A stretch of DNA of 64,000 nucleotides, from NCBI GenBank assembly GCA_011170375.1, contig DUEV01000001.1:186001-250000 (forward strand). The letters run 5' to 3'. This DNA comes from Dehalococcoidia bacterium (GTDB lineage Bacteria > Chloroflexota > Dehalococcoidia > Dehalococcoidales > Fen-1064). The first letter of the stretch is position 1. Each line of letters opens with the position of its first letter. The position numbers and the translations under genes are program-made. The notes under the pieces were generated by a model. That model worked only from the letters and a program-made list of their open reading frames with translations. It searched no databases and was not told the origin of the DNA. This document shows, piece by piece, positions 1-64,000 of this stretch.

Positions 1-2
1 AC

Positions 3-632
3 TCGTTGGCCGTAGACGCTGGGAACTCTTCAGACCACGTGGAAAAATTCTACAGGGAGCTAAGAGAGCTGCAGCTAAGGCTGCCTGATTTTACTGTTAT
101 TACCCACTGGCACTGGGACCACACCTTTGCGATGCATTCTGTATCAGGTAAGACTGTGGCTGGCCATCTGACCAATAGAAAACTGAGTGAAGTGCAAAAA
201 TGGGAATGGACTGATGAAGCTATGGAGAAGCGGCTTCAGTCGGGTGAAGATATAGAGATATGCGACCGATGTATCAGGCTGGAATATCCCGACAGGAACA
301 AGATAAAAGTCGTTAGAGCCGATATCGAATTTGCCGGAGTAATCAACATCGACCTGGGAGGAGTCCATTGCGAAATCAAGGAATTCACTGCGACACATTC
401 CGATGACTCGGTATTAATCCATGTTCCGGAAGAAAGAGTCGTTTTCATAGGCGACGCGGAAGGCGGAGACTATTATCAAAACAAGGGAGAGTATGATAAA
501 GCACGATTGAAAGAAATGATAAGAGTGCTGGAAAAGATTGATGTTGATAGCTTTGTGTTGGGACATGATGGACCCCAGAGTAAACTGGAGGCCATAAGTT
601 ACCTTAGGGATGAGTTGGACAGACAAGATTGA
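3..632 (+). CDS. Metallo-beta-lactamase-fold hydrolase, probably 5'-truncated by the window edge
   Basis: TVITHWHWDHTFAMHS metal-binding motif and VFIGDAEGG / VLGHDGP; frame is open to the window start. Confidence 0.75.
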   Translation, partial: SLAVDAGNSSDHVEKFYRELRELQLRLPDFTVITHWHWDHTFAMHSVSGKTVAGHLTNRKLSEVQKWEWTDEAMEKRLQSGEDIEICDRCIRLEYPDRNKIKVVRADIEFAGVINIDLGGVHCEIKEFTATHSDDSVLIHVPEERVVFIGDAEGGDYYQNKGEYDKARLKEMIRVLEKIDVDSFVLGHDGPQSKLEAISYLRDELDRQD

Positions 633-715
633 TCAGCCGAAGGATTGGACAAAGGAAAAGAAAGGCCGTACCAAGAACTAATACCGCACCTACTATTCCC
701 GGAGTGTGAGAGAGC

Positions 716-1696
716 ATGCTTATTCGGGCAGTAACAATGGATGACTGTCAGACGTGGCTTAACTTGGCGCATGAATCGGACGAAATCGTTAGCCGGCTGA
801 TTCCCGATATTGCCACTTTTTATGACGGTTTTGATGATTATATGAAGGCAAAGATAAGGCAGAACGAAGCGTTCATGGCTGTAGATAGAATGTCGGAACG
901 GTGTCTGGGAATAGTCGCGTTCTCAAAAAGTCACAACCGGGTAACCTTCCTGGGGGTTTCCACCAATAGTGATTTTTATATAATTGGCTCAAAGCTTATG
1001 GAAGTTGCTCTAAACCAGCTAGATAACACCAAGGAAATATCGGTTACCGTATTAAAGTCCGATTCAGAACCAATAAAACAGGAGCGGGTTCTGTATGAAA
1101 GCCTCGGTTTTACTGAACATGATGGTTCGGTATTAGAGGCTGGCGTCCCGGCTTGCCTGATGAAGAGACCCCCGGTGCGAATAAACAAGACCGGGAGTTT
1201 TCATCATAATTATTCGACCTACGTTGCTTGGCAGTCTGAGGCCAAGTGCCCAGTCTGTAATAATAATGAACCGCGACCGCCTGATAGTTTGATGATAGAA
1301 CTCGAACACTCGTGGGTGGAGGCATCTATGCTGATGGCACAGGGTCTTCTGTGGGGGAAGTATACCGTTATCTCGAAAAAGCATTTTGTGGAGCTGCATG
1401 AGATGCCTCCTCAGGACCTGGTAGGTTTTATGACTGATGTTCAGAGGGTTGCGAAGGTGTTGAAGGAGGTATCTGGTGCCGTAAAAATAAACATGGAACT
1501 GCACGGAAATACTATCCCACATCTGCATGTTCATCTTTTCCCGAGGTATCTTGATGATTCGTTTCCGGGGCAGGCCATCGATTATACGAAAACAGCGCCA
1601 GTGCCGTATGAAAACAAGAAAGAGTTTGACTATTTTGTTGAACAGATGAAGCTTAAACTAGGTGTAACCAATAGGTCTTCGGATCGTGAAACCTGA
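716..1696 (+). CDS. GNAT-like N-terminal domain fused to HIT-family (histidine triad) C-terminal domain
   Basis: C-terminal IPHLHVHLFPR (HxHxH) HIT signature; N-terminal half ends in VLYESLGFTEHDG, typical of GNAT folds. Confidence 0.75.
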   Translation: MLIRAVTMDDCQTWLNLAHESDEIVSRLIPDIATFYDGFDDYMKAKIRQNEAFMAVDRMSERCLGIVAFSKSHNRVTFLGVSTNSDFYIIGSKLMEVALNQLDNTKEISVTVLKSDSEPIKQERVLYESLGFTEHDGSVLEAGVPACLMKRPPVRINKTGSFHHNYSTYVAWQSEAKCPVCNNNEPRPPDSLMIELEHSWVEASMLMAQGLLWGKYTVISKKHFVELHEMPPQDLVGFMTDVQRVAKVLKEVSGAVKINMELHGNTIPHLHVHLFPRYLDDSFPGQAIDYTKTAPVPYENKKEFDYFVEQMKLKLGVTNRSSDRET

Positions 1697-2025
1697 AGAA
1701 TTCATAGGGCAAAAAGTTCACATAGAAATAGACAGGCCGCTGGGTTCGGTCCATCCCGAGCATGATAATGTGTGGTTTTGTCTTAACTATGGATAATGTA
1801 CCCGGGGTACTGGGTAGAGATGGTGAGGAGCAGGATGCTTACCTCCTCGGTGTGTTCACCCCAGTGAATGCATATGATGGGATATGCATTGGTGTTATCA
1901 GGAGAGGCGATGAGAGTGACGACAAACTGGTGGTTGTTCCGGAAGGAGTCGAGTACACCGATGAGCAGATATTGGCACTCACCGAGTTTATCGAGAGATT
2001 CCATGATTCTTATTTGGTGAGGTAA
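1686..2025 (+). pseudogene. Inorganic-pyrophosphatase-like small protein, apparently frameshifted
   Basis: GTG at 1686 reads VKPEEFIGQKVHIEIDRPLGSVHPEHDNVWFCLNYG then TAA at 1794-1796; the +1 frame continues YVPGVLGRDGEEQDAYLLGVFTPV... to 2025. Confidence 0.6.
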
Positions 2026-2080
2026 TAGAAGGCGAATCTAATTATTTGACTGTTCATGCTCTTTACGTAGGGAGGAAGAC

Positions 2081-2758
2081 ATGCCGCAAGGAATAAGGAC
2101 TATCACTCTATCACTGCCGTTCAAGATGGGAAGTGTCAATTGCTACCTGATAGAAACCGATACCGGCTATGTTCTGACCGACACGGGGTGTTCGAAGAGG
2201 TACGCCGATCTTGAGAGAGAGCTTGAAAGAGCAGGTTGTAAGCCTGGTAATCTTCAAGTCATTATTCTAACACATGGAGATTTTGACCATACTGGCAATG
2301 CCGCCTATCTCCGTGAAAAGTTCGGTGCAAAAATAGCCATGCACGATGACGATGCAGGAATGGTCGAACGTAGAAATATGTTCTGGAACAGAAATAAATC
2401 CAATATCTTTATCAGAGTGATAACACCCATTCTCTTCGGGTTTGGCAAGTCGCAAAGATTTAGCCCCGATATATTCGTCGAGGACGGGTACGACCTCTCT
2501 GGATATGGTTTAGACGCCAGAGTCCTCCATATTCGGGGACACTCAAGGGGTTCAATAGGAATCCTGACGGCCGATGCTGGCCTGATTTGCGGCGACCTGT
2601 TTGAAAACACTGATAAACCAAGTCTCAATTCTATTATGGATGACGTAGCGGTGGCGAATGTCAGTGTTGAAAAACTACGCAAATTAAGTATAAAGAGAGT
2701 TTATCCCGGACACGGTGAGCCATTTCCCATGGAGGTACTTTTAGAAAACAACCGATGA
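2081..2758 (+). CDS. Metallo-beta-lactamase-fold hydrolase
   Basis: ILTHGDFDHTGNAAYLR, GHSRGSIGILTADAGLICGDL, YPGHGEP motifs. Confidence 0.85.
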   Translation: MPQGIRTITLSLPFKMGSVNCYLIETDTGYVLTDTGCSKRYADLERELERAGCKPGNLQVIILTHGDFDHTGNAAYLREKFGAKIAMHDDDAGMVERRNMFWNRNKSNIFIRVITPILFGFGKSQRFSPDIFVEDGYDLSGYGLDARVLHIRGHSRGSIGILTADAGLICGDLFENTDKPSLNSIMDDVAVANVSVEKLRKLSIKRVYPGHGEPFPMEVLLENNR

Positions 2759-2870
2759 CTCGTAGCAGAGGTTGCATGAAGGATTGCTTGCGGCAGGGAC
2801 AACTTGCCGCTTTTATGTTTTCTTCAATCTTCTTCGCTCTGGTCCGTCTAAAGAGAGGGGTAATTTAGTA

Positions 2871-3275
2871 GTGAATATAGTAGTAGGCATATTTCTGGTG
2901 CTGCACGGTCTGGTTCACCTGCTGTATTTCGGGCACGGCCGGAGACTCTTTGAGATTCGGCCCGGGCTGCTTTGGCCTGATGGCTCGTGGGCATTCTCAA
3001 AGCTTTTTGGGGATGAAAGGGCAAGATTGCTGGCGAGTATTTTATGCGTGCTGGCTGCTATCGTTTTTGTGGTCGAAGGTACAGGAATATTCGCAAAGCA
3101 GACTTGGTGGCATCCGGTGATTGCGGCTTCAGCTATATTCTCTGCAGTTATTTTCATTCTTTTCTGGGATGGCAAACGGCAAATGCTGGATGGCAAGGGA
3201 TTGTTTGCCATTCTTATTAACATGGCGATTCTGGTTGCATTTATCATACTGCAGTGGCCTGACTTGGGATTCTAG
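2871..3275 (+). CDS. Small multi-pass membrane protein
   Basis: GTG start at 2871 (VNIVVGIFLVLHGLVHLLYFGHG); about four hydrophobic helices; supplied ORF begins upstream at 2772. Confidence 0.55.
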   Translation: MNIVVGIFLVLHGLVHLLYFGHGRRLFEIRPGLLWPDGSWAFSKLFGDERARLLASILCVLAAIVFVVEGTGIFAKQTWWHPVIAASAIFSAVIFILFWDGKRQMLDGKGLFAILINMAILVAFIILQWPDLGF

Positions 3276-3591
3276 GGCGGGAATCTATCTATACAGAGTA
3301 CCTGACCACTCGCTGTCGGATTGGCGATGGCGGTGGGGGTGTTAATTGTCTGACAAACTTGGCGGCGCACTAAAGAAAGTGGCTGGACAGTCCCGGTCAA
3401 AAACGAGCCATATTTTTTCCCATCATTGTAAGATCGAGCTACTAGCCATTTGGGGTGGGCTGCAACTCCTGAAGGTATGTGTAATACTCAATTCGAGAGT
3501 AGCGTAGAGATTATCAAACAAGTATAATGACCTCGGCCAGTTTGTTAGGTGTGAATTAATTATCCTGTTACTGTAAATTAAGGGGGAAAGA

Positions 3592-4728
3592 ATGTCTGCC
3601 TTTGATGATTTGCAAAAGCATTACCGGCAGCGCGACCTAGCTGCCAGACAGTGGAAAAAGGAGGGAGGAAAGGTTGTCGGCTACTTCTGCGACAATGTTC
3701 CGGAAGAATTCATATTGGTAGCCGGTCTTTTCCCTCTCCGTCTCAGTGGCGATCCGTGGGGAGACACGGAGAGAATCGGAAATTATTCGGAGCAGGGAAA
3801 CGTTTTTTCCCGAGAGGGTTTTGTCGCTTCCATGCTTCACATGATTCTAAACGGGAAGTACGATTTTCTGGATTACCTGATTATACCGCACGCCAGAGAC
3901 TCTATTCACCGCCTGTATACCACCTTGATCAACCTGAAAGAGACCGACCCTACCTTAAAGATTCCGGAACTCAGTTATCTTGATAACCTTCATACCACGT
4001 TTTATTCGGCAGGAATTTATAATCGCGACCGCTGGTTTGGTCTTAAGAAGCAGCTAGAGGAATGGACAGACAAAGAGATCACGAACGAAAGGCTATCACA
4101 AGCCGTCGCTGTCACCAACGAAAGTAAGAGGTTACTGAAGGAGTTGGCCGCCCTCAGGGCCACTGACCCACCCCTTGTCTCCGGTGTGGATGCGCTCCAG
4201 ATCATCGGTTCATCCATGTTCATGCTTAAGGAAGAGCATAACAAACTGCTAAAAGAGTATCTTACCGGAGTAGGTCAGCTTCCAGCCAGAAACGGCGCCC
4301 GGTTGTTTGTCGAGGGTAGTCCCCTGGACAATCTGCAGTTTTATGAAATTATTGAGTCCTGCGGGGCAACGGTAGTTGCCGAGGATAACTGCTGGGGGAA
4401 CAGAATTTTTGATGTGCCAATAGACATGGCCTCTGACCCGTTGGAAGCCATCATCGACAGGTACAACAATAAAGCACCCTGTTCTCGGATGTATCCTCTG
4501 AGCCGCCGGATTGAGTATTGCCTGCGAAATGCTTTAGAGTCGAAGGCACAGGGGGTGATTTTCAATATTTACCGCTTTGATGATATACAGGCTTGGGAGA
4601 CACCCGACGAGATAAAGGAGCTGAAAGAAAAAGGAATACCCACCCTATATTTGAAGGATCAGCCGTACTTGATAGCTGAGCCTGAAGCCTTAAAAACTAA
4701 AATCGAGGAATTCGTCCAAGGTATCTGA
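3592..4728 (+). CDS. 2-hydroxyacyl-CoA dehydratase / benzoyl-CoA reductase (HgdB/HgdC, BcrB/BcrC)-like subunit
   Basis: Family-typical KVVGYFCDNVPEEFILVAGLFPLRLSG N-terminus; paired with a second family member downstream; RBS gggggaaag. Confidence 0.8.
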   Translation: MSAFDDLQKHYRQRDLAARQWKKEGGKVVGYFCDNVPEEFILVAGLFPLRLSGDPWGDTERIGNYSEQGNVFSREGFVASMLHMILNGKYDFLDYLIIPHARDSIHRLYTTLINLKETDPTLKIPELSYLDNLHTTFYSAGIYNRDRWFGLKKQLEEWTDKEITNERLSQAVAVTNESKRLLKELAALRATDPPLVSGVDALQIIGSSMFMLKEEHNKLLKEYLTGVGQLPARNGARLFVEGSPLDNLQFYEIIESCGATVVAEDNCWGNRIFDVPIDMASDPLEAIIDRYNNKAPCSRMYPLSRRIEYCLRNALESKAQGVIFNIYRFDDIQAWETPDEIKELKEKGIPTLYLKDQPYLIAEPEALKTKIEEFVQGI

Positions 4729-4766
4729 TAAGAGTAGATAATTCGCATCTTTATGAAGGAGGCAAT

Positions 4767-5978
4767 ATGGTGAGTGAACAAAGCAGCGGTAAGCAGTTGC
4801 GTATCACCAATGAGGTAAGAGCTTATCAGCGGGAGTGGATAGAGAAGACGAGACAGCGGGTGAGCGAGGGCGAGCCTTTTGCAATCTGCAATGGCGACGA
4901 CTGCGAGGAAATATTGAATGTCATGGACATACCGGTCATCGTCATCAACTACTGGCATGCCATTATTACGACGAAAAGAATGGCGGACTACTATCTCGAC
5001 ATATTGCGTGAGAGGGATTACCCCGCCACCGTTTTTTCCATGGGTCTGGCTGTGACTATGGACAACAAGCCAGACGTAGCACCGTGGGGAGGATTACCAA
5101 AACCCTCGATTATAATTGGCGGAGCACGGCAGGACACGGAGATGCGGATTATGGAGCTGTGGGCCAGGGAGTACGGCTGCATTTTCTGGCCCATGGAATT
5201 TGCCCTTTATCACGGGGTCGAGAAGGCGCCGCCTCCAGGCTGGTTTGAGAGGATGAGAGACCACTGGGATGAATTTGTCGACCCGCAAAAGCTGGATTAT
5301 CGGGTACAGGAACAGGAAAAGCTGATTCGGTACCTGGAGGTTTCAACAGGCAAGAAGTTCAGCCTGGAAAAATTAACGGAAGCCATGCAACTGGTCAACG
5401 AACAGATGGACTATTGGCGGATGGCGCGCGACCTGATAGCCAAGACATCGCCCAGCCCGGTGACCCTGCGGGACCAGCTTTCCATGTATCAGACGACGTG
5501 GCACCGGGGTACGCCACAGGGTCGCGATTTTCTCAAGGCTTATTACGAAGAGGTAAAAGAGCGGGTGGAAAACAGTGTAGCTGCCTGCCCTGAAGAGAAG
5601 ATCAGGCTGATGTGGGTGAACGCGCTGGGTACGCCCCCTCTTTGGGGAAGGTGGGCTGAAGAGAAGTATGGGGCCGTATGTGTTACCCACAACTATATGG
5701 GTATTGCCGTTGATTGTTATGCCCGGACTATCCAGAACAACGACCCTTTAAGGACCCTGGCTGCACGTTATATGCTGCTTTTTTGGACTACTCCCGACTG
5801 GATAGCGGCGCAAGCGAAGCATAGCAACTGCAAGGCGGCTGTTATGGTTGGCGGTCGCCGGTCCATAATGGCTTTCGAGAAAGCCGGCATACCCCTGGCA
5901 ACTATTCCTTCTGAACGCGATGACGAGGCGACAAGAGCCGCTCTTTCCGATTTTATTGAAACACGTCTATTGGCCTGA
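4767..5978 (+). CDS. 2-hydroxyacyl-CoA dehydratase / benzoyl-CoA reductase-like subunit
   Basis: Length and position, PFAICNGDDCEEILNVMDIPVIVINYWHAIITTKR, and FEKAGIPLATIPSERDD near the C-terminus. Confidence 0.75.
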   Translation: MVSEQSSGKQLRITNEVRAYQREWIEKTRQRVSEGEPFAICNGDDCEEILNVMDIPVIVINYWHAIITTKRMADYYLDILRERDYPATVFSMGLAVTMDNKPDVAPWGGLPKPSIIIGGARQDTEMRIMELWAREYGCIFWPMEFALYHGVEKAPPPGWFERMRDHWDEFVDPQKLDYRVQEQEKLIRYLEVSTGKKFSLEKLTEAMQLVNEQMDYWRMARDLIAKTSPSPVTLRDQLSMYQTTWHRGTPQGRDFLKAYYEEVKERVENSVAACPEEKIRLMWVNALGTPPLWGRWAEEKYGAVCVTHNYMGIAVDCYARTIQNNDPLRTLAARYMLLFWTTPDWIAAQAKHSNCKAAVMVGGRRSIMAFEKAGIPLATIPSERDDEATRAALSDFIETRLLA

Positions 5979-6033
5979 TTAAGCTGAACCTCGATTAAGT
6001 GATAACTGTGTATAAAGCAGGGAGGAAATAGGT

Positions 6034-7239
6034 ATGACCGGCATATTGGACGGAATACGTGTTGTTGAATTTGCTGCTATGGGCGGAGGTCCCCTGGCCG
6101 GGCTCCTTCTGGCGGATTTCGGTGCTGAGATAATCAAGATTGAGAATCCCGTAGGCGGCGACCCAAGCCGGATTATGTTCCAGCCTCGAGAACGCAAAAT
6201 ACCCCCGGAAAATCACAGCATCTTATACGAATTCAGCAATAGACATAAGAAGAGCGTCACCCTGAATCTATCCCACGAGAAGGGTCGGGAAATTGCCTAT
6301 AAACTCATCGGGACGGCAGATGCCTTTTTCAGCAATTATTTTCCCAGAACCCTCGAGAAAATGGGATTCGACTACGAAAATTTATCGAAAATCAATCCGA
6401 GAATTGTATATGTGACGTCCCCTGCCTTCGGGAAATACGGCCCGGACAGGGACAAGCAAGCCTACGATCCGATGGCCATGGCTAGATCAGGGATGCTGAT
6501 GGCTATCAGCGGGACTGCTGAACCGGGTTCAATGGTTCCCGGAGCTATGGCTGATATGATGGGGGGTACTTTCTTGGGCTTCGCTGTTATGTCGGGCGTA
6601 CTGGCTAGGGAACGCTACGGGATAGGACAGGAGATTGATTCCTCCCTGTTCGGTCCAATGCTGTGGGCTCAGTATCTGAATATATCTGGCTATCTCGCCG
6701 GGAATCCTTTGATGCGAAAAGTACCGAGAAACAGCACCTGGAACCCGATGTCTAACAGCTACAAATGCAAGGACGGGCAATGGATTTTCATCATATCACG
6801 TGACTGGTCTGAGTTATGCCGTGTTCTTCATCTTGAGGAGCTGGAAAAAGATCCCCGGTTTTCGGAAGAAGCATCTAGGGCGAAAAACCGCGGGGAGTTG
6901 ATCTCGATTCTGGATGAGGCGTTTGCTAAAAAGACCCGCGACGAGTGGATTGCCTATTTCAAGACTAGCCAAGCTAACGTGCTGTATGAAGTTATCAATA
7001 CAGTTCCCGATTTAGCCGATGACGTGCAAATATTGGCCAACGAATTAATACTGGAAGAAAATCATCCCGGTCTTGGACCCATTAAGATGTTGAAATTCCC
7101 TTTCAACTTCAGTAAAACACCGGTTGCGACTGCAAGGAATGCTGCCCCATCTCTCGGAGAGCATACGGAAGAGGTGCTCATGGAATTGGGTTATAGTTCG
7201 GAACAAATAGCTCAACTGAAGAATGAGAAGGTGATTTAG
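6034..7239 (+). CDS. CaiB/BaiF-family (class III) CoA-transferase
   Basis: MTGILDGIRVVEFAAMGGGPLAGLLLADFGAEIIKIENPVGGDPSR hallmark N-terminus. Confidence 0.92.
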   Translation: MTGILDGIRVVEFAAMGGGPLAGLLLADFGAEIIKIENPVGGDPSRIMFQPRERKIPPENHSILYEFSNRHKKSVTLNLSHEKGREIAYKLIGTADAFFSNYFPRTLEKMGFDYENLSKINPRIVYVTSPAFGKYGPDRDKQAYDPMAMARSGMLMAISGTAEPGSMVPGAMADMMGGTFLGFAVMSGVLARERYGIGQEIDSSLFGPMLWAQYLNISGYLAGNPLMRKVPRNSTWNPMSNSYKCKDGQWIFIISRDWSELCRVLHLEELEKDPRFSEEASRAKNRGELISILDEAFAKKTRDEWIAYFKTSQANVLYEVINTVPDLADDVQILANELILEENHPGLGPIKMLKFPFNFSKTPVATARNAAPSLGEHTEEVLMELGYSSEQIAQLKNEKVI

Positions 7240-7507
7240 CTTTTACTCATCCTGTGGCACACACCTCGAATGATAAGGTCTTTTAGTGACTATTTCTATG
7301 TCAATATCCAGACTGTGATCCAAGAGACAAAGCGGGGTTATCATAAGCCCTTGGTCACTGGTTCGAACCTCCCACTCCTCTTACTATCGGAGACTTCATT
7401 CTCTGGGGAGCATACTCTGCACATCGAAAAGTAATTCCTCAGTCGTAAGAAAAGCCGAAGGCAACCAATTGGCGGGTCCTAGCTCTCGCCAGTGATACGG
7501 GGGTCCA

Positions 7508-8938
7508 CTACGGTCGCTTAGACCAGCAGCAGTGTTTCGCCTTACGCCCGCTGCCACAGGGGCATGGATCGTTACGTCCGATGCCTTTCCAGCGAGCCAG
7601 CGATTCAGCGCGTAGTTCAGCCATGATGGTCTCGGGACTCAGCCCCCGTCTCTTTCGCTCAATGACCTGCTTTAACGGTTTTTCAGTGTGACCAAAGAAC
7701 TGTCGTAGGCCGCTGCAGAGGTAGTTGAGCCCAGGTTCACCATCCTCTGCCAACGCAAAACGGTTCTTAGGACACCCTCCATTGCATACCGTAAGCCATG
7801 AACAGGAGCGGCACTGTGCAGGAAGCCGATCTCGTTTGTCGTTGCCGAAGCGGCGCTGGGTCGGTGAGTCGGCGAGCGTGCTTAGGCGTGATGTCTCGAG
7901 GTCGCCAATACGGTGCTCGGGTGTCACAAAGTGATCGCACGAGTATACACTGCCGTCATGTTCAACGATGAGCGCCCGCCCGCAGGTCGGGGCCATCCAG
8001 CACAGGTTGGCGGTTCCTCCCGACCATACCAGCGACATCTCGGCGAATAACTGCACATCCAATCTTCCGAGGTCGTGGTGGATCCATTCGTCGAAGATCG
8101 TACAGAGGAAATGACCATACGCCTCGCCCGTCACAGACTCCGATGTCACCTGCCCGTCTGTTTCGCGCCGTACGATGGGTACAAATTGAATCCATCCGGT
8201 GTTGAGGTCCCTGAGTGCCCGGTAGACGCTGACGGGTTCGTTGGCTACTGCGGACGTCACCGCGCACAGCAGGTCGGGCTGGACACCATGGGCCTGCAGG
8301 CGGCGAACAGCCGCGACCGCGCGTTCATAGGTACCACGACCACTATGGTCCTTACGGTATGCATCGTGCAACCACTGTGTGCCATCTATACTCAGTCCCA
8401 CATCAAAGTGAGCATCTGCCAGAAACGAGCACCATTCATCGTCAAGAAGAATGCCGTTGGTCTGAAGGTTGTTCCAGCAAGTCCACCCCTGGGGGAGGTA
8501 GCGTTTCTGCAGTTCCACGGCATGTCGGTAGAAGTCAAGTCCGGCCAGCGTTGGTTCGCCACCATGCCATACAAACAGGACCACAGGCCCCGGGCTGGCC
8601 GCGATATACTGACGCACGTATGTCTCAAGTAGAGCATCCGACATTCGAAACCGATGTGGGTGTGAATAAAAATGTGCGGTATCGAGATAATAGCAGTAGC
8701 TGCACTCCAAGTTACAGGCCGGACCGACCGGTTTGGCCATAACAACGAACGGTTCACTAGCGGGTGTCGCCGCTCTCTGGACTTCCTCTGGCACGTTTTC
8801 TACCTTTCTTATGACACAATCGTCTCCGCCACAATAACAGTATGAGCCGGCGTTCCCGATTTCTTCGACTCCCGGTCCAATCCGATAGAAACGAATGAAA
8901 TACCTATCTGGTAACTGTTCTGTGTTGACCGGTAACAC
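7508..8938 (-). CDS. Radical SAM anaerobic sulfatase-maturase-like (anSME/SPASM) protein with C-terminal SEC-C motif
   Basis: CNLECSYCYYLD radical SAM motif; CRSCSWLTVCNGGCPKNRF SPASM-like cysteines; C-terminal GRNDPCPCGSGRKAKHCC. Confidence 0.9.
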   Translation of the reverse strand: MLPVNTEQLPDRYFIRFYRIGPGVEEIGNAGSYCYCGGDDCVIRKVENVPEEVQRAATPASEPFVVMAKPVGPACNLECSYCYYLDTAHFYSHPHRFRMSDALLETYVRQYIAASPGPVVLFVWHGGEPTLAGLDFYRHAVELQKRYLPQGWTCWNNLQTNGILLDDEWCSFLADAHFDVGLSIDGTQWLHDAYRKDHSGRGTYERAVAAVRRLQAHGVQPDLLCAVTSAVANEPVSVYRALRDLNTGWIQFVPIVRRETDGQVTSESVTGEAYGHFLCTIFDEWIHHDLGRLDVQLFAEMSLVWSGGTANLCWMAPTCGRALIVEHDGSVYSCDHFVTPEHRIGDLETSRLSTLADSPTQRRFGNDKRDRLPAQCRSCSWLTVCNGGCPKNRFALAEDGEPGLNYLCSGLRQFFGHTEKPLKQVIERKRRGLSPETIMAELRAESLARWKGIGRNDPCPCGSGRKAKHCCWSKRP

Positions 8939-8954
8939 CTGTCTCGGTTACAGG

Positions 8955-9722
8955 CTAACTCTGCAAATGCTCCCCGAAGAACTCAAAGACCTTATTCCAC
9001 GCGTCCATCGCCTGCTGCGGACGGTAGCGGTCCGTGTGATAATACCAGAACCCGTGCCCCGCTCCATCATAGCGATGGAATGTATAGTTCTTCCCGTATT
9101 TCTTAAGCTCTTCTTCGTGCTGGTTCACCTGCTCCGGCGAAGGGAACTGGTCGTCGTTGCCAAACAGCCCCAGAAGAGGGCACCCCAGTTTCTCGGTATA
9201 GTCAATAGGGGCAACAGGATTGGCCGGCGTCAGTTCTTCTTTTGAAGCGACTACCCTACCACCCCAACAGTCAACTGCGGCATCGAGACCTTCGATCCGG
9301 CACGCTGCCAGGAAGGTGTGGCGACCGCCAGAGCATGTACCTATAATTCCCACTTTGCCATTGGAGTAAGGCAGGTTTCTGAGGTAATTCATGGCACCTT
9401 CACAATCCCCCATCACGCTATCATCAGGAACACCCCCCGCAGCACGGACTTGGGCAGACACTTCCTCCGGTCTCCCGTATCCAAACCGGCAATAAATGTC
9501 GGGGCAGATAGCAAGATACCCGTGCTGTGAGAACCGTCTGGACGTTTCACGGTAGAACTCATCCCATCCAGGCATATGAGCTATCAGAATAACCCCGGGG
9601 AATGGTCCCTCTCCCAGCGGCCGTGAAAGATAAGCATGTATGAGATCACCGTTATGCCCTGCCATGGTGACTGTCTCAGCCAGCATCCCTTCGTACTCAT
9701 CTGTCCTGAGCTCGTTCCACAT
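8955..9722 (-). CDS. Dienelactone hydrolase family protein
   Basis: GIIGTCSGGRHTFLAAC nucleophile region, PLLGLFGNDDQFPSP, YDGAGHGFW. Confidence 0.88.
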   Translation of the reverse strand: MWNELRTDEYEGMLAETVTMAGHNGDLIHAYLSRPLGEGPFPGVILIAHMPGWDEFYRETSRRFSQHGYLAICPDIYCRFGYGRPEEVSAQVRAAGGVPDDSVMGDCEGAMNYLRNLPYSNGKVGIIGTCSGGRHTFLAACRIEGLDAAVDCWGGRVVASKEELTPANPVAPIDYTEKLGCPLLGLFGNDDQFPSPEQVNQHEEELKKYGKNYTFHRYDGAGHGFWYYHTDRYRPQQAMDAWNKVFEFFGEHLQS

Positions 9723-9896
9723 GGTTTCCCTCCCTAAATCATTATAAATATTTAAGTAGTAATAGGGGTCTTTCCGGTTGAGTTGATTTTACACCCACGG
9801 CAAATATGGCGCAAGGTATCCCAGCCTCAGGTCATTATGGGGCAACAATACTCGAGAATTTTCAGACTCATTCCTGGCCAATGAAAACTCATTTTG

Positions 9897-10640
9897 TTAA
9901 GTCAGTAGTGCCTTCTCCAGCCGGTTAAATAATGATATCTCTGCCCCATGCATTTGCAGATATTCCCTCGCTGAACCGAATTCTCGTCTAATGGAAGATA
10001 AGAACCATGCCATCGATTCCGAAGTCGCTTCCCAGGTGTAAGCTTGCAGCTTTTTGATGTATTCCGGTGTTTCAGGGTCGCTCATTAAGTGAGGAAGAAG
10101 ACTTTCCATGTAGGGAGCAGACATAGTATAGTCGGTTATTATATCCTCATCGGCGACACCCAGGACGCTCAGGATAAAAGCAGCCGTCACGCCTGACCGG
10201 TCTTTACCCACGCCGCAATGAAACAGGAGTGGGTGGTTTTCAGGTTCGGCAACAATTTTCAACGCATCTACTATTCGTTTGCCGTATTCTTTGTGCTTGA
10301 TACGAAATAAGTAGGCTTCGCCCATATTTGAGAAGTCATGATGCAATTCTTCCTCCGAGTAGCTGGTAAACGGTACACCTAAGTACCTTATTCCAGCATC
10401 GTTCAGGAGACTTGCCTCTTTGAGAGTTCGTGGGCCTTTATCACTACGGAGGTTTATCACCGAAGTCAGTTTGATTTCTTCCTTCAGCCGGGTTAAGTCA
10501 TGTTCAGTCATGGAATGTAGAGAACCACTGCGGAATAGCTGCCGCCAGGCTACGGTGCGGTTACCTTTAGCATGGTAACCACCGAGGTCACGGAAATTAA
10601 TAATCGCGTCAAAATTGATTTCTCTTGAGTATAACTGCAT
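9897..10640 (-). CDS. Tyrosine-protein phosphatase-like protein
   Basis: LLFHCGVGKDRSGVTAAFIL, i.e. HCxxGxxR P-loop; INFRDLGGY N-terminal motif. Confidence 0.9.
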   Translation of the reverse strand: MQLYSREINFDAIINFRDLGGYHAKGNRTVAWRQLFRSGSLHSMTEHDLTRLKEEIKLTSVINLRSDKGPRTLKEASLLNDAGIRYLGVPFTSYSEEELHHDFSNMGEAYLFRIKHKEYGKRIVDALKIVAEPENHPLLFHCGVGKDRSGVTAAFILSVLGVADEDIITDYTMSAPYMESLLPHLMSDPETPEYIKKLQAYTWEATSESMAWFLSSIRREFGSAREYLQMHGAEISLFNRLEKALLT

Positions 10641-10789
10641 CGTCTTATCTGTATAAACAATACTATGTGGTTTGTATTCTACAGCAAGCTGTGAATCTGT
10701 AACAACATATTGTGTATCTTAATGACTTAGGGATGTTAATGATACCTTTAAGTTGGAACAATATGCTAATTAGAGTTACTCAAATTGGT

Positions 10790-11264
10790 TCACAGAAGAC
10801 GATATAGAGTATGCTTGAAATCTGCAAACCCCTGTTTTTTCCAGAATGAAGAGGCGACCTGATTTTGTGCTAGAATATCGAGCTCAACTCGATGAATGTC
10901 GTTCAAACGAAACCACTTCACAATTTCAGAGACCATCTTATCACCGAGCCCTTTCCTGCGATGTGTTTCGGTAATGAATAAATCATGAATGCAGCCATAC
11001 TTAGCTCGGTCTTCAAGATTCGAAGTCCCAATTATCAGTGAGTAAGAATAACCTGCGACCTTCTCATCGTCCAGAGCTACTAGCACCAGGCTGTTCTCTG
11101 CTTCCATAGCCGGACGAAGGTGTTCTTTTATAAAAACTGGAATCGCCTCCGTCCGTGGGTGTGAAAATGGGGTCGATATCTTGACTGTGACGCATAAATT
11201 CCATCCACAGATTTCCCAAATCTGTAACGTGTTCTTCTTTTGCTTGAACAATCTGGATCGTCAT
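10790..11264 (-). pseudogene. GNAT acetyltransferase, apparently frameshifted (ORFs 11064..11264 and 10790..11251)
   Basis: N-terminal MTIQIVQAKEEHVTDLGNLWMEFMRHSQDIDPIFTPTDGG in one frame, continuation FIKEHLRPAMEAENSLVLVALDDEKVAGY...RRKGLGDKMVSEIV in another. Confidence 0.6.
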
Positions 11265-11356
11265 GTTGGCTATTGTACTATTCTATAATTGTTGCTTCAA
11301 CAATTGGGCAGAATGTAAATCGTGGCAACATTTTAGTATAATGGGGCATCCGTGAA

Positions 11357-12142
11357 ATGAATATCATTGTCTGTCTCAAGCAGGTGCCCGGCACCACCGA
11401 TGTCAAGATTGACCCCGAGACCAATACCCTCAGGCGGGAGGGCATAAAGAACGTAGTCAACCCGTTTGATACCTATGCCCTGGAGGAGGGTGTCCGCCTC
11501 AGGGAGAGGTACGGAGGCAAGGTCACGGTGCTGAGCATGGGGCCACCACAGGCGGAAGAGATGCTACGGGAAGCCATCAGCTGCGGGGCTGATGAGGCTG
11601 TGCTTATCAGTGACCGTGCCTTTGCCGGTAGCGATACCCTGGCCACCTCCTATACACTGTCCTGCGCAGTCGACAAGCTGAAAGACTATGACCTGATAAT
11701 CTGCGGGCGTCAGACAGTCGACGGTGATACCGGACAGGTAGGGCCGGAGCTTTCCGAAATGCTGGGGCTGCCATTTGTCGCCTATGTCAGCAAGGTTGAA
11801 GAGGTGGCTGATGGGCGTATGATAGCGGAGCGGATGGTCGAAGATGGTCACGAGGTCGTCGAGGTGCCCCTACCGGCAGTAATTACCGTGGTCAAGGAAA
11901 TAAACGTCCCCCGCCTGCCGTCGCTGCGCGGGCTTACCCGTGCCAAGAAGGTGGAAATACCGGTGTGGACGGCGAGCGACCTGGAAGTCGATGAAACGAG
12001 AGTTGGTTTAACTGGCTCGGCGACGTGGGTGGTTAAGGTGTTCTTTCCACAGCGGGTTCAACAGGGCGAGATGCTGGAGGGGGAGCCGGAGAAACAGGTA
12101 GATGCCCTGATTGAGAAATTGAGAGAGTTAAAGATAACGTAG
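11357..12142 (+). CDS. etfB: Electron transfer flavoprotein beta subunit
   Basis: MNIIVCLKQVPGTTDVKIDPETNTLRREG and DLIICGRQTVDGDTGQVGPELSEMLGLP. Confidence 0.95.
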   Translation: MNIIVCLKQVPGTTDVKIDPETNTLRREGIKNVVNPFDTYALEEGVRLRERYGGKVTVLSMGPPQAEEMLREAISCGADEAVLISDRAFAGSDTLATSYTLSCAVDKLKDYDLIICGRQTVDGDTGQVGPELSEMLGLPFVAYVSKVEEVADGRMIAERMVEDGHEVVEVPLPAVITVVKEINVPRLPSLRGLTRAKKVEIPVWTASDLEVDETRVGLTGSATWVVKVFFPQRVQQGEMLEGEPEKQVDALIEKLRELKIT

Positions 12143-12155
12143 GGTAGAGGTTGAG

Positions 12156-13340
12156 GTGAGTATCAGGATTGAAGCCAAGCAGTGTACCGGATGCGGTGAC
12201 TGTGTTAACGCCTGCCCACTCGGTATTATCGAGATAGTCGATGACATTGCTCAAATCGGCGAAGGTTGCAACCTCTGCGGGGCCTGCCGGGATGCCTGCA
12301 CCTTTGAAGCAATAATCATTGAGATGCCAGTCGAGGTTACCCCGGCGGACGAGTCTTATCGAGGAGTCTGGGTCTTTGCCGAACAGCAGGACGGTCATCT
12401 CAAAGGGTTTGTCTACGAGCTGGTATCGAAGGGCCGGGAGCTTGCGGACTCGCTCGGCACCGAGCTGTGTGCCGTATGTTTCGGCCATAACATCGACGAC
12501 GTAAACCGTCTGGTCGCTTATGGGGCTGATAGAATCTATCTGATTGACGACCCTGTCCTGGCGAATCAACAGGAAGACATTTATGCCGCCGAGCTCGTGC
12601 GGCTTATTCGTGAAAATAAGCCGGGGATAGTCCTTGCAGGAGCGACCTCTTTTGGGAGGGCCTTCTTTCCCCGCGTGGCCGCTGTCCTGCGGACGGGCCT
12701 CACCGCCGACTGTACCGGACTGGAGATTGACTCGGAGTCAGGGCTGCTGCGGCAGACGCGGCCTACCTTCGGGGGCAACATCATGGCGACCATCCTCTGC
12801 CGGACAAGACGGCCACAGATGTCCACCGTCCGCCCCCGGGTCTTCAAGCGGAACACCCCCGATGATACCCGGCAGGGGGAAATAATCCGGGTGGACTTCG
12901 ACAAAGAGCGTGTCACCGCCCGTACCAAGCTGCTCAGCTTCGTCAAGGACTTGACGGAGAAGGTCAAGCTTGAAGACGCTGATATTATCGTCTCCGGGGG
13001 GAGGGGACTGGGCAAGCCGGAGAATTTCGGCATTATCCGTGAACTGGCAGACGCGTTGGGGGCGGCGGTGGGTTCTTCCCGCCCTCCGGTGGATGAGGGC
13101 TGGATTCCCTATGCTCACCAGGTGGGGCAGACGGGCAAGACGGTCTGCCCGAAGCTCTACATTGCCTGTGGCATCTCCGGGGCGGTGCAGCACCTCGCCG
13201 GGATGCAGACCGCTGATGTCATCGTGGCTATCAACGACGACCCCGATGCCCCCATCTTTGAGGTGGCCACCTATGGCCTGGTAGGCGACCTCTTTAAGAT
13301 AGTGCCGCTACTGACGGAGAGGTTAAAAGGAGGTCAGTAA
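12156..13340 (+). CDS. etfA: Electron transfer flavoprotein alpha subunit with N-terminal 2x[4Fe-4S] ferredoxin domain
   Basis: QCTGCGDCVNACPLGIIEI...CNLCGACRDACTFEAI followed by EtfA; GSSRPPVDEGWIPYAHQVGQTGKTVCPKLYIACGISGAVQH. Confidence 0.95.
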   Translation: MSIRIEAKQCTGCGDCVNACPLGIIEIVDDIAQIGEGCNLCGACRDACTFEAIIIEMPVEVTPADESYRGVWVFAEQQDGHLKGFVYELVSKGRELADSLGTELCAVCFGHNIDDVNRLVAYGADRIYLIDDPVLANQQEDIYAAELVRLIRENKPGIVLAGATSFGRAFFPRVAAVLRTGLTADCTGLEIDSESGLLRQTRPTFGGNIMATILCRTRRPQMSTVRPRVFKRNTPDDTRQGEIIRVDFDKERVTARTKLLSFVKDLTEKVKLEDADIIVSGGRGLGKPENFGIIRELADALGAAVGSSRPPVDEGWIPYAHQVGQTGKTVCPKLYIACGISGAVQHLAGMQTADVIVAINDDPDAPIFEVATYGLVGDLFKIVPLLTERLKGGQ

Positions 13341-13341
13341 A

Positions 13342-13830
13342 TTGAAGGATAAGCTCAATGAACAAGGAGAGATAGGGTGCTGCCCGCGGTTTAATCCAGA
13401 GCCATGGGACAACAGGGTGGTGGCCTTTGAGGACAAGCTGTTTTTTAAAGACCATGTCAGGAGCTTTCTGCACATACCGCTGAACATAGGTAGAGTAATG
13501 GCTAAAAACATGGCCAGGATTGAGGAGGCGGGTGCCCTTGCCCCGGAGCAGTTGATGCTTTCGGATGAGAAATCTCTCTGGGGCTCCGATATCTATATTG
13601 CGGTCAGCAAAGAAGTGCCGGGAGCAGAGATGGCAAGAATGTCGGGAACATTTCTGTCCAAGGTCTTTGAAGGGCCATACTCGAAGACCGGCAGGTGGGT
13701 GAAAGAAATGAAAGCCTATGTTGAGTCGGAAGGCAAGGAGCTCAAGGACCTGTATTTTTTCTACACCACCTGCCCGGCATGTGCCAAGGTGTACGGCAAG
13801 AACTATGTCGTGCTGCTGGCTGCGGTCTAG
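13342..13830 (+). CDS. Conserved hypothetical protein (heme-/effector-binding-like)
   Basis: Starts 2 nt after etfA; complete ORF; contains FYTTCPACAKVYGKNYVVLLAAV. Confidence 0.55.
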   Translation: MKDKLNEQGEIGCCPRFNPEPWDNRVVAFEDKLFFKDHVRSFLHIPLNIGRVMAKNMARIEEAGALAPEQLMLSDEKSLWGSDIYIAVSKEVPGAEMARMSGTFLSKVFEGPYSKTGRWVKEMKAYVESEGKELKDLYFFYTTCPACAKVYGKNYVVLLAAV

Positions 13831-13863
13831 AGTGAACACTGTACCTCTACATGGTGGTAAAAC

Positions 13864-14553
13864 GTGAAAGATTTCTCACCGCGTGCGATCCTACTGGATT
13901 TCTACGGCACCGTAGTCGAAGAGGACGAGTCTCATATAGATAGGATATGCGAAGAGGTATCGAAAGCGTCTCATCTGGGGGTGGAAGCCTCAGATATTGC
14001 TTCACTATGGAACTACCTGTTCTTCGAGATGTGTGACCAGAGTCTCGGGGCCAGCTTCAGACTTCAAAAAGATCTGGCAATGATTTCGTTACAGCGTGTC
14101 CTCGATCATTTCGAGGCTGACCTCGACGGCGAGAGGCTCTGTCAGCCTCAGTTTGAATACTGGGCACGCCCGGACATCTTTCCCGAAAGCAAGGAGGTAC
14201 TGGAGGGCTGTCAGATACCGATATGCCTGGTATCAAATATCGATAACGCTGAATTACAGCTGGCACTGGAGTATCATGGCCTCAGCTTTTACCGGGTGGT
14301 CACCAGCGAGGACTGCCGGGCTTACAAACCGTGCCGTGGGATTTTCAAAAGAGCGTTGTCGGTACTTGACCTGTCACCTGCAGAGGTGTTGCACGTTGGT
14401 GATTCGCTGAGTAGCGATGTAGAAGGCGCCCAATGTCTCGGGATTCCGGTGCTCTGGATTAACAGGAAGCAAAGAGAGATTTCTCACGCGGATAAGGTTC
14501 CTGAGTACGTCTCAACCGACCTGACAGGTCTTCTGGATTTAATCGAAAAATGA
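13864..14553 (+). CDS. HAD-superfamily hydrolase
   Basis: AILLDFYGTVVEED, ICLVSNIDN, VLHVGDSLSSDVEGAQCLGIP. Confidence 0.9.
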   Translation: MKDFSPRAILLDFYGTVVEEDESHIDRICEEVSKASHLGVEASDIASLWNYLFFEMCDQSLGASFRLQKDLAMISLQRVLDHFEADLDGERLCQPQFEYWARPDIFPESKEVLEGCQIPICLVSNIDNAELQLALEYHGLSFYRVVTSEDCRAYKPCRGIFKRALSVLDLSPAEVLHVGDSLSSDVEGAQCLGIPVLWINRKQREISHADKVPEYVSTDLTGLLDLIEK

Positions 14554-15323
14554 CAGAACCGGTGAATATCTACTCAGACTACGACCCGTTTGCCCGGGTC
14601 TATAACCAGCACTGGGGTAACGAGTTCACCCCGCGCGTTTTTCCCCTGATAGAGCAGTTGATTTTGCGACAGCTGCCTGCTGGGGCCAGTATTCTCGACC
14701 TCTGCTGTGGCACCGGGCAGATGGCACAAACACTAACAGCGCTCGGTTATCGGGTAGTTGGGTTGGACGGCTCGGCAGAGATGCTCCGCTTTGCTCGTGA
14801 GAATGCTCCCGATGCCGAGTTCATCCACGCTGATGCCCGTTCCTTTGAGCTGCCGGAGACTTGCGATGCCGTCATCTGTGTTTTCGATAGCCTCAACCAT
14901 ATCATGACCGTGGAGGAGTTGACTACCGTCTTTAGAAATGTCTATGCTGTCCTGAAAGATGGCGGACCGTTCTTCTTCGACCTCAACATGGAGCCGGGGT
15001 ACGGCCTGACCTGGAACGATAACTTCGGCATTGTTGAAGATGACCATATCTGTATCGTCCGCACCAGCTACAGCCCCAGCGAGCGAATTGCCCGGTTCGA
15101 CGCCACTGTCATGCTGCTGGAGAACGGCTGGCAGCGGACCGACTTTGCCCTCCTTCAAAAGTGCTACTCGGCAGCGGAGGTACTTTCCGCTCTGGGAACG
15201 GCCGGTTTCGGTGTGATTGAGAGCTATGCCCTTGATGAGCGGCAGGGCCTCACCGGGTTGACTGAGGAAGCAGACCGGGCCTACTTCCTTTGCCGGAAGT
15301 CAGCGACAAGTCCAGCCGATTAG
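14550..15323 (+). CDS. Class I SAM-dependent methyltransferase
   Basis: ILDLCCGTGQMAQTLTALGYRVVGLDGSAEML; overlaps the HAD stop. Confidence 0.9.
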   Translation: MTEPVNIYSDYDPFARVYNQHWGNEFTPRVFPLIEQLILRQLPAGASILDLCCGTGQMAQTLTALGYRVVGLDGSAEMLRFARENAPDAEFIHADARSFELPETCDAVICVFDSLNHIMTVEELTTVFRNVYAVLKDGGPFFFDLNMEPGYGLTWNDNFGIVEDDHICIVRTSYSPSERIARFDATVMLLENGWQRTDFALLQKCYSAAEVLSALGTAGFGVIESYALDERQGLTGLTEEADRAYFLCRKSATSPAD

Positions 15324-15369
15324 ATTATTTGCCGTTTAATCTTGATAAGAGTAGAATATTCTAAAGGGA

Positions 15370-15391
15370 AGGGCATCAATCGTGATGCCCT
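15370..15391. terminator. Perfect stem-loop between methyltransferase and MFS genes (terminator-like, weak T tract)
   Basis: AGGGCATCA-ATCG-TGATGCCCT. Confidence 0.45.
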
Positions 15392-15439
15392 GTATTGCAA
15401 ATAGTTTCCTTTTAAGTTGGCTGTTGAGATAAGTTACGC

Positions 15440-16750
15440 ATGAAGAAGAACCCGCAACAATACGATGGTATGGGTGGTGGTATGGGGCCAGGGGTGCCCG
15501 GAGGCGCGAGGGGTCGGCTCAACCAGCTCATAAATATACGGACCTTTACCTCTTTCAGGAATCCGGTTTTTCGTATTTATTACGGTGCCCTTCTAGGTCA
15601 GATGGCTGCGATGAACATGCAGATGTTCGCCCGCATGTGGCTGATGAAGAAGCTAACTGAATCACCGATGATTGCAGGTGCCACCGCCTTTGCTAACGCA
15701 ATACCCATGCTTTGTCTATCCCTCTTTGGTGGGGTGATTGCCGACCGAGTACAGAAGAAATATGTCATGCTCATTGGTCAGTCTGTCTCTGCCCTCGTTG
15801 TCCTCTGTGTCGCGGTTACACTCTCCCTCGGTTACCTTAGCCCTGATGTTGAGGGTTCTTATTGGATATTAATCGTGGCCTCGGTCTTTCAGGGTACTAT
15901 TATGGCCCTCATGATGCCGTCGCGACAGGCCATCCTTCCCGAGATTGTTGGTGAAGAGCAACTAATGAATGCCGTATCGCTGAATACTTTCGGCATGAAT
16001 ACCCTCCGGATTTTTGCGCCAGCGTTGACGGGCTTCCTTATCAAACCCTTGGGTTATGACGGGATATATTACATTATGACTGGCATGTACGTCATGTCAG
16101 TTGTCTTTATTCTGTTTTTGCCCCGCACCAGTACCATCGCTGTTGGCGGTGGCGGTGCTCTCGATGGTATTAAAGAGGGCCTTCGTTACCTACGAGGGCA
16201 GAGGACAATCATCCTCGTCCTCATCATTACGCTCGTCGCAGTATTAATGTCCATGTCTTATATGTATCTGTTGCCTTTTATTGCCGAGGATGTCCTGCAC
16301 GTGGATGAAGCGCAGGGTGGGTTACTGATTAGTATCTCGGGAATCGGTGCAATTGTTGGTTCCATAACCCTAGCTTCCCTGCCGAACAAGAAGCGAGGGC
16401 TGATGCTATTGGCCAGCTGTTTCATACTGGGTCTGGCCTTGACCGGATTCGCTTTTTCCAGCCATTGGTACTTAGCGATGGCCCTGATGGTATTCGTTGG
16501 ACTGGGGCAAACGGGAAGGATGACCTTGAGTAATACCCTTGTCCAGTACTATGTAGAGGACGAGTATCGGGGACGGGTGATGAGTATCTATATGATGGAG
16601 TTTGGTCTGACCAGTTTCGGGACCTTTGCTGCCGGGGCGATGGCGGAATCTATCGGACCACAATGGGCTATTGGCGGGTTTGCTATGGTTCTGGTTGTCT
16701 TTTCTATTCTGGCAATGATTTTCATTCCGACTGTACGCCGACTGGACTAG
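15440..16750 (+). CDS. MFS transporter
   Basis: Multiple TM helices; FGGVIADRVQKKYVMLIGQ; FRNPVFRIYYGALLGQMAAMNMQ. Confidence 0.85.
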   Translation: MKKNPQQYDGMGGGMGPGVPGGARGRLNQLINIRTFTSFRNPVFRIYYGALLGQMAAMNMQMFARMWLMKKLTESPMIAGATAFANAIPMLCLSLFGGVIADRVQKKYVMLIGQSVSALVVLCVAVTLSLGYLSPDVEGSYWILIVASVFQGTIMALMMPSRQAILPEIVGEEQLMNAVSLNTFGMNTLRIFAPALTGFLIKPLGYDGIYYIMTGMYVMSVVFILFLPRTSTIAVGGGGALDGIKEGLRYLRGQRTIILVLIITLVAVLMSMSYMYLLPFIAEDVLHVDEAQGGLLISISGIGAIVGSITLASLPNKKRGLMLLASCFILGLALTGFAFSSHWYLAMALMVFVGLGQTGRMTLSNTLVQYYVEDEYRGRVMSIYMMEFGLTSFGTFAAGAMAESIGPQWAIGGFAMVLVVFSILAMIFIPTVRRLD

Positions 16751-16756
16751 TCGGTA

Positions 16757-17164
16757 TCACCCTGCTGTCTGGATACAGCTTGCCTCGCCGATGACGATTT
16801 TACTGCCGTCCTCTTTCTCCATCCAGACGTCGAGTATCAGTCTGTCACCGGCTTCTTCCGGTTCAACCGCCGAGACCTGCCCATGGGCGGTGACAATATC
16901 ACCATTGACAGCGCCACCGCCAATGAATGATACCTTTATCTTTCCATGATAGAGCCAGTTTTCACCAAAGTAGTTGTATAGCATCTCCAGCATATAGCTG
17001 AGCAGTGTGGAGCCCCCGATTAGTGCCCCCCGCATCCCGAAGTCTCGGGCATAATCGTCAGTGTGGATGACATTACGGGTATTCGGGTCAATGGGCATGT
17101 AGGCGGTCTTCGTCAGGCTTGGGATCTCTTCACCGATTTTTAGCTGTTTTATGGCTCTCTCCAT
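16757..17164 (-). CDS. MaoC-like (hotdog fold) dehydratase
   Basis: HTDDYARDFGMRGALIGGSTLLSYML hydratase-like motif; adjacent to a second hotdog protein. Confidence 0.65.
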   Translation of the reverse strand: MERAIKQLKIGEEIPSLTKTAYMPIDPNTRNVIHTDDYARDFGMRGALIGGSTLLSYMLEMLYNYFGENWLYHGKIKVSFIGGGAVNGDIVTAHGQVSAVEPEEAGDRLILDVWMEKEDGSKIVIGEASCIQTAG

Positions 17165-17178
17165 TTTCCCCCTCCGGC

Positions 17179-17580
17179 CTATTCCACATATATAGCGGTC
17201 TCACGGCTGCGCAGCAGTACCTCGCCGGTCTCGTCAACCGTTTCTAAGTCAGTAACAAGGTAATTGCGACCACGCTTCACGTATTTATCGACAACCGTGC
17301 CGTGTATGAATACCTTGCTACCGAGCTTCATCGGCTTGAGGAACTCCTGTTCGCTCTTTGCCCAGATAGACACCCTCATTTCTGGCAGGGCTTCGAACTT
17401 CATTCGGGCATGGTGGGAAATGGTGAGGCCGGGCGGGGCGAAGCCCTTTTCTGCCAGCCCTTTGGCCTGCCATTGCACCAGTTCTATCCGGTTCCTGACT
17501 GTTTCCTCGTCAAGGGTTATCTCGAGTGTACCCAGGTCCATCCCGATGGGAATCGCTTCGTAGTTCTCCTGGCTTCCCAT
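17179..17580 (-). CDS. Hotdog-fold / MaoC-like N-terminal dehydratase domain protein
   Basis: Paired with the 16757..17164 gene; KVFIHGTVVDKYVKRGRNYLVTDLETVDETGEVLLRSRETAIYV. Confidence 0.6.
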   Translation of the reverse strand: MGSQENYEAIPIGMDLGTLEITLDEETVRNRIELVQWQAKGLAEKGFAPPGLTISHHARMKFEALPEMRVSIWAKSEQEFLKPMKLGSKVFIHGTVVDKYVKRGRNYLVTDLETVDETGEVLLRSRETAIYVE

Positions 17581-17672
17581 GATGCCTCACCTCCCTTGGT
17601 CTGGATAAAGGGTGGGAAGAGGTTGATGTAATTATAACACCCTGCCGTTGTAAAGACACTAATCACCATAAA

Positions 17673-19181
17673 TTGACGGCACCTGTCGGCTATTGTAATA
17701 TGCAAATGGATGCTGAAACGTCTAAATCAATACCACGATTGGGTTATATGACCGTAAAACCGCGCTATCCACTCATTGAAGAGGTTGACCATAGACTGTC
17801 ACCACTTGATACCTTCGAACCCCTCCGCGATGAACCATTTAGTTTCTTCCTTGATAGCGGCATGGACCACCACAAGCTGGGACGCTATTCGTTTATCGGC
17901 AGCAACCCCTTTCTGGTATTAAGCAGTCGGGGTAGTGAGTGTAGTATTCTTCGCGGTTCAGAGGAGACCTGCCTGGTTGGCAACCCGTTCGATATCCTCG
18001 GTCAATTTCTGGAGCTCTACCGGCTGGACTCGTCTGCTTTCCCCGTCCCCTTCTCGGGTGGCGCCGTTGGCTATTTGAGCTATGACCTCTGCCATTTTAT
18101 CGAACGGCTGCCAAGCACGGCGGTGGATGACCTCGAATTACCCGAGTGCTATTTCGGTTTCTATGACATGGTGCTGGCCTTTGACAATCTTCAGGGTAAG
18201 GTCTACATTGTTTCAACGGGTTTCCCCGAACTGGAAGAGACCGCTAGGCTGAAGCGGGCCAGAGAGCGTCTCAGTGAGTTCAAGGCCAGGCTTGCGAACG
18301 ATGTTACACGGCTAGAGCCAGCGGTGTCAGTCTGTGCTGTGACAGGCGCCCTGCGTGGTGGCTTTACGCATGAAGAGTATGTGGCTGCCGTCGAAAGAGC
18401 ACGGCAGTACATTATCGCCGGTGACATCTTCGAGGTGAATCTGTCACAACGGTTCGAGACCGAGCTTGCTATCAGCCCCTACGAGTTATACCACCGACTC
18501 AGAAAGATAAACCCGGCCCCCTTTGCCTGTTATCTCGGCTTTGATGAGACTACGATAGTCAGCGCCTCACCAGAGCGGTTCCTCCGTACACGAGGCGACT
18601 GGGTGGAGACACGCCCGATTAAGGGTACCCGGGCACGGGGCAGGACGCCGGATGAAGACCAGGCGCTTGCTCGTGAGCTTCTCAACAGCATCAAAGACCG
18701 GGCGGAGAATATAATGATTGTTGACCTGGAGCGGAACGACCTCGGCCGGGTATGTCGCTATGGTACCGTTAAGGTGACCGAGCTGGCCATTCTGGAGGTC
18801 TTCCCCACGGTTTTTCACCTTACCTCGACCGTAGAGGGCCGATTGAGAAAAGGCAAGAACGGCATCGACCTGCTCAAGGCGACCTTCCCCGGCGGCTCGA
18901 TAACCGGTGCACCCAAGGTACGTGCCATGGAGATTATCGATGAACTGGAGCCCACCAGAAGGAGCGTCTACACCGGCAACATCGGCTACATCGGTTTTGA
19001 CGGTAACCTTGACCTGAATATCGTCATCCGCACCTTCATTATTAAGGATGGCAAGGCCTATTTTCAGGTGGGCGGGGCGGTTGTCTATGATTCTGACCCC
19101 GAGGCTGAATACCAGGAGACGCTGGACAAGGGTCGGGCTTTGATTAACGCCCTGAATATTGCCGGACCGGGTGAGAGATAA
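17673..19181 (+). CDS. pabB: Chorismate-binding aminodeoxychorismate (or anthranilate) synthase component I
   Basis: ASPERFLRTRGDWVETRPIKGTRARG, FPGGSITGAPKVRAMEIIDELEPTRR; linked to pabA/pabC-like and folP genes. True start may be internal. Confidence 0.85.
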   Translation: MTAPVGYCNMQMDAETSKSIPRLGYMTVKPRYPLIEEVDHRLSPLDTFEPLRDEPFSFFLDSGMDHHKLGRYSFIGSNPFLVLSSRGSECSILRGSEETCLVGNPFDILGQFLELYRLDSSAFPVPFSGGAVGYLSYDLCHFIERLPSTAVDDLELPECYFGFYDMVLAFDNLQGKVYIVSTGFPELEETARLKRARERLSEFKARLANDVTRLEPAVSVCAVTGALRGGFTHEEYVAAVERARQYIIAGDIFEVNLSQRFETELAISPYELYHRLRKINPAPFACYLGFDETTIVSASPERFLRTRGDWVETRPIKGTRARGRTPDEDQALARELLNSIKDRAENIMIVDLERNDLGRVCRYGTVKVTELAILEVFPTVFHLTSTVEGRLRKGKNGIDLLKATFPGGSITGAPKVRAMEIIDELEPTRRSVYTGNIGYIGFDGNLDLNIVIRTFIIKDGKAYFQVGGAVVYDSDPEAEYQETLDKGRALINALNIAGPGER

Positions 19182-19183
19182 AA

Positions 19184-19783
19184 ATGGTTGTTGTTATCGA
19201 TAATTACGATTCTTTTGTCTATAACCTGGCCCAATATCTCGGGGAGCTGGGCTGGAGGCCGGTGGTGCACCGCAACGATGCGGTCACCCTGGGGGAAATC
19301 GAAAAGTCCCGTCCTTCGCATATAATTATCTCCCCGGGTCCCTGTACCCCGCTTGAGGCGGGCATTTCTAACGATGTCGTCCGTCATTTTGCCGGCAAGG
19401 TCCCTATTCTCGGCGTTTGCCTGGGGCACCAGTGTATTGGCTATGTCTTCGGTGGAGAGATTGTTCAGGCTACTGTACCGACTCATGGCAAGAGCTCGCT
19501 GGTCTACCACGATGGACAGGCGGTATACGCCGGCCTGCCGAATCCCTTCGAGGGGGGCCGTTACCATTCCCTGGTGGTGGGGGAGCACAACTGGCCGCCG
19601 GTACTGGAGAAGTCGGCCACGACCAGTGACGGCGTTGTCATGGGTATCCGGCACCGGGAATACGTGGTTGAAGGGGTGCAGTTTCATCCAGAGTCGATTA
19701 TGACCGATGTCGGCCATGCCGTGTTGAGGAATTTCCTGGGTTACCGGCAGCCGGTGTGGCCGCGGGAGCGGGTCAGTGTCTGA
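19184..19783 (+). CDS. pabA: Glutamine amidotransferase, component II of aminodeoxychorismate/anthranilate synthase
   Basis: VVVIDNYDSFVYNLAQYLGE, ISPGPCTP, GVCLGHQCIGYVFGG, GVQFHPESI. Confidence 0.93.
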   Translation: MVVVIDNYDSFVYNLAQYLGELGWRPVVHRNDAVTLGEIEKSRPSHIIISPGPCTPLEAGISNDVVRHFAGKVPILGVCLGHQCIGYVFGGEIVQATVPTHGKSSLVYHDGQAVYAGLPNPFEGGRYHSLVVGEHNWPPVLEKSATTSDGVVMGIRHREYVVEGVQFHPESIMTDVGHAVLRNFLGYRQPVWPRERVSV

Positions 19784-20633
19784 AATAGTCTACCTGAACG
19801 GCTCTCTTGTTCCTCGCGAGGACGCCCGAATATCCGTTATGGACTATGGCTTCCTCTACGGCTACGGGCTCTTCGAGACGATGCGTGCCTATGGAGGGAA
19901 GGTGTTCCGACTGGACAGGCACCTCGAAAGGCTGGCCAGCTCGGCGGAGACGCTGGGAATAGCTATTGATAAATCGGTGCTCAGTGGTGCGGTGATGGAT
20001 ACTATCAAGGCCAATGGATTAAGCGAGGCCCGTATCCGGCTGACCGTCTCCATCGGTGAAGGGGGAACGGTGCCTGACCCGTCCTCATGTGGCCAGCCCA
20101 CGGTACTGGTGGTGGCCGGTGAATATCGACCTTTACCCGACGAGGTCTATGAAAAGGGTTATCGAGCAATCATTTCGTCAGTCCGCCGTAATAGCCAGTC
20201 ACCTGTCTCCGCAATGAAATCGCTCAGCTACCTGGAGAGTATGCTTGGCCGACAGGAAGCCAGGGTAGCCGGCGTGGATGAGGCAATTTGCCCCAATGGG
20301 GAGGGGATGCTGGCCGAGGCCAGCACGAGTAACGTCTTTCTGGTGGGGGATGGTGCCCTGAAGACGCCGTCGGTATCCAGCGGCATCCTCCCGGGTGTCA
20401 CGCGTGAGGCTGTGCTGGAGCTAGCCGGAAAACTGGGCATTACCACTATAGAAGATGACATAACGTTGAATGAATTGATTCAGGCAGATGAGGCCTTTCT
20501 GACCAACTCGGTCATGGAGATAATGCCCCTGACAGAGGTAGATGGGAAGCCAATCGGTTCAGGAGTACCGGGACAGGTCACGCGAAAATTGATGGGGGCT
20601 TATAAGGAACTGGTGAGTAGGGAGGTCGGGTAG
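19776..20633 (+). CDS. pabC: PLP fold-type IV aminotransferase / 4-amino-4-deoxychorismate lyase-like
   Basis: MDYGFLYGYGLFETMRAYGGKVFRLDRHLERL; AEASTSNVFLV; position after pabA. Confidence 0.8.
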   Translation: MSEIVYLNGSLVPREDARISVMDYGFLYGYGLFETMRAYGGKVFRLDRHLERLASSAETLGIAIDKSVLSGAVMDTIKANGLSEARIRLTVSIGEGGTVPDPSSCGQPTVLVVAGEYRPLPDEVYEKGYRAIISSVRRNSQSPVSAMKSLSYLESMLGRQEARVAGVDEAICPNGEGMLAEASTSNVFLVGDGALKTPSVSSGILPGVTREAVLELAGKLGITTIEDDITLNELIQADEAFLTNSVMEIMPLTEVDGKPIGSGVPGQVTRKLMGAYKELVSREVG

Positions 20634-21452
20634 TTAAACTGTTATTGTGCCCTCAAGATAGAGTACCGCTCTTCCGGCGATGGTGACATGCTCGCCGCGG
20701 TCTTCGCAGAATAGCTCGCCGCCCCTTTTGGATACCTGTCTGGCGTGTAGTTGTTTCTTGCCTAGCCTCTGTGACCAGTAGGGTACCAGTACACAGTGTG
20801 CCGAGCCGGTGACGGGGTCTTCGGGAATGCCGACATTTGGGGCGAAATACCTTGATACGAAGTCGCACTGTTCGCCCGGCGCCGTCACAATGGTCCCAAA
20901 CTCATACCGGGTCAGCAGGCTGAAGTCCGGCTGCAGTTCTCTGACGGTACGCTCGTCCGCAAACACCGCCAGCAGCTGTTTTTCTGCCCCCAAGACTTCC
21001 ATCGGCGGGTGTCCCAGGGCATCGGCCAGTCCCTCGGGGGTTTCTCGGGGGGTGGGTATCATCGCCGGGAAGTCCATCTCCAGGAGTCCCTCTTTCTGAG
21101 TGACCGTGAGCACGCCACGCTCCCGGGTCTGGAAATGCACGGTAGACTCCGACCAGTCTAGGCAGTTGAAAACGACAAAGGCGCTGGCCAGTGTGGCGTG
21201 CCCGCAGAGCGATACCTCGGTTAGAGGCGTGAACCACCTGATTTCGAACCCTTCATCACTTTTCACCAGGAAAGCCGTTTCTGAGAGGTTGTTCTCAGCG
21301 GCGACGGCCTGTAAACGGGCGTCATCGAGCCAACCGTCCAGCAGGCAAACGGCGGCCGGGTTGCCTTTGAAGATCTCGGAGGTGAAGGCATCTACCTGAT
21401 ATAGCGGGATTTTCATGCTGCTCCTTTGGGTAAGCGAATCAGCCACGCACAA
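20634..21452 (-). CDS. PhzF-family isomerase/epimerase
   Basis: IPLYQVDAFTSEIFKGNPAAVCLLDGWLDD, CGHATLASAFVVF, EDPVTGSAHCVLVPYW. Confidence 0.93.
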   Translation of the reverse strand: MCVADSLTQRSSMKIPLYQVDAFTSEIFKGNPAAVCLLDGWLDDARLQAVAAENNLSETAFLVKSDEGFEIRWFTPLTEVSLCGHATLASAFVVFNCLDWSESTVHFQTRERGVLTVTQKEGLLEMDFPAMIPTPRETPEGLADALGHPPMEVLGAEKQLLAVFADERTVRELQPDFSLLTRYEFGTIVTAPGEQCDFVSRYFAPNVGIPEDPVTGSAHCVLVPYWSQRLGKKQLHARQVSKRGGELFCEDRGEHVTIAGRAVLYLEGTITV

Positions 21453-22311
21453 TGGCGTCGGTCATTCGGCAGACCCGTACCATCTGCCGGACATCGTGCA
21501 CCCGCACAATGTCCGCCCCGTTGGCGATGCCGATGGCGACGGTGGCGGCGGTGCCCTCGACCCGCTCGGAGGCGGGGAGGTTGAGCACCATCTTTATCAG
21601 GGACTTGCGGGAGGTCCCCAGCAGGATGGGTTGACCAAGCTCTTTCAGTTCGGCGAGGCGGCGCACCAGCTCGATGTCCTGCTGCCAGGTCTTACCGAAA
21701 CCGATGCCGGGGTCGATGATGATGTTTTCGCGGGGTACCCCGGCACTGATGGCCGTCTCGATGCTCCACTTAAGAGACGCGATAACCTCGGCCATGACGT
21801 CTTCATACAAAGCGGTATCACGCTGGGATTGAGCATCATAGTCGCCCTTGTCCCGCTGGTTGCTCATCAGGATAATTGGCACGTTCCTCTCGGCGGTCAG
21901 CTCCGCCAGCCGCGGGTCGTGTTTCAGTCCGCACTGGTCGTTGAGCATAGCCGTACCAGCGTCGAGAGCACGGACGGCCACCTCTGATTTGTAGGTATCG
22001 ACACTCAGCGGTACGGATACTGTACCAGCCAGCCGTTCAAGGACAGGAAGCACGCGCCTGATTTCTTCATCGATACTGATTGGGGAGGAGCCGGGGCGGG
22101 TGGACTCCCCGCCGATGTCGAGGATATCGGCGCCTTCCTCGACAAAGCGCTGTGCCTGTGCCAGGATTGCTTCAACATTAGAGAGGCCGTCACCGGAGAA
22201 CGATTCCGGAGACACGTTGATGATGCCCATCACATAGGTCCGCTCTCCCCAACGGAACTCGGTATCACCGCAGCGGGTAACATTCGGTTCACTCATGGGT
22301 CTCGCTCCCAC
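21439..22311 (-). CDS. folP: Dihydropteroate synthase
   Basis: YVMGIINVSPESFSGDG, DILDIGGESTRPGSSPIS, IIDPGIGFGKTWQQD. Confidence 0.96.
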   Translation of the reverse strand: MGARPMSEPNVTRCGDTEFRWGERTYVMGIINVSPESFSGDGLSNVEAILAQAQRFVEEGADILDIGGESTRPGSSPISIDEEIRRVLPVLERLAGTVSVPLSVDTYKSEVAVRALDAGTAMLNDQCGLKHDPRLAELTAERNVPIILMSNQRDKGDYDAQSQRDTALYEDVMAEVIASLKWSIETAISAGVPRENIIIDPGIGFGKTWQQDIELVRRLAELKELGQPILLGTSRKSLIKMVLNLPASERVEGTAATVAIGIANGADIVRVHDVRQMVRVCRMTDAIVRG

Positions 22312-22387
22312 AAAAGATAGTAATCATGAATCGTCTCTCAAGGCCTACTTTAGCTGACCGTGCGGTGCCAGTCAATAATTAATGTTA

Positions 22388-22497
22388 TGGAGATTGCTTC
22401 GCTTTGCTCGCAATGACAGCTCTCCTGCAATGAGGGTTCCCCTCGCAATGACAGCCCTACACGTCATTGCGAGGAGCGGAAGCGACGAAGCAATCCC
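22388..22497. repeat. Palindromic interspersed (MITE-like) repeat
   Basis: ggagattgcttcgctttgctcgcaatgacag ... cgtcattgcgaggagcggaagcgacgaagcaatcccc inverted arms with a middle cctcgcaatgacag copy. Confidence 0.75.
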
Positions 22498-22558
22498 CCT
22501 CCTGAAAAAGAGAGGTTGCCTTGTGCAGGAATCAGGTTTCTATTTTGCTAGTATCTTC

Positions 22559-23404
22559 CTAGTCGGACTTCTTTTCTTCTTCCAGCAGGTCACCGAAGAC
22601 CTCGGCGTGGTATATCTCGTTATCGCGCAGGCGCAGGAATAGCTTCTTGAGCTTGGCGTCAGTTGTCTTGTTGGCGGCCTGGTCATAGGCATCGGCCACC
22701 TCGTTCTCTATATTGATGTCGGCGCTGAGCATGTCACTTGTCTTGGTCGATTTGTCGACCTCAGTATGCTCGATAATCGGAGTGCCGCCCATGTCGATTA
22801 CCTTTTCGGCCAGCCAGCCCAGGTGCTGCATCTCGTTGATTGCTTGGTCTTCCAGTTCTTCGGCAGCCTCTTCATTGGGTGTTATATACCTCTGGAGGAG
22901 GTACTGAAGGATAACGGTATACTCATGCTCAATGCCCCAGTTGAGAGTCCTGATAGTATCGTCGCTCTTCGTACCTCTGACATCTTCCATGGCCTCTCTA
23001 TGTGACTTCTCAACAAAGTGTTCGAAATCACCCCGGTGGGCTTCTTCGTCGGAGAGGATACGCCGCAATAGTCTCTTTATCTTCGGATCATCAATGGCTT
23101 CAATGTGCTCCTTGTATTGGGCGATGGCACCCTCTTCGAGAGAGACGTTATTCACCATCCAATCGTGGACAGATGCCCCGCCCATCTTCATGGTGCCGCG
23201 TTCCAGGCTGGGGACTCCGCCCAGTTCAGCAACAGTTTCCGCCAGCCAGTCCAAGTGTCGCATCTCATCACGTGCCATTGCCTCAATCTCACAGGCCATC
23301 TCTCCTTCACCCATTCCATACGCATGGGTCAGGTACTGGATGATAGCGCCGTGCTCGTCTTGAATATCTTTGTTCAGTAGTTCAATGACCTTTTCTTTGT
23401 CCAT
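22559..23404 (-). CDS. Ferritin-like/bacterioferritin-like protein with two tandem domains
   Basis: Repeated ExxH motifs: AIIQYLTHAYG...MARDEMRHLDWLAE and VILQYLLQRY...AINEMQHLGWLAEKV. Confidence 0.85.
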   Translation of the reverse strand: MDKEKVIELLNKDIQDEHGAIIQYLTHAYGMGEGEMACEIEAMARDEMRHLDWLAETVAELGGVPSLERGTMKMGGASVHDWMVNNVSLEEGAIAQYKEHIEAIDDPKIKRLLRRILSDEEAHRGDFEHFVEKSHREAMEDVRGTKSDDTIRTLNWGIEHEYTVILQYLLQRYITPNEEAAEELEDQAINEMQHLGWLAEKVIDMGGTPIIEHTEVDKSTKTSDMLSADINIENEVADAYDQAANKTTDAKLKKLFLRLRDNEIYHAEVFGDLLEEEKKSD

Positions 23405-23480
23405 CAGTCCCTCCTATAAAGTTTGAGATATTAGTGTCTTATTAGGATATGCTGCAACTCCTGATAGCTAGCCGTATTCT

Positions 23481-23861
23481 CTAGCCGGCGGACTTCCACA
23501 GGCCGTGAACACTGCAATATTCCCGGGCGGTTGCTTTCTGTCCTTTGGCCTCGAAGACTGCTTCCGGCTTTTCTCCCGGCTTGAGGAAGTGTCGGCAGGA
23601 CTCGCCGTCAATGGTCAGTTCCACCCACTCGATATAGTGTTCGGCTTCCATGGGATGCGGTACTTCGCCTACTTTCACTTTGGTACCACTGTCGCTTGCT
23701 TCCACCACCGGGACGTGCTTTTCCAGACCGACGTCGCTGGTTTTCTCCTGAAGCAGCTCCATGGGTTGACCGCAGCAGACCAGTTGCCCAGCTCCGGCAT
23801 GCAGCACCTCGACGATATTACCGCAGACATTGCACTTGTAAATCCGTTTTTGTTCTGCCAT
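23481..23861 (-). CDS. dfx: Desulfoferrodoxin / superoxide reductase
   Basis: YKCNVCGNIVEVLHAGAGQLVCCGQPMELL; EKHVPVVE; PMEAEHYIEWVEL; EYCSVHGLWKS. Confidence 0.95.
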   Translation of the reverse strand: MAEQKRIYKCNVCGNIVEVLHAGAGQLVCCGQPMELLQEKTSDVGLEKHVPVVEASDSGTKVKVGEVPHPMEAEHYIEWVELTIDGESCRHFLKPGEKPEAVFEAKGQKATAREYCSVHGLWKSAG

Positions 23862-23905
23862 TTTCTATCTCCCCTCCTTCGTTATTTCTGGCAGTATGCT
23901 GAATC

Positions 23906-24067
23906 TTAGTCCATTTTTTCAAAATCGCTCTTGGCGGCCCCGCAGACGGGGCACTCCCAGTCGTCAGGTAGTTCATCAAACGGTGTCCCTGGTTCTATCC
24001 CATTGTCTGGGTCACCGAGTTCCGGGTCGTAGATGTAGCCACAAACTGTGCACTCATATTTGTCCAT
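23906..24067 (-). CDS. Rubredoxin (53 aa, below the ORF-track cutoff)
   Basis: Manual translation: [53 protein letters not shown]. Confidence 0.95.
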
Positions 24068-24076
24068 TTTACCGAC

Positions 24077-24607
24077 CTAACCTCCATCCAGCGAAGGGTG
24101 TTCTTTTTGAGCAAACCACTGGACCGGGTCCTTCAGGTAATCATAGTAGTCTCGCAGAAGCTGATGGTGCACTGTTTCCTCAGCAGCGACCGCTTCATAG
24201 AAATCTTTCTCGGCGGCGAAGGTCGCGGTGCGGCTCCGGGCTTTGTAGAAATCGTAGCTCTTGTTTTCCATGTCCATCGCGGTATCAACAGCTTCAAGTT
24301 CGGTAGTCAGGGCAGTGATGCCTGTGCCAAGCTTTTCTACCTGCTGGGCAAAAAGAGTCTTCAGATGCTGCTCCCCCGTGGATTCGAGCTTAATATTGGG
24401 CCAGGACTTTTTCTGCCGGAGTGTCTGGTATATCTGCTCGAACTTCTGACGGTGAAGGTCTTCTTCGGCGGACAAGCTCTCCAGTAGCTTCCGCCCCATC
24501 TCATTGCTACTTTCATGACTGGCCTTCAGGTAGAAATCCTTGCCGTCAATCTCCATCTGCACGGCGACACGCAGCCCTTCCAGGGTCTTTTCGTTCTCGC
24601 TTACCAT
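24077..24607 (-). CDS. Rubrerythrin/ferritin-like protein
   Basis: ExxH motifs (AEEDLHRQKFEQIY; AAEETVHHQLLRDYYDYL); clustered with rubredoxin and desulfoferrodoxin. Confidence 0.8.
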   Translation of the reverse strand: MVSENEKTLEGLRVAVQMEIDGKDFYLKASHESSNEMGRKLLESLSAEEDLHRQKFEQIYQTLRQKKSWPNIKLESTGEQHLKTLFAQQVEKLGTGITALTTELEAVDTAMDMENKSYDFYKARSRTATFAAEKDFYEAVAAEETVHHQLLRDYYDYLKDPVQWFAQKEHPSLDGG

Positions 24608-24849
24608 AGTCCTCCTTTACCGTAGAGCATTTACTTATTGAGTATAAATATACTGCAGAGTACTGTGCCTGTATGTGATTTTTGTCGCTCTATGGTTCAT
24701 AGGAAGAAGGAGTGTAACGCATAATAGACCGTGATAACAGTGGTGTCAAGGGTATTTCCCAAGAAAATTGGAACGAGTTCTGAAGTCGGTGTGCATCTGG
24801 ACAGCCTGTTGTGTTAGAGTAGACTATACGTTAGCAACAGAGGCCCGTA

Positions 24850-26160
24850 TTGCAGGAACCGGATAATTCACTTAGCGACTTCATGCCGAAAAGAAGGAAG
24901 ATCTTTTACGGCTGGTGGATAGTTGTAGCTTCTACTCTTCTGAACGTGCTTGCTGGTGGTACCTTTGTCTACGGTCTCTCTGTTTTCTTCAATCCTATCA
25001 GAAATACCTTTGGCTGGGGTGCTGCCGTTACCTCGGTTGCCTTCACCCTGGGGAGACTTGAATCGGGCCTGCTTGAGGCCGTGGCAGGCCTTCTGGTTGA
25101 CAAAGTCGGACCGAGGAAGCTGATGCTCTGTGGCTGGAGCGTGGTCGGTCTGGGTTTCCTGATGATGAGCAACGTCAACTCCCTGTGGTTGTTCTACGGC
25201 TCTTTTCTGGTTATGGCGGTGGGGATGAGTTTTTCCGCGTTCATTGTCATTTTTGCTACCATTGCCAACTGGTTTGAGAAGAAGAGAAGTCGCGCCATGA
25301 CAGTGGTTGTGACCGGATATGGCCTCAGCGGTACTCTGGTACCCCTTGTGGCCACGACTGTTGATGCATTTGGCTGGCGTGAGACGTTAGCAGCCATGGC
25401 TATTTCAATATGGGTTATCAGTCTGCCGCTCAGTTCATTGATGAGGCATAAACCCGGTCAGTATGGATACCTTCCTGATGGCGCTGGCCCAGAAGCTGTC
25501 GGCGGACCGGTTGAGCTATCACAATCTAGCTCACCCGATGAAACAAGGAGAGGTGATTCAGCCCTTGCAGTCGTAGATTTTACTCTTAAAGAAGCGGCGA
25601 AGACCCGGACTTTCTGGCTGCTTGCCGCTGTAAGTTTCTTCCAGTTCTTCGCGGTAAGTGCAGTTATGGTGCATACAATTCCCTTTCTGGAGAGCATAGA
25701 AGTCTCCAGTAAGATGGCGGCGACCGTGGTGACAGGGATTACCATATCCAGCCTTATCGGTAGGCTGGGTTTTGGCTTCATTGGTGATTTTGCCAATAAG
25801 AGACATCTGATGGCTATCGGCCTCACACTACAGACCATTGGTATTTTCATTTTCTTCCTGGTAGACAGTGATAGAGTGTGGGTCATTATACCCTTCCTGC
25901 TCACCTATGCTCCCGGTTTTGGAGCGATGATGCCGCTGAGGCCGGCTCTGCAGGCCGACTATTTCGGTACAAAGAGCTTCGGGGCGATTATGGGGATTAC
26001 GACGCTAGTGGCCATGGTTGGTGGACTAGCCAGCCCGGTTGTTGCCGGTTGGGTATTTGATGTTACCGGAAGCTATCATACAGCATGGTTGCTGTGTGCC
26101 CTGGTTTCGCTCCCGGCAGTGCCCTGTATGCTACTAGCCAAAGCCCCTACCACCAGGTAA
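24850..26160 (+). CDS. MFS transporter, OFA (oxalate/formate antiporter)-like
   Basis: KIFYGWWIVVASTLLNVLAGGTFVYGLSVFFNPIRNTFGW; 12 TM-type pattern. Confidence 0.85.
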   Translation: MQEPDNSLSDFMPKRRKIFYGWWIVVASTLLNVLAGGTFVYGLSVFFNPIRNTFGWGAAVTSVAFTLGRLESGLLEAVAGLLVDKVGPRKLMLCGWSVVGLGFLMMSNVNSLWLFYGSFLVMAVGMSFSAFIVIFATIANWFEKKRSRAMTVVVTGYGLSGTLVPLVATTVDAFGWRETLAAMAISIWVISLPLSSLMRHKPGQYGYLPDGAGPEAVGGPVELSQSSSPDETRRGDSALAVVDFTLKEAAKTRTFWLLAAVSFFQFFAVSAVMVHTIPFLESIEVSSKMAATVVTGITISSLIGRLGFGFIGDFANKRHLMAIGLTLQTIGIFIFFLVDSDRVWVIIPFLLTYAPGFGAMMPLRPALQADYFGTKSFGAIMGITTLVAMVGGLASPVVAGWVFDVTGSYHTAWLLCALVSLPAVPCMLLAKAPTTR

Positions 26161-26376
26161 ATAAGCCATTCTATCGCCTTTCTGACTATCTTCTGCTCAT
26201 CAAATCTGTTGGCTTTCCTATGTAATTTTTCCCAAATTCCAACAAATCTTACACCTATATCATACACAGGCAGTCTAGTATGGGATGTGCGGAAGTGAGA
26301 CTGGCCTCGGGAATTGCTCGCCTGCTTCGAGTGTTTGCGCCCGCTGTATTACCGCCGGGGTGAAGGAGGACCTGCC

Positions 26377-26637
26377 ATGAAGCTGGTGGTTGGATTCTTT
26401 ATTGGAACATTATTTGCAGGGCTTATCTTGGGTTTAATCAGCGGTGGAATTTCGGTTGCCCAAACCGATGGTGATTCTGACCTCACGACGTTGCTACCTG
26501 ACATCGGTAAAATCTACCGCACGTCGCTGGCTTCTCCATTTCAACAGGTAGAACAGGAAATAGAAGATGAAGATATCGCTAACTTCTATCACCGACTGAT
26601 GGAGAGGACCGGACTTACCCAGTTACCAGAAGAGTAG
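26377..26637 (+). CDS. Small membrane-anchored hypothetical protein
   Basis: RBS aaggagga upstream of ATG 26377; MKLVVGFFIGTLFAGLILGLISGGISVAQ. Confidence 0.5.
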   Translation: MKLVVGFFIGTLFAGLILGLISGGISVAQTDGDSDLTTLLPDIGKIYRTSLASPFQQVEQEIEDEDIANFYHRLMERTGLTQLPEE

Positions 26638-26752
26638 GCTGCCGGTCTGCTGTGGAAGTCCTTACCCCTTGCTTATAACTGCCCCTGCTTTGCAAACCAT
26701 GCTTAGATGACCGAACCATAGCTGGCATGTTCGTTTATCAAGTATTTATTGT

Positions 26753-26782
26753 GCTGAACCACCTGTATATCGGTGGTTCAGC
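26753..26782 (+). terminator. Rho-independent-like terminator
   Basis: GCTGAACCACC-TGTATATC-GGTGGTTCAGC followed by ttcattttgactt. Confidence 0.65.
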
Positions 26783-26964
26783 TTCATTTTGACTTCACTG
26801 TGCCAGTCCCCTAACTTTTGCAGGTTAACTGTGCCTTCCACAGGTGCGTCTTGTTGATTTCCGAGATACTGTATGCCTGATACAGGAGTGGGTGTACCAG
26901 GGAACCAACATCACGAGCCAAAAGGCTCACGTAATAGGACCCAAAAGTGGCTGTTTCGCAGAGT

Positions 26965-26976
26965 TACTAATTAGTA
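26965..26976. promoter_or_regulatory. Candidate operator in the AT-rich leader of the first HTH/archaellum gene
   Basis: Perfect 12-bp palindrome TACTAATTAGTA followed by related ATTAGATTAGTA half-sites. Confidence 0.35.
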
Positions 26977-27161
26977 CGATTAGATTAGTAAAGAACTATA
27001 TTGGTCAGCGTTAATCAGTAAACACCTAAATAAGACATATACAAGGCTAATAATACTGATAATAAACCTATAGATACGTAATAGGCTTAAAAGAATTATA
27101 TACAGCCATCTTGTAAAACTTGGGTAGATATAAGACAAAGATAGAGATGGAGGCCTGATAC

Positions 27162-27410
27162 TTGAGAGGTAAGCCAAAAAGAGAGATGGTGCTGGACGGC
27201 GATGCCATCATGACAAGTGCCGAAGTTGCCGAATTCCTCAAGGTGCACCTTGGTTCAGTCAGGCGTTGGAGTCGCAGTGGCAAGTTGAAGGGATATCGTT
27301 TGGGGGAGCGTGGCGACTGGAGGTATCTCCGAGAGGACGTGATGGATTTCTTTTACGACTATAACAGACTAATATCGGAAGGAGGTGATGCTGTGGCCAA
27401 AATGAGATAG
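27162..27410 (+). CDS. Small excisionase/MerR-type helix-turn-helix DNA-binding protein
   Basis: MTSAEVAEFLKVHLGSVRRWSRSGKLKGYRLGERGDWRYLREDVMDFF; annotated start is TTG/later starts possible. Confidence 0.85.
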   Translation: MRGKPKREMVLDGDAIMTSAEVAEFLKVHLGSVRRWSRSGKLKGYRLGERGDWRYLREDVMDFFYDYNRLISEGGDAVAKMR

Positions 27411-27508
27411 CAGGCTACAATAGCAGGCTACGGGTACCTGCAATGCCCATGCAGGTATCAAAGACACAAGGCATTCAACCACCCAAAACCTATGAAAAGG
27501 AGGAATCA

Positions 27509-28123
27509 ATGCTGAAAAGATTAATGAAGATGTACCGAGGCGAGAAGGGCATTACCGGTCTGGAAACGGCCATCATCCTGATTGCATTCGTGGTAGTTGC
27601 CTCTGTATTCGCCTACACTGTCCTCTCGGCGGGTATTTTCTCGTCCCAGAAGGGCAAGGAAGCTATCTATTCCGGTCTTGAGGAGGCCAGGGCTTCCGTG
27701 ACGCTTAAGGGCAGCGTCGTTGCTGAGGACACTGATAGTGACGATGACATCGACCAGCTGGTGTTCGTCGTGGCCACCGCACTGGAAGGCGAAGCGATTG
27801 ACTTCACAATACCGACCGACACCACACCCGCAGATGGGATAGCTGACGATGGTAGTTCCAATGTATGTGTGATTTCGTACTCTGACCAGACCCAGCGGGT
27901 AGATGACCTGGACTGGAGTTTTAGCCCGCTTGGTAAGGATGATGGTGATTCTCTACTCGAGCCTGGAGAGAAATTCGAAATCACCATTGACCTGAGTGCC
28001 ATGGACGGGGATATCGTTACTTACACCACCTTCTCGATAGAGGTCAAGCCGCCGAAGGGTAGTGTACTCATCGTCGAGAGAACGACCCCTGGCGTAATCG
28101 ATGATGTCATGATCCTGAACTAA
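27509..28123 (+). CDS. Archaellin (archaeal-type flagellin), class III signal peptide
   Basis: RBS aaaggagg; MLKRLMKMYRGEKG|ITGLETAIILIAFVVVASVFAYTVLSAGIFSSQKGKEAIYSGL; C-terminal KGSVLIVERTTPGVIDDVMILN is archaellin-like. Confidence 0.92.
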   Translation: MLKRLMKMYRGEKGITGLETAIILIAFVVVASVFAYTVLSAGIFSSQKGKEAIYSGLEEARASVTLKGSVVAEDTDSDDDIDQLVFVVATALEGEAIDFTIPTDTTPADGIADDGSSNVCVISYSDQTQRVDDLDWSFSPLGKDDGDSLLEPGEKFEITIDLSAMDGDIVTYTTFSIEVKPPKGSVLIVERTTPGVIDDVMILN

Positions 28124-28170
28124 TGAGTATTGACATCGGAACCACCTGAACAAAGGAAAAGGAGGAATCA

Positions 28171-28845
28171 ATGCTGAAGAGATTTTTTAAGATGCACCGG
28201 AGCGAGAAAGGCATCACCGGTCTGGAAACAGCCATTATCCTGATTGCGTTTGTGGTTGTTGCCTCCGTTTTCGCCTACACAGTCCTGTCGGCTGGTATAT
28301 TCTCGTCTCAGAAGGGCAAGGAGGCCATCTACTCCGGTCTCGATGAGGCCAGGGCGTCTCTGGAGCCAAGAGGTAGCATGTATGCTTACGAAGGTACGGT
28401 GGGTACTACCGATACCGCGGTCAAACTATCCTTTACACTGACCACAGCTCTCAGCGGACAGGCCATAGACCTGACGCCGCCATATACTGCTAGTGCTACT
28501 GACCTGACAGCCAGTGGATTGGACCACGTCTGTCTCGTGTCGTTCATTGACGAGAACCAGCTCATCCCTGATGCCGCCTGGACGATTGATTTTGTCGGCA
28601 AGAACAACGGTGACTACCTGCTGGAGTCAGAGGAAAAGGCCGTAATCACGGTATGGCTGGCTGACTATGCTACTTCCGCTTATGCACTGGGTACCGATGA
28701 CACCGACCCCTTCATTGATGCTGATGCTGACTTGCTTGATATCTACGACATCTTCACCGTTGAGGTACGGGCCGAGAAGGGCGCTGTGCTCGTGCTGCAG
28801 CGCACCTTGCCTGGGCGCTTCGATGCCGTTATGGACCTGAACTAA
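28171..28845 (+). CDS. Archaellin, second tandem copy
   Basis: MLKRFFKMHRSEKG|ITGLETAIILIAFVVVASVFAYTVLSAGIFSSQKGKEAIYSGLDEARASL; C-terminal KGAVLVLQRTLPGRFDAVMDLN; same RBS context. Confidence 0.92.
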   Translation: MLKRFFKMHRSEKGITGLETAIILIAFVVVASVFAYTVLSAGIFSSQKGKEAIYSGLDEARASLEPRGSMYAYEGTVGTTDTAVKLSFTLTTALSGQAIDLTPPYTASATDLTASGLDHVCLVSFIDENQLIPDAAWTIDFVGKNNGDYLLESEEKAVITVWLADYATSAYALGTDDTDPFIDADADLLDIYDIFTVEVRAEKGAVLVLQRTLPGRFDAVMDLN

Positions 28846-28894
28846 GGAATGGCCTGTTATTTGACTCTAGAAGTATGAGCTGAGAGGAGAGAAA

Positions 28895-29668
28895 ATGGAG
28901 CAAAGGATCCAGGACCTGGAAGAAGAGTTGAAACTGCTTAAGAACCAGATAAAAGCGGTCCTGCTCGACATAAAAGAGAACCTGGCTAATGGCGAATGGC
29001 AGGAACTCTCTTCTCGGTGGGGATACGAGGCTGCTGGTCAGACTCAAGAACTGTCTGGCCAGCAGCCAGTGGAGTCCCATTCTACACCAGAAGTGACTCA
29101 GGAGTCGAACCCTGCGTCTACTACGGTCACAGTTGATATGGGGGAACCGGCTCGGCAACAGGCTGAGCCGGCCCCCCCCCTCTTCAGGAGTGAACCTGTG
29201 AATCTGCCTCAAGCTGCTCCTGCCAATGGTAATAGAAAGGATAATGACTACCCAAATAGTCAACCAGACTTGTTAACCGTCGTTATGCTCGGACAGTGGC
29301 TCGACCGGGCGGTCGCTACTGTCGGTAAGAACGAGACAGAAAAGATTATCGAAATGTATGACATTACCGGGAATCTACCGGTACAGATGAAAAAGACCCT
29401 GCTATTACTTATCGATTCATGTGAGAAAAATGAGGGGAGTACCAGAAGAAGTAGCAAGCATAGTATAGGGTTGACCAGCTACTCGCTTCTCATGGATATG
29501 GACAGCCTTTTAAGATATCGGAACCGGGCACTTGAGGCGGCTGTGCTCTCTCTGCTCGCCGAAAGACAATGTCAGCGGAATAAGGACCAGAGTCCAAGAC
29601 AGTCCCGGCAGAAAAAGGAGAGCGAAAACAGCCAAGACGCGCATTATGTAGGAGCCCTCGATGGATAA
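28895..29668 (+). CDS. ArlC/D/E-like archaellum accessory protein: N-terminal coiled coil, linker, ArlCE-like domain
   Basis: Coiled coil MEQRIQDLEEELKLLKNQIKAVLLDIKENL; DLLTVVMLGQWLDRAVATVGKNETEKIIEMYDITGNLPVQMKKTLLLLID resembles the FlaCE-domain pattern (xxLxxWLxxxVxxVGxxxxxxxxxxYxxxG). Confidence 0.65.
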   Translation: MEQRIQDLEEELKLLKNQIKAVLLDIKENLANGEWQELSSRWGYEAAGQTQELSGQQPVESHSTPEVTQESNPASTTVTVDMGEPARQQAEPAPPLFRSEPVNLPQAAPANGNRKDNDYPNSQPDLLTVVMLGQWLDRAVATVGKNETEKIIEMYDITGNLPVQMKKTLLLLIDSCEKNEGSTRRSSKHSIGLTSYSLLMDMDSLLRYRNRALEAAVLSLLAERQCQRNKDQSPRQSRQKKESENSQDAHYVGALDG

Positions 29669-30176
29669 AGCCCTGAGTACCATTCTCCTTGTCATCGCTT
29701 CCCTGGTCTGTGCGGTTCTGGCAATTAACGCCATATATCCGGCGACCAGTATCTCCAGTGGTGCGCTCGGTAGTGCGTCAACTCAAATGGGCGATCGCAT
29801 AAAAAGCCAAATAAGTATCGTACACTCTGCCGGAGAGCTGGATGACAGCGGCGTATGGCAGGACACCAACTCAGACGGTAATTTTGATGTGTTCATATGG
29901 GTGAAAAACATAGGAGGTACCACTGTAGATAACGCAGAGAATTGTGACCTCTTTCTTGGTGGAGACGATGGGAGCTGGTTACGAATATCGCATGAGGACT
30001 GGGCTGGTGGAGAATTGCCAAGCTGGAACTACACTATTGACAGCGGCACTGAATGGGGTCGGGAGACCACCATGATGATTGAGGTAAGCTTCGAGAGCGC
30101 TCTGTCTTCAGGGGAATATCGCATCAAGTTGATTATACCTAATGGAATTTCCGATGAATACTACTTCAGTATGTGA
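29661..30176 (+). CDS. ArlG-like archaellum stator protein
   Basis: Single N-terminal hydrophobic helix (STILLVIASLVCAVLAINAIYPATSISSGAL) then beta-rich domain; position before an ArlF-like gene and arlH. Confidence 0.75.
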   Translation: MDKALSTILLVIASLVCAVLAINAIYPATSISSGALGSASTQMGDRIKSQISIVHSAGELDDSGVWQDTNSDGNFDVFIWVKNIGGTTVDNAENCDLFLGGDDGSWLRISHEDWAGGELPSWNYTIDSGTEWGRETTMMIEVSFESALSSGEYRIKLIIPNGISDEYYFSM

Positions 30177-30706
30177 CCGCGATGAGTACTGTCATTACTA
30201 CACTGGTTATGATTGCCATGCTGCTAACATCAGGCCTGGCGATGGCACAGAGTTCTTTAACATCAATGGACTACATTGCCCAGTGTTGGAAAGAGACTGA
30301 AAGCGCGGCCCAGGAAACATCAAGAACTGATATTTTGGCATTAGGTGCTCAAACAGCCGGGGGCTTTGTCGAAGTCCCCATTGATAATAGCGGTAGTATA
30401 CACATAGCACAGTTCCCCAACTGGGATGTGCTTGTTCACTACTATGACGGTAACGGCGATTATTACATCGTTGAAACTGAATATGCCGAGGGGACTACCC
30501 CAGGCGATAACCAGTGGTCCGTGGCTGGTATATACACCGACGATACGCTGGGACAGAACGAGGTATTCGAGCCCGGGATATTAAACCCGGGTGAAGTCAT
30601 GTTACTGAGAGTGAACCTAGTGCCAACACCTTATGGAGGGACAGTGTGCTGGGTTACTGTGTCCACACCGAGCGGTGTGACGACCTCAGTACAATTTGTG
30701 GTTTAG
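30173..30706 (+). CDS. ArlF-like archaellum stator protein
   Basis: N-terminal helix STVITTLVMIAMLLTSGLAMAQSSLTSMDYIAQCWKE then beta-rich domain; overlaps arlG-like stop. Confidence 0.7.
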   Translation: MTAMSTVITTLVMIAMLLTSGLAMAQSSLTSMDYIAQCWKETESAAQETSRTDILALGAQTAGGFVEVPIDNSGSIHIAQFPNWDVLVHYYDGNGDYYIVETEYAEGTTPGDNQWSVAGIYTDDTLGQNEVFEPGILNPGEVMLLRVNLVPTPYGGTVCWVTVSTPSGVTTSVQFVV

Positions 30707-31427
30707 GAGACTGCGAGTGGAGAAACTGGAGAAAAAGGATATCGGCCTGATATCTACCGGGAATGACGAGCTGGACAAGAAAATCGGGGGAGGGATACCA
30801 CCCAATTCCCTTAGCCTGATAGAGGGGCAGCCTGATTCTGGTAAATCTGTCCTGTCTCAGCAAATGATATGGGGTTCTCTTAGAAACGGGTACAAGGTGG
30901 CCATCTTCACTACGGAGAACTCAGTGAGAAGTCTCCTCACACAGATGCAGAGCTTGAATCTGGATGTAACTAATTACCTCCTGCTTTCCCGTCTTCAGAT
31001 TTTTCCGGTGGATGCTAGGAAGACAGCCGGCAATCTGAATACCGGACTGGCTCCCATGGTCGCGAATTGTGCGTTGAGAGGGTTCGACCTGGCAGTGATA
31101 GACTCTCTTACATACTATGTCACCCATGTTGGCGTCGCTGAACTGATTACGTTTTTCGAGGAGATGAAGGCTCTGAATGGGAAGGGATTGAGCGTACTAT
31201 GCAGTGCTCACTCCTATGCTTTTGAAGAGGGTACGCTTATCAGAATTGGAGCCATGTGTGACGCTCATCTGAGACTGCGTATGGAGACAATGGGGGCCAA
31301 GCTGATAAAAATCCTAGAGGTAGCCAAGGTCCGTGGTGCCGTCCAGAAGACCGGTAATATCGTCTCTTTTGATGTCGAACCAAATTGGGGCATCAAGGTT
31401 ATACCATATTCGAAGGCGAGGGCTTAA
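30696..31427 (+). CDS. arlH: ArlH, KaiC/RecA-like archaellum ATPase regulator
   Basis: ISTGNDELDKKIGGGIPPNSLSLIEGQPDSGKSVLSQQMIWG (Walker A), LAVIDSLTYYVTHV (Walker B region). Confidence 0.88.
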   Translation: MWFRRLRVEKLEKKDIGLISTGNDELDKKIGGGIPPNSLSLIEGQPDSGKSVLSQQMIWGSLRNGYKVAIFTTENSVRSLLTQMQSLNLDVTNYLLLSRLQIFPVDARKTAGNLNTGLAPMVANCALRGFDLAVIDSLTYYVTHVGVAELITFFEEMKALNGKGLSVLCSAHSYAFEEGTLIRIGAMCDAHLRLRMETMGAKLIKILEVAKVRGAVQKTGNIVSFDVEPNWGIKVIPYSKARA

Positions 31428-31436
31428 TAGACTGAT

Positions 31437-33164
31437 ATGCCAAGGATAATTCTACCATTCGGTGAGCAAATAGATGGAGAAAAAAAGGGGAATCGAGTTA
31501 GCACCGAATTGTATCAGCAGCTATCCGAACCCTTCAGGGAAGCCTGCGAGAACAATAGCCATCTCGCAGACTATGTCGGGATTTGTGTTGCTGCCGAAAT
31601 AGAGATTCCTGAATTTATTAACAATCTCAAACGGTCTGATGGAGACCGCGAGAGCAAAAATCTGATTTATCAGGCCTCGGATAACATATTCGTCCATGTT
31701 TTCTCCAGTGCTTCCAATGACAGGGATGTATATGTCCCAATAGAGCCGGGAATGACTGAGGACATGAGTCAGGTAATGCTTAATGTTGAGAACCGACTGC
31801 TTGATATTGCGGGCGAGCTTGAGGAAGCAGAAACGGATGAGGAGCGGACTGAGGGGATACTGAAGTGTCTCAAAAAAGTATGCATGATTGGTCGTAACGG
31901 CTCGAGGCCCAATTCGAATGATGGCAAGTCCGAAAGTAATAGCAGACAGAAGGTAAGGGTGACTAAGGAGCAGTTCGATGCCCTTCAGTACCTTCTTATC
32001 AGGGACAAGATTGGTATGGGGGCTATGGAACCATTGATTGTCGACCCAAATATTGAAGACATCAGTTGCAGCGGTATCGGGCCAATATTTGTTGAGCATA
32101 AGATATTTAAGAGCTTGGCTTCAGCGATAGTATTTGAGAGTCATGAGGAGCTGGACGATTTCGTCTTACGTCTTTCCGAGCACATCAGAAAGCCAGTTAC
32201 GCTGCGAAAGCCTATTGTTGACGCCACCCTACCTGACGGTTCTCGTATCAATATTGTATACGGGCGGGAGATATCCCGGCGGGGCAGCAATTTCACCATC
32301 AGAAAGTTTGCCGGTGTCCCTTTAAGCATAATGGAGCTTATCGAATTCGGTAGCATTAACTACGAAATGGCTGCTTATATGTCGCTGATTCTTGAAGACG
32401 GCATGAACGTATTTGTTGTTGGCGAGACTGCCTCGGGGAAGACCACTCTTCTTAATGCTTTGACTACCTTCATCCCGATAAACAATAAGATTGTCAGTAT
32501 CGAAGATACCCCTGAGCTTCAGGTGCCTCATGCTAACTGGCTTCGTGAAGTGGCTAATGCCTCTGGAGGCGATGAAAAAGAGGCCAAAGTAAGCATGTTC
32601 GAGCTACTGAAGGCCGCCCTCAGGCAGCGACCTAATGTTATAGTCATTGGTGAGATTCGTGGAGAGGAAGGGAATATTGCCTTTGGTGCCATGCAGACAG
32701 GCCATGCTGTAATGTCTACCTTCCATGCCGCTTCCGTGGAAAAGGTCATCCAGCGTATCACCGGCAATCCGATAAATGTTCCCAAAACACACGTGGACAA
32801 TCTGAACGTGGTGGTAGTCCAGAACGCGGTCAAGCTGCCGAATGGTAAGAATGGGCGGCGGGCATGTAGTATCAGTGAGATAGTCGCCTACGACCCTCCT
32901 TCTGAGTCTTTTAACTACGTTGAGGTATTTCGCTGGGACCCAGCCACAGACGAGTTCAATTTCGTCGGGAGCCGTAACAGTTACCTTTTGGAAGACAGGA
33001 TTGCTATTCGGCGCGGTATCCCGGCTGACCGCAAATGGGAGATATATAGTGTACTGGACAGAAGAGCGCGGATTCTGGAGAGACTTCATAAGGACAAAGG
33101 AGTAACCAATTTCTATGAACTTCTTAACGTTCTGGCGAAGGCGCAAGAGCAGGGTCTCTTTTAA
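31437..33164 (+). CDS. arlI: ArlI, type II/IV secretion-superfamily motor ATPase
   Basis: VVGETASGKTTLLNAL Walker A, IVSIEDTPELQVPH, RPNVIVIGEIRGEEGNIAFGAMQTGHAVMSTFHA. Confidence 0.95.
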   Translation: MPRIILPFGEQIDGEKKGNRVSTELYQQLSEPFREACENNSHLADYVGICVAAEIEIPEFINNLKRSDGDRESKNLIYQASDNIFVHVFSSASNDRDVYVPIEPGMTEDMSQVMLNVENRLLDIAGELEEAETDEERTEGILKCLKKVCMIGRNGSRPNSNDGKSESNSRQKVRVTKEQFDALQYLLIRDKIGMGAMEPLIVDPNIEDISCSGIGPIFVEHKIFKSLASAIVFESHEELDDFVLRLSEHIRKPVTLRKPIVDATLPDGSRINIVYGREISRRGSNFTIRKFAGVPLSIMELIEFGSINYEMAAYMSLILEDGMNVFVVGETASGKTTLLNALTTFIPINNKIVSIEDTPELQVPHANWLREVANASGGDEKEAKVSMFELLKAALRQRPNVIVIGEIRGEEGNIAFGAMQTGHAVMSTFHAASVEKVIQRITGNPINVPKTHVDNLNVVVVQNAVKLPNGKNGRRACSISEIVAYDPPSESFNYVEVFRWDPATDEFNFVGSRNSYLLEDRIAIRRGIPADRKWEIYSVLDRRARILERLHKDKGVTNFYELLNVLAKAQEQGLF

Positions 33165-34608
33165 CGAGGGCCCACTGAGCTTTGATTTGCTCTATCAGCT
33201 GTCATATATGTCGGCTATATCGACGGCTGGCCTGCCGCGCAGCCAGATTTTTGCATTGGGTGCTCAGTTACCCTGCAGCGCAGCGAATTATATCGCTGAA
33301 ATCCAAAACCTGTCACAGAAGTGGCGCTATGATTATGCAGTCGCCTGCCGTATGGTAGGGGAGTCGTCCAAGAAAGAAGCGGTCAAGAGTCTGCTTCTCC
33401 GCCTGGCGAGCTCTCTTAACTCCGGTGAGCCTGAGTCAACCTTCCTAGACCAGGAAGCACGGATCCAGGCCGAAGCCTTCAATAGTGACTACGAACGTCG
33501 TGTCGAGTCACTGAGAAAGTGGACTGAGGCGTATGCTGCACTGGTTGTCTCGGCGGCCTTGATAGTGATGGTGGCGGCTGTCTCCATGCTGATATATCCC
33601 ATTGCGGCAGGATTCACCTTTGCGTTGGCTGGTGTTACCGTTGTTGTTGGTGTGGTGGGGGCGTGGTGCGTCTATGTGGCGTCGCCAAAGGAAGTAAGAG
33701 TGCACTCGCCATCTCAGTATTGTCCTGCCTTTATCCGGGCTAACCGGTGGGAGCGTATGCTGGTACCAGCGGCATCGGTCGCCCTGGTCCTCATACTGGC
33801 GGCAGGTATGGAATTGGGGTTTGCTATTCTGGCGGCATCTATCTTGCTTCTCCCCATAGGTATCTTCGGCACGATGTGCGAACGTCAGATAAGTAATAAA
33901 GACAGGGACATCCATACCTTCCTGAGGTCACTGGGAAACGTGACCTCAGCGATAGGGATAACGACTTCCCAAGCAGTCGGAAGATTGGACCTCAGATCAA
34001 CTGCTGCCCTGGCCGAAGATGTTAAGCGTCTTCGTTCCCGGTTGGCTTCAAGATTGAAGCCTGACCTCTGTTGGAAACGTTTTTCCCTGGAGACAGGTAG
34101 TGAGTTGATATACCGGAGTATCAGGATGTTTCATGATGCTACCAGGCTGGGTGGCGAGGCAGACGTCGTGGGAGAGCGGTCGTCTATTTTGGCGATGAGT
34201 CTTGACTTCCTCCGTGCCAAAAGAGGCCAGGTGTCCTCGTCTTTCACCTGGCTGGCAATAGGCGTGCATGGAGCTATTGTCGGTTTGCTGGTTTTTGTGT
34301 CACAGGTGGTGTCAGCTTTCGCAGGGGTTGTTGAGGGTGTCTATGAAGAAGCACTGGCGGAAGCCCCGGTCAGGACAGTAGAGATATTCAGCTTCAGCTT
34401 CCAGAGTGTGCCGATACTGAAGAACCTGACTCTGCCTTGTCTGCTGATACTGGCAGCGACAACCGCCTTTGCTGCTAACGCAGCCGCCGGTGGCTCTCGT
34501 TATAAACTTTACCTCTACCTTGGTGCGACCTTTGGCTTATCTGGAGCAGCTATGCTAGTAGTCCCGGCAATGACGGATATGATATTTGCCTCGGTGTCAG
34601 TCATGTAG
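33115..34608 (+). CDS. arlJ: ArlJ, archaellum platform membrane protein
   Basis: Multi-TM protein directly after arlI with overlapping start; LLYQLSYMSAISTAGLPRSQIF N-terminal region and type II secretion F-like layout. Confidence 0.85.
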   Translation: MNFLTFWRRRKSRVSFNEGPLSFDLLYQLSYMSAISTAGLPRSQIFALGAQLPCSAANYIAEIQNLSQKWRYDYAVACRMVGESSKKEAVKSLLLRLASSLNSGEPESTFLDQEARIQAEAFNSDYERRVESLRKWTEAYAALVVSAALIVMVAAVSMLIYPIAAGFTFALAGVTVVVGVVGAWCVYVASPKEVRVHSPSQYCPAFIRANRWERMLVPAASVALVLILAAGMELGFAILAASILLLPIGIFGTMCERQISNKDRDIHTFLRSLGNVTSAIGITTSQAVGRLDLRSTAALAEDVKRLRSRLASRLKPDLCWKRFSLETGSELIYRSIRMFHDATRLGGEADVVGERSSILAMSLDFLRAKRGQVSSSFTWLAIGVHGAIVGLLVFVSQVVSAFAGVVEGVYEEALAEAPVRTVEIFSFSFQSVPILKNLTLPCLLILAATTAFAANAAAGGSRYKLYLYLGATFGLSGAAMLVVPAMTDMIFASVSVM

Positions 34609-34626
34609 AAAAAGACTGAAGGAGAT

Positions 34627-35280
34627 TTGATTATGGCTAACCAGTCTATTTTATTGGCGATACGAAGAATGTGGGAGTACTTTACCGTGCCTCCACCGGG
34701 TGACCTCGGTTTTGCCTCCGAGGAACGTGACCCCGTTGGGGAATTCCTGGAGCAACAGAGCCGGGGGGGAGGTATGATTGAGGCTGAAACTGAGGCTGAG
34801 ATTGAGGCTGAGGAAGTATTGCCGGTGAGTAATTATGAACCAGAGGATGAGAGTAGCCAGGCTGCTGCGGACATGAGTCCATCACCGGTCGATAATCTTG
34901 AAGCTGAGCCGACTACTAGCCCTAATGAGTCTGAGAGTGAGGTACTGCCACCAGCAGCCGATATGAGCCAAAACGAAACCGAGGGTGAGGTGATTCTAGA
35001 GATGACGGATAGCAAAGCGGACCAGGCTGAAAATGAGGAAGAGGCAAAGTTAGATGATGTGGCTCCGGATGAGACTGGGGAGAAAGTGGCGGAAGAAGCT
35101 ACCAAAGAGGGTAATCAGGAGGGGGGGGATGACCTGCTGGATATCTTCCGGAGTGAAAAAGAGGTGAAGCAGAGCGACACTCTTCACGACAGCCTAGCTG
35201 ATATAGATATCCAGGAACTTCTCGAAGAAGGCAGAGACCTTCTGGCTGATATTAATGCGAGACGCTATAGAAGGACATGA
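34627..35280 (+). CDS. Acidic low-complexity protein, last co-directional gene of the archaellum locus, function unknown
   Basis: Complete ORF 18 nt after arlJ with aaggag RBS; Glu-rich repeats EAETEAEIEAEE; C-terminal SLADIDIQELLEEGRDLLADINARRYRR. Confidence 0.6.
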   Translation: MIMANQSILLAIRRMWEYFTVPPPGDLGFASEERDPVGEFLEQQSRGGGMIEAETEAEIEAEEVLPVSNYEPEDESSQAAADMSPSPVDNLEAEPTTSPNESESEVLPPAADMSQNETEGEVILEMTDSKADQAENEEEAKLDDVAPDETGEKVAEEATKEGNQEGGDDLLDIFRSEKEVKQSDTLHDSLADIDIQELLEEGRDLLADINARRYRRT

Positions 35281-35371
35281 GGTTCGTGGGTTAGTTGGTT
35301 GTAGTGGTGTATGCCGCCTTCCGTGAGTGTCACTACAGAGCAGATATCAGGTGCTCTTCCACATTCCGGTA

Positions 35372-35914
35372 TCAGACACTAGTGTCAGCTATGTCGGCAG
35401 TCCTGTTTCTTGTGACCGCTTCAATAACCCCATAGGCGGACCCGACTACTTCTGCCTCACTGGTAGTCGTCTTTGCCAGAGTTGTGTCAAAATCACTTCT
35501 GGTAGTGACTGTGTCCTTGGGGATAGCATTAATACATTCACTCAGGACACTTATATGGGTGTCCAGGCGCTCAAGCAGCAGTGATATCGCTTGTTGCAAG
35601 TCCTGTCCGAATATTATGGCAATCTCTCTCATGCGCCGACCTTTTCTTCTCATTGCCACGAAACGGTGCCGCATTTGGCCGAGATGATGAAGTGTGAATG
35701 AGCGTAATTGCTCAATGTCTTTTACCTGGTTCATGTTGTCGCTGAACCCGCACGAGATTACCTCCGTAGCCCATTCCTCAATTTCCAGTAGTCGCTTCAA
35801 CTTCTGGTCACTTTGTCGTGTCTTACTCACCCGGCTGATGCGCAGCAGCACCATTAGAAAGAGCAGGACAGAGCCCACCATCGCTAGAAGGCCCAACAAA
35901 TCAGAGGTTTCCAT
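35372..35914 (-). CDS. Membrane-anchored alpha-helical hypothetical protein
   Basis: One N-terminal TM helix (LLGLLAMVGSVLLFLMVLLRI) and long helical region; convergent to the archaellum operon. Confidence 0.55.
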   Translation of the reverse strand: METSDLLGLLAMVGSVLLFLMVLLRISRVSKTRQSDQKLKRLLEIEEWATEVISCGFSDNMNQVKDIEQLRSFTLHHLGQMRHRFVAMRRKGRRMREIAIIFGQDLQQAISLLLERLDTHISVLSECINAIPKDTVTTRSDFDTTLAKTTTSEAEVVGSAYGVIEAVTRNRTADIADTSV

Positions 35915-36124
35915 GCTGGGATTATATCATGCCAGAGATATCATACTAAAGACTGAGATATTGCTATGCTTGGACTTGCGAGGTCGGTCATGATATGTGC
36001 GATGTAGGTCTCGACAAAACAAGTATTTATACTGTAAAATATAGATAAGAAGATAAAAATAACATTTGTAACCGTAATGTAACACCATCTGACGTATTTT
36101 AACCCTACCTTAACATCAGTACGC

Positions 36125-36146
36125 TATACTGTGATTAGGGAGTATA
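36125..36146. promoter_or_regulatory. Inverted repeat upstream of the second HTH gene (candidate operator)
   Basis: TATACT-gtgattaggg-AGTATA in AT-rich leader. Confidence 0.3.
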
Positions 36147-36197
36147 AAGGGAAGTTTTATCACCTTAAAAATCATCAGGTGGAAGGAGAGTGGGAGT

Positions 36198-36422
36198 GTG
36201 GTAGAGAGTGGAGTGGAAAAGCAACTAGACTGGAATGATGATGTTATCATGACAAGCAGTGAAGTTGCCAAATTCCTCAAGGTGCATCTTGGTTCGGTCA
36301 GGCGCTGGACACGCACCGGAGAGCTGAAGGGATACCGTTTAGGTGAGAGGGGTGACTGGAGATACATCCGTGGGGACGTGCTTAATTTTCTCTTTAAGTA
36401 CAGTCAAACAGCTTCGAAATAA
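36198..36422 (+). CDS. Small excisionase/MerR-type helix-turn-helix protein, paralog of 27162..27410
   Basis: MTSSEVAKFLKVHLGSVRRWTRTGELKGYRLGERGDWRYIRGDVLNFL. Confidence 0.85.
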   Translation: MVESGVEKQLDWNDDVIMTSSEVAKFLKVHLGSVRRWTRTGELKGYRLGERGDWRYIRGDVLNFLFKYSQTASK

Positions 36423-36567
36423 GATAATTACCGATAATAACCCCATACACAATATATAGATTCCTCTATCTGCCTGAGTGGCCATGGAAGGGAGTTGCTT
36501 TTCTTCCATACGGTTGGTTTCCTTGGGTGTTGGCCGGAGTGCGAGGTCACCGTGTTCCGGTCAAGAC

Positions 36568-36602
36568 AAAAAACGGGCTCCAGACTATCTCTGGAGCCCG
36601 TT
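36568..36602 (-). terminator. Rho-independent terminator downstream of the phosphofructokinase gene
   Basis: 13-bp stem AACGGGCTCCAGA-ctatc-TCTGGAGCCCGTT with an A-run (T-run on minus strand) at 36568-36573. Confidence 0.85.
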
Positions 36603-36653
36603 AGCGTTCTGACGGGGATAGGGGAGAGTCGAAATCTTTTGTCGGTTCTTTGA

Positions 36654-37802
36654 CTAGGCTGTAGCCAGCATCCCGGCTTCAGCACGGGGCTTCATATTAC
36701 TGAGAATTGTCCTTCTCCCGTTGTATCTTTCAACATCGTACTGCGTCGTGATATCCACCTGAGTTGGTTTTCCGATAACGGCCGATAGAGGGACAGCCGT
36801 AATCTGGCCGTTCTTGTAGCTGACCATCTTACCGAAATTCTCTGTAGCTACCAGATCAACGGCGGCTATCCCAAAGTACCGCCCCATCCTTCTGTCGTAT
36901 GCGCCGGGAGCACCACCGCGCTGCAAATGACTGAGGACAACACTTCGACATTCGAGACCGGTGTTATTTGAGATTTGATTTGCCAGGAATTCGCCAATAC
37001 CACCAAGAGCCTTGTGCCCAAAGCTGTCCAGACCGTTTTCTTTAACTAACTCCACACCCCCCAACGGCCTGGCTCCTTCTGCTACCAGAATAATGTCATA
37101 CCTTGCCCCCGATTTTCTCCCTTCTAAGACCAGCTCGCATACCTTTTCAGTGGAGAAATCACACTCAGGGATGAGGATGATATATGCCCCACTGGACTCT
37201 CCCCCTTCCAAGGCCAGCCAGCCGGCATGTCTACCCATTGTCTCTACGACAAATGTCCGTTTATGAGAGCCGGCGGTAGTCCTCAGTCTATCAACTTCTT
37301 CAACGATAACGTTCAGGGCAGTATCAAACCCAAGTGTATAATCAGTTTTGGGAAGGTCTTTATCAATGGTCTTCGGTATACCAACAACGTTCACCCCGTC
37401 TCTGGACAGTTTGTAGGCGACACCCAGCGTATCCTCACCACCGATGGCTATAACTGCTTTCAGGCCCAGTCTCTTTATGTTGTTGAGTACTACTTCTGAG
37501 CGGTCGTTGTTAGGATCATAGGGATTTGTTCTTGAGGTCCCGAGGAAGGTACCGCCGTATCTGTCCCAGGTTCTGACCGTTTTTTCATCCAGAGGCTCGA
37601 GATATCCATCAGCGGCCAGGTTATCAGGGTCGGCTCGGACCAGCCCTTTCCACCCGTCGTGTATTCCAATTACTTCGTATCTGACACCCCTTTCCCACTG
37701 GAGTCTTTCATCAAGGGCCGTTTTTACCACCCACTTGATGGCAGGGCTCAGCCCGGCACAGTCTCCACCTCCGGTGAGGACGCCAATTCTCTGCCTGTTC
37801 AT
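36654..37802 (-). CDS. 6-phosphofructokinase, probably PPi-dependent type
   Basis: RIGVLTGGGDCAGLSPAI; IGGEDTLG and PKTIDKD (Asp and Lys typical of PPi-PFK); HLQRGGAPGAYDR. Confidence 0.9.
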   Translation of the reverse strand: MNRQRIGVLTGGGDCAGLSPAIKWVVKTALDERLQWERGVRYEVIGIHDGWKGLVRADPDNLAADGYLEPLDEKTVRTWDRYGGTFLGTSRTNPYDPNNDRSEVVLNNIKRLGLKAVIAIGGEDTLGVAYKLSRDGVNVVGIPKTIDKDLPKTDYTLGFDTALNVIVEEVDRLRTTAGSHKRTFVVETMGRHAGWLALEGGESSGAYIILIPECDFSTEKVCELVLEGRKSGARYDIILVAEGARPLGGVELVKENGLDSFGHKALGGIGEFLANQISNNTGLECRSVVLSHLQRGGAPGAYDRRMGRYFGIAAVDLVATENFGKMVSYKNGQITAVPLSAVIGKPTQVDITTQYDVERYNGRRTILSNMKPRAEAGMLATA

Positions 37803-38082
37803 AATTGTTTCCTATTATTCTTTTTTAATAGATTTATAGCTAATATTAACTTATTAATACATTTTTACATTAATTTATTATAATGATAAGATTTGTAGGT
37901 ACATAAATAGTGAACCAAAAGGACTATCAGGACAGTTATCGACGACGGCTTAGCGTGAGTGTCCCAATATTCGCATGGAGATGGGAGAGATTCAGGCTCT
38001 CGTTGGAATGACACTGGATTCCTTAAAGGTGCAGGCTTATCTCAAACGGTTTGAGTAAGGTCTGGACAAGCACTCGGATTGC

Positions 38083-38772
38083 CTATTCTCGGAGCGTATC
38101 CATGGTGAATGATTTGCTGTGCCCGGGATATATGGTCTTGATATTCAAGCTCTTCAATTTTTCTACACTAGTGTGGGCTGCTGTGGAGTCGTCTATTATT
38201 GAATTGAGATGTGGCTTTTCCGATTTATCAGATTGTAATAAAAGATCGCCACCAATCAGGTCTCCATCGGCTGTTAGAATTCCTATTGAGCCCCTTGAGT
38301 GACCTGGGATGTGAATTACTTTGGCATCCAATCCAAATTCAGAGAGATTATATCCGTCCTCAATATATATATCAGGCGTAAATCTTTCAGCTTTACCAAA
38401 TCTAAAGAAAATAGGGGTAAAAACTCTAGCAAGAGTTCTCACTAAGATATTGGGCTTCTTTCGATTCCAAAAGATGTCTCCATGTTCAACCATTCCTGCA
38501 TCGTCACGGTGCATAGCTATTCTTGCACCGAACTTTTTACGGAGGTGAGCCGCATTTCCGGTGTGATCAAAATCTCCATGGGTTAATACGATGAGTTCAA
38601 GGTTGCCAGGTTGACAGCCCGCATTTTCGAGTTCTCTGTCGAGGTCAGTGCGTTTATTTGAACACCCTGTATCGATCAGGAAAAAGCCAGCATCGATTTC
38701 TATCAGGTAGCAATTCACATCGCCTGATCTGTAAGGTAGCAGTAAACTAATAGTGTGAATTTTTTGTTTCAT
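38083..38772 (-). CDS. Metallo-beta-lactamase-fold hydrolase, paralog of 2081..2758
   Basis: LIVLTHGDFDHTGNAAHLRKKFGARIAMHRDDAGMVEHGDIFWNRKKPNI; likely start MKQKIHTISLLLPYRSGDVNCYLIE at 38772. Confidence 0.85.
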   Translation of the reverse strand: MKQKIHTISLLLPYRSGDVNCYLIEIDAGFFLIDTGCSNKRTDLDRELENAGCQPGNLELIVLTHGDFDHTGNAAHLRKKFGARIAMHRDDAGMVEHGDIFWNRKKPNILVRTLARVFTPIFFRFGKAERFTPDIYIEDGYNLSEFGLDAKVIHIPGHSRGSIGILTADGDLIGGDLLLQSDKSEKPHLNSIIDDSTAAHTSVEKLKSLNIKTIYPGHSKSFTMDTLRE

Positions 38773-38830
38773 ATTATTTTTCTGGAGGATTATGATTAGT
38801 CTACTCCTACATAGAATGCCACTCTTTGAG

Positions 38831-38979
38831 TTACGCTGTTGGTATAATAGCCTCAGGAACGGGTAGCTGGTAGCCCAACAAACTATGCGGACGTAACTGA
38901 TTGTACTCCTGCCACCGCTTCTCAATCAATATCTGCATCATAAACAAGCCTCTAAGCGAAATAGTCCGCCGACCGCCTG
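38831..38979 (-). mobile_element. Remnant of an IS3-type transposase (C-terminal integrase fragment)
   Basis: RTISLRGLFMMQILIEKRWQEYNQLRPHSLLGYQLPVPEAI resembles the typical (W)xxxYNxxRPHSxLGYxxPxEAI transposase C-terminus; rest absent. Confidence 0.8.
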
Positions 38980-39123
38980 ATCCTGGTAAGTCAGACCGCT
39001 GCCTGAGGCCGGTTTCATATTGAATTATTGGGTCATGAGCGATAAGATGTTTGAGAGAAAGGAGATGATGTACATAAAACCAAATAGAGTATTCACAACC
39101 CAATTATTAAAAGGAGAGATTCA

Positions 39124-40413
39124 ATGACAGAAGAAAAACTAGATCCGAGTGAACTAATCAAACCCGGCACGGCACCGGATGTCGGCCCTTATCCCTGGCC
39201 TGAAATCTGGGAAAAGCTGTCGCCTGACATCAAGGCGGTTATCGAACGCTATGCCAGGATGCCCGAAGATCATCCTAAGCCGAAGGGTTTGCGCCCTCTC
39301 GCCATGGTCGATGCCCGCTTCCCCATGTACTACCAGACCTCGGTAAAGCAAGGCATGAGCCTATTGACCGACTACTTCGCCGCCATGGCGAGCCGTGACA
39401 TAGAAGGCGTGGCCGACACGTTGCACTTCCCCTACGCCACCTTCGACGAAATCTTTGGTGAAGTGGATCCCATCGTGTACAAAACGCCTGATGATTTTAT
39501 AAGTAATCCGCCCCCTTCCATGAGGGTGGGTACTGGCATAGACGCCACGCTGAAGCCGGGCACTTATGACATCCTCGACAACATGCAGTTGTTGATGTAC
39601 TCGCCGATTCATGCTGGACTGGAGCTGACCTATACGCGGTATCGGGGAGACGGCCAGAAGCTTGGCACAAGCCAGGGCATTTATGGTGTGACGAATAATG
39701 ACGGCAAATGGGGAATCCAGCTCTCTTCCTTGCTGTACACACAGGCGGGCTGGGAAAATGTCGCTCGCGATGACGTGGAGGCCGTGCTGTATAATAACGA
39801 GCGCAATACGATGTGGGGCTACAACATCATTCCCTGGCCGGGTGTGGGCTCGACGCAGGAACTGATTGACCTGCGAGGTCTGGGTGGCTCGGCCGAAGAA
39901 GGGGAGGAGGTCGTCGAACTGCGTACCGCCAATCTGCGTTTGCCGTGGACCGTGCAATGGTTGTATTCCTCTCGCGGTGGTGCTCCCATGTCTCCCTACA
40001 ACTACAAGGGCGTTAGGGACCGGCTGCGCGTCGCTGAACCCGGGATGACGAGACGGACTGGCGGGGTTAATGGTGGCAGCACCGATGGGATACTTGGCAA
40101 TTCCCCTCTGATTGGCGACGAGGAGACACCAGGTTTATTCTTTAGTGTTGCCGGTCAAGGGGTGGGCCGCTGGGCCTATTCGCTGCCGCTGCACGATGTA
40201 CGCGTGCTGCACGCTTCTATGAACAAGGCCCACATAATTGGGGGTTATGTTCGTTTTACCGCCGATGGGCACCAATCATGTGAGCTCAGGAGCTTGGGCG
40301 TGATGGCGTACCGGCGTGGCCGTTGGGAAAGGGCCGGCGGTCTCGGCGGGATGGTCCGTCGTGATTGCACGAATGACCCGATACAAGAAGCCTATTATAG
40401 TGAGTTCTGCTGA
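39124..40413 (+). CDS. Hypothetical protein, possibly containing SnoaL/NTF2-like domain(s)
   Basis: Complete ORF with RBS aaaggagag; GMSLLTDYFAAMASRDIEGVADTLHFPYATFDE resembles an NTF2-like N-terminal helix. Confidence 0.5.
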   Translation: MTEEKLDPSELIKPGTAPDVGPYPWPEIWEKLSPDIKAVIERYARMPEDHPKPKGLRPLAMVDARFPMYYQTSVKQGMSLLTDYFAAMASRDIEGVADTLHFPYATFDEIFGEVDPIVYKTPDDFISNPPPSMRVGTGIDATLKPGTYDILDNMQLLMYSPIHAGLELTYTRYRGDGQKLGTSQGIYGVTNNDGKWGIQLSSLLYTQAGWENVARDDVEAVLYNNERNTMWGYNIIPWPGVGSTQELIDLRGLGGSAEEGEEVVELRTANLRLPWTVQWLYSSRGGAPMSPYNYKGVRDRLRVAEPGMTRRTGGVNGGSTDGILGNSPLIGDEETPGLFFSVAGQGVGRWAYSLPLHDVRVLHASMNKAHIIGGYVRFTADGHQSCELRSLGVMAYRRGRWERAGGLGGMVRRDCTNDPIQEAYYSEFC

Positions 40414-40460
40414 CGTGGAAAGCAATTAAAGGTTACAGCAGAAACTTCTCACCTAACGAC

Positions 40461-40497
40461 AAAAAAAGAAATGGGTTCCAGAACATCTCTGGAACCC
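40461..40497 (-). terminator. Rho-independent terminator downstream of tmRNA
   Basis: GGGTTCCAGA-acatc-TCTGGAACCC with A7 (T7 on minus strand) at 40461-40467. Confidence 0.85.
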
Positions 40498-40507
40498 GTT
40501 ATTATTC

Positions 40508-40863
40508 TGGTGGAGACGGGGGAGAGTTGAACTCCCCGTCCAAAGGAAGCTGTCCAGAATATCCTACAGGCTTAGTCAGCTCTTTGATCTCACCCGGCTG
40601 GCCCCTGCTGACCGGGTCCAGGCAGGCCAGTCGATTTCTCTTTCACCGCCTTAGTCGACCCTGGGGCGGTGGCACCCCGACTTTTCGTCACCCACTCCCC
40701 ACCCGCCGGGGTGGGGTAGGGGTGGATGTGCTGCCTATTTAATTAGGCGGCAACTAGTACTGGTTCTTTGCCAGTTATCTTTTGCCACTTGTTTAATGAG
40801 GGTAGCGGCAACCTCAGCCTGCAATCCTGTAACATACTTCCCCTGTCGAAACCACGCGTCCCC
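40508..40863 (-). ncRNA. ssrA: Transfer-messenger RNA (tmRNA)
   Basis: 5' GGGGACGCGTGGTTTCGAC pairs with 3' CGTCTCCACCA (7-bp acceptor stem); T-arm GGACGGGGAGTTCAACTCTCCCC; tag ORF GKEPVLVAA* at 40743-40772; located next to smpB. Confidence 0.95.
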
Positions 40864-40892
40864 ATTTAGCTTTGTCCGCGTGACTGTATCTG

Positions 40893-41357
40893 TCACCTCC
40901 TCGGACCGACCTTAGTTTTAACGGCGCGCTCTAGAACCCGGTCTGTCTCCCGACGCATTATTGTTTCACGCTTGTCATAGAGCTTCTTGCCCCGGGCGAG
41001 CGCCACCTCCAGCTTGGCAATGCTATCTTTAATATACAGTCGTAACGGCACCAGAGTAAAGCCCTTTTCTGCCACCGTGCTGGTGAGGCTGGTAATCTCC
41101 TTGCGGTGTAGCAGGAGCTTGCGTGGCCGGGTAGGCTCGTGGCCGAGGTAGCTGCTTGCCTGATAGCGAGCGATATGGGCGTTCAGCAGCCACAGTTCCC
41201 CGTTTTCGGGGCGCACGTAGGCATCGCCCAGGCTGACCCGGCCGGCGCGGATTGACTTTATCTCCGAGCCGGTAAGCACCAGTCCGGCCTCTACGGTGTC
41301 CATGATATGATAATCACGGCGGGCTTTACGATTGGTAGCAACTGCTTTAATAGGCAT
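40893..41357 (-). CDS. smpB: SsrA-binding protein SmpB
   Basis: NRKARRDYHIMDTVEAGLVLTGSEIKSIRAGRVSLGDAYVRPENGELWLLNAHIARY; start MPIKAVATN at 41357 preferred over the ORF-track start. Confidence 0.97.
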   Translation of the reverse strand: MPIKAVATNRKARRDYHIMDTVEAGLVLTGSEIKSIRAGRVSLGDAYVRPENGELWLLNAHIARYQASSYLGHEPTRPRKLLLHRKEITSLTSTVAEKGFTLVPLRLYIKDSIAKLEVALARGKKLYDKRETIMRRETDRVLERAVKTKVGPRR

Positions 41358-41621
41358 TGTCCTACTTAAATGATAACACAATAGAAAAGGGACATAAATA
41401 TGGAGACGGGTTGACAGAGCGTGGCGGAATAAGGAAACATGGAATATTTCCTCCACATAAAGCATGAATGGATTGACGGCAGTACCTAAAGGGTATTAAT
41501 ATTGGCCAGGTAAATTTGTAAATGCACTTGACGAATCGAATCTTCTCACCAGGCAGGACACCGGCTGTTCCGTATCTTTCTGCACTTCACCCCACAAAAA
41601 AATACTTGGGATGAGGTTGAA

Positions 41622-42623
41622 TTGCGCTTAAAACAACTGTTTACTCGCAGGTTTGTCTTGTTAGCCATTATAGCGGTGGCTTTGCTGACGGTGCTGCTAG
41701 CTTTAATGGACTGGGAAAAGGCCTGGCAACTCGGTGAGAAGGCGGACTGGAAGCTGGCACTGATAGCATTTCTATTTATTGCTCTTTCATACTTCTGCCT
41801 GAGCGGTGCTTTTGTATCGATATGCAGGACCATAAGCATAACAATACCACGGCCAGATGTTTTTAAGATTGGTATTTTATCCGTAACACTGGACAACATA
41901 CTGGCCTTCGGGGGTCTTGCCGGTCATTCCCTGCGTGTTTTGCTGATGCAACGTGACCAGACGCCGGCAGGTAAGGTTATGGCCGCGTCGCTCTTGCATT
42001 CTTATTTCAATGCCATTACACTGGCTACCATTTTCCCAATAGGACTTGTCTATGTCCTCGTGACTTATGACCTGCCCGTCTACAATGTAGTAATCCTGAT
42101 TGTGTTCACGAGTGGTTTTTTTATTGGGCTGGCTATTGCTGCCCTGCTTCTATTCAAAAGCGCCCTGAGGAAGTGGATACTAGATAAAATAGACCGGTTG
42201 TGGCGCTTTTTCTTCAAGCGAAATATTACTTCTTTCCTTGCTGCCTTTGACATGGCAATGAGCGATGGCTTGGCTGCGATGCGGGGTCGGCCGATAGTGC
42301 TTGCTATCCCACTGGGACTCATTGTCCTTCAATGGGTGGTGACGGTTGTTGGTCTCTGGTTTTGCTTCAATGCCCTGGGTATCTCTCTCAGCCTCGGCTC
42401 ACTTCTGACCGGTTTTAGCGTTGGTATCTCTGCCGGTAACGTTGCCATGATACCCGCCGGACTGGGAATACAGGAGGCCTCCATGTCCGGTGTCTATGCA
42501 ATCTTCGGGACACGCTTTGAGCAGGCCGTCCTGGCCTCGCTGCTCTTCAGAGTTCTGTACGATATTATCCCCTTCGTGGTAAGCCTGCCCTTCTATCGGA
42601 AACTGCTCCAGAAGCTGGACTGA
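41622..42623 (+). CDS. Lysylphosphatidylglycerol synthase TM-region/UPF0104-like membrane protein
   Basis: Multi-TM; FGGLAGHSLRVLLMQRD, GNVAMIPAGLGIQEASMSGVYAIFG. Confidence 0.8.
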   Translation: MRLKQLFTRRFVLLAIIAVALLTVLLALMDWEKAWQLGEKADWKLALIAFLFIALSYFCLSGAFVSICRTISITIPRPDVFKIGILSVTLDNILAFGGLAGHSLRVLLMQRDQTPAGKVMAASLLHSYFNAITLATIFPIGLVYVLVTYDLPVYNVVILIVFTSGFFIGLAIAALLLFKSALRKWILDKIDRLWRFFFKRNITSFLAAFDMAMSDGLAAMRGRPIVLAIPLGLIVLQWVVTVVGLWFCFNALGISLSLGSLLTGFSVGISAGNVAMIPAGLGIQEASMSGVYAIFGTRFEQAVLASLLFRVLYDIIPFVVSLPFYRKLLQKLD

Positions 42624-42637
42624 GCGGGCTGATAGAA

Positions 42638-42823
42638 CTAGCTTTCCTCAGGGACAATAAACCACATAATGAGATAGACCCAGAGACCCAAGGTCCCGCA
42701 GAATATGGATGCTACGAAAATTACCCTGACAACGACGGGGTCGATGTCGAAATACTCAGCCAGACCACCGCAGATTCCCCATATTTTCCGGTCCTTACGA
42801 CTACGATAAAGTTTCTTAGCCAT
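42638..42823 (-). CDS. PspC domain protein
   Basis: KKLYRSRKDRKIWGICGGLAEYFDIDPVVVRVIFVASIFCG. Confidence 0.93.
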   Translation of the reverse strand: MAKKLYRSRKDRKIWGICGGLAEYFDIDPVVVRVIFVASIFCGTLGLWVYLIMWFIVPEES

Positions 42824-42881
42824 AACAGCCCCCTTTCAACGGTGGATGTATTGGTAAGTTGAACTCCAGTATAACCGATGT

Positions 42882-44030
42882 CTACAGTGCTTCGAGGACA
42901 AGCTCGACGATGTCCTTGACCTCGATTTCCTCTTCCTTGTTCATGGTGGTGACGCTGTCTTTGAAGTTGGCCAGGCAGTAAGGGCAGACGGCTGCCATGA
43001 CATTGGCCCCGGCGTCCAGCGCCTGCTCCAGACGGATATCGGAGAAGCGCTCGCCCTTCTTGGTCTCCTCCCAGATGCGGCCACCACCACCGCCGCAGCA
43101 CAAGCTGTTCTCATGGTGGTTAGCCATCTCCACCAGTTCTACACCGGGAATGGCCTCCAGGACCTCTCTCGGCTCATCGTAGACATCGTTGTGGCGACCC
43201 AGGTAGCAGGAGTCGTGGTAGGTAATTTTCTTGTTGATTTCTTTTTTAAACTCCAGCTTGCCCTCTTTGATTAGCTCGGCGAGGAACTGGGTCAGGTGTA
43301 CCACCTCATAATTGCCTTCAAGCTCTGGGTACTCGTTCTTAAAGGTGTGGAAGCAGTGGGGGGAGGCGGTGATTATCTTGGTAACACCGGCCTCGTTGAA
43401 CAGGGCGATGTTGCTCTGTGCCAGGCTCTGGAAAACGCTCTCAGCCCCCGCTTTACGTACACTCTCGCCACAGCAGGAAAGCTCATTGCCGAGTATGCCG
43501 AAGTCAACTCCAGCCTTCTTCAGGACCTCCACCGTGGCCGTAGCAACGCTGGTAAGCTGCGGGTCATAGGAGTTATAGCAGCAGGCCACGTAAAGTATGT
43601 CGGTGCCCTTGGTATGGGTCTTAATATCGAGGCCCTTAGTCCAGTCAAGGCGCTTTTCGCGGTCCTCGCCCTGCGGGTTGCCCACGCTGGAGATATTCTT
43701 TTCCGTAATACGGAGCGAATCGGGGACTCCGCCGATTCCCATCTCGGTAATTGCCCGGCGGAAAGACCGCCAGACATCAATAATCTTGACGCCACGCGGA
43801 CAGCGGTCGACACAGGCGTTACAGGTGACGCACAGCCACATATCCTCATCTTCGAAGTCGGGTAGACCCAGCTGTGCCTGGTGCATCGCCTTGCGTACCA
43901 GGAAGCCCCTGACCAGGTTCCAGGGGCAGGTACCGGTGCAGAGACCGCACTGGTAGCACATCTTAGCGATTTCACCGCCCTCTTCCTTGATGATGTCTAT
44001 TGCGTCCTGAAAGGGTGCTACTGCTTCCAT
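42882..44030 (-). CDS. HdrD-like (Fe-S)-binding protein with two CCG domains
   Basis: CYQCGLCTGTCPWNLV...CVTCNACVDRCPRGV ferredoxin motifs; ELSCCGESVRKAG and ENSLCCGGGGGRIW CCG motifs. Confidence 0.9.
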   Translation of the reverse strand: MEAVAPFQDAIDIIKEEGGEIAKMCYQCGLCTGTCPWNLVRGFLVRKAMHQAQLGLPDFEDEDMWLCVTCNACVDRCPRGVKIIDVWRSFRRAITEMGIGGVPDSLRITEKNISSVGNPQGEDREKRLDWTKGLDIKTHTKGTDILYVACCYNSYDPQLTSVATATVEVLKKAGVDFGILGNELSCCGESVRKAGAESVFQSLAQSNIALFNEAGVTKIITASPHCFHTFKNEYPELEGNYEVVHLTQFLAELIKEGKLEFKKEINKKITYHDSCYLGRHNDVYDEPREVLEAIPGVELVEMANHHENSLCCGGGGGRIWEETKKGERFSDIRLEQALDAGANVMAAVCPYCLANFKDSVTTMNKEEEIEVKDIVELVLEAL

Positions 44031-44057
44031 CTTGGGTCTTCCCCCTTATATCTCATG

Positions 44058-44924
44058 CTAGATTAAATTCTGTGCCTTCAAGGCCGGTACCGGGTTCTGT
44101 ATATGGCGCTTCATCCAGGACTTGAACTCTTTTTCACTGGTTCCCAGGGACAGTGCCAGCAGCTCACTGAAGTAGAAAGCGGGCACGCCAATAGTCTGTC
44201 TCAGTTCAATGTTTGCCTGGCAGAGTGGACAGGCGGTCACAAGGGCTACTGCTCCAGCGTCAAGGGCTGCCTGGCAGAGGTCATTACAGAGCTTGACGAC
44301 GACGTCGGTCCGGGCGAGCAACAGGCCCCCGCCGCAGCACTCCACTTTATGGCTCCAGTCTACAGGCTCCGCACCGATAGTGGTGAGCAGGTTGTCCATT
44401 ATCATCGGGTTTTCGGGGTCATCGAGCTGGGTGACCTTAGGAGGGCGTACCAGATAGCATCCGTAATAGGCAGCCAGCTTCAGTCCTTTGAGCGGTTTCT
44501 TTACCCGCTCCTGGATTTTTTCAAGCCCGACCTCACGAGCGAATATATCCAGGACATGTCTTGCTTCTATCTTTGCCTGGTAGGGTGCATCGATAATCTG
44601 CTCTATCCTCTGGCGTAATTCATCATTAGCACGGAGGTCGTGGTTGGTCTGCTTGAAGCGGAGGAAGCAGGCGGCACAGGACAAGGCCAGGTCGTGCCCC
44701 AGCTTCTCAGCGATGGCCAGGTTTCTGGCAGGCAGGGCCAGGGAAAGCTCGGGGTCGGTGCAGTGTCCCGAAGAAGCCCCGCAGCAGTTCCAGTCATCCA
44801 ACTCTACAAGCTCCACGTCCAGTAGCTTGGCTGATGCCCGTACCGACTCGTTATATTCCTTGGCTGTTGCCTCAAGTGAACAACCCGGATAGTAGCCGTA
44901 CTTAAGTGTCTTGCTCTCAGCCAT
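44058..44924 (-). CDS. hdrB: HdrB-like heterodisulfide reductase subunit B
   Basis: YGYYPGCSLEATAKEY, DDWNCCGASSGH, KVECCGGGLLLAR CCG domains. Confidence 0.9.
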   Translation of the reverse strand: MAESKTLKYGYYPGCSLEATAKEYNESVRASAKLLDVELVELDDWNCCGASSGHCTDPELSLALPARNLAIAEKLGHDLALSCAACFLRFKQTNHDLRANDELRQRIEQIIDAPYQAKIEARHVLDIFAREVGLEKIQERVKKPLKGLKLAAYYGCYLVRPPKVTQLDDPENPMIMDNLLTTIGAEPVDWSHKVECCGGGLLLARTDVVVKLCNDLCQAALDAGAVALVTACPLCQANIELRQTIGVPAFYFSELLALSLGTSEKEFKSWMKRHIQNPVPALKAQNLI

Positions 44925-45519
44925 TCTTTTTCTCCGTCTGCTGGAAGATGCGCTTGATGTTTGCCCTTCCCTTTATCTTGTCCGGCAAAACGGCCAGCTT
45001 GCCCCTTGAAAACATGTTGAAACCCATCTTCATATTATTGGGTAGCTCGCTGAGCTTGAAGATATCACGGCTGGTAAGCATATATCGCAGGATTAGCATA
45101 AGCTCGAACACCTTGCCGTAGCTCTTGACACCACCCAGAAAAGTGCGGTGGAACAGGGGCAACGGGGTCTGCTTGGTATACCCTTCGCGGAAGGCAATAT
45201 GCCTCAGGGTGTCCATTATCTGCACTATCTCGATATCATTAGGGCAACGGGTAGCGCAGGTCTCACAGCTAGCACACAGCCAGTAGGTCTTACTTTCCAG
45301 CACCCGATCTTTAAGCCCGAGCTGCACCATCCTCAATAACTGGTGTGGGGCATAGTCGAAGATATAGGCAAACGCACAGCCGGAGCTACACGCCTGACAC
45401 TGGTAGCAGCGTTCCAGGTGGGCGGCGCTGGCCCCAAGTACTTCCTGGGTGAAAGCCGGATCGGCGCTTTCCGTTCCTCGTTCACTGATGAGGCGAACCG
45501 TCATTTTTCTCCTATCCAC
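44917..45519 (-). CDS. hdrC: HdrC-like heterodisulfide reductase subunit C
   Basis: CYQCQACSSGCAFAYIFDYAPHQLLRMVQLG; CASCETCATRCPNDIEIVQIMD. Confidence 0.92.
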   Translation of the reverse strand: MDRRKMTVRLISERGTESADPAFTQEVLGASAAHLERCYQCQACSSGCAFAYIFDYAPHQLLRMVQLGLKDRVLESKTYWLCASCETCATRCPNDIEIVQIMDTLRHIAFREGYTKQTPLPLFHRTFLGGVKSYGKVFELMLILRYMLTSRDIFKLSELPNNMKMGFNMFSRGKLAVLPDKIKGRANIKRIFQQTEKKNG

Positions 45520-46631
45520 TCAAGCTCTTCTTCCTTGAAGGCGGTTGGAGGCAGCTCATCCTCCAGACTGCGCCCCGGGATATAGTCAAAGAGCTTCTGC
45601 ACGTTGGTACCGGTCAGCTGGAATATCTTCAGTAACGGGATGTCATTGGGGCAGGCCTCTTCACAGGCACCGCATCCGATGCAGGAAGCGGCCATATGTG
45701 TCATTCTGGTGAGGTGGAAGAGGAGGGTATCGGTGGGCATACGCATGGCCCCTTTCTTCTCCGCCGCCCCAAGATATTTTTCTGCCTCCAGTTCAAAGGT
45801 AGGAGAAATGAAGAAACACTCCCGGCAATAGCAGACGGGGCAGGCTACACGGCAGTTCTGACACTTGATGCACGGGCCAAAAACGGCGGCCAGTTTATCG
45901 ATACCGCCAATCTCTTCCTTGGTCCGCTCGAAGAACTTCTCCCGGATTCCCTTCATCTTGTCGAGGAGCTGGTCGACCGCGGTCTGACGCTGGGTGGCTG
46001 CCTGACTGTCCTCTTCGGCAGTGAGGCCAAGTCCTTCCAGCAGTTCTTTGCCCTTCTCCGTGCTGGCCAGGAGGACTAGACCCTTGCCCAGGTCCTGCCC
46101 AACCAGGCCGACGGTAAGGTCGGTCATCAGAGGCACGGGGTACTCGCATACCTGGCAGGCTGCCCGAAGCATGGGGTCCTCTTTTCCGTTCCAGGCGGCT
46201 TTCAGGAAGTCATCCGAGGTCTTCTCGGCAGCAAATTTCACGTAGTCACTCACCGAATAAGCCCCAGGGCAGTCGATTCCGATGAGGTAGAGGTTATCAA
46301 GCTGGGCCTGTCTTAGCTTCACCAGTTCAACCAGCGCCCTCAACTCGCAGGGCCGCATCACCACGGCAGTCTTCTTGTTGGCCGGTGTCAGCCTCGTCAT
46401 CGCCTGGATGATTCGGCCAGTGTTTACCGGCATCACCGGGGCGAAGACATCGGCCTGCTCGGCGTATTCAGGGTTGGTAACTAGGCCCTGTACCACGTTG
46501 TTTCCTGCAGGATGCGCCAGAGGCACCAGGATTGCTTCCACGACCTGCTTGTCCAGCAGGTCTTTCAGCAGGGCATTAATACTGCTGCGTATTTTCCCAT
46601 CCTTTACGGTCAGGGTAGCACTTTTTGTCAT
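45501..46631 (-). CDS. Iron-sulfur protein related to FrhB/FdhB (coenzyme F420 hydrogenase/dehydrogenase beta-like)
   Basis: VVMRPCELRALVELVKLRQ; CIKCQNCRVACPVCYCRECFF; CIGCGACEEACPNDIPLLK. Confidence 0.8.
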   Translation of the reverse strand: MTKSATLTVKDGKIRSSINALLKDLLDKQVVEAILVPLAHPAGNNVVQGLVTNPEYAEQADVFAPVMPVNTGRIIQAMTRLTPANKKTAVVMRPCELRALVELVKLRQAQLDNLYLIGIDCPGAYSVSDYVKFAAEKTSDDFLKAAWNGKEDPMLRAACQVCEYPVPLMTDLTVGLVGQDLGKGLVLLASTEKGKELLEGLGLTAEEDSQAATQRQTAVDQLLDKMKGIREKFFERTKEEIGGIDKLAAVFGPCIKCQNCRVACPVCYCRECFFISPTFELEAEKYLGAAEKKGAMRMPTDTLLFHLTRMTHMAASCIGCGACEEACPNDIPLLKIFQLTGTNVQKLFDYIPGRSLEDELPPTAFKEEELEWIGEK

Positions 46632-46640
46632 TATTGCCTC

Positions 46641-47075
46641 CTACAAAGCCCAGTCAGCAGACAAGGGATTCGGGCCTTGTTTCTTTGTCTCCTCGGTGAT
46701 TTCTCTGACCGCTGCGGCGAATTCCGGTCCCTCACTGGCACTTATCCATCTTGTCCAGATGCGGTTTGCGTCCAGTCCCAGGGACTCGAAGATGTTCTGG
46801 AGCATGGCCATCCTTCTTCTTGCCTTGTAATTACCGGATACGTAGTGGCAGTCACCGGGATGACACCCACCCACCATCACAGCGTCGGCCCCGGAAAGCA
46901 GCGACTTAATCAGGTAGACGGGGTCGACGGTGCCACTACACATGACGCGGATCGGATGGAGGTTGGGCGGGTATTGTGCTCTGGTCGTTCCTGCTAGGTC
47001 AGCCGCCGAGGCGGTGCACCAGTTACACAGAAAACCTATTATCTTGGGCTCAAATCCGTTACTACCTTCAGCCAT
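46641..47075 (-). CDS. MvhD-like (methyl-viologen-reducing hydrogenase delta) electron-transfer subunit
   Basis: KIIGFLCNWCTASAADLAGT; RVMCSGTVDPVYLIKSLLSGADAVMVGGCHPGDCHYVSGN. Confidence 0.95.
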   Translation of the reverse strand: MAEGSNGFEPKIIGFLCNWCTASAADLAGTTRAQYPPNLHPIRVMCSGTVDPVYLIKSLLSGADAVMVGGCHPGDCHYVSGNYKARRRMAMLQNIFESLGLDANRIWTRWISASEGPEFAAAVREITEETKKQGPNPLSADWAL

Positions 47076-47094
47076 CTATCTTACTCCTTGTGTC

Positions 47095-50000
47095 CTATAG
47101 GACAGCCTCAATCGTGGAGAGCATTTGCTTGTCTCGATACCCCCGTAGTTTGGCGGCGCTATTGGGACAGGCGGCCACACAGGCACCACAGGCCTGGCAG
47201 AGTGCCTCGTCCACCACGGCGACGTGTTCGTCTTCGTCCAGCCATCTGGCATTGAAGGGACAGACAGTAACACAGATGCCACAGAAACTGCATCGTCTTG
47301 CATTGACCTCGGAGACAATCCTGCCAGATTGCAGCTCTTTGCGTGAGAGGATGTTCACGGCCCGCTGGGCAGCTGCCTGGGCCTGAACTATCTCCTCGTC
47401 AAGGTTCCTCGGGGCATTCGCCCGTCCACAGATGAAGATTCCATCGATTACGGTATCGACTGGCCGGAACTTGGTATCCACTTCTCTGAAAAATCCGTCT
47501 TCATTCAGTTCCAGTGAGAGGGTCTCTGCCAGCGCTTGGTTATCTCCAGGGACAATGCCGGTGCTCAGCACCAGCAGGTCGGTGTCTATTTCGAGCTTTC
47601 CGGGAAGAACGGGGTCGTCAACACGGACGGAGATTGCCTTGTCAGTGGCATTTACCTCGGGTGGATTGTCCTGATTAAAGCGGATGAATAGGACACCGGC
47701 CTCTCTCGCCTTCGAGTAGTATTCCTCACGGAATGCATAGGTCATGACATCCCGATTGAGGACGTAGACCTCTGTCTCCGGGCTCTGCTCTTTAATCTTC
47801 AGGGAATTAATAATGGCATCCGAGCAACAGGTGCGGTTGCAGTAGGGGTGTTCCTCATCTCTGGAGCCGACACACTGAATCATAACAACCGTGGACGGTT
47901 TTCCGAGGTTGTCTTTAACAAGAAGCTGTTGTAACTCTTTCTGCGTGATAATTTTGTCACTCTGTCTGTACTGGTACTCGGTAGGCACGTATTCCTCGGC
48001 TCCGGTGGCCACGATTATGGCACCGTGTGTTATCTCAGTGGTCGTGTTGCCGGCTGCCTTCAGTGTGCTGCTGAAATTGCCCGAGCGGCCTTTGACCTCA
48101 ACCACATCGGTTTCGGAGTAGAGGTGTATTTGGGAACTGTTCTTTACCTTTTCACGGAGGTTATTGATAAAGGCTTGTGGGTCCTCGCTACCCAGGCTGT
48201 ATTGTACCTCGGCAGCATGACCATCGGTCTTGGCAGATTTCTCCACAAGATAGGTCTCGAATCCCTGTTCGGCGAGAGACAGGGCGGCGACCATTCCGGA
48301 AATACCAGCTCCGATAACCAGAGCCTGCTGTTCGACTGGCATCGGAGTTGTTCTGAGGGGCTCCTGCATCCTGACCCTGTCTACAGTTGCCGCCAGTATC
48401 TTCTTGGCCTTCTCGGTGGCCTGTTCCGGGTTGTCTTTGTGTACCCAGGCAAGCTGCTCACGGAAATTGACTAGTTGCCAACACGAAGGGTGGATATCGG
48501 CCTCTCGCATTGTATTTCCGAGCAGTCTATGGTAGTGATAGGGAGCGCAAGCAGCAAAGATAACACGGTTAGCGCCTGATTTATTAACACTCTTCTTGAC
48601 CTCTTCCAGCGTTTCTGGCAAGCAGAGGAAAGATACTTCTTCGACACTTGTAATACCAGGCAGGGTCTGGGTAAATTCGGCCACCTGGGCGGTATCGACC
48701 ACGGCAGTGATTTCCTCACCACACTGGCAGAGGAAAACGGCTACTTTGGCCTCCTCATCACTGGCTGCCGAATTTACAGACTCAGTCTCCGCTTCAACAA
48801 GCTGGCCCCGCACTGAAGCGAGTAAGGTTGCGGCTTCACAGGCAGCAGCACCGGCCTGTATTACCGAATCGGCAATATCCGCGGGAGCAGCCGCTGAGCC
48901 ACAGGCATAGATGCCTTCTTTACTCGTTCGGGTCTGCCACCAGCCCTGGTTCTGGATGAAACCCCACTGGTTGACGTCTACTCCCAGTATCTGGCTCAGC
49001 TCGGCAGTGCGGGCTGAGGGGCACTGGGCGGCTGCCAGGACCACCAGGTCATATTCACTACGAATATCAGTCCCATCCTCGGCACGGGCCAGCAGTAGCA
49101 GGTCCTTGGTCTTGGGGTTCTCCCTGATGACGGAGACGCGGGAATGGACGAATTTCACCCCCAGCTCCTGGGCCTGCTGGTAGTAACGATGATAGCCCTT
49201 GCCGAAGGCACGCATGTCCATGTAGAAGATGGTGACTTCGGTATCGGGGTATCGCTCTTTTATCAGTATCGCCTCTTTCAGGGCATACATGCAGCAGGCA
49301 CTCGAGCAGTAATTACGCTCCGTATCTCTGGAGCCGACACATTGTAGGAAGGCGACCTTCTTTGGTACTTTGTCATCGGAGGGGCGCAGCAATTCGCCAG
49401 CAGTCTGGCCACCGGAGGCAAGCAGCCGTTCCACCTGGAGATTGTTGAGGACATTGGCATAGCGGCCGAAGCCATACTGGCCCATCTTGGCGGCATCGAA
49501 CTCCTGAAAACCACTGGAAACGATAATTGCTCCCACAGCTACTTTCTGCGTCTCATCTGGCAAATCGAGGTCGATAGCATTTGTAGGACACACTTCGATG
49601 CACTTGCTGCACTTGGTGCAGGCATCGCGGTCGATGCAGTAAAAATTCGGTATTGCCTGAGGACTGCGGACGTATATCGCCTTGCGCATTTGCAGGCCAT
49701 CGTTATACTCGTCGGGCACCTCAACGGGACAAACTTCGGCGCAGAGTCCGCAGCCGGTGCACCGTTCCGTCTTGACCCAGCGAGACACTGAGTTGATGGT
49801 TACCTCGAAGTTTCCGGCCTCCCCGCTCACCTCTTGAACCTGTGAATTGGGCAGTAGCCCGATGTTCGGGTGGGCCATGTCGCGACGGAGGCAGAACTGG
49901 GAGCAGCCGTCGCGAGAGAAGACGGGCAGTAGTTTACATAACTCACAGCCGTTGTCCGGGAACCACTTATCAAGCTGAGGAACAGTACCGCCGATACCCG

Positions 50001-50112
50001 GGCTGCTATCGACCAGATAGGTCCTGAAACCTGATTCCGCCAGGTCCAGGGCTGCCCTGAGGCCGCCCACTCCGGCACCGACGACTAGAACTGCACCAAC
50101 TTTATCCGCCAT
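47095..50112 (-). CDS. hdrA: HdrA-like protein with two tandem HdrA-type modules (1005 aa)
   Basis: Two FAD-binding motifs (VLVVGAGVGGLRAALDLAESG; ALVIGAGISGMVAALSLAEQG); multiple ferredoxin motifs. Confidence 0.9.
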   Translation of the reverse strand: MADKVGAVLVVGAGVGGLRAALDLAESGFRTYLVDSSPGIGGTVPQLDKWFPDNGCELCKLLPVFSRDGCSQFCLRRDMAHPNIGLLPNSQVQEVSGEAGNFEVTINSVSRWVKTERCTGCGLCAEVCPVEVPDEYNDGLQMRKAIYVRSPQAIPNFYCIDRDACTKCSKCIEVCPTNAIDLDLPDETQKVAVGAIIVSSGFQEFDAAKMGQYGFGRYANVLNNLQVERLLASGGQTAGELLRPSDDKVPKKVAFLQCVGSRDTERNYCSSACCMYALKEAILIKERYPDTEVTIFYMDMRAFGKGYHRYYQQAQELGVKFVHSRVSVIRENPKTKDLLLLARAEDGTDIRSEYDLVVLAAAQCPSARTAELSQILGVDVNQWGFIQNQGWWQTRTSKEGIYACGSAAAPADIADSVIQAGAAACEAATLLASVRGQLVEAETESVNSAASDEEAKVAVFLCQCGEEITAVVDTAQVAEFTQTLPGITSVEEVSFLCLPETLEEVKKSVNKSGANRVIFAACAPYHYHRLLGNTMREADIHPSCWQLVNFREQLAWVHKDNPEQATEKAKKILAATVDRVRMQEPLRTTPMPVEQQALVIGAGISGMVAALSLAEQGFETYLVEKSAKTDGHAAEVQYSLGSEDPQAFINNLREKVKNSSQIHLYSETDVVEVKGRSGNFSSTLKAAGNTTTEITHGAIIVATGAEEYVPTEYQYRQSDKIITQKELQQLLVKDNLGKPSTVVMIQCVGSRDEEHPYCNRTCCSDAIINSLKIKEQSPETEVYVLNRDVMTYAFREEYYSKAREAGVLFIRFNQDNPPEVNATDKAISVRVDDPVLPGKLEIDTDLLVLSTGIVPGDNQALAETLSLELNEDGFFREVDTKFRPVDTVIDGIFICGRANAPRNLDEEIVQAQAAAQRAVNILSRKELQSGRIVSEVNARRCSFCGICVTVCPFNARWLDEDEHVAVVDEALCQACGACVAACPNSAAKLRGYRDKQMLSTIEAVL

Positions 50113-50138
50113 TACGTGCTCCTAATCATTAAACTGGC

Positions 50139-52160
50139 CTAACCGGCCAGACCGACATACTCCTTTGTTGCTTCGTCGATTACATCCATTAGCTGCTTCG
50201 GCCCGAAGTTCTTGAGCTGTAGCGCCTTTGAGGGGCAGTTCACCGTGCAGGCACCGCATCCCTTGCAGAGTGCCTCATTTACTACGGCCAGTCTCTTAAT
50301 CGGGTCGACTTCGATAGCATTATAGGCGCAGATGGCTTCGCAGTAACCGCAAGCACTGCATACTTCCTCATCAACCGAGGCGGTAGCCGCTTCCATCTCT
50401 ACCCGGCCTTTGGATATAAGTTCTATCGCCCGGGCAGCCGCTCCGGTGGCCTGAGCTACTGTGTCCGAAATATCCTTGGGACCCTGGCAACAGCCAACGG
50501 CGAAGATGCCATCCAGCATTGTACCCACGGGGTCGAGCTTGGGATGCCGTTCGAGGAAAAAGCCATCGCGGCTACAGCCCAGCAGGAATACTCGTGAAAT
50601 CTTGTCCGTTTCGGCGCGTGGCGTCATGGCCACGCTGAGGATAACCATGTCTACCGGTATTCGTATCAAAGTCCCCAACAGGGTGTCCTCGCCGACCACT
50701 ATCAGCTTGCCCTTCTCTTCGTCTTCCTGGGTTATATCAGTAACCTGGGCCACCTTACCCCGGATGAAGTTAACGCCGGTATCTGATGCCTCTTTGTAGA
50801 ACTCCTCGTGGCCCTTACCGAAGCAGCGCATATCAATGTACATCTGGTAGACGTCGGCATCAAGTGTTTCCTTGAGGAAGCGAGCATACTTAAGGCTATA
50901 CATGCAGCACACCCGCGAGCAGTACTGCTGGTAGTTTTCGTCCCGGCTGCCGACGCAGTGGATAATGGCAACACTCTTGGGCGCAGAGCCATCCTTGAGG
51001 ACGATATTGCCACCGGTAGGCCCGTTGGTACTAGCCATCCTCTCGAACTCGGGACTGGTAATAACGTTATCGAATCTGCCGTAGCCATACTGGGCGATTG
51101 GAGTGGGGTCGAAGATATCATAGCCGGTGGAGACGATGACGGCACCAGCCTTCACCTCTACTTCTTCGTCTTCCAGTTCAAAGTTAATCGCCTTGGCCGG
51201 GCATGCTTCTTGACAGATGGTGCACTCGCCACTCTGGAAGTGGGTGCAGTGTTCGCGGTCTATGACCGGTATATTGGGTACTGCTTCAGGAAACGGCCGA
51301 TAGATTGCTTTACGCTTACTCAGTCCGTAGTCGAACTCACTGTCCACCTCAACAGGACATTTCTCCCAACAGATACCGCAGCCATCACACTTGGATGCGT
51401 CAATGCTGCGGGCTTTTTTAGTTATTTTGGTCTCGAAATTCCCGATATAGCCAGATAGCTCGGTCACCTCACTGTAGGTTAGCAGTTCGATGTATTCACT
51501 GGCCGCCAGTTGTTTCATCCTGGGAGCGAGAATATCTATAGCTGGTTCCAGGTATGGGAAAGTCTTACCAAGCTGTGCCATGCGGCCGCCGATGCTGGGT
51601 TCTTTCTCTACTAGAAAAACTCTGTGCTCCGAGTCGGCTATCTCCAGGGCAGTCTGTATCCCGGCAATACCGCCACCGACAATGAGGGTGTTGGGATTGA
51701 CCGGGGCAAATTTAGTCTCCAGTGGGTCACGGTAAAGAACGCGCCTTACCCCAGCGGCTACCAGCGCCATTGCTTTTTCGGTCGCTGCCTGCTCATCATG
51801 GCTATGCACCCACGAACAAAGCTCACGGATAGTGGCCATTTCACAGAGATGTGGGTTCAGTCGGGCAGCCTGGCAGGCTTCCCGGAAAGTGCGGAGGTGT
51901 AGGGTGGGGGAGCATGAGCAGACCAGTACCCGATTGAGGTTGAGTTCACGAATGTCATCTTTTATCATGTCCTGTCCCGGGTCGGAACACATAAAGGCAT
52001 AGTGACGCGCCACGACTACCGAATCGAGGCCCTGGGCGTACTCGGTTAGTTTCTCAACATCAAGGTAACCGGCAATGTTTGACCCGCAGTGACATATATA
52101 TACTCCGACTCTTTTCTCCATATTGCCGTTAAGTACCCGCTTTCCTTTAATTCCCTCCAA
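50139..52160 (-). CDS. hdrA: HdrA-like protein (673 aa)
   Basis: TLIVGGGIAGIQTALEIADSEHRVFLVEKEPSIGGRMAQLGKTFPYL; CSACGYCEAICAYNAIEV; CKGCGACTVNCPSKALQ. Confidence 0.92.
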   Translation of the reverse strand: MEGIKGKRVLNGNMEKRVGVYICHCGSNIAGYLDVEKLTEYAQGLDSVVVARHYAFMCSDPGQDMIKDDIRELNLNRVLVCSCSPTLHLRTFREACQAARLNPHLCEMATIRELCSWVHSHDEQAATEKAMALVAAGVRRVLYRDPLETKFAPVNPNTLIVGGGIAGIQTALEIADSEHRVFLVEKEPSIGGRMAQLGKTFPYLEPAIDILAPRMKQLAASEYIELLTYSEVTELSGYIGNFETKITKKARSIDASKCDGCGICWEKCPVEVDSEFDYGLSKRKAIYRPFPEAVPNIPVIDREHCTHFQSGECTICQEACPAKAINFELEDEEVEVKAGAVIVSTGYDIFDPTPIAQYGYGRFDNVITSPEFERMASTNGPTGGNIVLKDGSAPKSVAIIHCVGSRDENYQQYCSRVCCMYSLKYARFLKETLDADVYQMYIDMRCFGKGHEEFYKEASDTGVNFIRGKVAQVTDITQEDEEKGKLIVVGEDTLLGTLIRIPVDMVILSVAMTPRAETDKISRVFLLGCSRDGFFLERHPKLDPVGTMLDGIFAVGCCQGPKDISDTVAQATGAAARAIELISKGRVEMEAATASVDEEVCSACGYCEAICAYNAIEVDPIKRLAVVNEALCKGCGACTVNCPSKALQLKNFGPKQLMDVIDEATKEYVGLAG

Positions 52161-54903
52161 CCGCTACAGCTTCGGCCTTGGCACCGACTTCACCTCTGGC
52201 AACTAGGGCGAGAGCCTTGGCCGCAGCCCCTATCGCTTGTGCTACTGTGTCCGGGATATCCTTTGGTCCCTGGCAACATCCGGCCAGGAAGATGCCATCG
52301 GTCACGGTACCCATAGGGTCGAGCTTGTAGTGCTTCTCTTCGAAGAAACCGTCCTTGTCCTGCTCAACTCCGAAGAGCTTGGCAACCTCGTCAGCGTCGG
52401 CTCGCGGTTCGATGGCGACGCTGAGAATCACCATATCCACCGGTACACGTATTATCTGACCGAGCAGGGTGTCCTCGCAGACCACAACCAGTTTGCCTTT
52501 CTCCTCATCATTCTGAGCGATGTCGGTAACTTGGGCAACCTTGCCACGGATGAAGTTGATGCCCTCCTCTGAGATACGTTTATAGAATTCCTCATAGCCT
52601 TTACCGAAACAGCGCATGTCAATGTACATCTGGTAAACAGTGGCGCCAGTCTTTTCATTTATCAGGTGGGCATGCTTAAGGCCATACATGCAGCACACGC
52701 GTGAGCAGTACTCGTGGTAGTTCTCGTCACGGCTGCCGACGCAGTTAATGATGGCAACGCTCTCGGGGGTTGAGCCGTCTTTCAGCATTATCTGGCCCTC
52801 AGTTGGGCCGGTGGAGCTTATCATCCGCTCCATTTCCAGGCTGGTAAATACGTTGTCGAACTTCCCGTAGCCGTACTGGGTCATCGGGGTGGGATCGAAA
52901 AGGTCGAAACCGGTGGTGACGATAATAGCACCGACCTCTACATCCCGGTATTCGTCCTTCATGGTATGGTCAATGGCGTCACGTTCACAAGCGTTGACAC
53001 AGGCCAGGCACTCCGAGCAGACACCGCAGTTAAGGCAGCGTTTGGCCTCCTCGATAGCTGCTTCCTCGGTAAAGCCGAGCTCGACCTCGGGGGAAGGTTT
53101 CCGTTTTTCCGGTTCGAGCACGGGCATCATGGCCCGGGCTTCCTTGACTACTCCTACCTTGGGAACGTCTTTTACCCTTTCCCGATGGTCTGGTCGTCCC
53201 TTTGCCAGGTCTGTTTCTCCCCTGAGGTAGCGGTCGATAGATATCGCCGCCTCTTTACCGGTAGCAACCACGCCGATGACGTCGGCGGGCCCCGAAACAA
53301 CATCCCCGCCGGCAAAGACACCGTCGATATTAGTCTGCAGGGTAACCTGGTCAACAGCAACAGTTCCCCAGCTGGTGAACTCAAGTTGTTCGGGCAGCGT
53401 CTCTTTATTTATTGCCTGGCCGATGGCCATGATGACATTGTCGACGTCAATCGTATACTCGGAGCCCTCGACTGGTACAGGACGGCTCCGTCGGGAGGCA
53501 TCAGCCTCACCGAGCTCCATCCGGATACATTCGATGCCGGTCACTTTACCATTGTCAGCCAGTACCTTGACTGGTGCTGCCAGTATGTTAAAGACGATAC
53601 CTTCTTTCTCGGCCTCGCGGAGTTCCTCAGCGGCGGCGGGCATCTCATCCCGGGAGCGGCGGTAGATGATATTTACCTCTTTAGCTCCGAGGCGGTAGGC
53701 GACTCTGGCGGCGTCTATGGCTGCATTGCCCCCGCCAATCACCGCCACCCTGTTACCGATTTTGACCTTCTCTCCCGCGTTGGCCTGTCGCAGGAAGTTG
53801 AGGGCGTTTAGCACCCCCTCCGCATCCTCTCCAGGTATGCCCATCTTCTGTCCGAGGCCAGCACCTGCGGCGAGGAAGATGGCCTTGTAGCCATTATTAA
53901 ACGGGTCTTCCAGATTTGTTATTGTGCTGTTGCACCTGATTTCGACTCCGAGCTCCTGCACATAAGCAATCTCTTCATCAACTATCTTGTTTGGCAATCT
54001 GTACTCGGGGATGCCATATCGTAGTAGTCCGCCCGGCTCCGATGCTGCCTCGAAGACGGTAACCGGGTAACCCATACGGACGAGGTCATAAGCACAGGCA
54101 ATACCCGCCGGCCCGGAGCCAATAATAGCCACCTTTTCCTCATGAGTTGGTTCTATCGGTGTGGCCTTCTCTCTGCCGACCGACAGTTCATAATCCGCCA
54201 TGAAGCGCTTCAGGTAACGGATAGCAATCGGTTCATCTACCTTGCCTCTTTCGCATTCTGATTCGCAGGGATGCATACACACCCGGCCACAGACTCCGGC
54301 GAAAGGCATCGTTCTCCTCAATACTTCCAGGGCTTCCTTGTATCTTCCCTGTGAGATGAGGGCAATGTAGCCTTGGGCATTAACGCCCGCCGGGCAGGCG
54401 ACACGGCACGGTGGCAGACCACGTTTATCTATGGTGAAGACATTGGGAACTGCCTGGGCGAAGGGACGGTAGGCCGCCTGACGGTCGGCAAGGCCAAGCT
54501 GCCATTCACTGGGTACGAAAACGGGGCAGACCTTGGCACACTCGCCGCAGCCGGTGCATTTGCTGCTATCGATGAACTTGGCTTTGGTGCGAACCTTGAC
54601 CTTGAAATTACCAGCCGAGCCGGAAACGCTGTCCACCTCGCTGCAGGTCAGCAGTTCAATGTTCTTGTTAGAGCCCACCTGGCTCATCTTTGGTGTGCCA
54701 ATGCAGGAGGCACAGTCTAAGGTTGGGAATGTCTTGTCGAGCTGGAGCATACGCCCGCCGACTGTGGGTGACTTCTCTACCAGATAGACCTGGTGTTCAG
54801 CATCGGCTACCTCCAGGGCAGCCTGCATACCAGCAATGCCAGCGCCAACTACGAGGACACCAGGCTTGGTTTGGCCTCCGCTCTTTCCAGTTCTTTCAGT
54901 CAC
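52147..54903 (-). CDS. hdrA: HdrA-like protein with an inserted GltD/NfnB-like NAD(P)H oxidoreductase module (918 aa)
   Basis: HdrA start VLVVGAGIAGMQAALEVADAEH...FPTLDCASCIGTPKM; GltD part CPAGVNAQGYIALISQGRYKEALEVLRRTMPFAGVCGRVCMHPCESECERG...VAIIGSGPAGIACAYDLVRMGYPVTVFEAASEPGGLLRYGIPEYRLP; HdrA C-terminus resumes. Confidence 0.92.
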   Translation of the reverse strand: MTERTGKSGGQTKPGVLVVGAGIAGMQAALEVADAEHQVYLVEKSPTVGGRMLQLDKTFPTLDCASCIGTPKMSQVGSNKNIELLTCSEVDSVSGSAGNFKVKVRTKAKFIDSSKCTGCGECAKVCPVFVPSEWQLGLADRQAAYRPFAQAVPNVFTIDKRGLPPCRVACPAGVNAQGYIALISQGRYKEALEVLRRTMPFAGVCGRVCMHPCESECERGKVDEPIAIRYLKRFMADYELSVGREKATPIEPTHEEKVAIIGSGPAGIACAYDLVRMGYPVTVFEAASEPGGLLRYGIPEYRLPNKIVDEEIAYVQELGVEIRCNSTITNLEDPFNNGYKAIFLAAGAGLGQKMGIPGEDAEGVLNALNFLRQANAGEKVKIGNRVAVIGGGNAAIDAARVAYRLGAKEVNIIYRRSRDEMPAAAEELREAEKEGIVFNILAAPVKVLADNGKVTGIECIRMELGEADASRRSRPVPVEGSEYTIDVDNVIMAIGQAINKETLPEQLEFTSWGTVAVDQVTLQTNIDGVFAGGDVVSGPADVIGVVATGKEAAISIDRYLRGETDLAKGRPDHRERVKDVPKVGVVKEARAMMPVLEPEKRKPSPEVELGFTEEAAIEEAKRCLNCGVCSECLACVNACERDAIDHTMKDEYRDVEVGAIIVTTGFDLFDPTPMTQYGYGKFDNVFTSLEMERMISSTGPTEGQIMLKDGSTPESVAIINCVGSRDENYHEYCSRVCCMYGLKHAHLINEKTGATVYQMYIDMRCFGKGYEEFYKRISEEGINFIRGKVAQVTDIAQNDEEKGKLVVVCEDTLLGQIIRVPVDMVILSVAIEPRADADEVAKLFGVEQDKDGFFEEKHYKLDPMGTVTDGIFLAGCCQGPKDIPDTVAQAIGAAAKALALVARGEVGAKAEAVAVGGN

Positions 54904-55252
54904 TGCAGAACCTCCTGGCCAATTGCCGCACCTATTTTATACTAACACACACCAGCCGTGCAACGCTCTCCGAGCACGCGGCACTTCCGCCGTATCCATC
55001 AGATATGCTCGTAGGTGAGTCCTGCACACAAGAAAACAGAGCACTGCCACTATACAGAACCTACTGTATCTTCCCTTGCTCTGTCCAGACCTATTATAGC
55101 CTAATACCATGCGTACGTAAAGGGTTTTCCTTCATTTATGCCTGATAAACAGGCATGGCAGAAAATCAGCTTTGTCGTAAAGTCGAGTGTAAGGTAACAA
55201 TTGTGTTACAATTTGAGCAATATAGTCCAAATTTCTGTGATAGTGTGAGACG

Positions 55253-55753
55253 ATGTTCACCACAAGAGCTGCCAAGGTTGAAGACATCAAGGCGATTACC
55301 GATATTTACAATGAGGCTGTCCTGACGACCGATGCCACCTTTGACCTGGAGCCGAAGACCGAGGAGGAACAGAGAGCCTGGTTGACCAGCCACGACCAGA
55401 TGCATCCTGTCCTCGTAGTCGAATTGAATGGTGCTGTTATTGGCTGGGCGTCGCTCAGCGATTGGTCGTCGCGTTATGCCTATGCTGCTACCGCCGAGAT
55501 TTCGCTTTACATAAAGGAGGAGTTCCGAGGAAAGGGTGCTGGCAGGAAGCTTCTGGAAGACATCATGCGGGAGGGGGAGAGGGTAGGTCTTCACACGGTA
55601 CTGGCCAGGATAACCACTGGCAATGCCGTCAGCATCCATCTCCATGAATCGTTAGGATTTGGGCATGTGGGCATCATGAGGGAGGTTGGTGAGAAGTTCG
55701 GCAGGAGGCTGGATGTGCTGCTGATGCAGCGGATATACTCTACCAGAGAGTGA
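55253..55753 (+). CDS. GNAT N-acetyltransferase (phosphinothricin acetyltransferase-like)
   Basis: FTTRAAKVEDIKAITDIYNEAVLTTDATFDLEPKTEEEQRAW; EEFRGKGAGRKLLEDI. Confidence 0.9.
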   Translation: MFTTRAAKVEDIKAITDIYNEAVLTTDATFDLEPKTEEEQRAWLTSHDQMHPVLVVELNGAVIGWASLSDWSSRYAYAATAEISLYIKEEFRGKGAGRKLLEDIMREGERVGLHTVLARITTGNAVSIHLHESLGFGHVGIMREVGEKFGRRLDVLLMQRIYSTRE

Positions 55754-55898
55754 CAGCTCTCCTGATTAAGCGCTGGTGACGACGTAGGATCTCGACGGGT
55801 AGAGATACTATCGGTCGTGTTTAAAATAATGGTCATTCCCAGACAGCCAATTGCTGACGGGTCTACGAGTAGACAAAAGCTAAGGAAGGAGATTGGTA

Positions 55899-56369
55899 AT
55901 GAGGCAAGATGCAAGAAAGTTGGTCGGTATCTGTGGCCTTTATTGTGGGACGTGTCAGAACTACCTTGCTTACCAAGAAAATGATGTCGAGCAATTAGAA
56001 AAAATCTCCCAAAGTACCAATATACCCATGGAAGAAATTCGATGCGATGGCTGTCTCTCTGATAAACTATTCCCCCTCTGTGTGGATTGTAGGCACGGCT
56101 TTCGTAGATGCGCCGGGGACAAGAAAGTGACGTGGTGCTTCCAATGTCCTGACTTTCCCTGTCAACGGCTAGAAGATTTTACAGGCGTTCACGTTGTCGA
56201 TGGTATTTCGCATCATGCTAACGTAATTGAGGATTTGCGGGATATGAAGGAGCGTGGAATTGAGCAATGGGTGGAAAAGCAGGAAAGAGCAGGGCGTTGT
56301 CAAGAGTGTGGGAAAAGGCTATATTGGTTTGCTCGGAAGTGTCCTAGCTGTAATACTCAGGTTCGGTGA
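55899..56369 (+). CDS. Cysteine-rich DUF3795-like protein
   Basis: VGICGLYCGTCQNYLAYQ; IRCDGCLSDKLFPLCVDCRHGFRRCAG; WCFQCPDFPCQRLEDF. Confidence 0.75.
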   Translation: MRQDARKLVGICGLYCGTCQNYLAYQENDVEQLEKISQSTNIPMEEIRCDGCLSDKLFPLCVDCRHGFRRCAGDKKVTWCFQCPDFPCQRLEDFTGVHVVDGISHHANVIEDLRDMKERGIEQWVEKQERAGRCQECGKRLYWFARKCPSCNTQVR

Positions 56370-56578
56370 GACCCTACTGGGGTGAAGAGGCTACAGACTC
56401 AACAGAAAGGGCACTCGTCTCATTTTCATACCCTCTAATAACATTGGTATTGAAGACTGAATAAATGGTGTTTATGGCATTATATCTTTCACAGTTTTCC
56501 GCGTGGCAAGTGAGCATGATAACAGGTACGTCTGAGATTTTACGGATGCGTTAGCAGACCCGGCAGCCTTCTTCCCGA

Positions 56579-57397
56579 TTATTGCTTCAGAACCATCCTC
56601 GCCACCAATACCGGCGGCATTGTGGGCATGTTATTGAAGGATAACGGCATTCTTGATTTGCCCTTCAGTTCTTCGGGTAAGGTCGGCTCTTCTATGCTGT
56701 CGAGGACGAATCCGTGCTTGAAGCAGGTGTTGAACAGCAGACTGATAGGCCGGTGGAAGTAGTGCTGCGGGATAGGTTGCCCCATAATACCCAGACCCAT
56801 ATAGACAAAAGGTCGGGCGTAGTCGGTTATGGTGACACCTTGAGTGATTACTATCTCTCCATCCTCGACGTGTTGCTCGGCCACCTGGCGCGAAGTGCCG
56901 GAGTTGAAGACGGGGTGAGTGACCGAGAAAACGAACCGTCCGCCCGGCTTGAGCAGCTTTGGCAGGGTCGAGATAAGTGGTTCGATTGAGGACATGTCCA
57001 TCAGGCCCATGGTGCAGACGGCGGCATCGAACTTTGCCTGGCCGAGTGACATCAAGGCTGAGCGGTCGGTAGCACTAAGGACCATGTACTCGATTCTGTC
57101 GGCATTCTCGGTGGTGCGCTCCTTAGCCCGCTTGATGAATTTCTCCGAGTGGTCAATAGCCGTAATATTAGCGCCTAGGGCGGCCATGCGGCGGGTAAAA
57201 CGTCCCGCCCCGCAGGCGATATCCAGTACCTTTTCACCGGGCTGCAGCGCCAGCAGGCGTTCCGTGGAAGGCTCTATCAGGTAGTTTTGAAAGTCGTTGC
57301 CGTCACCAATCTTATCGTCCCACCATTCGGCGAGTTGGTCCCAGACTTCGGTGGTCTGGTTGTCATACTCGGGGAAATCAGGAGAGATTTCTCCCAT
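56579..57397 (-). CDS. Class I SAM-dependent methyltransferase
   Basis: VLDIACGAGRFTRRMAALGANITAIDHSEKFI. Confidence 0.9.
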   Translation of the reverse strand: MGEISPDFPEYDNQTTEVWDQLAEWWDDKIGDGNDFQNYLIEPSTERLLALQPGEKVLDIACGAGRFTRRMAALGANITAIDHSEKFIKRAKERTTENADRIEYMVLSATDRSALMSLGQAKFDAAVCTMGLMDMSSIEPLISTLPKLLKPGGRFVFSVTHPVFNSGTSRQVAEQHVEDGEIVITQGVTITDYARPFVYMGLGIMGQPIPQHYFHRPISLLFNTCFKHGFVLDSIEEPTLPEELKGKSRMPLSFNNMPTMPPVLVARMVLKQ

Positions 57398-57598
57398 TGA
57401 TAAAGCCTCCTCTACATCACATGGCTGGGGATAATGTTAACGCTGGGGGCTGCTTGTGTCAAACTGGTTAATCTCATGGCGTGGTCGATTTTTTGGGATA
57501 AGGAAAAATATCTTGACAATGCCCAAAATGCCTGCCAGAATTAGTAATCTTTTCCCGTCGTAAGTTGCAGTTACAGACAGTATAACGGCGAGTATTCT

Positions 57599-59602
57599 AT
57601 GTTCAGTTATCGTCGTGTTTTTCAACTACTTTCGGTAGTCGTGGTTCTGGCTTTGGTCATGATTCCTCTACAAGCATGTACCTGTGGAGGAGTTCTAATG
57701 ACTCGAAGTGGTCTTATCTGGTACAACTGCTCGGCCACTAAAGTCGATGTTAACGAGCCGGTAACGGTACAGGTACACATAGCTGACATAATAATGGAAT
57801 ATGACGGAGAAGGTTTTCCTGAATACTTATATGGCGTAGATAATATTCCCGAGGGCTTCACCTGGGCATATCAATGGATTAGTCCTGGCGAAGATGAACA
57901 ACCTGTCATTATAGTTAGGGAGACTGTGTGGGAACAGTCTACTATGGTACATCCTATAGACGAAGAAATGGAGTTCACAGACAGCATCGAGCTTCAGTTT
58001 GATCGCGCTGGCACCGTGGTTATTAGGTTGCAACAGCCGGATGACTTGGCACCCCCAATTCTCTTCGAGGTATTAGACACTCAGGGTTCGGGACCGTGTA
58101 CAATAACAGTTGGGGGGCCACCTAATAACCCGCCAATCTTCGATGATATAGAGGATCAGTCTGTTATCGCGGAGCATCTGCTTGAGTTCGCGGTCTCCGC
58201 CACGGACCTTGATGGAGATGAGTTAACCTATTCAGCGTCCCTTTTACCAGATGGAGGATTACCAATCGGCGCAGTATTTGACAATGGAAACGGTAGTTTC
58301 TCATGGACACCTTCCTACCTTCGGGCAGGCACTTATCACGTTCGATTCGTTGTAGATGATGGCAACGACACGGATTACCAAGATATGACCATTACAGTTA
58401 TCCCTCTTGAAATTTGCTGGAATACGTTGTGGCAGATCGGGGACGTTGAAGAAGACCAGATGGCTGACCCCCAGGACGAGCTTGACCTCAGTGCTCCTGT
58501 GGGAACTCAAAATTTCTATGTCGGCGACCCATATGACCAGTTCCCAGCGCTGAGTCAATACGAGCAGAACATCGCTCCAACTATCAATATACATTTCACA
58601 GGCGGAATGCCGCTTGGGGGCAGGCTGTTATTTTCCTGGAGCCCCGGTGCTTCAGGTGTAGAAATAATGACGATAAGCCTGGACGGGACTGTGCTGGATA
58701 CCTTAGAGCGTGAGGGCAGTCCAGACGAAGGTTGGTGGCAAAGCTACGAGCGGTTCATTGAGACCTTCTATATTATTGACGAGCTAGATGACAGTGAACA
58801 TATACTGACTTTCGAATTCAGTGGTGGCAATGGAGCCGTGTGGGACTGGATAAGGTTTGAGGAATGGACCTGCCAGGGTGTGAGGTCGTCGTACAATCTC
58901 ACTGTGAGCAGTTCAACTGGTGGTAGTGTAGTTGAACCAGGTGAGGGCTTTTTTACCTATGGTAGAGATGAGCGAGTTGACCTTGTAGCAGAAGCTGACG
59001 AAGGCTACCAATTTGACAGGTGGGAAGGACTCGTTGCTGTAGCTGGCACTACTCTACCGGCCACTACAACTGTCAGGATGAATGAGGATAAGACAGTAAC
59101 GGCTTATTTCAGTCTTATTCCACCCTTCGAACTCACCAGTAGTGCATTAGAATTAGAAAATGGAGATCTCATACCTCCCATACCCACTAAATATGCTCAC
59201 TACTGGGCGGGAGGGTCAAACATATCTCCTCCGTTAGAATGGACTGGTGTTCCTGAGGATACACAGTCTTTTGTCCTGATAATGGAAGACCCTGAAGGCT
59301 GGAGTGGCATACCATGCGTTCACTGGATTGTTTTCAACATACCTGCAAATGTTACATCACTGGCAGAGGGGGCAAGCTCGCATTTACCAGAAGGTGCTGT
59401 TCATGGCATCGGTAGTGATGGCGATGTTGGTTATTATGGTTGTGAACCACCACCCGGTGAGCTTCATTATTACCATTTCACAATCTATGCACTTGATACG
59501 ATGTTGACCCTGCCTCAGGGCGCTACTAAGTCGCAGGTGATAGCTGCCATGGAGGGACATAAACTCGGCGAGTCAACACTGGTCGGTACATACCAGGGTT
59601 AG
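57599..59602 (+). CDS. Secreted/lipoprotein multidomain protein with cadherin/Ig-like repeat, InlB-type repeat and C-terminal PEBP (YbhB/YbcL-like) domain
   Basis: Signal-like FQLLSVVVVLALVMIPLQACTCGG; DGDELTYSASLLPDGGLPIGAVFDNGNGSFSWTP; GGSVVEPGEGFFTYGRDERVDLVAEADEGYQFDRWEG; GGSNISPPLEWTGVPEDTQSFVLIMEDPEGWSGIPCVHWIVFNIP. Confidence 0.85.
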   Translation: MFSYRRVFQLLSVVVVLALVMIPLQACTCGGVLMTRSGLIWYNCSATKVDVNEPVTVQVHIADIIMEYDGEGFPEYLYGVDNIPEGFTWAYQWISPGEDEQPVIIVRETVWEQSTMVHPIDEEMEFTDSIELQFDRAGTVVIRLQQPDDLAPPILFEVLDTQGSGPCTITVGGPPNNPPIFDDIEDQSVIAEHLLEFAVSATDLDGDELTYSASLLPDGGLPIGAVFDNGNGSFSWTPSYLRAGTYHVRFVVDDGNDTDYQDMTITVIPLEICWNTLWQIGDVEEDQMADPQDELDLSAPVGTQNFYVGDPYDQFPALSQYEQNIAPTINIHFTGGMPLGGRLLFSWSPGASGVEIMTISLDGTVLDTLEREGSPDEGWWQSYERFIETFYIIDELDDSEHILTFEFSGGNGAVWDWIRFEEWTCQGVRSSYNLTVSSSTGGSVVEPGEGFFTYGRDERVDLVAEADEGYQFDRWEGLVAVAGTTLPATTTVRMNEDKTVTAYFSLIPPFELTSSALELENGDLIPPIPTKYAHYWAGGSNISPPLEWTGVPEDTQSFVLIMEDPEGWSGIPCVHWIVFNIPANVTSLAEGASSHLPEGAVHGIGSDGDVGYYGCEPPPGELHYYHFTIYALDTMLTLPQGATKSQVIAAMEGHKLGESTLVGTYQG

Positions 59603-59635
59603 TCTGAGGAGGATTCTTGGTTAAGGAGATAAGAA

Positions 59636-60370
59636 ATGAAACGTTTTTTCAAATGGCTAAGCATAACGCTGGTGGTTCTCATTATTATCATCGTGCTGGT
59701 TGGAGGGTACTTTGGTCTGGTGCCCGGTGTATCGACCCTTTTCGGTTCAGATAAGCCGAAAGACCTCGGGGTAACGTACACTGAGGCGGACAGGCTGTCA
59801 GGACGTGCCAAGGCGGGGTGGGAAGTCACTGAACTACAACCGGGTTTGCCCTTGGAAGAGAGCTATATCTCCACCGGTCAGAATGCCGTTGATGCCAGTT
59901 TTAACGAGAGGGAGCTCACTGCCTGGGCGAATAATCCCTGGATCTATTTCCCGCTTTCCGATTGCCAGGTAAGGGTGAACGATGACAACACAGTAGAGTT
60001 CTCCGGCAAGCTGAATATTGGCATGTTGCGGGATTGGATTGATGCCATGGGGGTGGCTGAAGAATACTCAGAGCTCATAGATGATTACCTGAGGTGGTTC
60101 GTCTGGGGGAATCCTCCATTCTACATTAAGCTGAGTGCTTCTGTAGCGAATGGCCAGGTCATAAATCCACAGATATACTCGGCACAGGTCGGGAGAATTT
60201 CTGTTCCGCAGAGCCTGATTGAGAGTGGCCTTGGTGAACTTGTCGGTCTTGTTGAATGGAAGCTAAACAATATCGACGGATTTCATGTGGAGACAGCAGA
60301 AGTAGTCGATGGGGGAATAAGATTTGTCGGGACGATGCCGGCGGCTGTTTCTCGGTCGGTGGAGGAGTAA
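59636..60370 (+). CDS. Membrane-anchored hypothetical protein
   Basis: N-terminal TM helix WLSITLVVLIIIIVLVGGYFG; complete ORF with RBS. Confidence 0.6.
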   Translation: MKRFFKWLSITLVVLIIIIVLVGGYFGLVPGVSTLFGSDKPKDLGVTYTEADRLSGRAKAGWEVTELQPGLPLEESYISTGQNAVDASFNERELTAWANNPWIYFPLSDCQVRVNDDNTVEFSGKLNIGMLRDWIDAMGVAEEYSELIDDYLRWFVWGNPPFYIKLSASVANGQVINPQIYSAQVGRISVPQSLIESGLGELVGLVEWKLNNIDGFHVETAEVVDGGIRFVGTMPAAVSRSVEE

Positions 60371-60385
60371 GCACCGGCAAGTAGG

Positions 60386-61309
60386 TTATGCCTCGGCCTC
60401 TAAGATTTCGATAGTGCCCTGAGTGCCGTCGACACGTACCCGGTCACCGGTACGCAGGCGCGTAGTGGCGTCGCCGCAGTTAACGACGGCTGGTATACCC
60501 AGCTCACGGGCGACAGTAGCGGCATGAGACAGCGGTGCCCCGATATCGGTAACGATACCCCCGGCTTTTGGAAACAAAAGCGTCCAGCCGATGTTGGTCT
60601 GTGAGGTGACCAGTATTTCACCAGGTAAAAGCTTGTCCCAGTCATCGGGGGTGTCAAGTCTCCGGACCGTGCCTTCGACACGCCCTACTGAGCCGGGGGT
60701 GCCAAGGATAACGTTCTCAGAGGGCCCTTTTAGTCTCATCTCTTGCAGCAGACCGCTGGCGTCGAAGACATTCTGAGACCGGTCAGGGTCTGCCGCCCAC
60801 TGGAACGGGTCAAACCTGCCCCGGATAAGTAGGGGATAGGGTGGCAGCGCTTTGTATCTTTCGTACGTGTGGCGCCGGGCAGTTATATAAGCTGTGGCCA
60901 TGTCGGTACCACGCAGAAGCTGGAGTATTTCGTCGTGGGTAAGGAAAAATACATCATTACCTGTTCCTGTTAGATCACCAGCACGTAGTGCCCAGGTAAG
61001 GGATACCCAGACGAGGCGCGTGAGTTCAGAGCGAACCGCCTCCCGCATACGATTGGCCTCCGCAGCCCTGTCCAGATTCCGTCTCATCTTTTTTACCCTG
61101 CGTGGATGACGTTCGCATAGCCTTTCCCAGGCAACATTGAATTTAGCACGCTGTGTGCTGAGCATATTTTCGACGTCGACAGGTGTTCTGGTGAAGGTCT
61201 CAAGCTGTTTGTCGAGCCAGTCGGGGTCTTCAAATGGCCTGGGGACAGACGCATCCGCTTCCAGTGGCCCACGGTGCCCCCATTGTTCCAGGTAGTCATC
61301 ACGGCTCAT
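60386..61309 (-). CDS. PEP-utilizing enzyme mobile-domain half of a PEP synthase/PPDK-like protein
   Basis: GEILVTSQTNIGWTLLFPKAGGIVTDIGAPLSHAATVARELGIPAVVNCGDATTRLRTGDRVRVDGTQGTIEIL; contiguous in frame with the next ORF. Confidence 0.85.
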   Translation of the reverse strand: MSRDDYLEQWGHRGPLEADASVPRPFEDPDWLDKQLETFTRTPVDVENMLSTQRAKFNVAWERLCERHPRRVKKMRRNLDRAAEANRMREAVRSELTRLVWVSLTWALRAGDLTGTGNDVFFLTHDEILQLLRGTDMATAYITARRHTYERYKALPPYPLLIRGRFDPFQWAADPDRSQNVFDASGLLQEMRLKGPSENVILGTPGSVGRVEGTVRRLDTPDDWDKLLPGEILVTSQTNIGWTLLFPKAGGIVTDIGAPLSHAATVARELGIPAVVNCGDATTRLRTGDRVRVDGTQGTIEILEAEA

Positions 61310-62764
61310 CTAACCGCGGGCTACTTTGCTCAGGCCCATAACCGGACCCAGGCTCGACAGCAGTTCGTCGGCACTGCTAACATTTGACAGCAGTGCATCG
61401 GCGTCAATGGTATCAACTATCTCGGTGAGCTGGCGCCGCAGCTTTCCGGTAAGACCTGCGTGGCGCCATGCTGTGGCGATTGTAATCCAGAAAGCATCAA
61501 GCACGTGGGGCATTAACTCGTTCATAAAAATAGTAACAAGCTCTTCATTATTCTGAGTTTCATTTATTCGCTGGCACTGAGCACGGCACCAGCCTGGATT
61601 TTCACTAATGAATGTCTTCAGATCCTTCGTGGCTGTACGTATTTTCCTCAGCATCCTGAGACTGCCCGGTAGTATAGAGAACAAGTTGATGCCGGGGATG
61701 GGAATAAGAACCTTGTCGAGCTCGTTAGCGTACTCCTCACGTACACCACCCAGTTCTTTAATCATATCCTTTACGTTGCTTTTCCGGGCTCGCAGCAAGG
61801 TGACCATAACTGTGCTGTTCTGATAGCAACGCCCGCCTATGTTACCCATCGTGTCGTAACCGGGTAATATGTTCAGCTCATTGTATGTGCGACTGAAGGT
61901 TGACCAGGTAAACGGCGTCATTACATTGGGCATTGCCTCTCCAGAATTTACACATGACCAGATAAAGTCACCTGTTAGGCTATCATTGAACTCGCCGGTG
62001 ACGGGGTTGAAGCCTATCATTGTTGTGATTGGTCTTGATTGTAAAATGTAGACCTTACCCTGAGAGATAGCCCACTCGATGTCCTGCGGGCAGCCCAAGT
62101 CCTTCTCCAGTCGAGAAGCCAGTTTGTATAGCTTGCGGGAGAATCGCTTTATCTCCGAAGGCGCATTGTATCTGCACTTCGGTCGTTCCATGGAGAAGTC
62201 GATAGACTCAACCTCTCCTGATACCAGCTTGTCACCAAGTCCATGAACATAGTTACCTACCAACCGGCTCCGGCTGCTGGTAACAGGGTCGGCGGTAAAT
62301 AAAACCCCTGATATATCAGCCTTCACCAGGCACTGTACGATGACAGCCATTTCGTGGACTAACGGCACACCTTGTGCTTGGCTATAGGCCTTAACACGCT
62401 CACTGTGTCGGGACTGACGCACGGTGTTTATGGCTGTCATGACTTCTTCGTCGGAACGTATGTTTAGTACCGTCTCGAATGCTCCGGCGAATGAAGCCAG
62501 TGCCGAGTCCTCCGCAACAGCCGAGGAGCGTACGGCAAATGGAGCATTAGGGTCATGACTTCTAAGGCGGGCCAGGCAAGCCTGCACCTGTGACCAAGCC
62601 TCGGGTAGTATCTCGTCTCCGCTAAAGGCGGAGGGCAGAACCACAAAGCCGTCTGGTACGGGATAGCCTGCTTGATAGAGACGGGACAGGGTACCTCCCT
62701 TGCCCCCGGCCGAGGGTTGCTGTTCTGGTATCAGCCTACCAAAAGCGCACGCTAAGTCAGGCAT
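61310..62764 (-). CDS. PEP/pyruvate-binding domain half of a PEP synthase/PPDK-like protein
   Basis: GGKGGTLSRLYQAGYPVPDGFVVLPSAF; PFAVRSSAVAEDSALASFAGAFETVLNI; DIEWAISQGKVYILQSRPITT. Confidence 0.9.
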   Translation of the reverse strand: MPDLACAFGRLIPEQQPSAGGKGGTLSRLYQAGYPVPDGFVVLPSAFSGDEILPEAWSQVQACLARLRSHDPNAPFAVRSSAVAEDSALASFAGAFETVLNIRSDEEVMTAINTVRQSRHSERVKAYSQAQGVPLVHEMAVIVQCLVKADISGVLFTADPVTSSRSRLVGNYVHGLGDKLVSGEVESIDFSMERPKCRYNAPSEIKRFSRKLYKLASRLEKDLGCPQDIEWAISQGKVYILQSRPITTMIGFNPVTGEFNDSLTGDFIWSCVNSGEAMPNVMTPFTWSTFSRTYNELNILPGYDTMGNIGGRCYQNSTVMVTLLRARKSNVKDMIKELGGVREEYANELDKVLIPIPGINLFSILPGSLRMLRKIRTATKDLKTFISENPGWCRAQCQRINETQNNEELVTIFMNELMPHVLDAFWITIATAWRHAGLTGKLRRQLTEIVDTIDADALLSNVSSADELLSSLGPVMGLSKVARG

Positions 62765-62838
62765 ATAACTACTTTCTAATGCTTCGAGAACAGCGAATCT
62801 ATGCTATCTGGAGTGGCTATACTATGTCTATAATCCTT

Positions 62839-63612
62839 TTAGTTACTCTGCTCTGATGACTCTTCTGAGGATTCTGAGTCGGGCTGGTTTTCGCCCTCTG
62901 ATGGCTCTGGTTCGGGGTCTTTCTCTGCTTCCCCAGCTTCTGTGTCCTGCTCTTCTGTGCTGGACTCCAGCAGGTGGCGGGCAATCATCTCGTAGCACTC
63001 CCACTGTTCTTGCGATGGGGCCATCCTCCTCGATTCCTGGCCGAGTCCGCTCTCCTGGTAGCTTCCTGATGATATTGCCCAGCACCAGAAATTGGGAACG
63101 CTGCGTACCATGATATCCTCATTCAGCCTGATTAAGCCCTCTTTCAGCGGCGTATCATTGTTCAGCCGGTCGAGGAGACCCTCCTCCATCTCTTCGTCCC
63201 ACTCTTCATCCGCAGCGGTGGTAACTCGTGTACCCACAAAGTTGGCTGTCCATGACAGGTCAATCACCCGCCCATACACAGACGCATTTCTTTGTCGAGT
63301 TGACCGCAGTTCCAGGTAACCACCGCTGCGTACCCGCTGGTCGGGTACTACGTAGACATAGGTAAAGGCGGCTGACGCATACCGGCTGGCCGGATGTTCG
63401 AGCATATTAATCCATCGTATCGGGCTCTCCTGCACTGCTAGCAGGCCGAGAGAAGTACCAAGGAGGCCACCGTAAATACCTTCTTCAGGTAGGCCTCGTT
63501 CGGCCACCTGCACATTTAGACCTATGGTGCGTAGATGAGTACAGAGCCGATGCCTCGTCTTATCTTTGGATCTTCCTGCTATCCTATCGATTATCCTACC
63601 GAACAGGCTCAT
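62839..63612 (-). CDS. Hypothetical protein with acidic Glu/Ser-rich tail
   Basis: Complete ORF; C-terminal EEQDTEAGEAEKDPEPEPSEGENQPDSESSEESSEQSN. Confidence 0.5.
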   Translation of the reverse strand: MSLFGRIIDRIAGRSKDKTRHRLCTHLRTIGLNVQVAERGLPEEGIYGGLLGTSLGLLAVQESPIRWINMLEHPASRYASAAFTYVYVVPDQRVRSGGYLELRSTRQRNASVYGRVIDLSWTANFVGTRVTTAADEEWDEEMEEGLLDRLNNDTPLKEGLIRLNEDIMVRSVPNFWCWAISSGSYQESGLGQESRRMAPSQEQWECYEMIARHLLESSTEEQDTEAGEAEKDPEPEPSEGENQPDSESSEESSEQSN

Positions 63613-63775
63613 TGCACGTTGCTCCTCGTGTTCGGATTGTATTACTGCTCCAGATTACCTCGCATGCTCGCATTCGGAGTATAGTACTCCCTTTTGGGCT
63701 GTGTCAACAAAGCAGGATGAGCTAGCCTCGGGGAATTGATAGGTCAGTCTCAATCTGTACAGAGTGGTATCGTAA

Positions 63776-64000
63776 TTAGCAGGATCGCATAATCAGGACG
63801 GTTGAGACTATCGACAGCGCGACCAGAAGTAATGCGATTAATGCTACTCCCATAAAAACATATCTTATTGGTAGGCGTAACTGTATCGTGTCTCTTGGCT
63901 TTGGGACTTTTGTAAGCGGTCTCTGCAGGGCCTCTCTAAGGGTGAGTTCTTCATCTACTGACTGGTCTTCCAGTCCTCCCTGCTCATCGGCACGCCCAGA
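63776..64000 (-). CDS. C-terminal part of a tail-anchored-type membrane protein, continuing past the window edge
   Basis: Frame open to 64000; translation ...DEELTLREALQRPLTKVPKPRDTIQLRLPIRYVFMGVALIALLLVALSIVSTVLIMRSC*; not in ORF track because no start is in the window. Confidence 0.55.
   Translation of the reverse strand, partial: SGRADEQGGLEDQSVDEELTLREALQRPLTKVPKPRDTIQLRLPIRYVFMGVALIALLLVALSIVSTVLIMRSC

Follow-up and report, generated by a model that had tools for sequence, protein, structure and literature searches.

An arl2-order archaellum operon, very probably functional and horizontally acquired, in a Dehalococcoidales (Chloroflexota) bacterium

The window, by which is meant the whole 64,000-nucleotide stretch analysed here, carries on its plus strand a tightly packed arl2-type archaellum operon (27162–35280), its genes identified by family searches carried out gene by gene. 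The operon specifies two archaellins, an ArlC/D/E-like protein, ArlG, ArlF, ArlH, ArlI and ArlJ, in the arl2 order B-B-CDE-G-F-H-I-J, and each of these was found where a prior sequence-only reading had placed it. Ahead of the archaellins lies the gene for an HTH_17 (MerR/excisionase-like) DNA-binding protein, a putative operon regulator (27162–27410, +; PF12728, E-value 1.2e-12), and behind arlJ a gene for an acidic protein, here called X2 (34633–35280, +; ORF open from 34627). The co-directional block had been drawn as far as nucleotide 36422; it holds up to 35280, beyond which X3 (35372–35914) lies on the minus strand, convergent to the operon, and 36422 is the end of a second HTH_17 gene (36198–36422, +) rather than of the block. 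Promoter and terminator scans of 26600–36700 returned about as many candidates as were found in shuffled sequence. Across all genes of the locus and of a satellite cassette described below, dN/dS lies between 0.03 and 0.30.

ArlB1 (27509–28123, +) belongs to an ORF open from 27443, but its probable true start is 27509, which is preceded by the ribosome-binding site AAAAGGAGGAATCAATG. ArlB1 (PF01917, 2.4e-27) and ArlB2 (28171–28845, +; PF01917, 2.5e-20) both score above the cut-offs for PF01917 and TIGR02537 and have the class III (type IV pilin-like) N-terminus. The HMM comparison that had been proposed for them thus came out in favour of archaellins, and the best structural match of ArlB2 is the Litorilinea aerophila archaellin (9i5h, 2e-31). 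The ArlC/D/E-like protein (28895–29668, +) has in its C-terminal part the only PF04659 match genome-wide, a weak one (E-value 0.18). Its predicted model comprises an N-terminal helix with a conserved motif, a disordered linker and a C-terminal ArlD/E-like helical domain; a structure search using this model gave no match (all E-values >0.5). Homologs occupy the same place in loci of Chloroflexota and Methanophagales, the Methanophagales protein having the same architecture. The stator pair is present, both proteins scoring below curated cut-offs: ArlG (29661–30176, +) matches NCBIfam ArlG (NF052591, 1.1e-10) and the Sulfolobus acidocaldarius FlaG domain structure (6pbk, 8e-5), and ArlF (30173–30706, +), encoded between ArlG and ArlH, matches FlaF_Ig-like (2.9e-5).

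Next come the motor genes. ArlH (30696–31427, +), the KaiC-like switch ATPase, reached 251.5 bits with NF004723 (cut-off 194) and matched FlaH (4yds, 4e-36). ArlI (31437–33164, +), the motor ATPase, is of the archaellum type, with 668 bits to NF058587 (cut-off 550) and, on motif inspection, intact Walker A and Walker B motifs. ArlJ (33115–34608, +), the membrane platform protein, is encoded by the gene adjoining arlI and shows strong matches to ArlJ families only (NF004703, 3e-118), though at 395 bits it stays below the curated cut-off of 570. Tad and type IV pili share superfamilies with the archaellum (T2SSE ATPase, T2SSF platform), and several T4P-type ATPases are encoded in this genome as well, so a pilus locus might be mistaken for an archaellum. 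This identity was rejected and is extremely improbable: ArlI passes the archaellum equivalog cut-off but scores only 151.6 bits with TadA (cut-off 373) and 61.4 with PilB (cut-off 676), and it scores 435 bits with FlaI (4ii7, 2e-129), 142 with Tad CpaF and <50 with PilT/PilB-type ATPases. The archaellin, ArlG and ArlH family matches likewise speak against a pilus. In the ArlI tree the Chloroflexota Arl proteins form one side of a branch and archaeal ArlI the other (100/96); ArlI groups with the Chloroflexota Arl proteins and not with Tad or T4P, the placement that had been named in advance as fatal to an archaellum. With CpaF as the outgroup, the root fell within the Chloroflexota on a very long branch, and it was not used for conclusions.

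The contig itself had also been open to question. In CP070842.1 (L009), the single-contig chromosome of a sister species, the run MFS-HTH-arl-X2-X3-HTH-PFK is kept in the same order. Since the order recurs in this independent chromosome, the locus is not a chimera, and misassembly is ruled out as far as the PFK gene at 37.8 kb. The first HTH protein is 98%, and ArlJ 95%, identical to its sister-genome counterpart. The second HTH protein, also present there, is a paralogue of the first (61.8% identity; tblastn 1.3e-27), and a further HTH paralogue sits before the satellite archaellins in both genomes. X3, a protein with an N-terminal membrane helix, was matched among the loci examined only in the sister genome (dN/dS 0.14). 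The nearby bacterial markers, tmRNA (40508–40863) and SmpB (within 40893–41465), were recovered as had been described. Family scores, the ArlI tree and the gene order of the sister chromosome together bear out that this bacterial chromosome carries a true archaellum operon, and none of the three outcomes named beforehand as refuting it was seen.

Such operons had been reported before in Chloroflexota, as the prior reading said: archaella are known from 243 genomes of this phylum, and the archaellum of L. aerophila, whose cells swim, has a solved structure (PMC12488501; PDB 9i5h). Bacterial archaella are already established; what the present locus contributes is a clean example, with a sister genome on a single contig. 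It shares with L. aerophila the archaellin, an arlCDE-type gene (here a weak family match), the arlG-arlF order (arl2) and arlHIJ, as well as a peptidase outside the locus and the lack of CheF. It differs in that no pilN/pilO neighbours were found at this locus, and in its two HTH genes, X2 and satellite archaellin-ArlH cassette, which are undescribed in the text of PMC12488501. SAR202 'Ca. Lucifugimonas' (PMC10444878) likewise has flaB copies followed by flaGFHIJ and extra archaellins elsewhere in the genome, but with six tandem archaellins against the two found here, and the satellite cassette of the present genome includes ArlH too. Methanophagales-type arl loci (L014, L015, L017, L020), although their hosts are archaeal, agree in gene order, in ArlC/D/E layout, in ArlI (50–53% identity) and in having an acidic gene right after arlJ, albeit one only modestly like X2.

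Since the sequence comes from an uncultured MAG with a completeness of 94.7%, the absences given here are provisional. A single A24 prepilin peptidase was found genome-wide, of the bacterial PilD type and on another contig (C10), in keeping with the earlier observation that the window holds none; it may mainly serve type IV pili. Chemotaxis genes, not seen in the window, were sought genome-wide: no chemoreceptors (MCP), CheA or CheF were detected, and only a single short CheW was found. The same three are missing from genome G013, and chemoreceptors are absent from most archaellated Dehalococcoidia examined. With all three undetected in the present genome, it is unlikely that rotation is under the control of a standard chemotaxis array. 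Elsewhere in the genome lies the satellite cassette, HTH-archaellin-archaellin-ArlH.

Gene identity and order, phylogenetic grouping, purifying selection and genome-wide presences and absences were read directly; assembly, rotation and the roles of X2 and of the satellite cassette we infer. The cell's bacterial-type PilD would process the archaellins, if its specificity allows, and at the ArlJ platform ArlI would insert them into the filament. ArlH would switch ArlI from assembly to rotation, with ATP hydrolysis by ArlI turning the filament. The satellite cassette probably provides, under separate control, an alternative filament and an alternative switch protein. The lack of chemoreceptors, CheA and CheF in this genome and in G013 would also suit a filament that derives from the archaellum but serves adhesion or surface sensing instead of swimming, for which chemotaxis would be unneeded, and an ArlC/D/E-like ring is by itself no proof of rotation. 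Such a use is nevertheless improbable, as the arlF and arlG stator genes, ArlH and a full-length archaellum-type ArlI are all under purifying selection, a machine of this kind enables L. aerophila to swim (PMC12488501) and crenarchaea swim without chemotaxis (PMC8978795). We conclude that the arl locus of this bacterium is very probably a functional, horizontally acquired archaellum operon of the arl2 order.

The operon had been credited with unusual accessory genes. This applies to X2, which is unusual though conserved, and not to the ArlC/D/E-like gene, which is ordinary. X2 lies directly behind arlJ in 20 Chloroflexota loci, and its family accompanies the motor genes in nearly all of the relatives' loci. 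Among 400 genomes sampled, confident matches were confined to those bearing an archaellum, with none in the 389 that lack ArlI. Members have a variable, membrane-anchor-like start (roughly half of them have one N-terminal membrane helix), an acidic disordered linker and a C-terminal helical module of ~46 residues; the X2 of the window is predicted to have an N-terminal amphipathic helix, an acidic linker and, at about residues 170–214, a C-terminal two-helix module. Searches of Pfam, NCBIfam and PDB gave no match to X2, which forms a small, conserved and apparently undescribed protein family. That X2 is a diverged ArlC/D/E was considered and rejected, since its profile is not similar to that of the ArlC/D/E-like protein from the same loci (hhalign probability 0.1%). 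The Thermoprotei locus L027 encodes, ahead of arlG, a protein that is ArlC/D/E-like and not ArlX, and X2 does not match it. The acidic gene directly after arlJ in Methanophagales loci shows a modest likeness to X2 (hhalign probability 78%).

Position, co-occurrence and predicted shape give about an even chance that X2 is a new archaellum motor component that arrived together with the operon from a donor resembling Methanophagales. With its C-terminal two-helix module, carried on the acidic linker, this membrane-associated, flexible cytosolic protein would dock on ArlH/ArlI/ArlJ and act as an ArlX-like tether, a ring element or a chemotaxis-independent brake. Crenarchaeal ArlX has a single N-terminal membrane helix and a cytosolic helical part (PMC8978795), a build that the X2 proteins with a membrane helix resemble by description; ArlX, however, replaces ArlC/D/E, whereas X2 co-occurs with an ArlC/D/E-like protein. 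X2 is mostly of low-complexity, variable sequence and has the highest dN/dS among the operon's own genes (0.26), as might be expected of an unrelated, fast-evolving acidic protein co-transcribed by chance and having no part in the motor. This is the less likely explanation, since the C-terminal module is kept across families and no confident match occurs where ArlI is lacking; moreover, X2 remains beside arlH-arlI in L092 and L093 though arlJ has relocated (weak scores), and it is present in G318 although the 1.4 kb flanks read there hold no arl gene.

If X2 is a true motor part, it would be a missing piece of a much-studied rotary motor, common to bacterial archaellum loci and probably also to their closest archaeal relatives, and its role could be tested in the cultivable L. 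aerophila, should the gene be present there. The archaellated Dehalococcoidia in which chemoreceptors are lacking pose a further question, namely what, if anything, steers the cells.

The plus-strand block at 27162–35280 is compact: most neighbouring genes overlap or stand tens of bases apart. The genes specify, in order, an HTH_17 protein, two archaellins, an ArlC/D/E-like protein, ArlG, ArlF, ArlH, ArlI, ArlJ and the acidic protein X2. The identity of each gene was checked against Pfam and NCBIfam, and that of several also against the PDB. ArlI (668 bits, curated archaellum-motor model; cut-off 550) and ArlH (251.5 bits, FlaH model; cut-off 194) scored above threshold; the one strong match of ArlJ was to ArlJ models (3e-118), though under their cut-offs. 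ArlG was recognized by its family model (1.1e-10) and by the solved FlaG domain (8e-5), ArlF by a family match (2.9e-5) and the second archaellin by the archaellin structure from the bacterium Litorilinea aerophila (9i5h; 2e-31). The ArlC/D/E-like protein is the single match to PF04659 in the whole genome (E 0.18). The motif in its N-terminal helix recurs in Methanophagales, as does the C-terminal domain; judged by eye, the protein ahead of arlG in a Thermoprotei locus shares its layout.

A pilus was considered and ruled out, since ArlI scored 435 bits to FlaI (4ii7), 142 to the Tad ATPase CpaF and less than 50 to PilT/PilB-type ATPases, and by its position in a tree built by maximum likelihood from 40 ArlI sequences. 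There the bacterial sequences occupy one side of a branch (100/96), within which the window ArlI is nested at 98/91 beside that of Dehalococcoidaceae CSMAG_1190. The sequence-only reading of an archaellum operon in a bacterial chromosome, for which a grouping of ArlI with Tad or type IV pilus systems had been named as counter-evidence, is thus supported by family scores, ArlI tree and sister-genome gene order. Among nine archaeal ArlI, the closest by identity (50–53%) are those of Methanophagales and relatives, in agreement with the published Methanotecta origin (PMC12488501). One ArlI within the Chloroflexota group lies on a 3.3 kb contig (L026) labelled Proteobacteria UBA1148, probably mis-binned.

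CP070842.1, the single-contig 2.3 Mb chromosome of a sister species in the same genus (evidently the same assembly as G013), shows the identical order MFS-HTH-arl-X2-X3-HTH-PFK, which excludes a chimera up to PFK. The PFK-to-smpB genes were not found within 4.4 kb after PFK in that chromosome, so that independent confirmation of continuity extends to about 37.8 kb of the window and not beyond; the tmRNA and SmpB themselves are both real. A 429-residue protein without a Pfam match (39124–40413) adjoins the tmRNA, and a minus-strand oxygen-defence cluster at 22559–24607 specifies a ferritin-like protein, desulfoferrodoxin and rubrerythrin.

The prepilin peptidase unseen in the window is present elsewhere in the genome as one PilD-type enzyme (contig C10), while MCP, CheF and a CheA-sized CheW-domain protein were not found genome-wide. 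The only CheW is a short orphan (C12:153122–153517; L056 10087–10638) adjoining a histidine kinase and response regulator among two-component genes; no CheA or receptor was found in the genome. The sister genome likewise has no MCP and one CheW. MCPs are missing in 12 of 16 archaellated genomes; the other four all possess a CheA-sized CheW-domain protein, with chemotaxis genes on the archaellum contig in three (G005, G079, G095). Swimming without chemotaxis is known in Crenarchaeota (PMC8978795). In JdFR-54 a short A24-type peptidase-like ORF (L012:13076–13528) was seen by eye close behind the arl locus, two genes past the X2 counterpart.

Contig C3 of the same genome (L006) carries a satellite cassette of an HTH gene (4832–5050), two archaellins (5135–5737 and 5781–6455) and ArlH (6668–7375). 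The same four genes lie together in the sister genome (L059:3750–6638), with ArlH on the opposite side. Between the two species dN/dS is 0.13–0.16 for the archaellins and ArlH, indicating maintenance by purifying selection; read most simply, the cassette would supply another filament together with a dedicated ArlH. The published survey (PMC12488501) mentions that a few genomes have incomplete second loci, which its text does not describe. The window has a single arlI; in related Dehalococcoidales loci two stand in tandem ahead of arlJ (L013/L066, L019/L062, L021, L064, L068, L086 of G043 and L091 of G079). In the tree the upstream copies separate from the downstream ones as distinct clades (95/89 and 99/97), which implies one old, retained duplication. 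Both copies keep the Walker A and catalytic region, suggesting a motor that may be built from two ArlI types. G009, a MAG of the same family, has a dual-arlI locus (L066) and, on another short contig (L065), further archaellins accompanied by arlG, arlF and an incomplete arlJ, a second set closer to the window type.

X2 (34633–35280) showed no relative in Pfam or NCBIfam and none convincing in the PDB, where weak matches fall within its low-complexity stretch. A profile for which the last 46 residues of four proteins served as seed matched L068, L019/L062, L064, L021, L018 and L011 (9e-9 to 8e-6) as well as three further loci (0.005 to 0.012); the matches stand directly after arlJ or, where arlJ is relocated, after arlI. 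With whole clades left out, members were regained among about 3,570 ORFs at 1e-13 to 1e-3, except L091 and L024 (0.1–0.16) and L023, which was not regained. Assigned by position plus motif, X2 immediately follows arlJ in 20 Chloroflexota loci; no X2-like gene was recognized in L022 and L089. Matches below 1e-4 occurred in 8 of 400 sampled Chloroflexota genomes, all within the 11 carrying ArlI; seven had been used in training; G318, the eighth (1.4e-9), had not, and carries X2 with no arl gene within the 1.4 kb flanks read. Kinship of X2 with the ArlC/D/E-like protein encoded alongside it was considered, and the two were found unrelated. Methanophagales loci have an acidic gene at the position of X2. 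Its similarity to X2 fell below significance in single-sequence searches and reached a modest 78% probability in profile comparison (scoring 24.9, where 60 column shuffles gave no more than 14.9). A common origin of this gene and X2 is likely rather than certain. No mention of an X2-like gene was found in the text of the literature searched.

The core of the machine is assumed to operate as in archaea and L. aerophila: from what is established for these families, ArlI and ArlJ would assemble and rotate the filament, ArlH would act as switch and ArlF/G would serve as stator. X2 would be placed on the cytosolic side close to ArlI/ArlJ. A membrane-type hydrophobic N-terminal helix is present in 10 of 22 aligned X2 proteins, that of the window being moderately amphipathic; the AlphaFold model (overall pLDDT 58.8) has a disordered middle and a helical C-terminal part, with the last helix at 92–97. 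A start resembling a membrane anchor, a flexible acidic linker and a helical tip would fit a role as tether, ring element or brake. Because the loops of ArlJ carry much positive charge (PMC8978795), they might conceivably touch the acidic linker.

Archaella had been reported in Chloroflexota, as the sequence-only reading correctly noted: archaellum genes in SAR202 isolates in 2023 (PMC10444878) and, in 2025, 243 archaellated genomes with arl2 gene order, PilD/PibD outside the locus and no CheF, together with, for L. aerophila, a filament solved at 2.7 Å and swimming (PMC12488501); work on anchoring in this species through PilN/PilO followed in 2026 (PMC13319060). The locus is therefore a further example of a bacterial archaellum, less novel than had been claimed, and the part of it most worth pursuing is X2.
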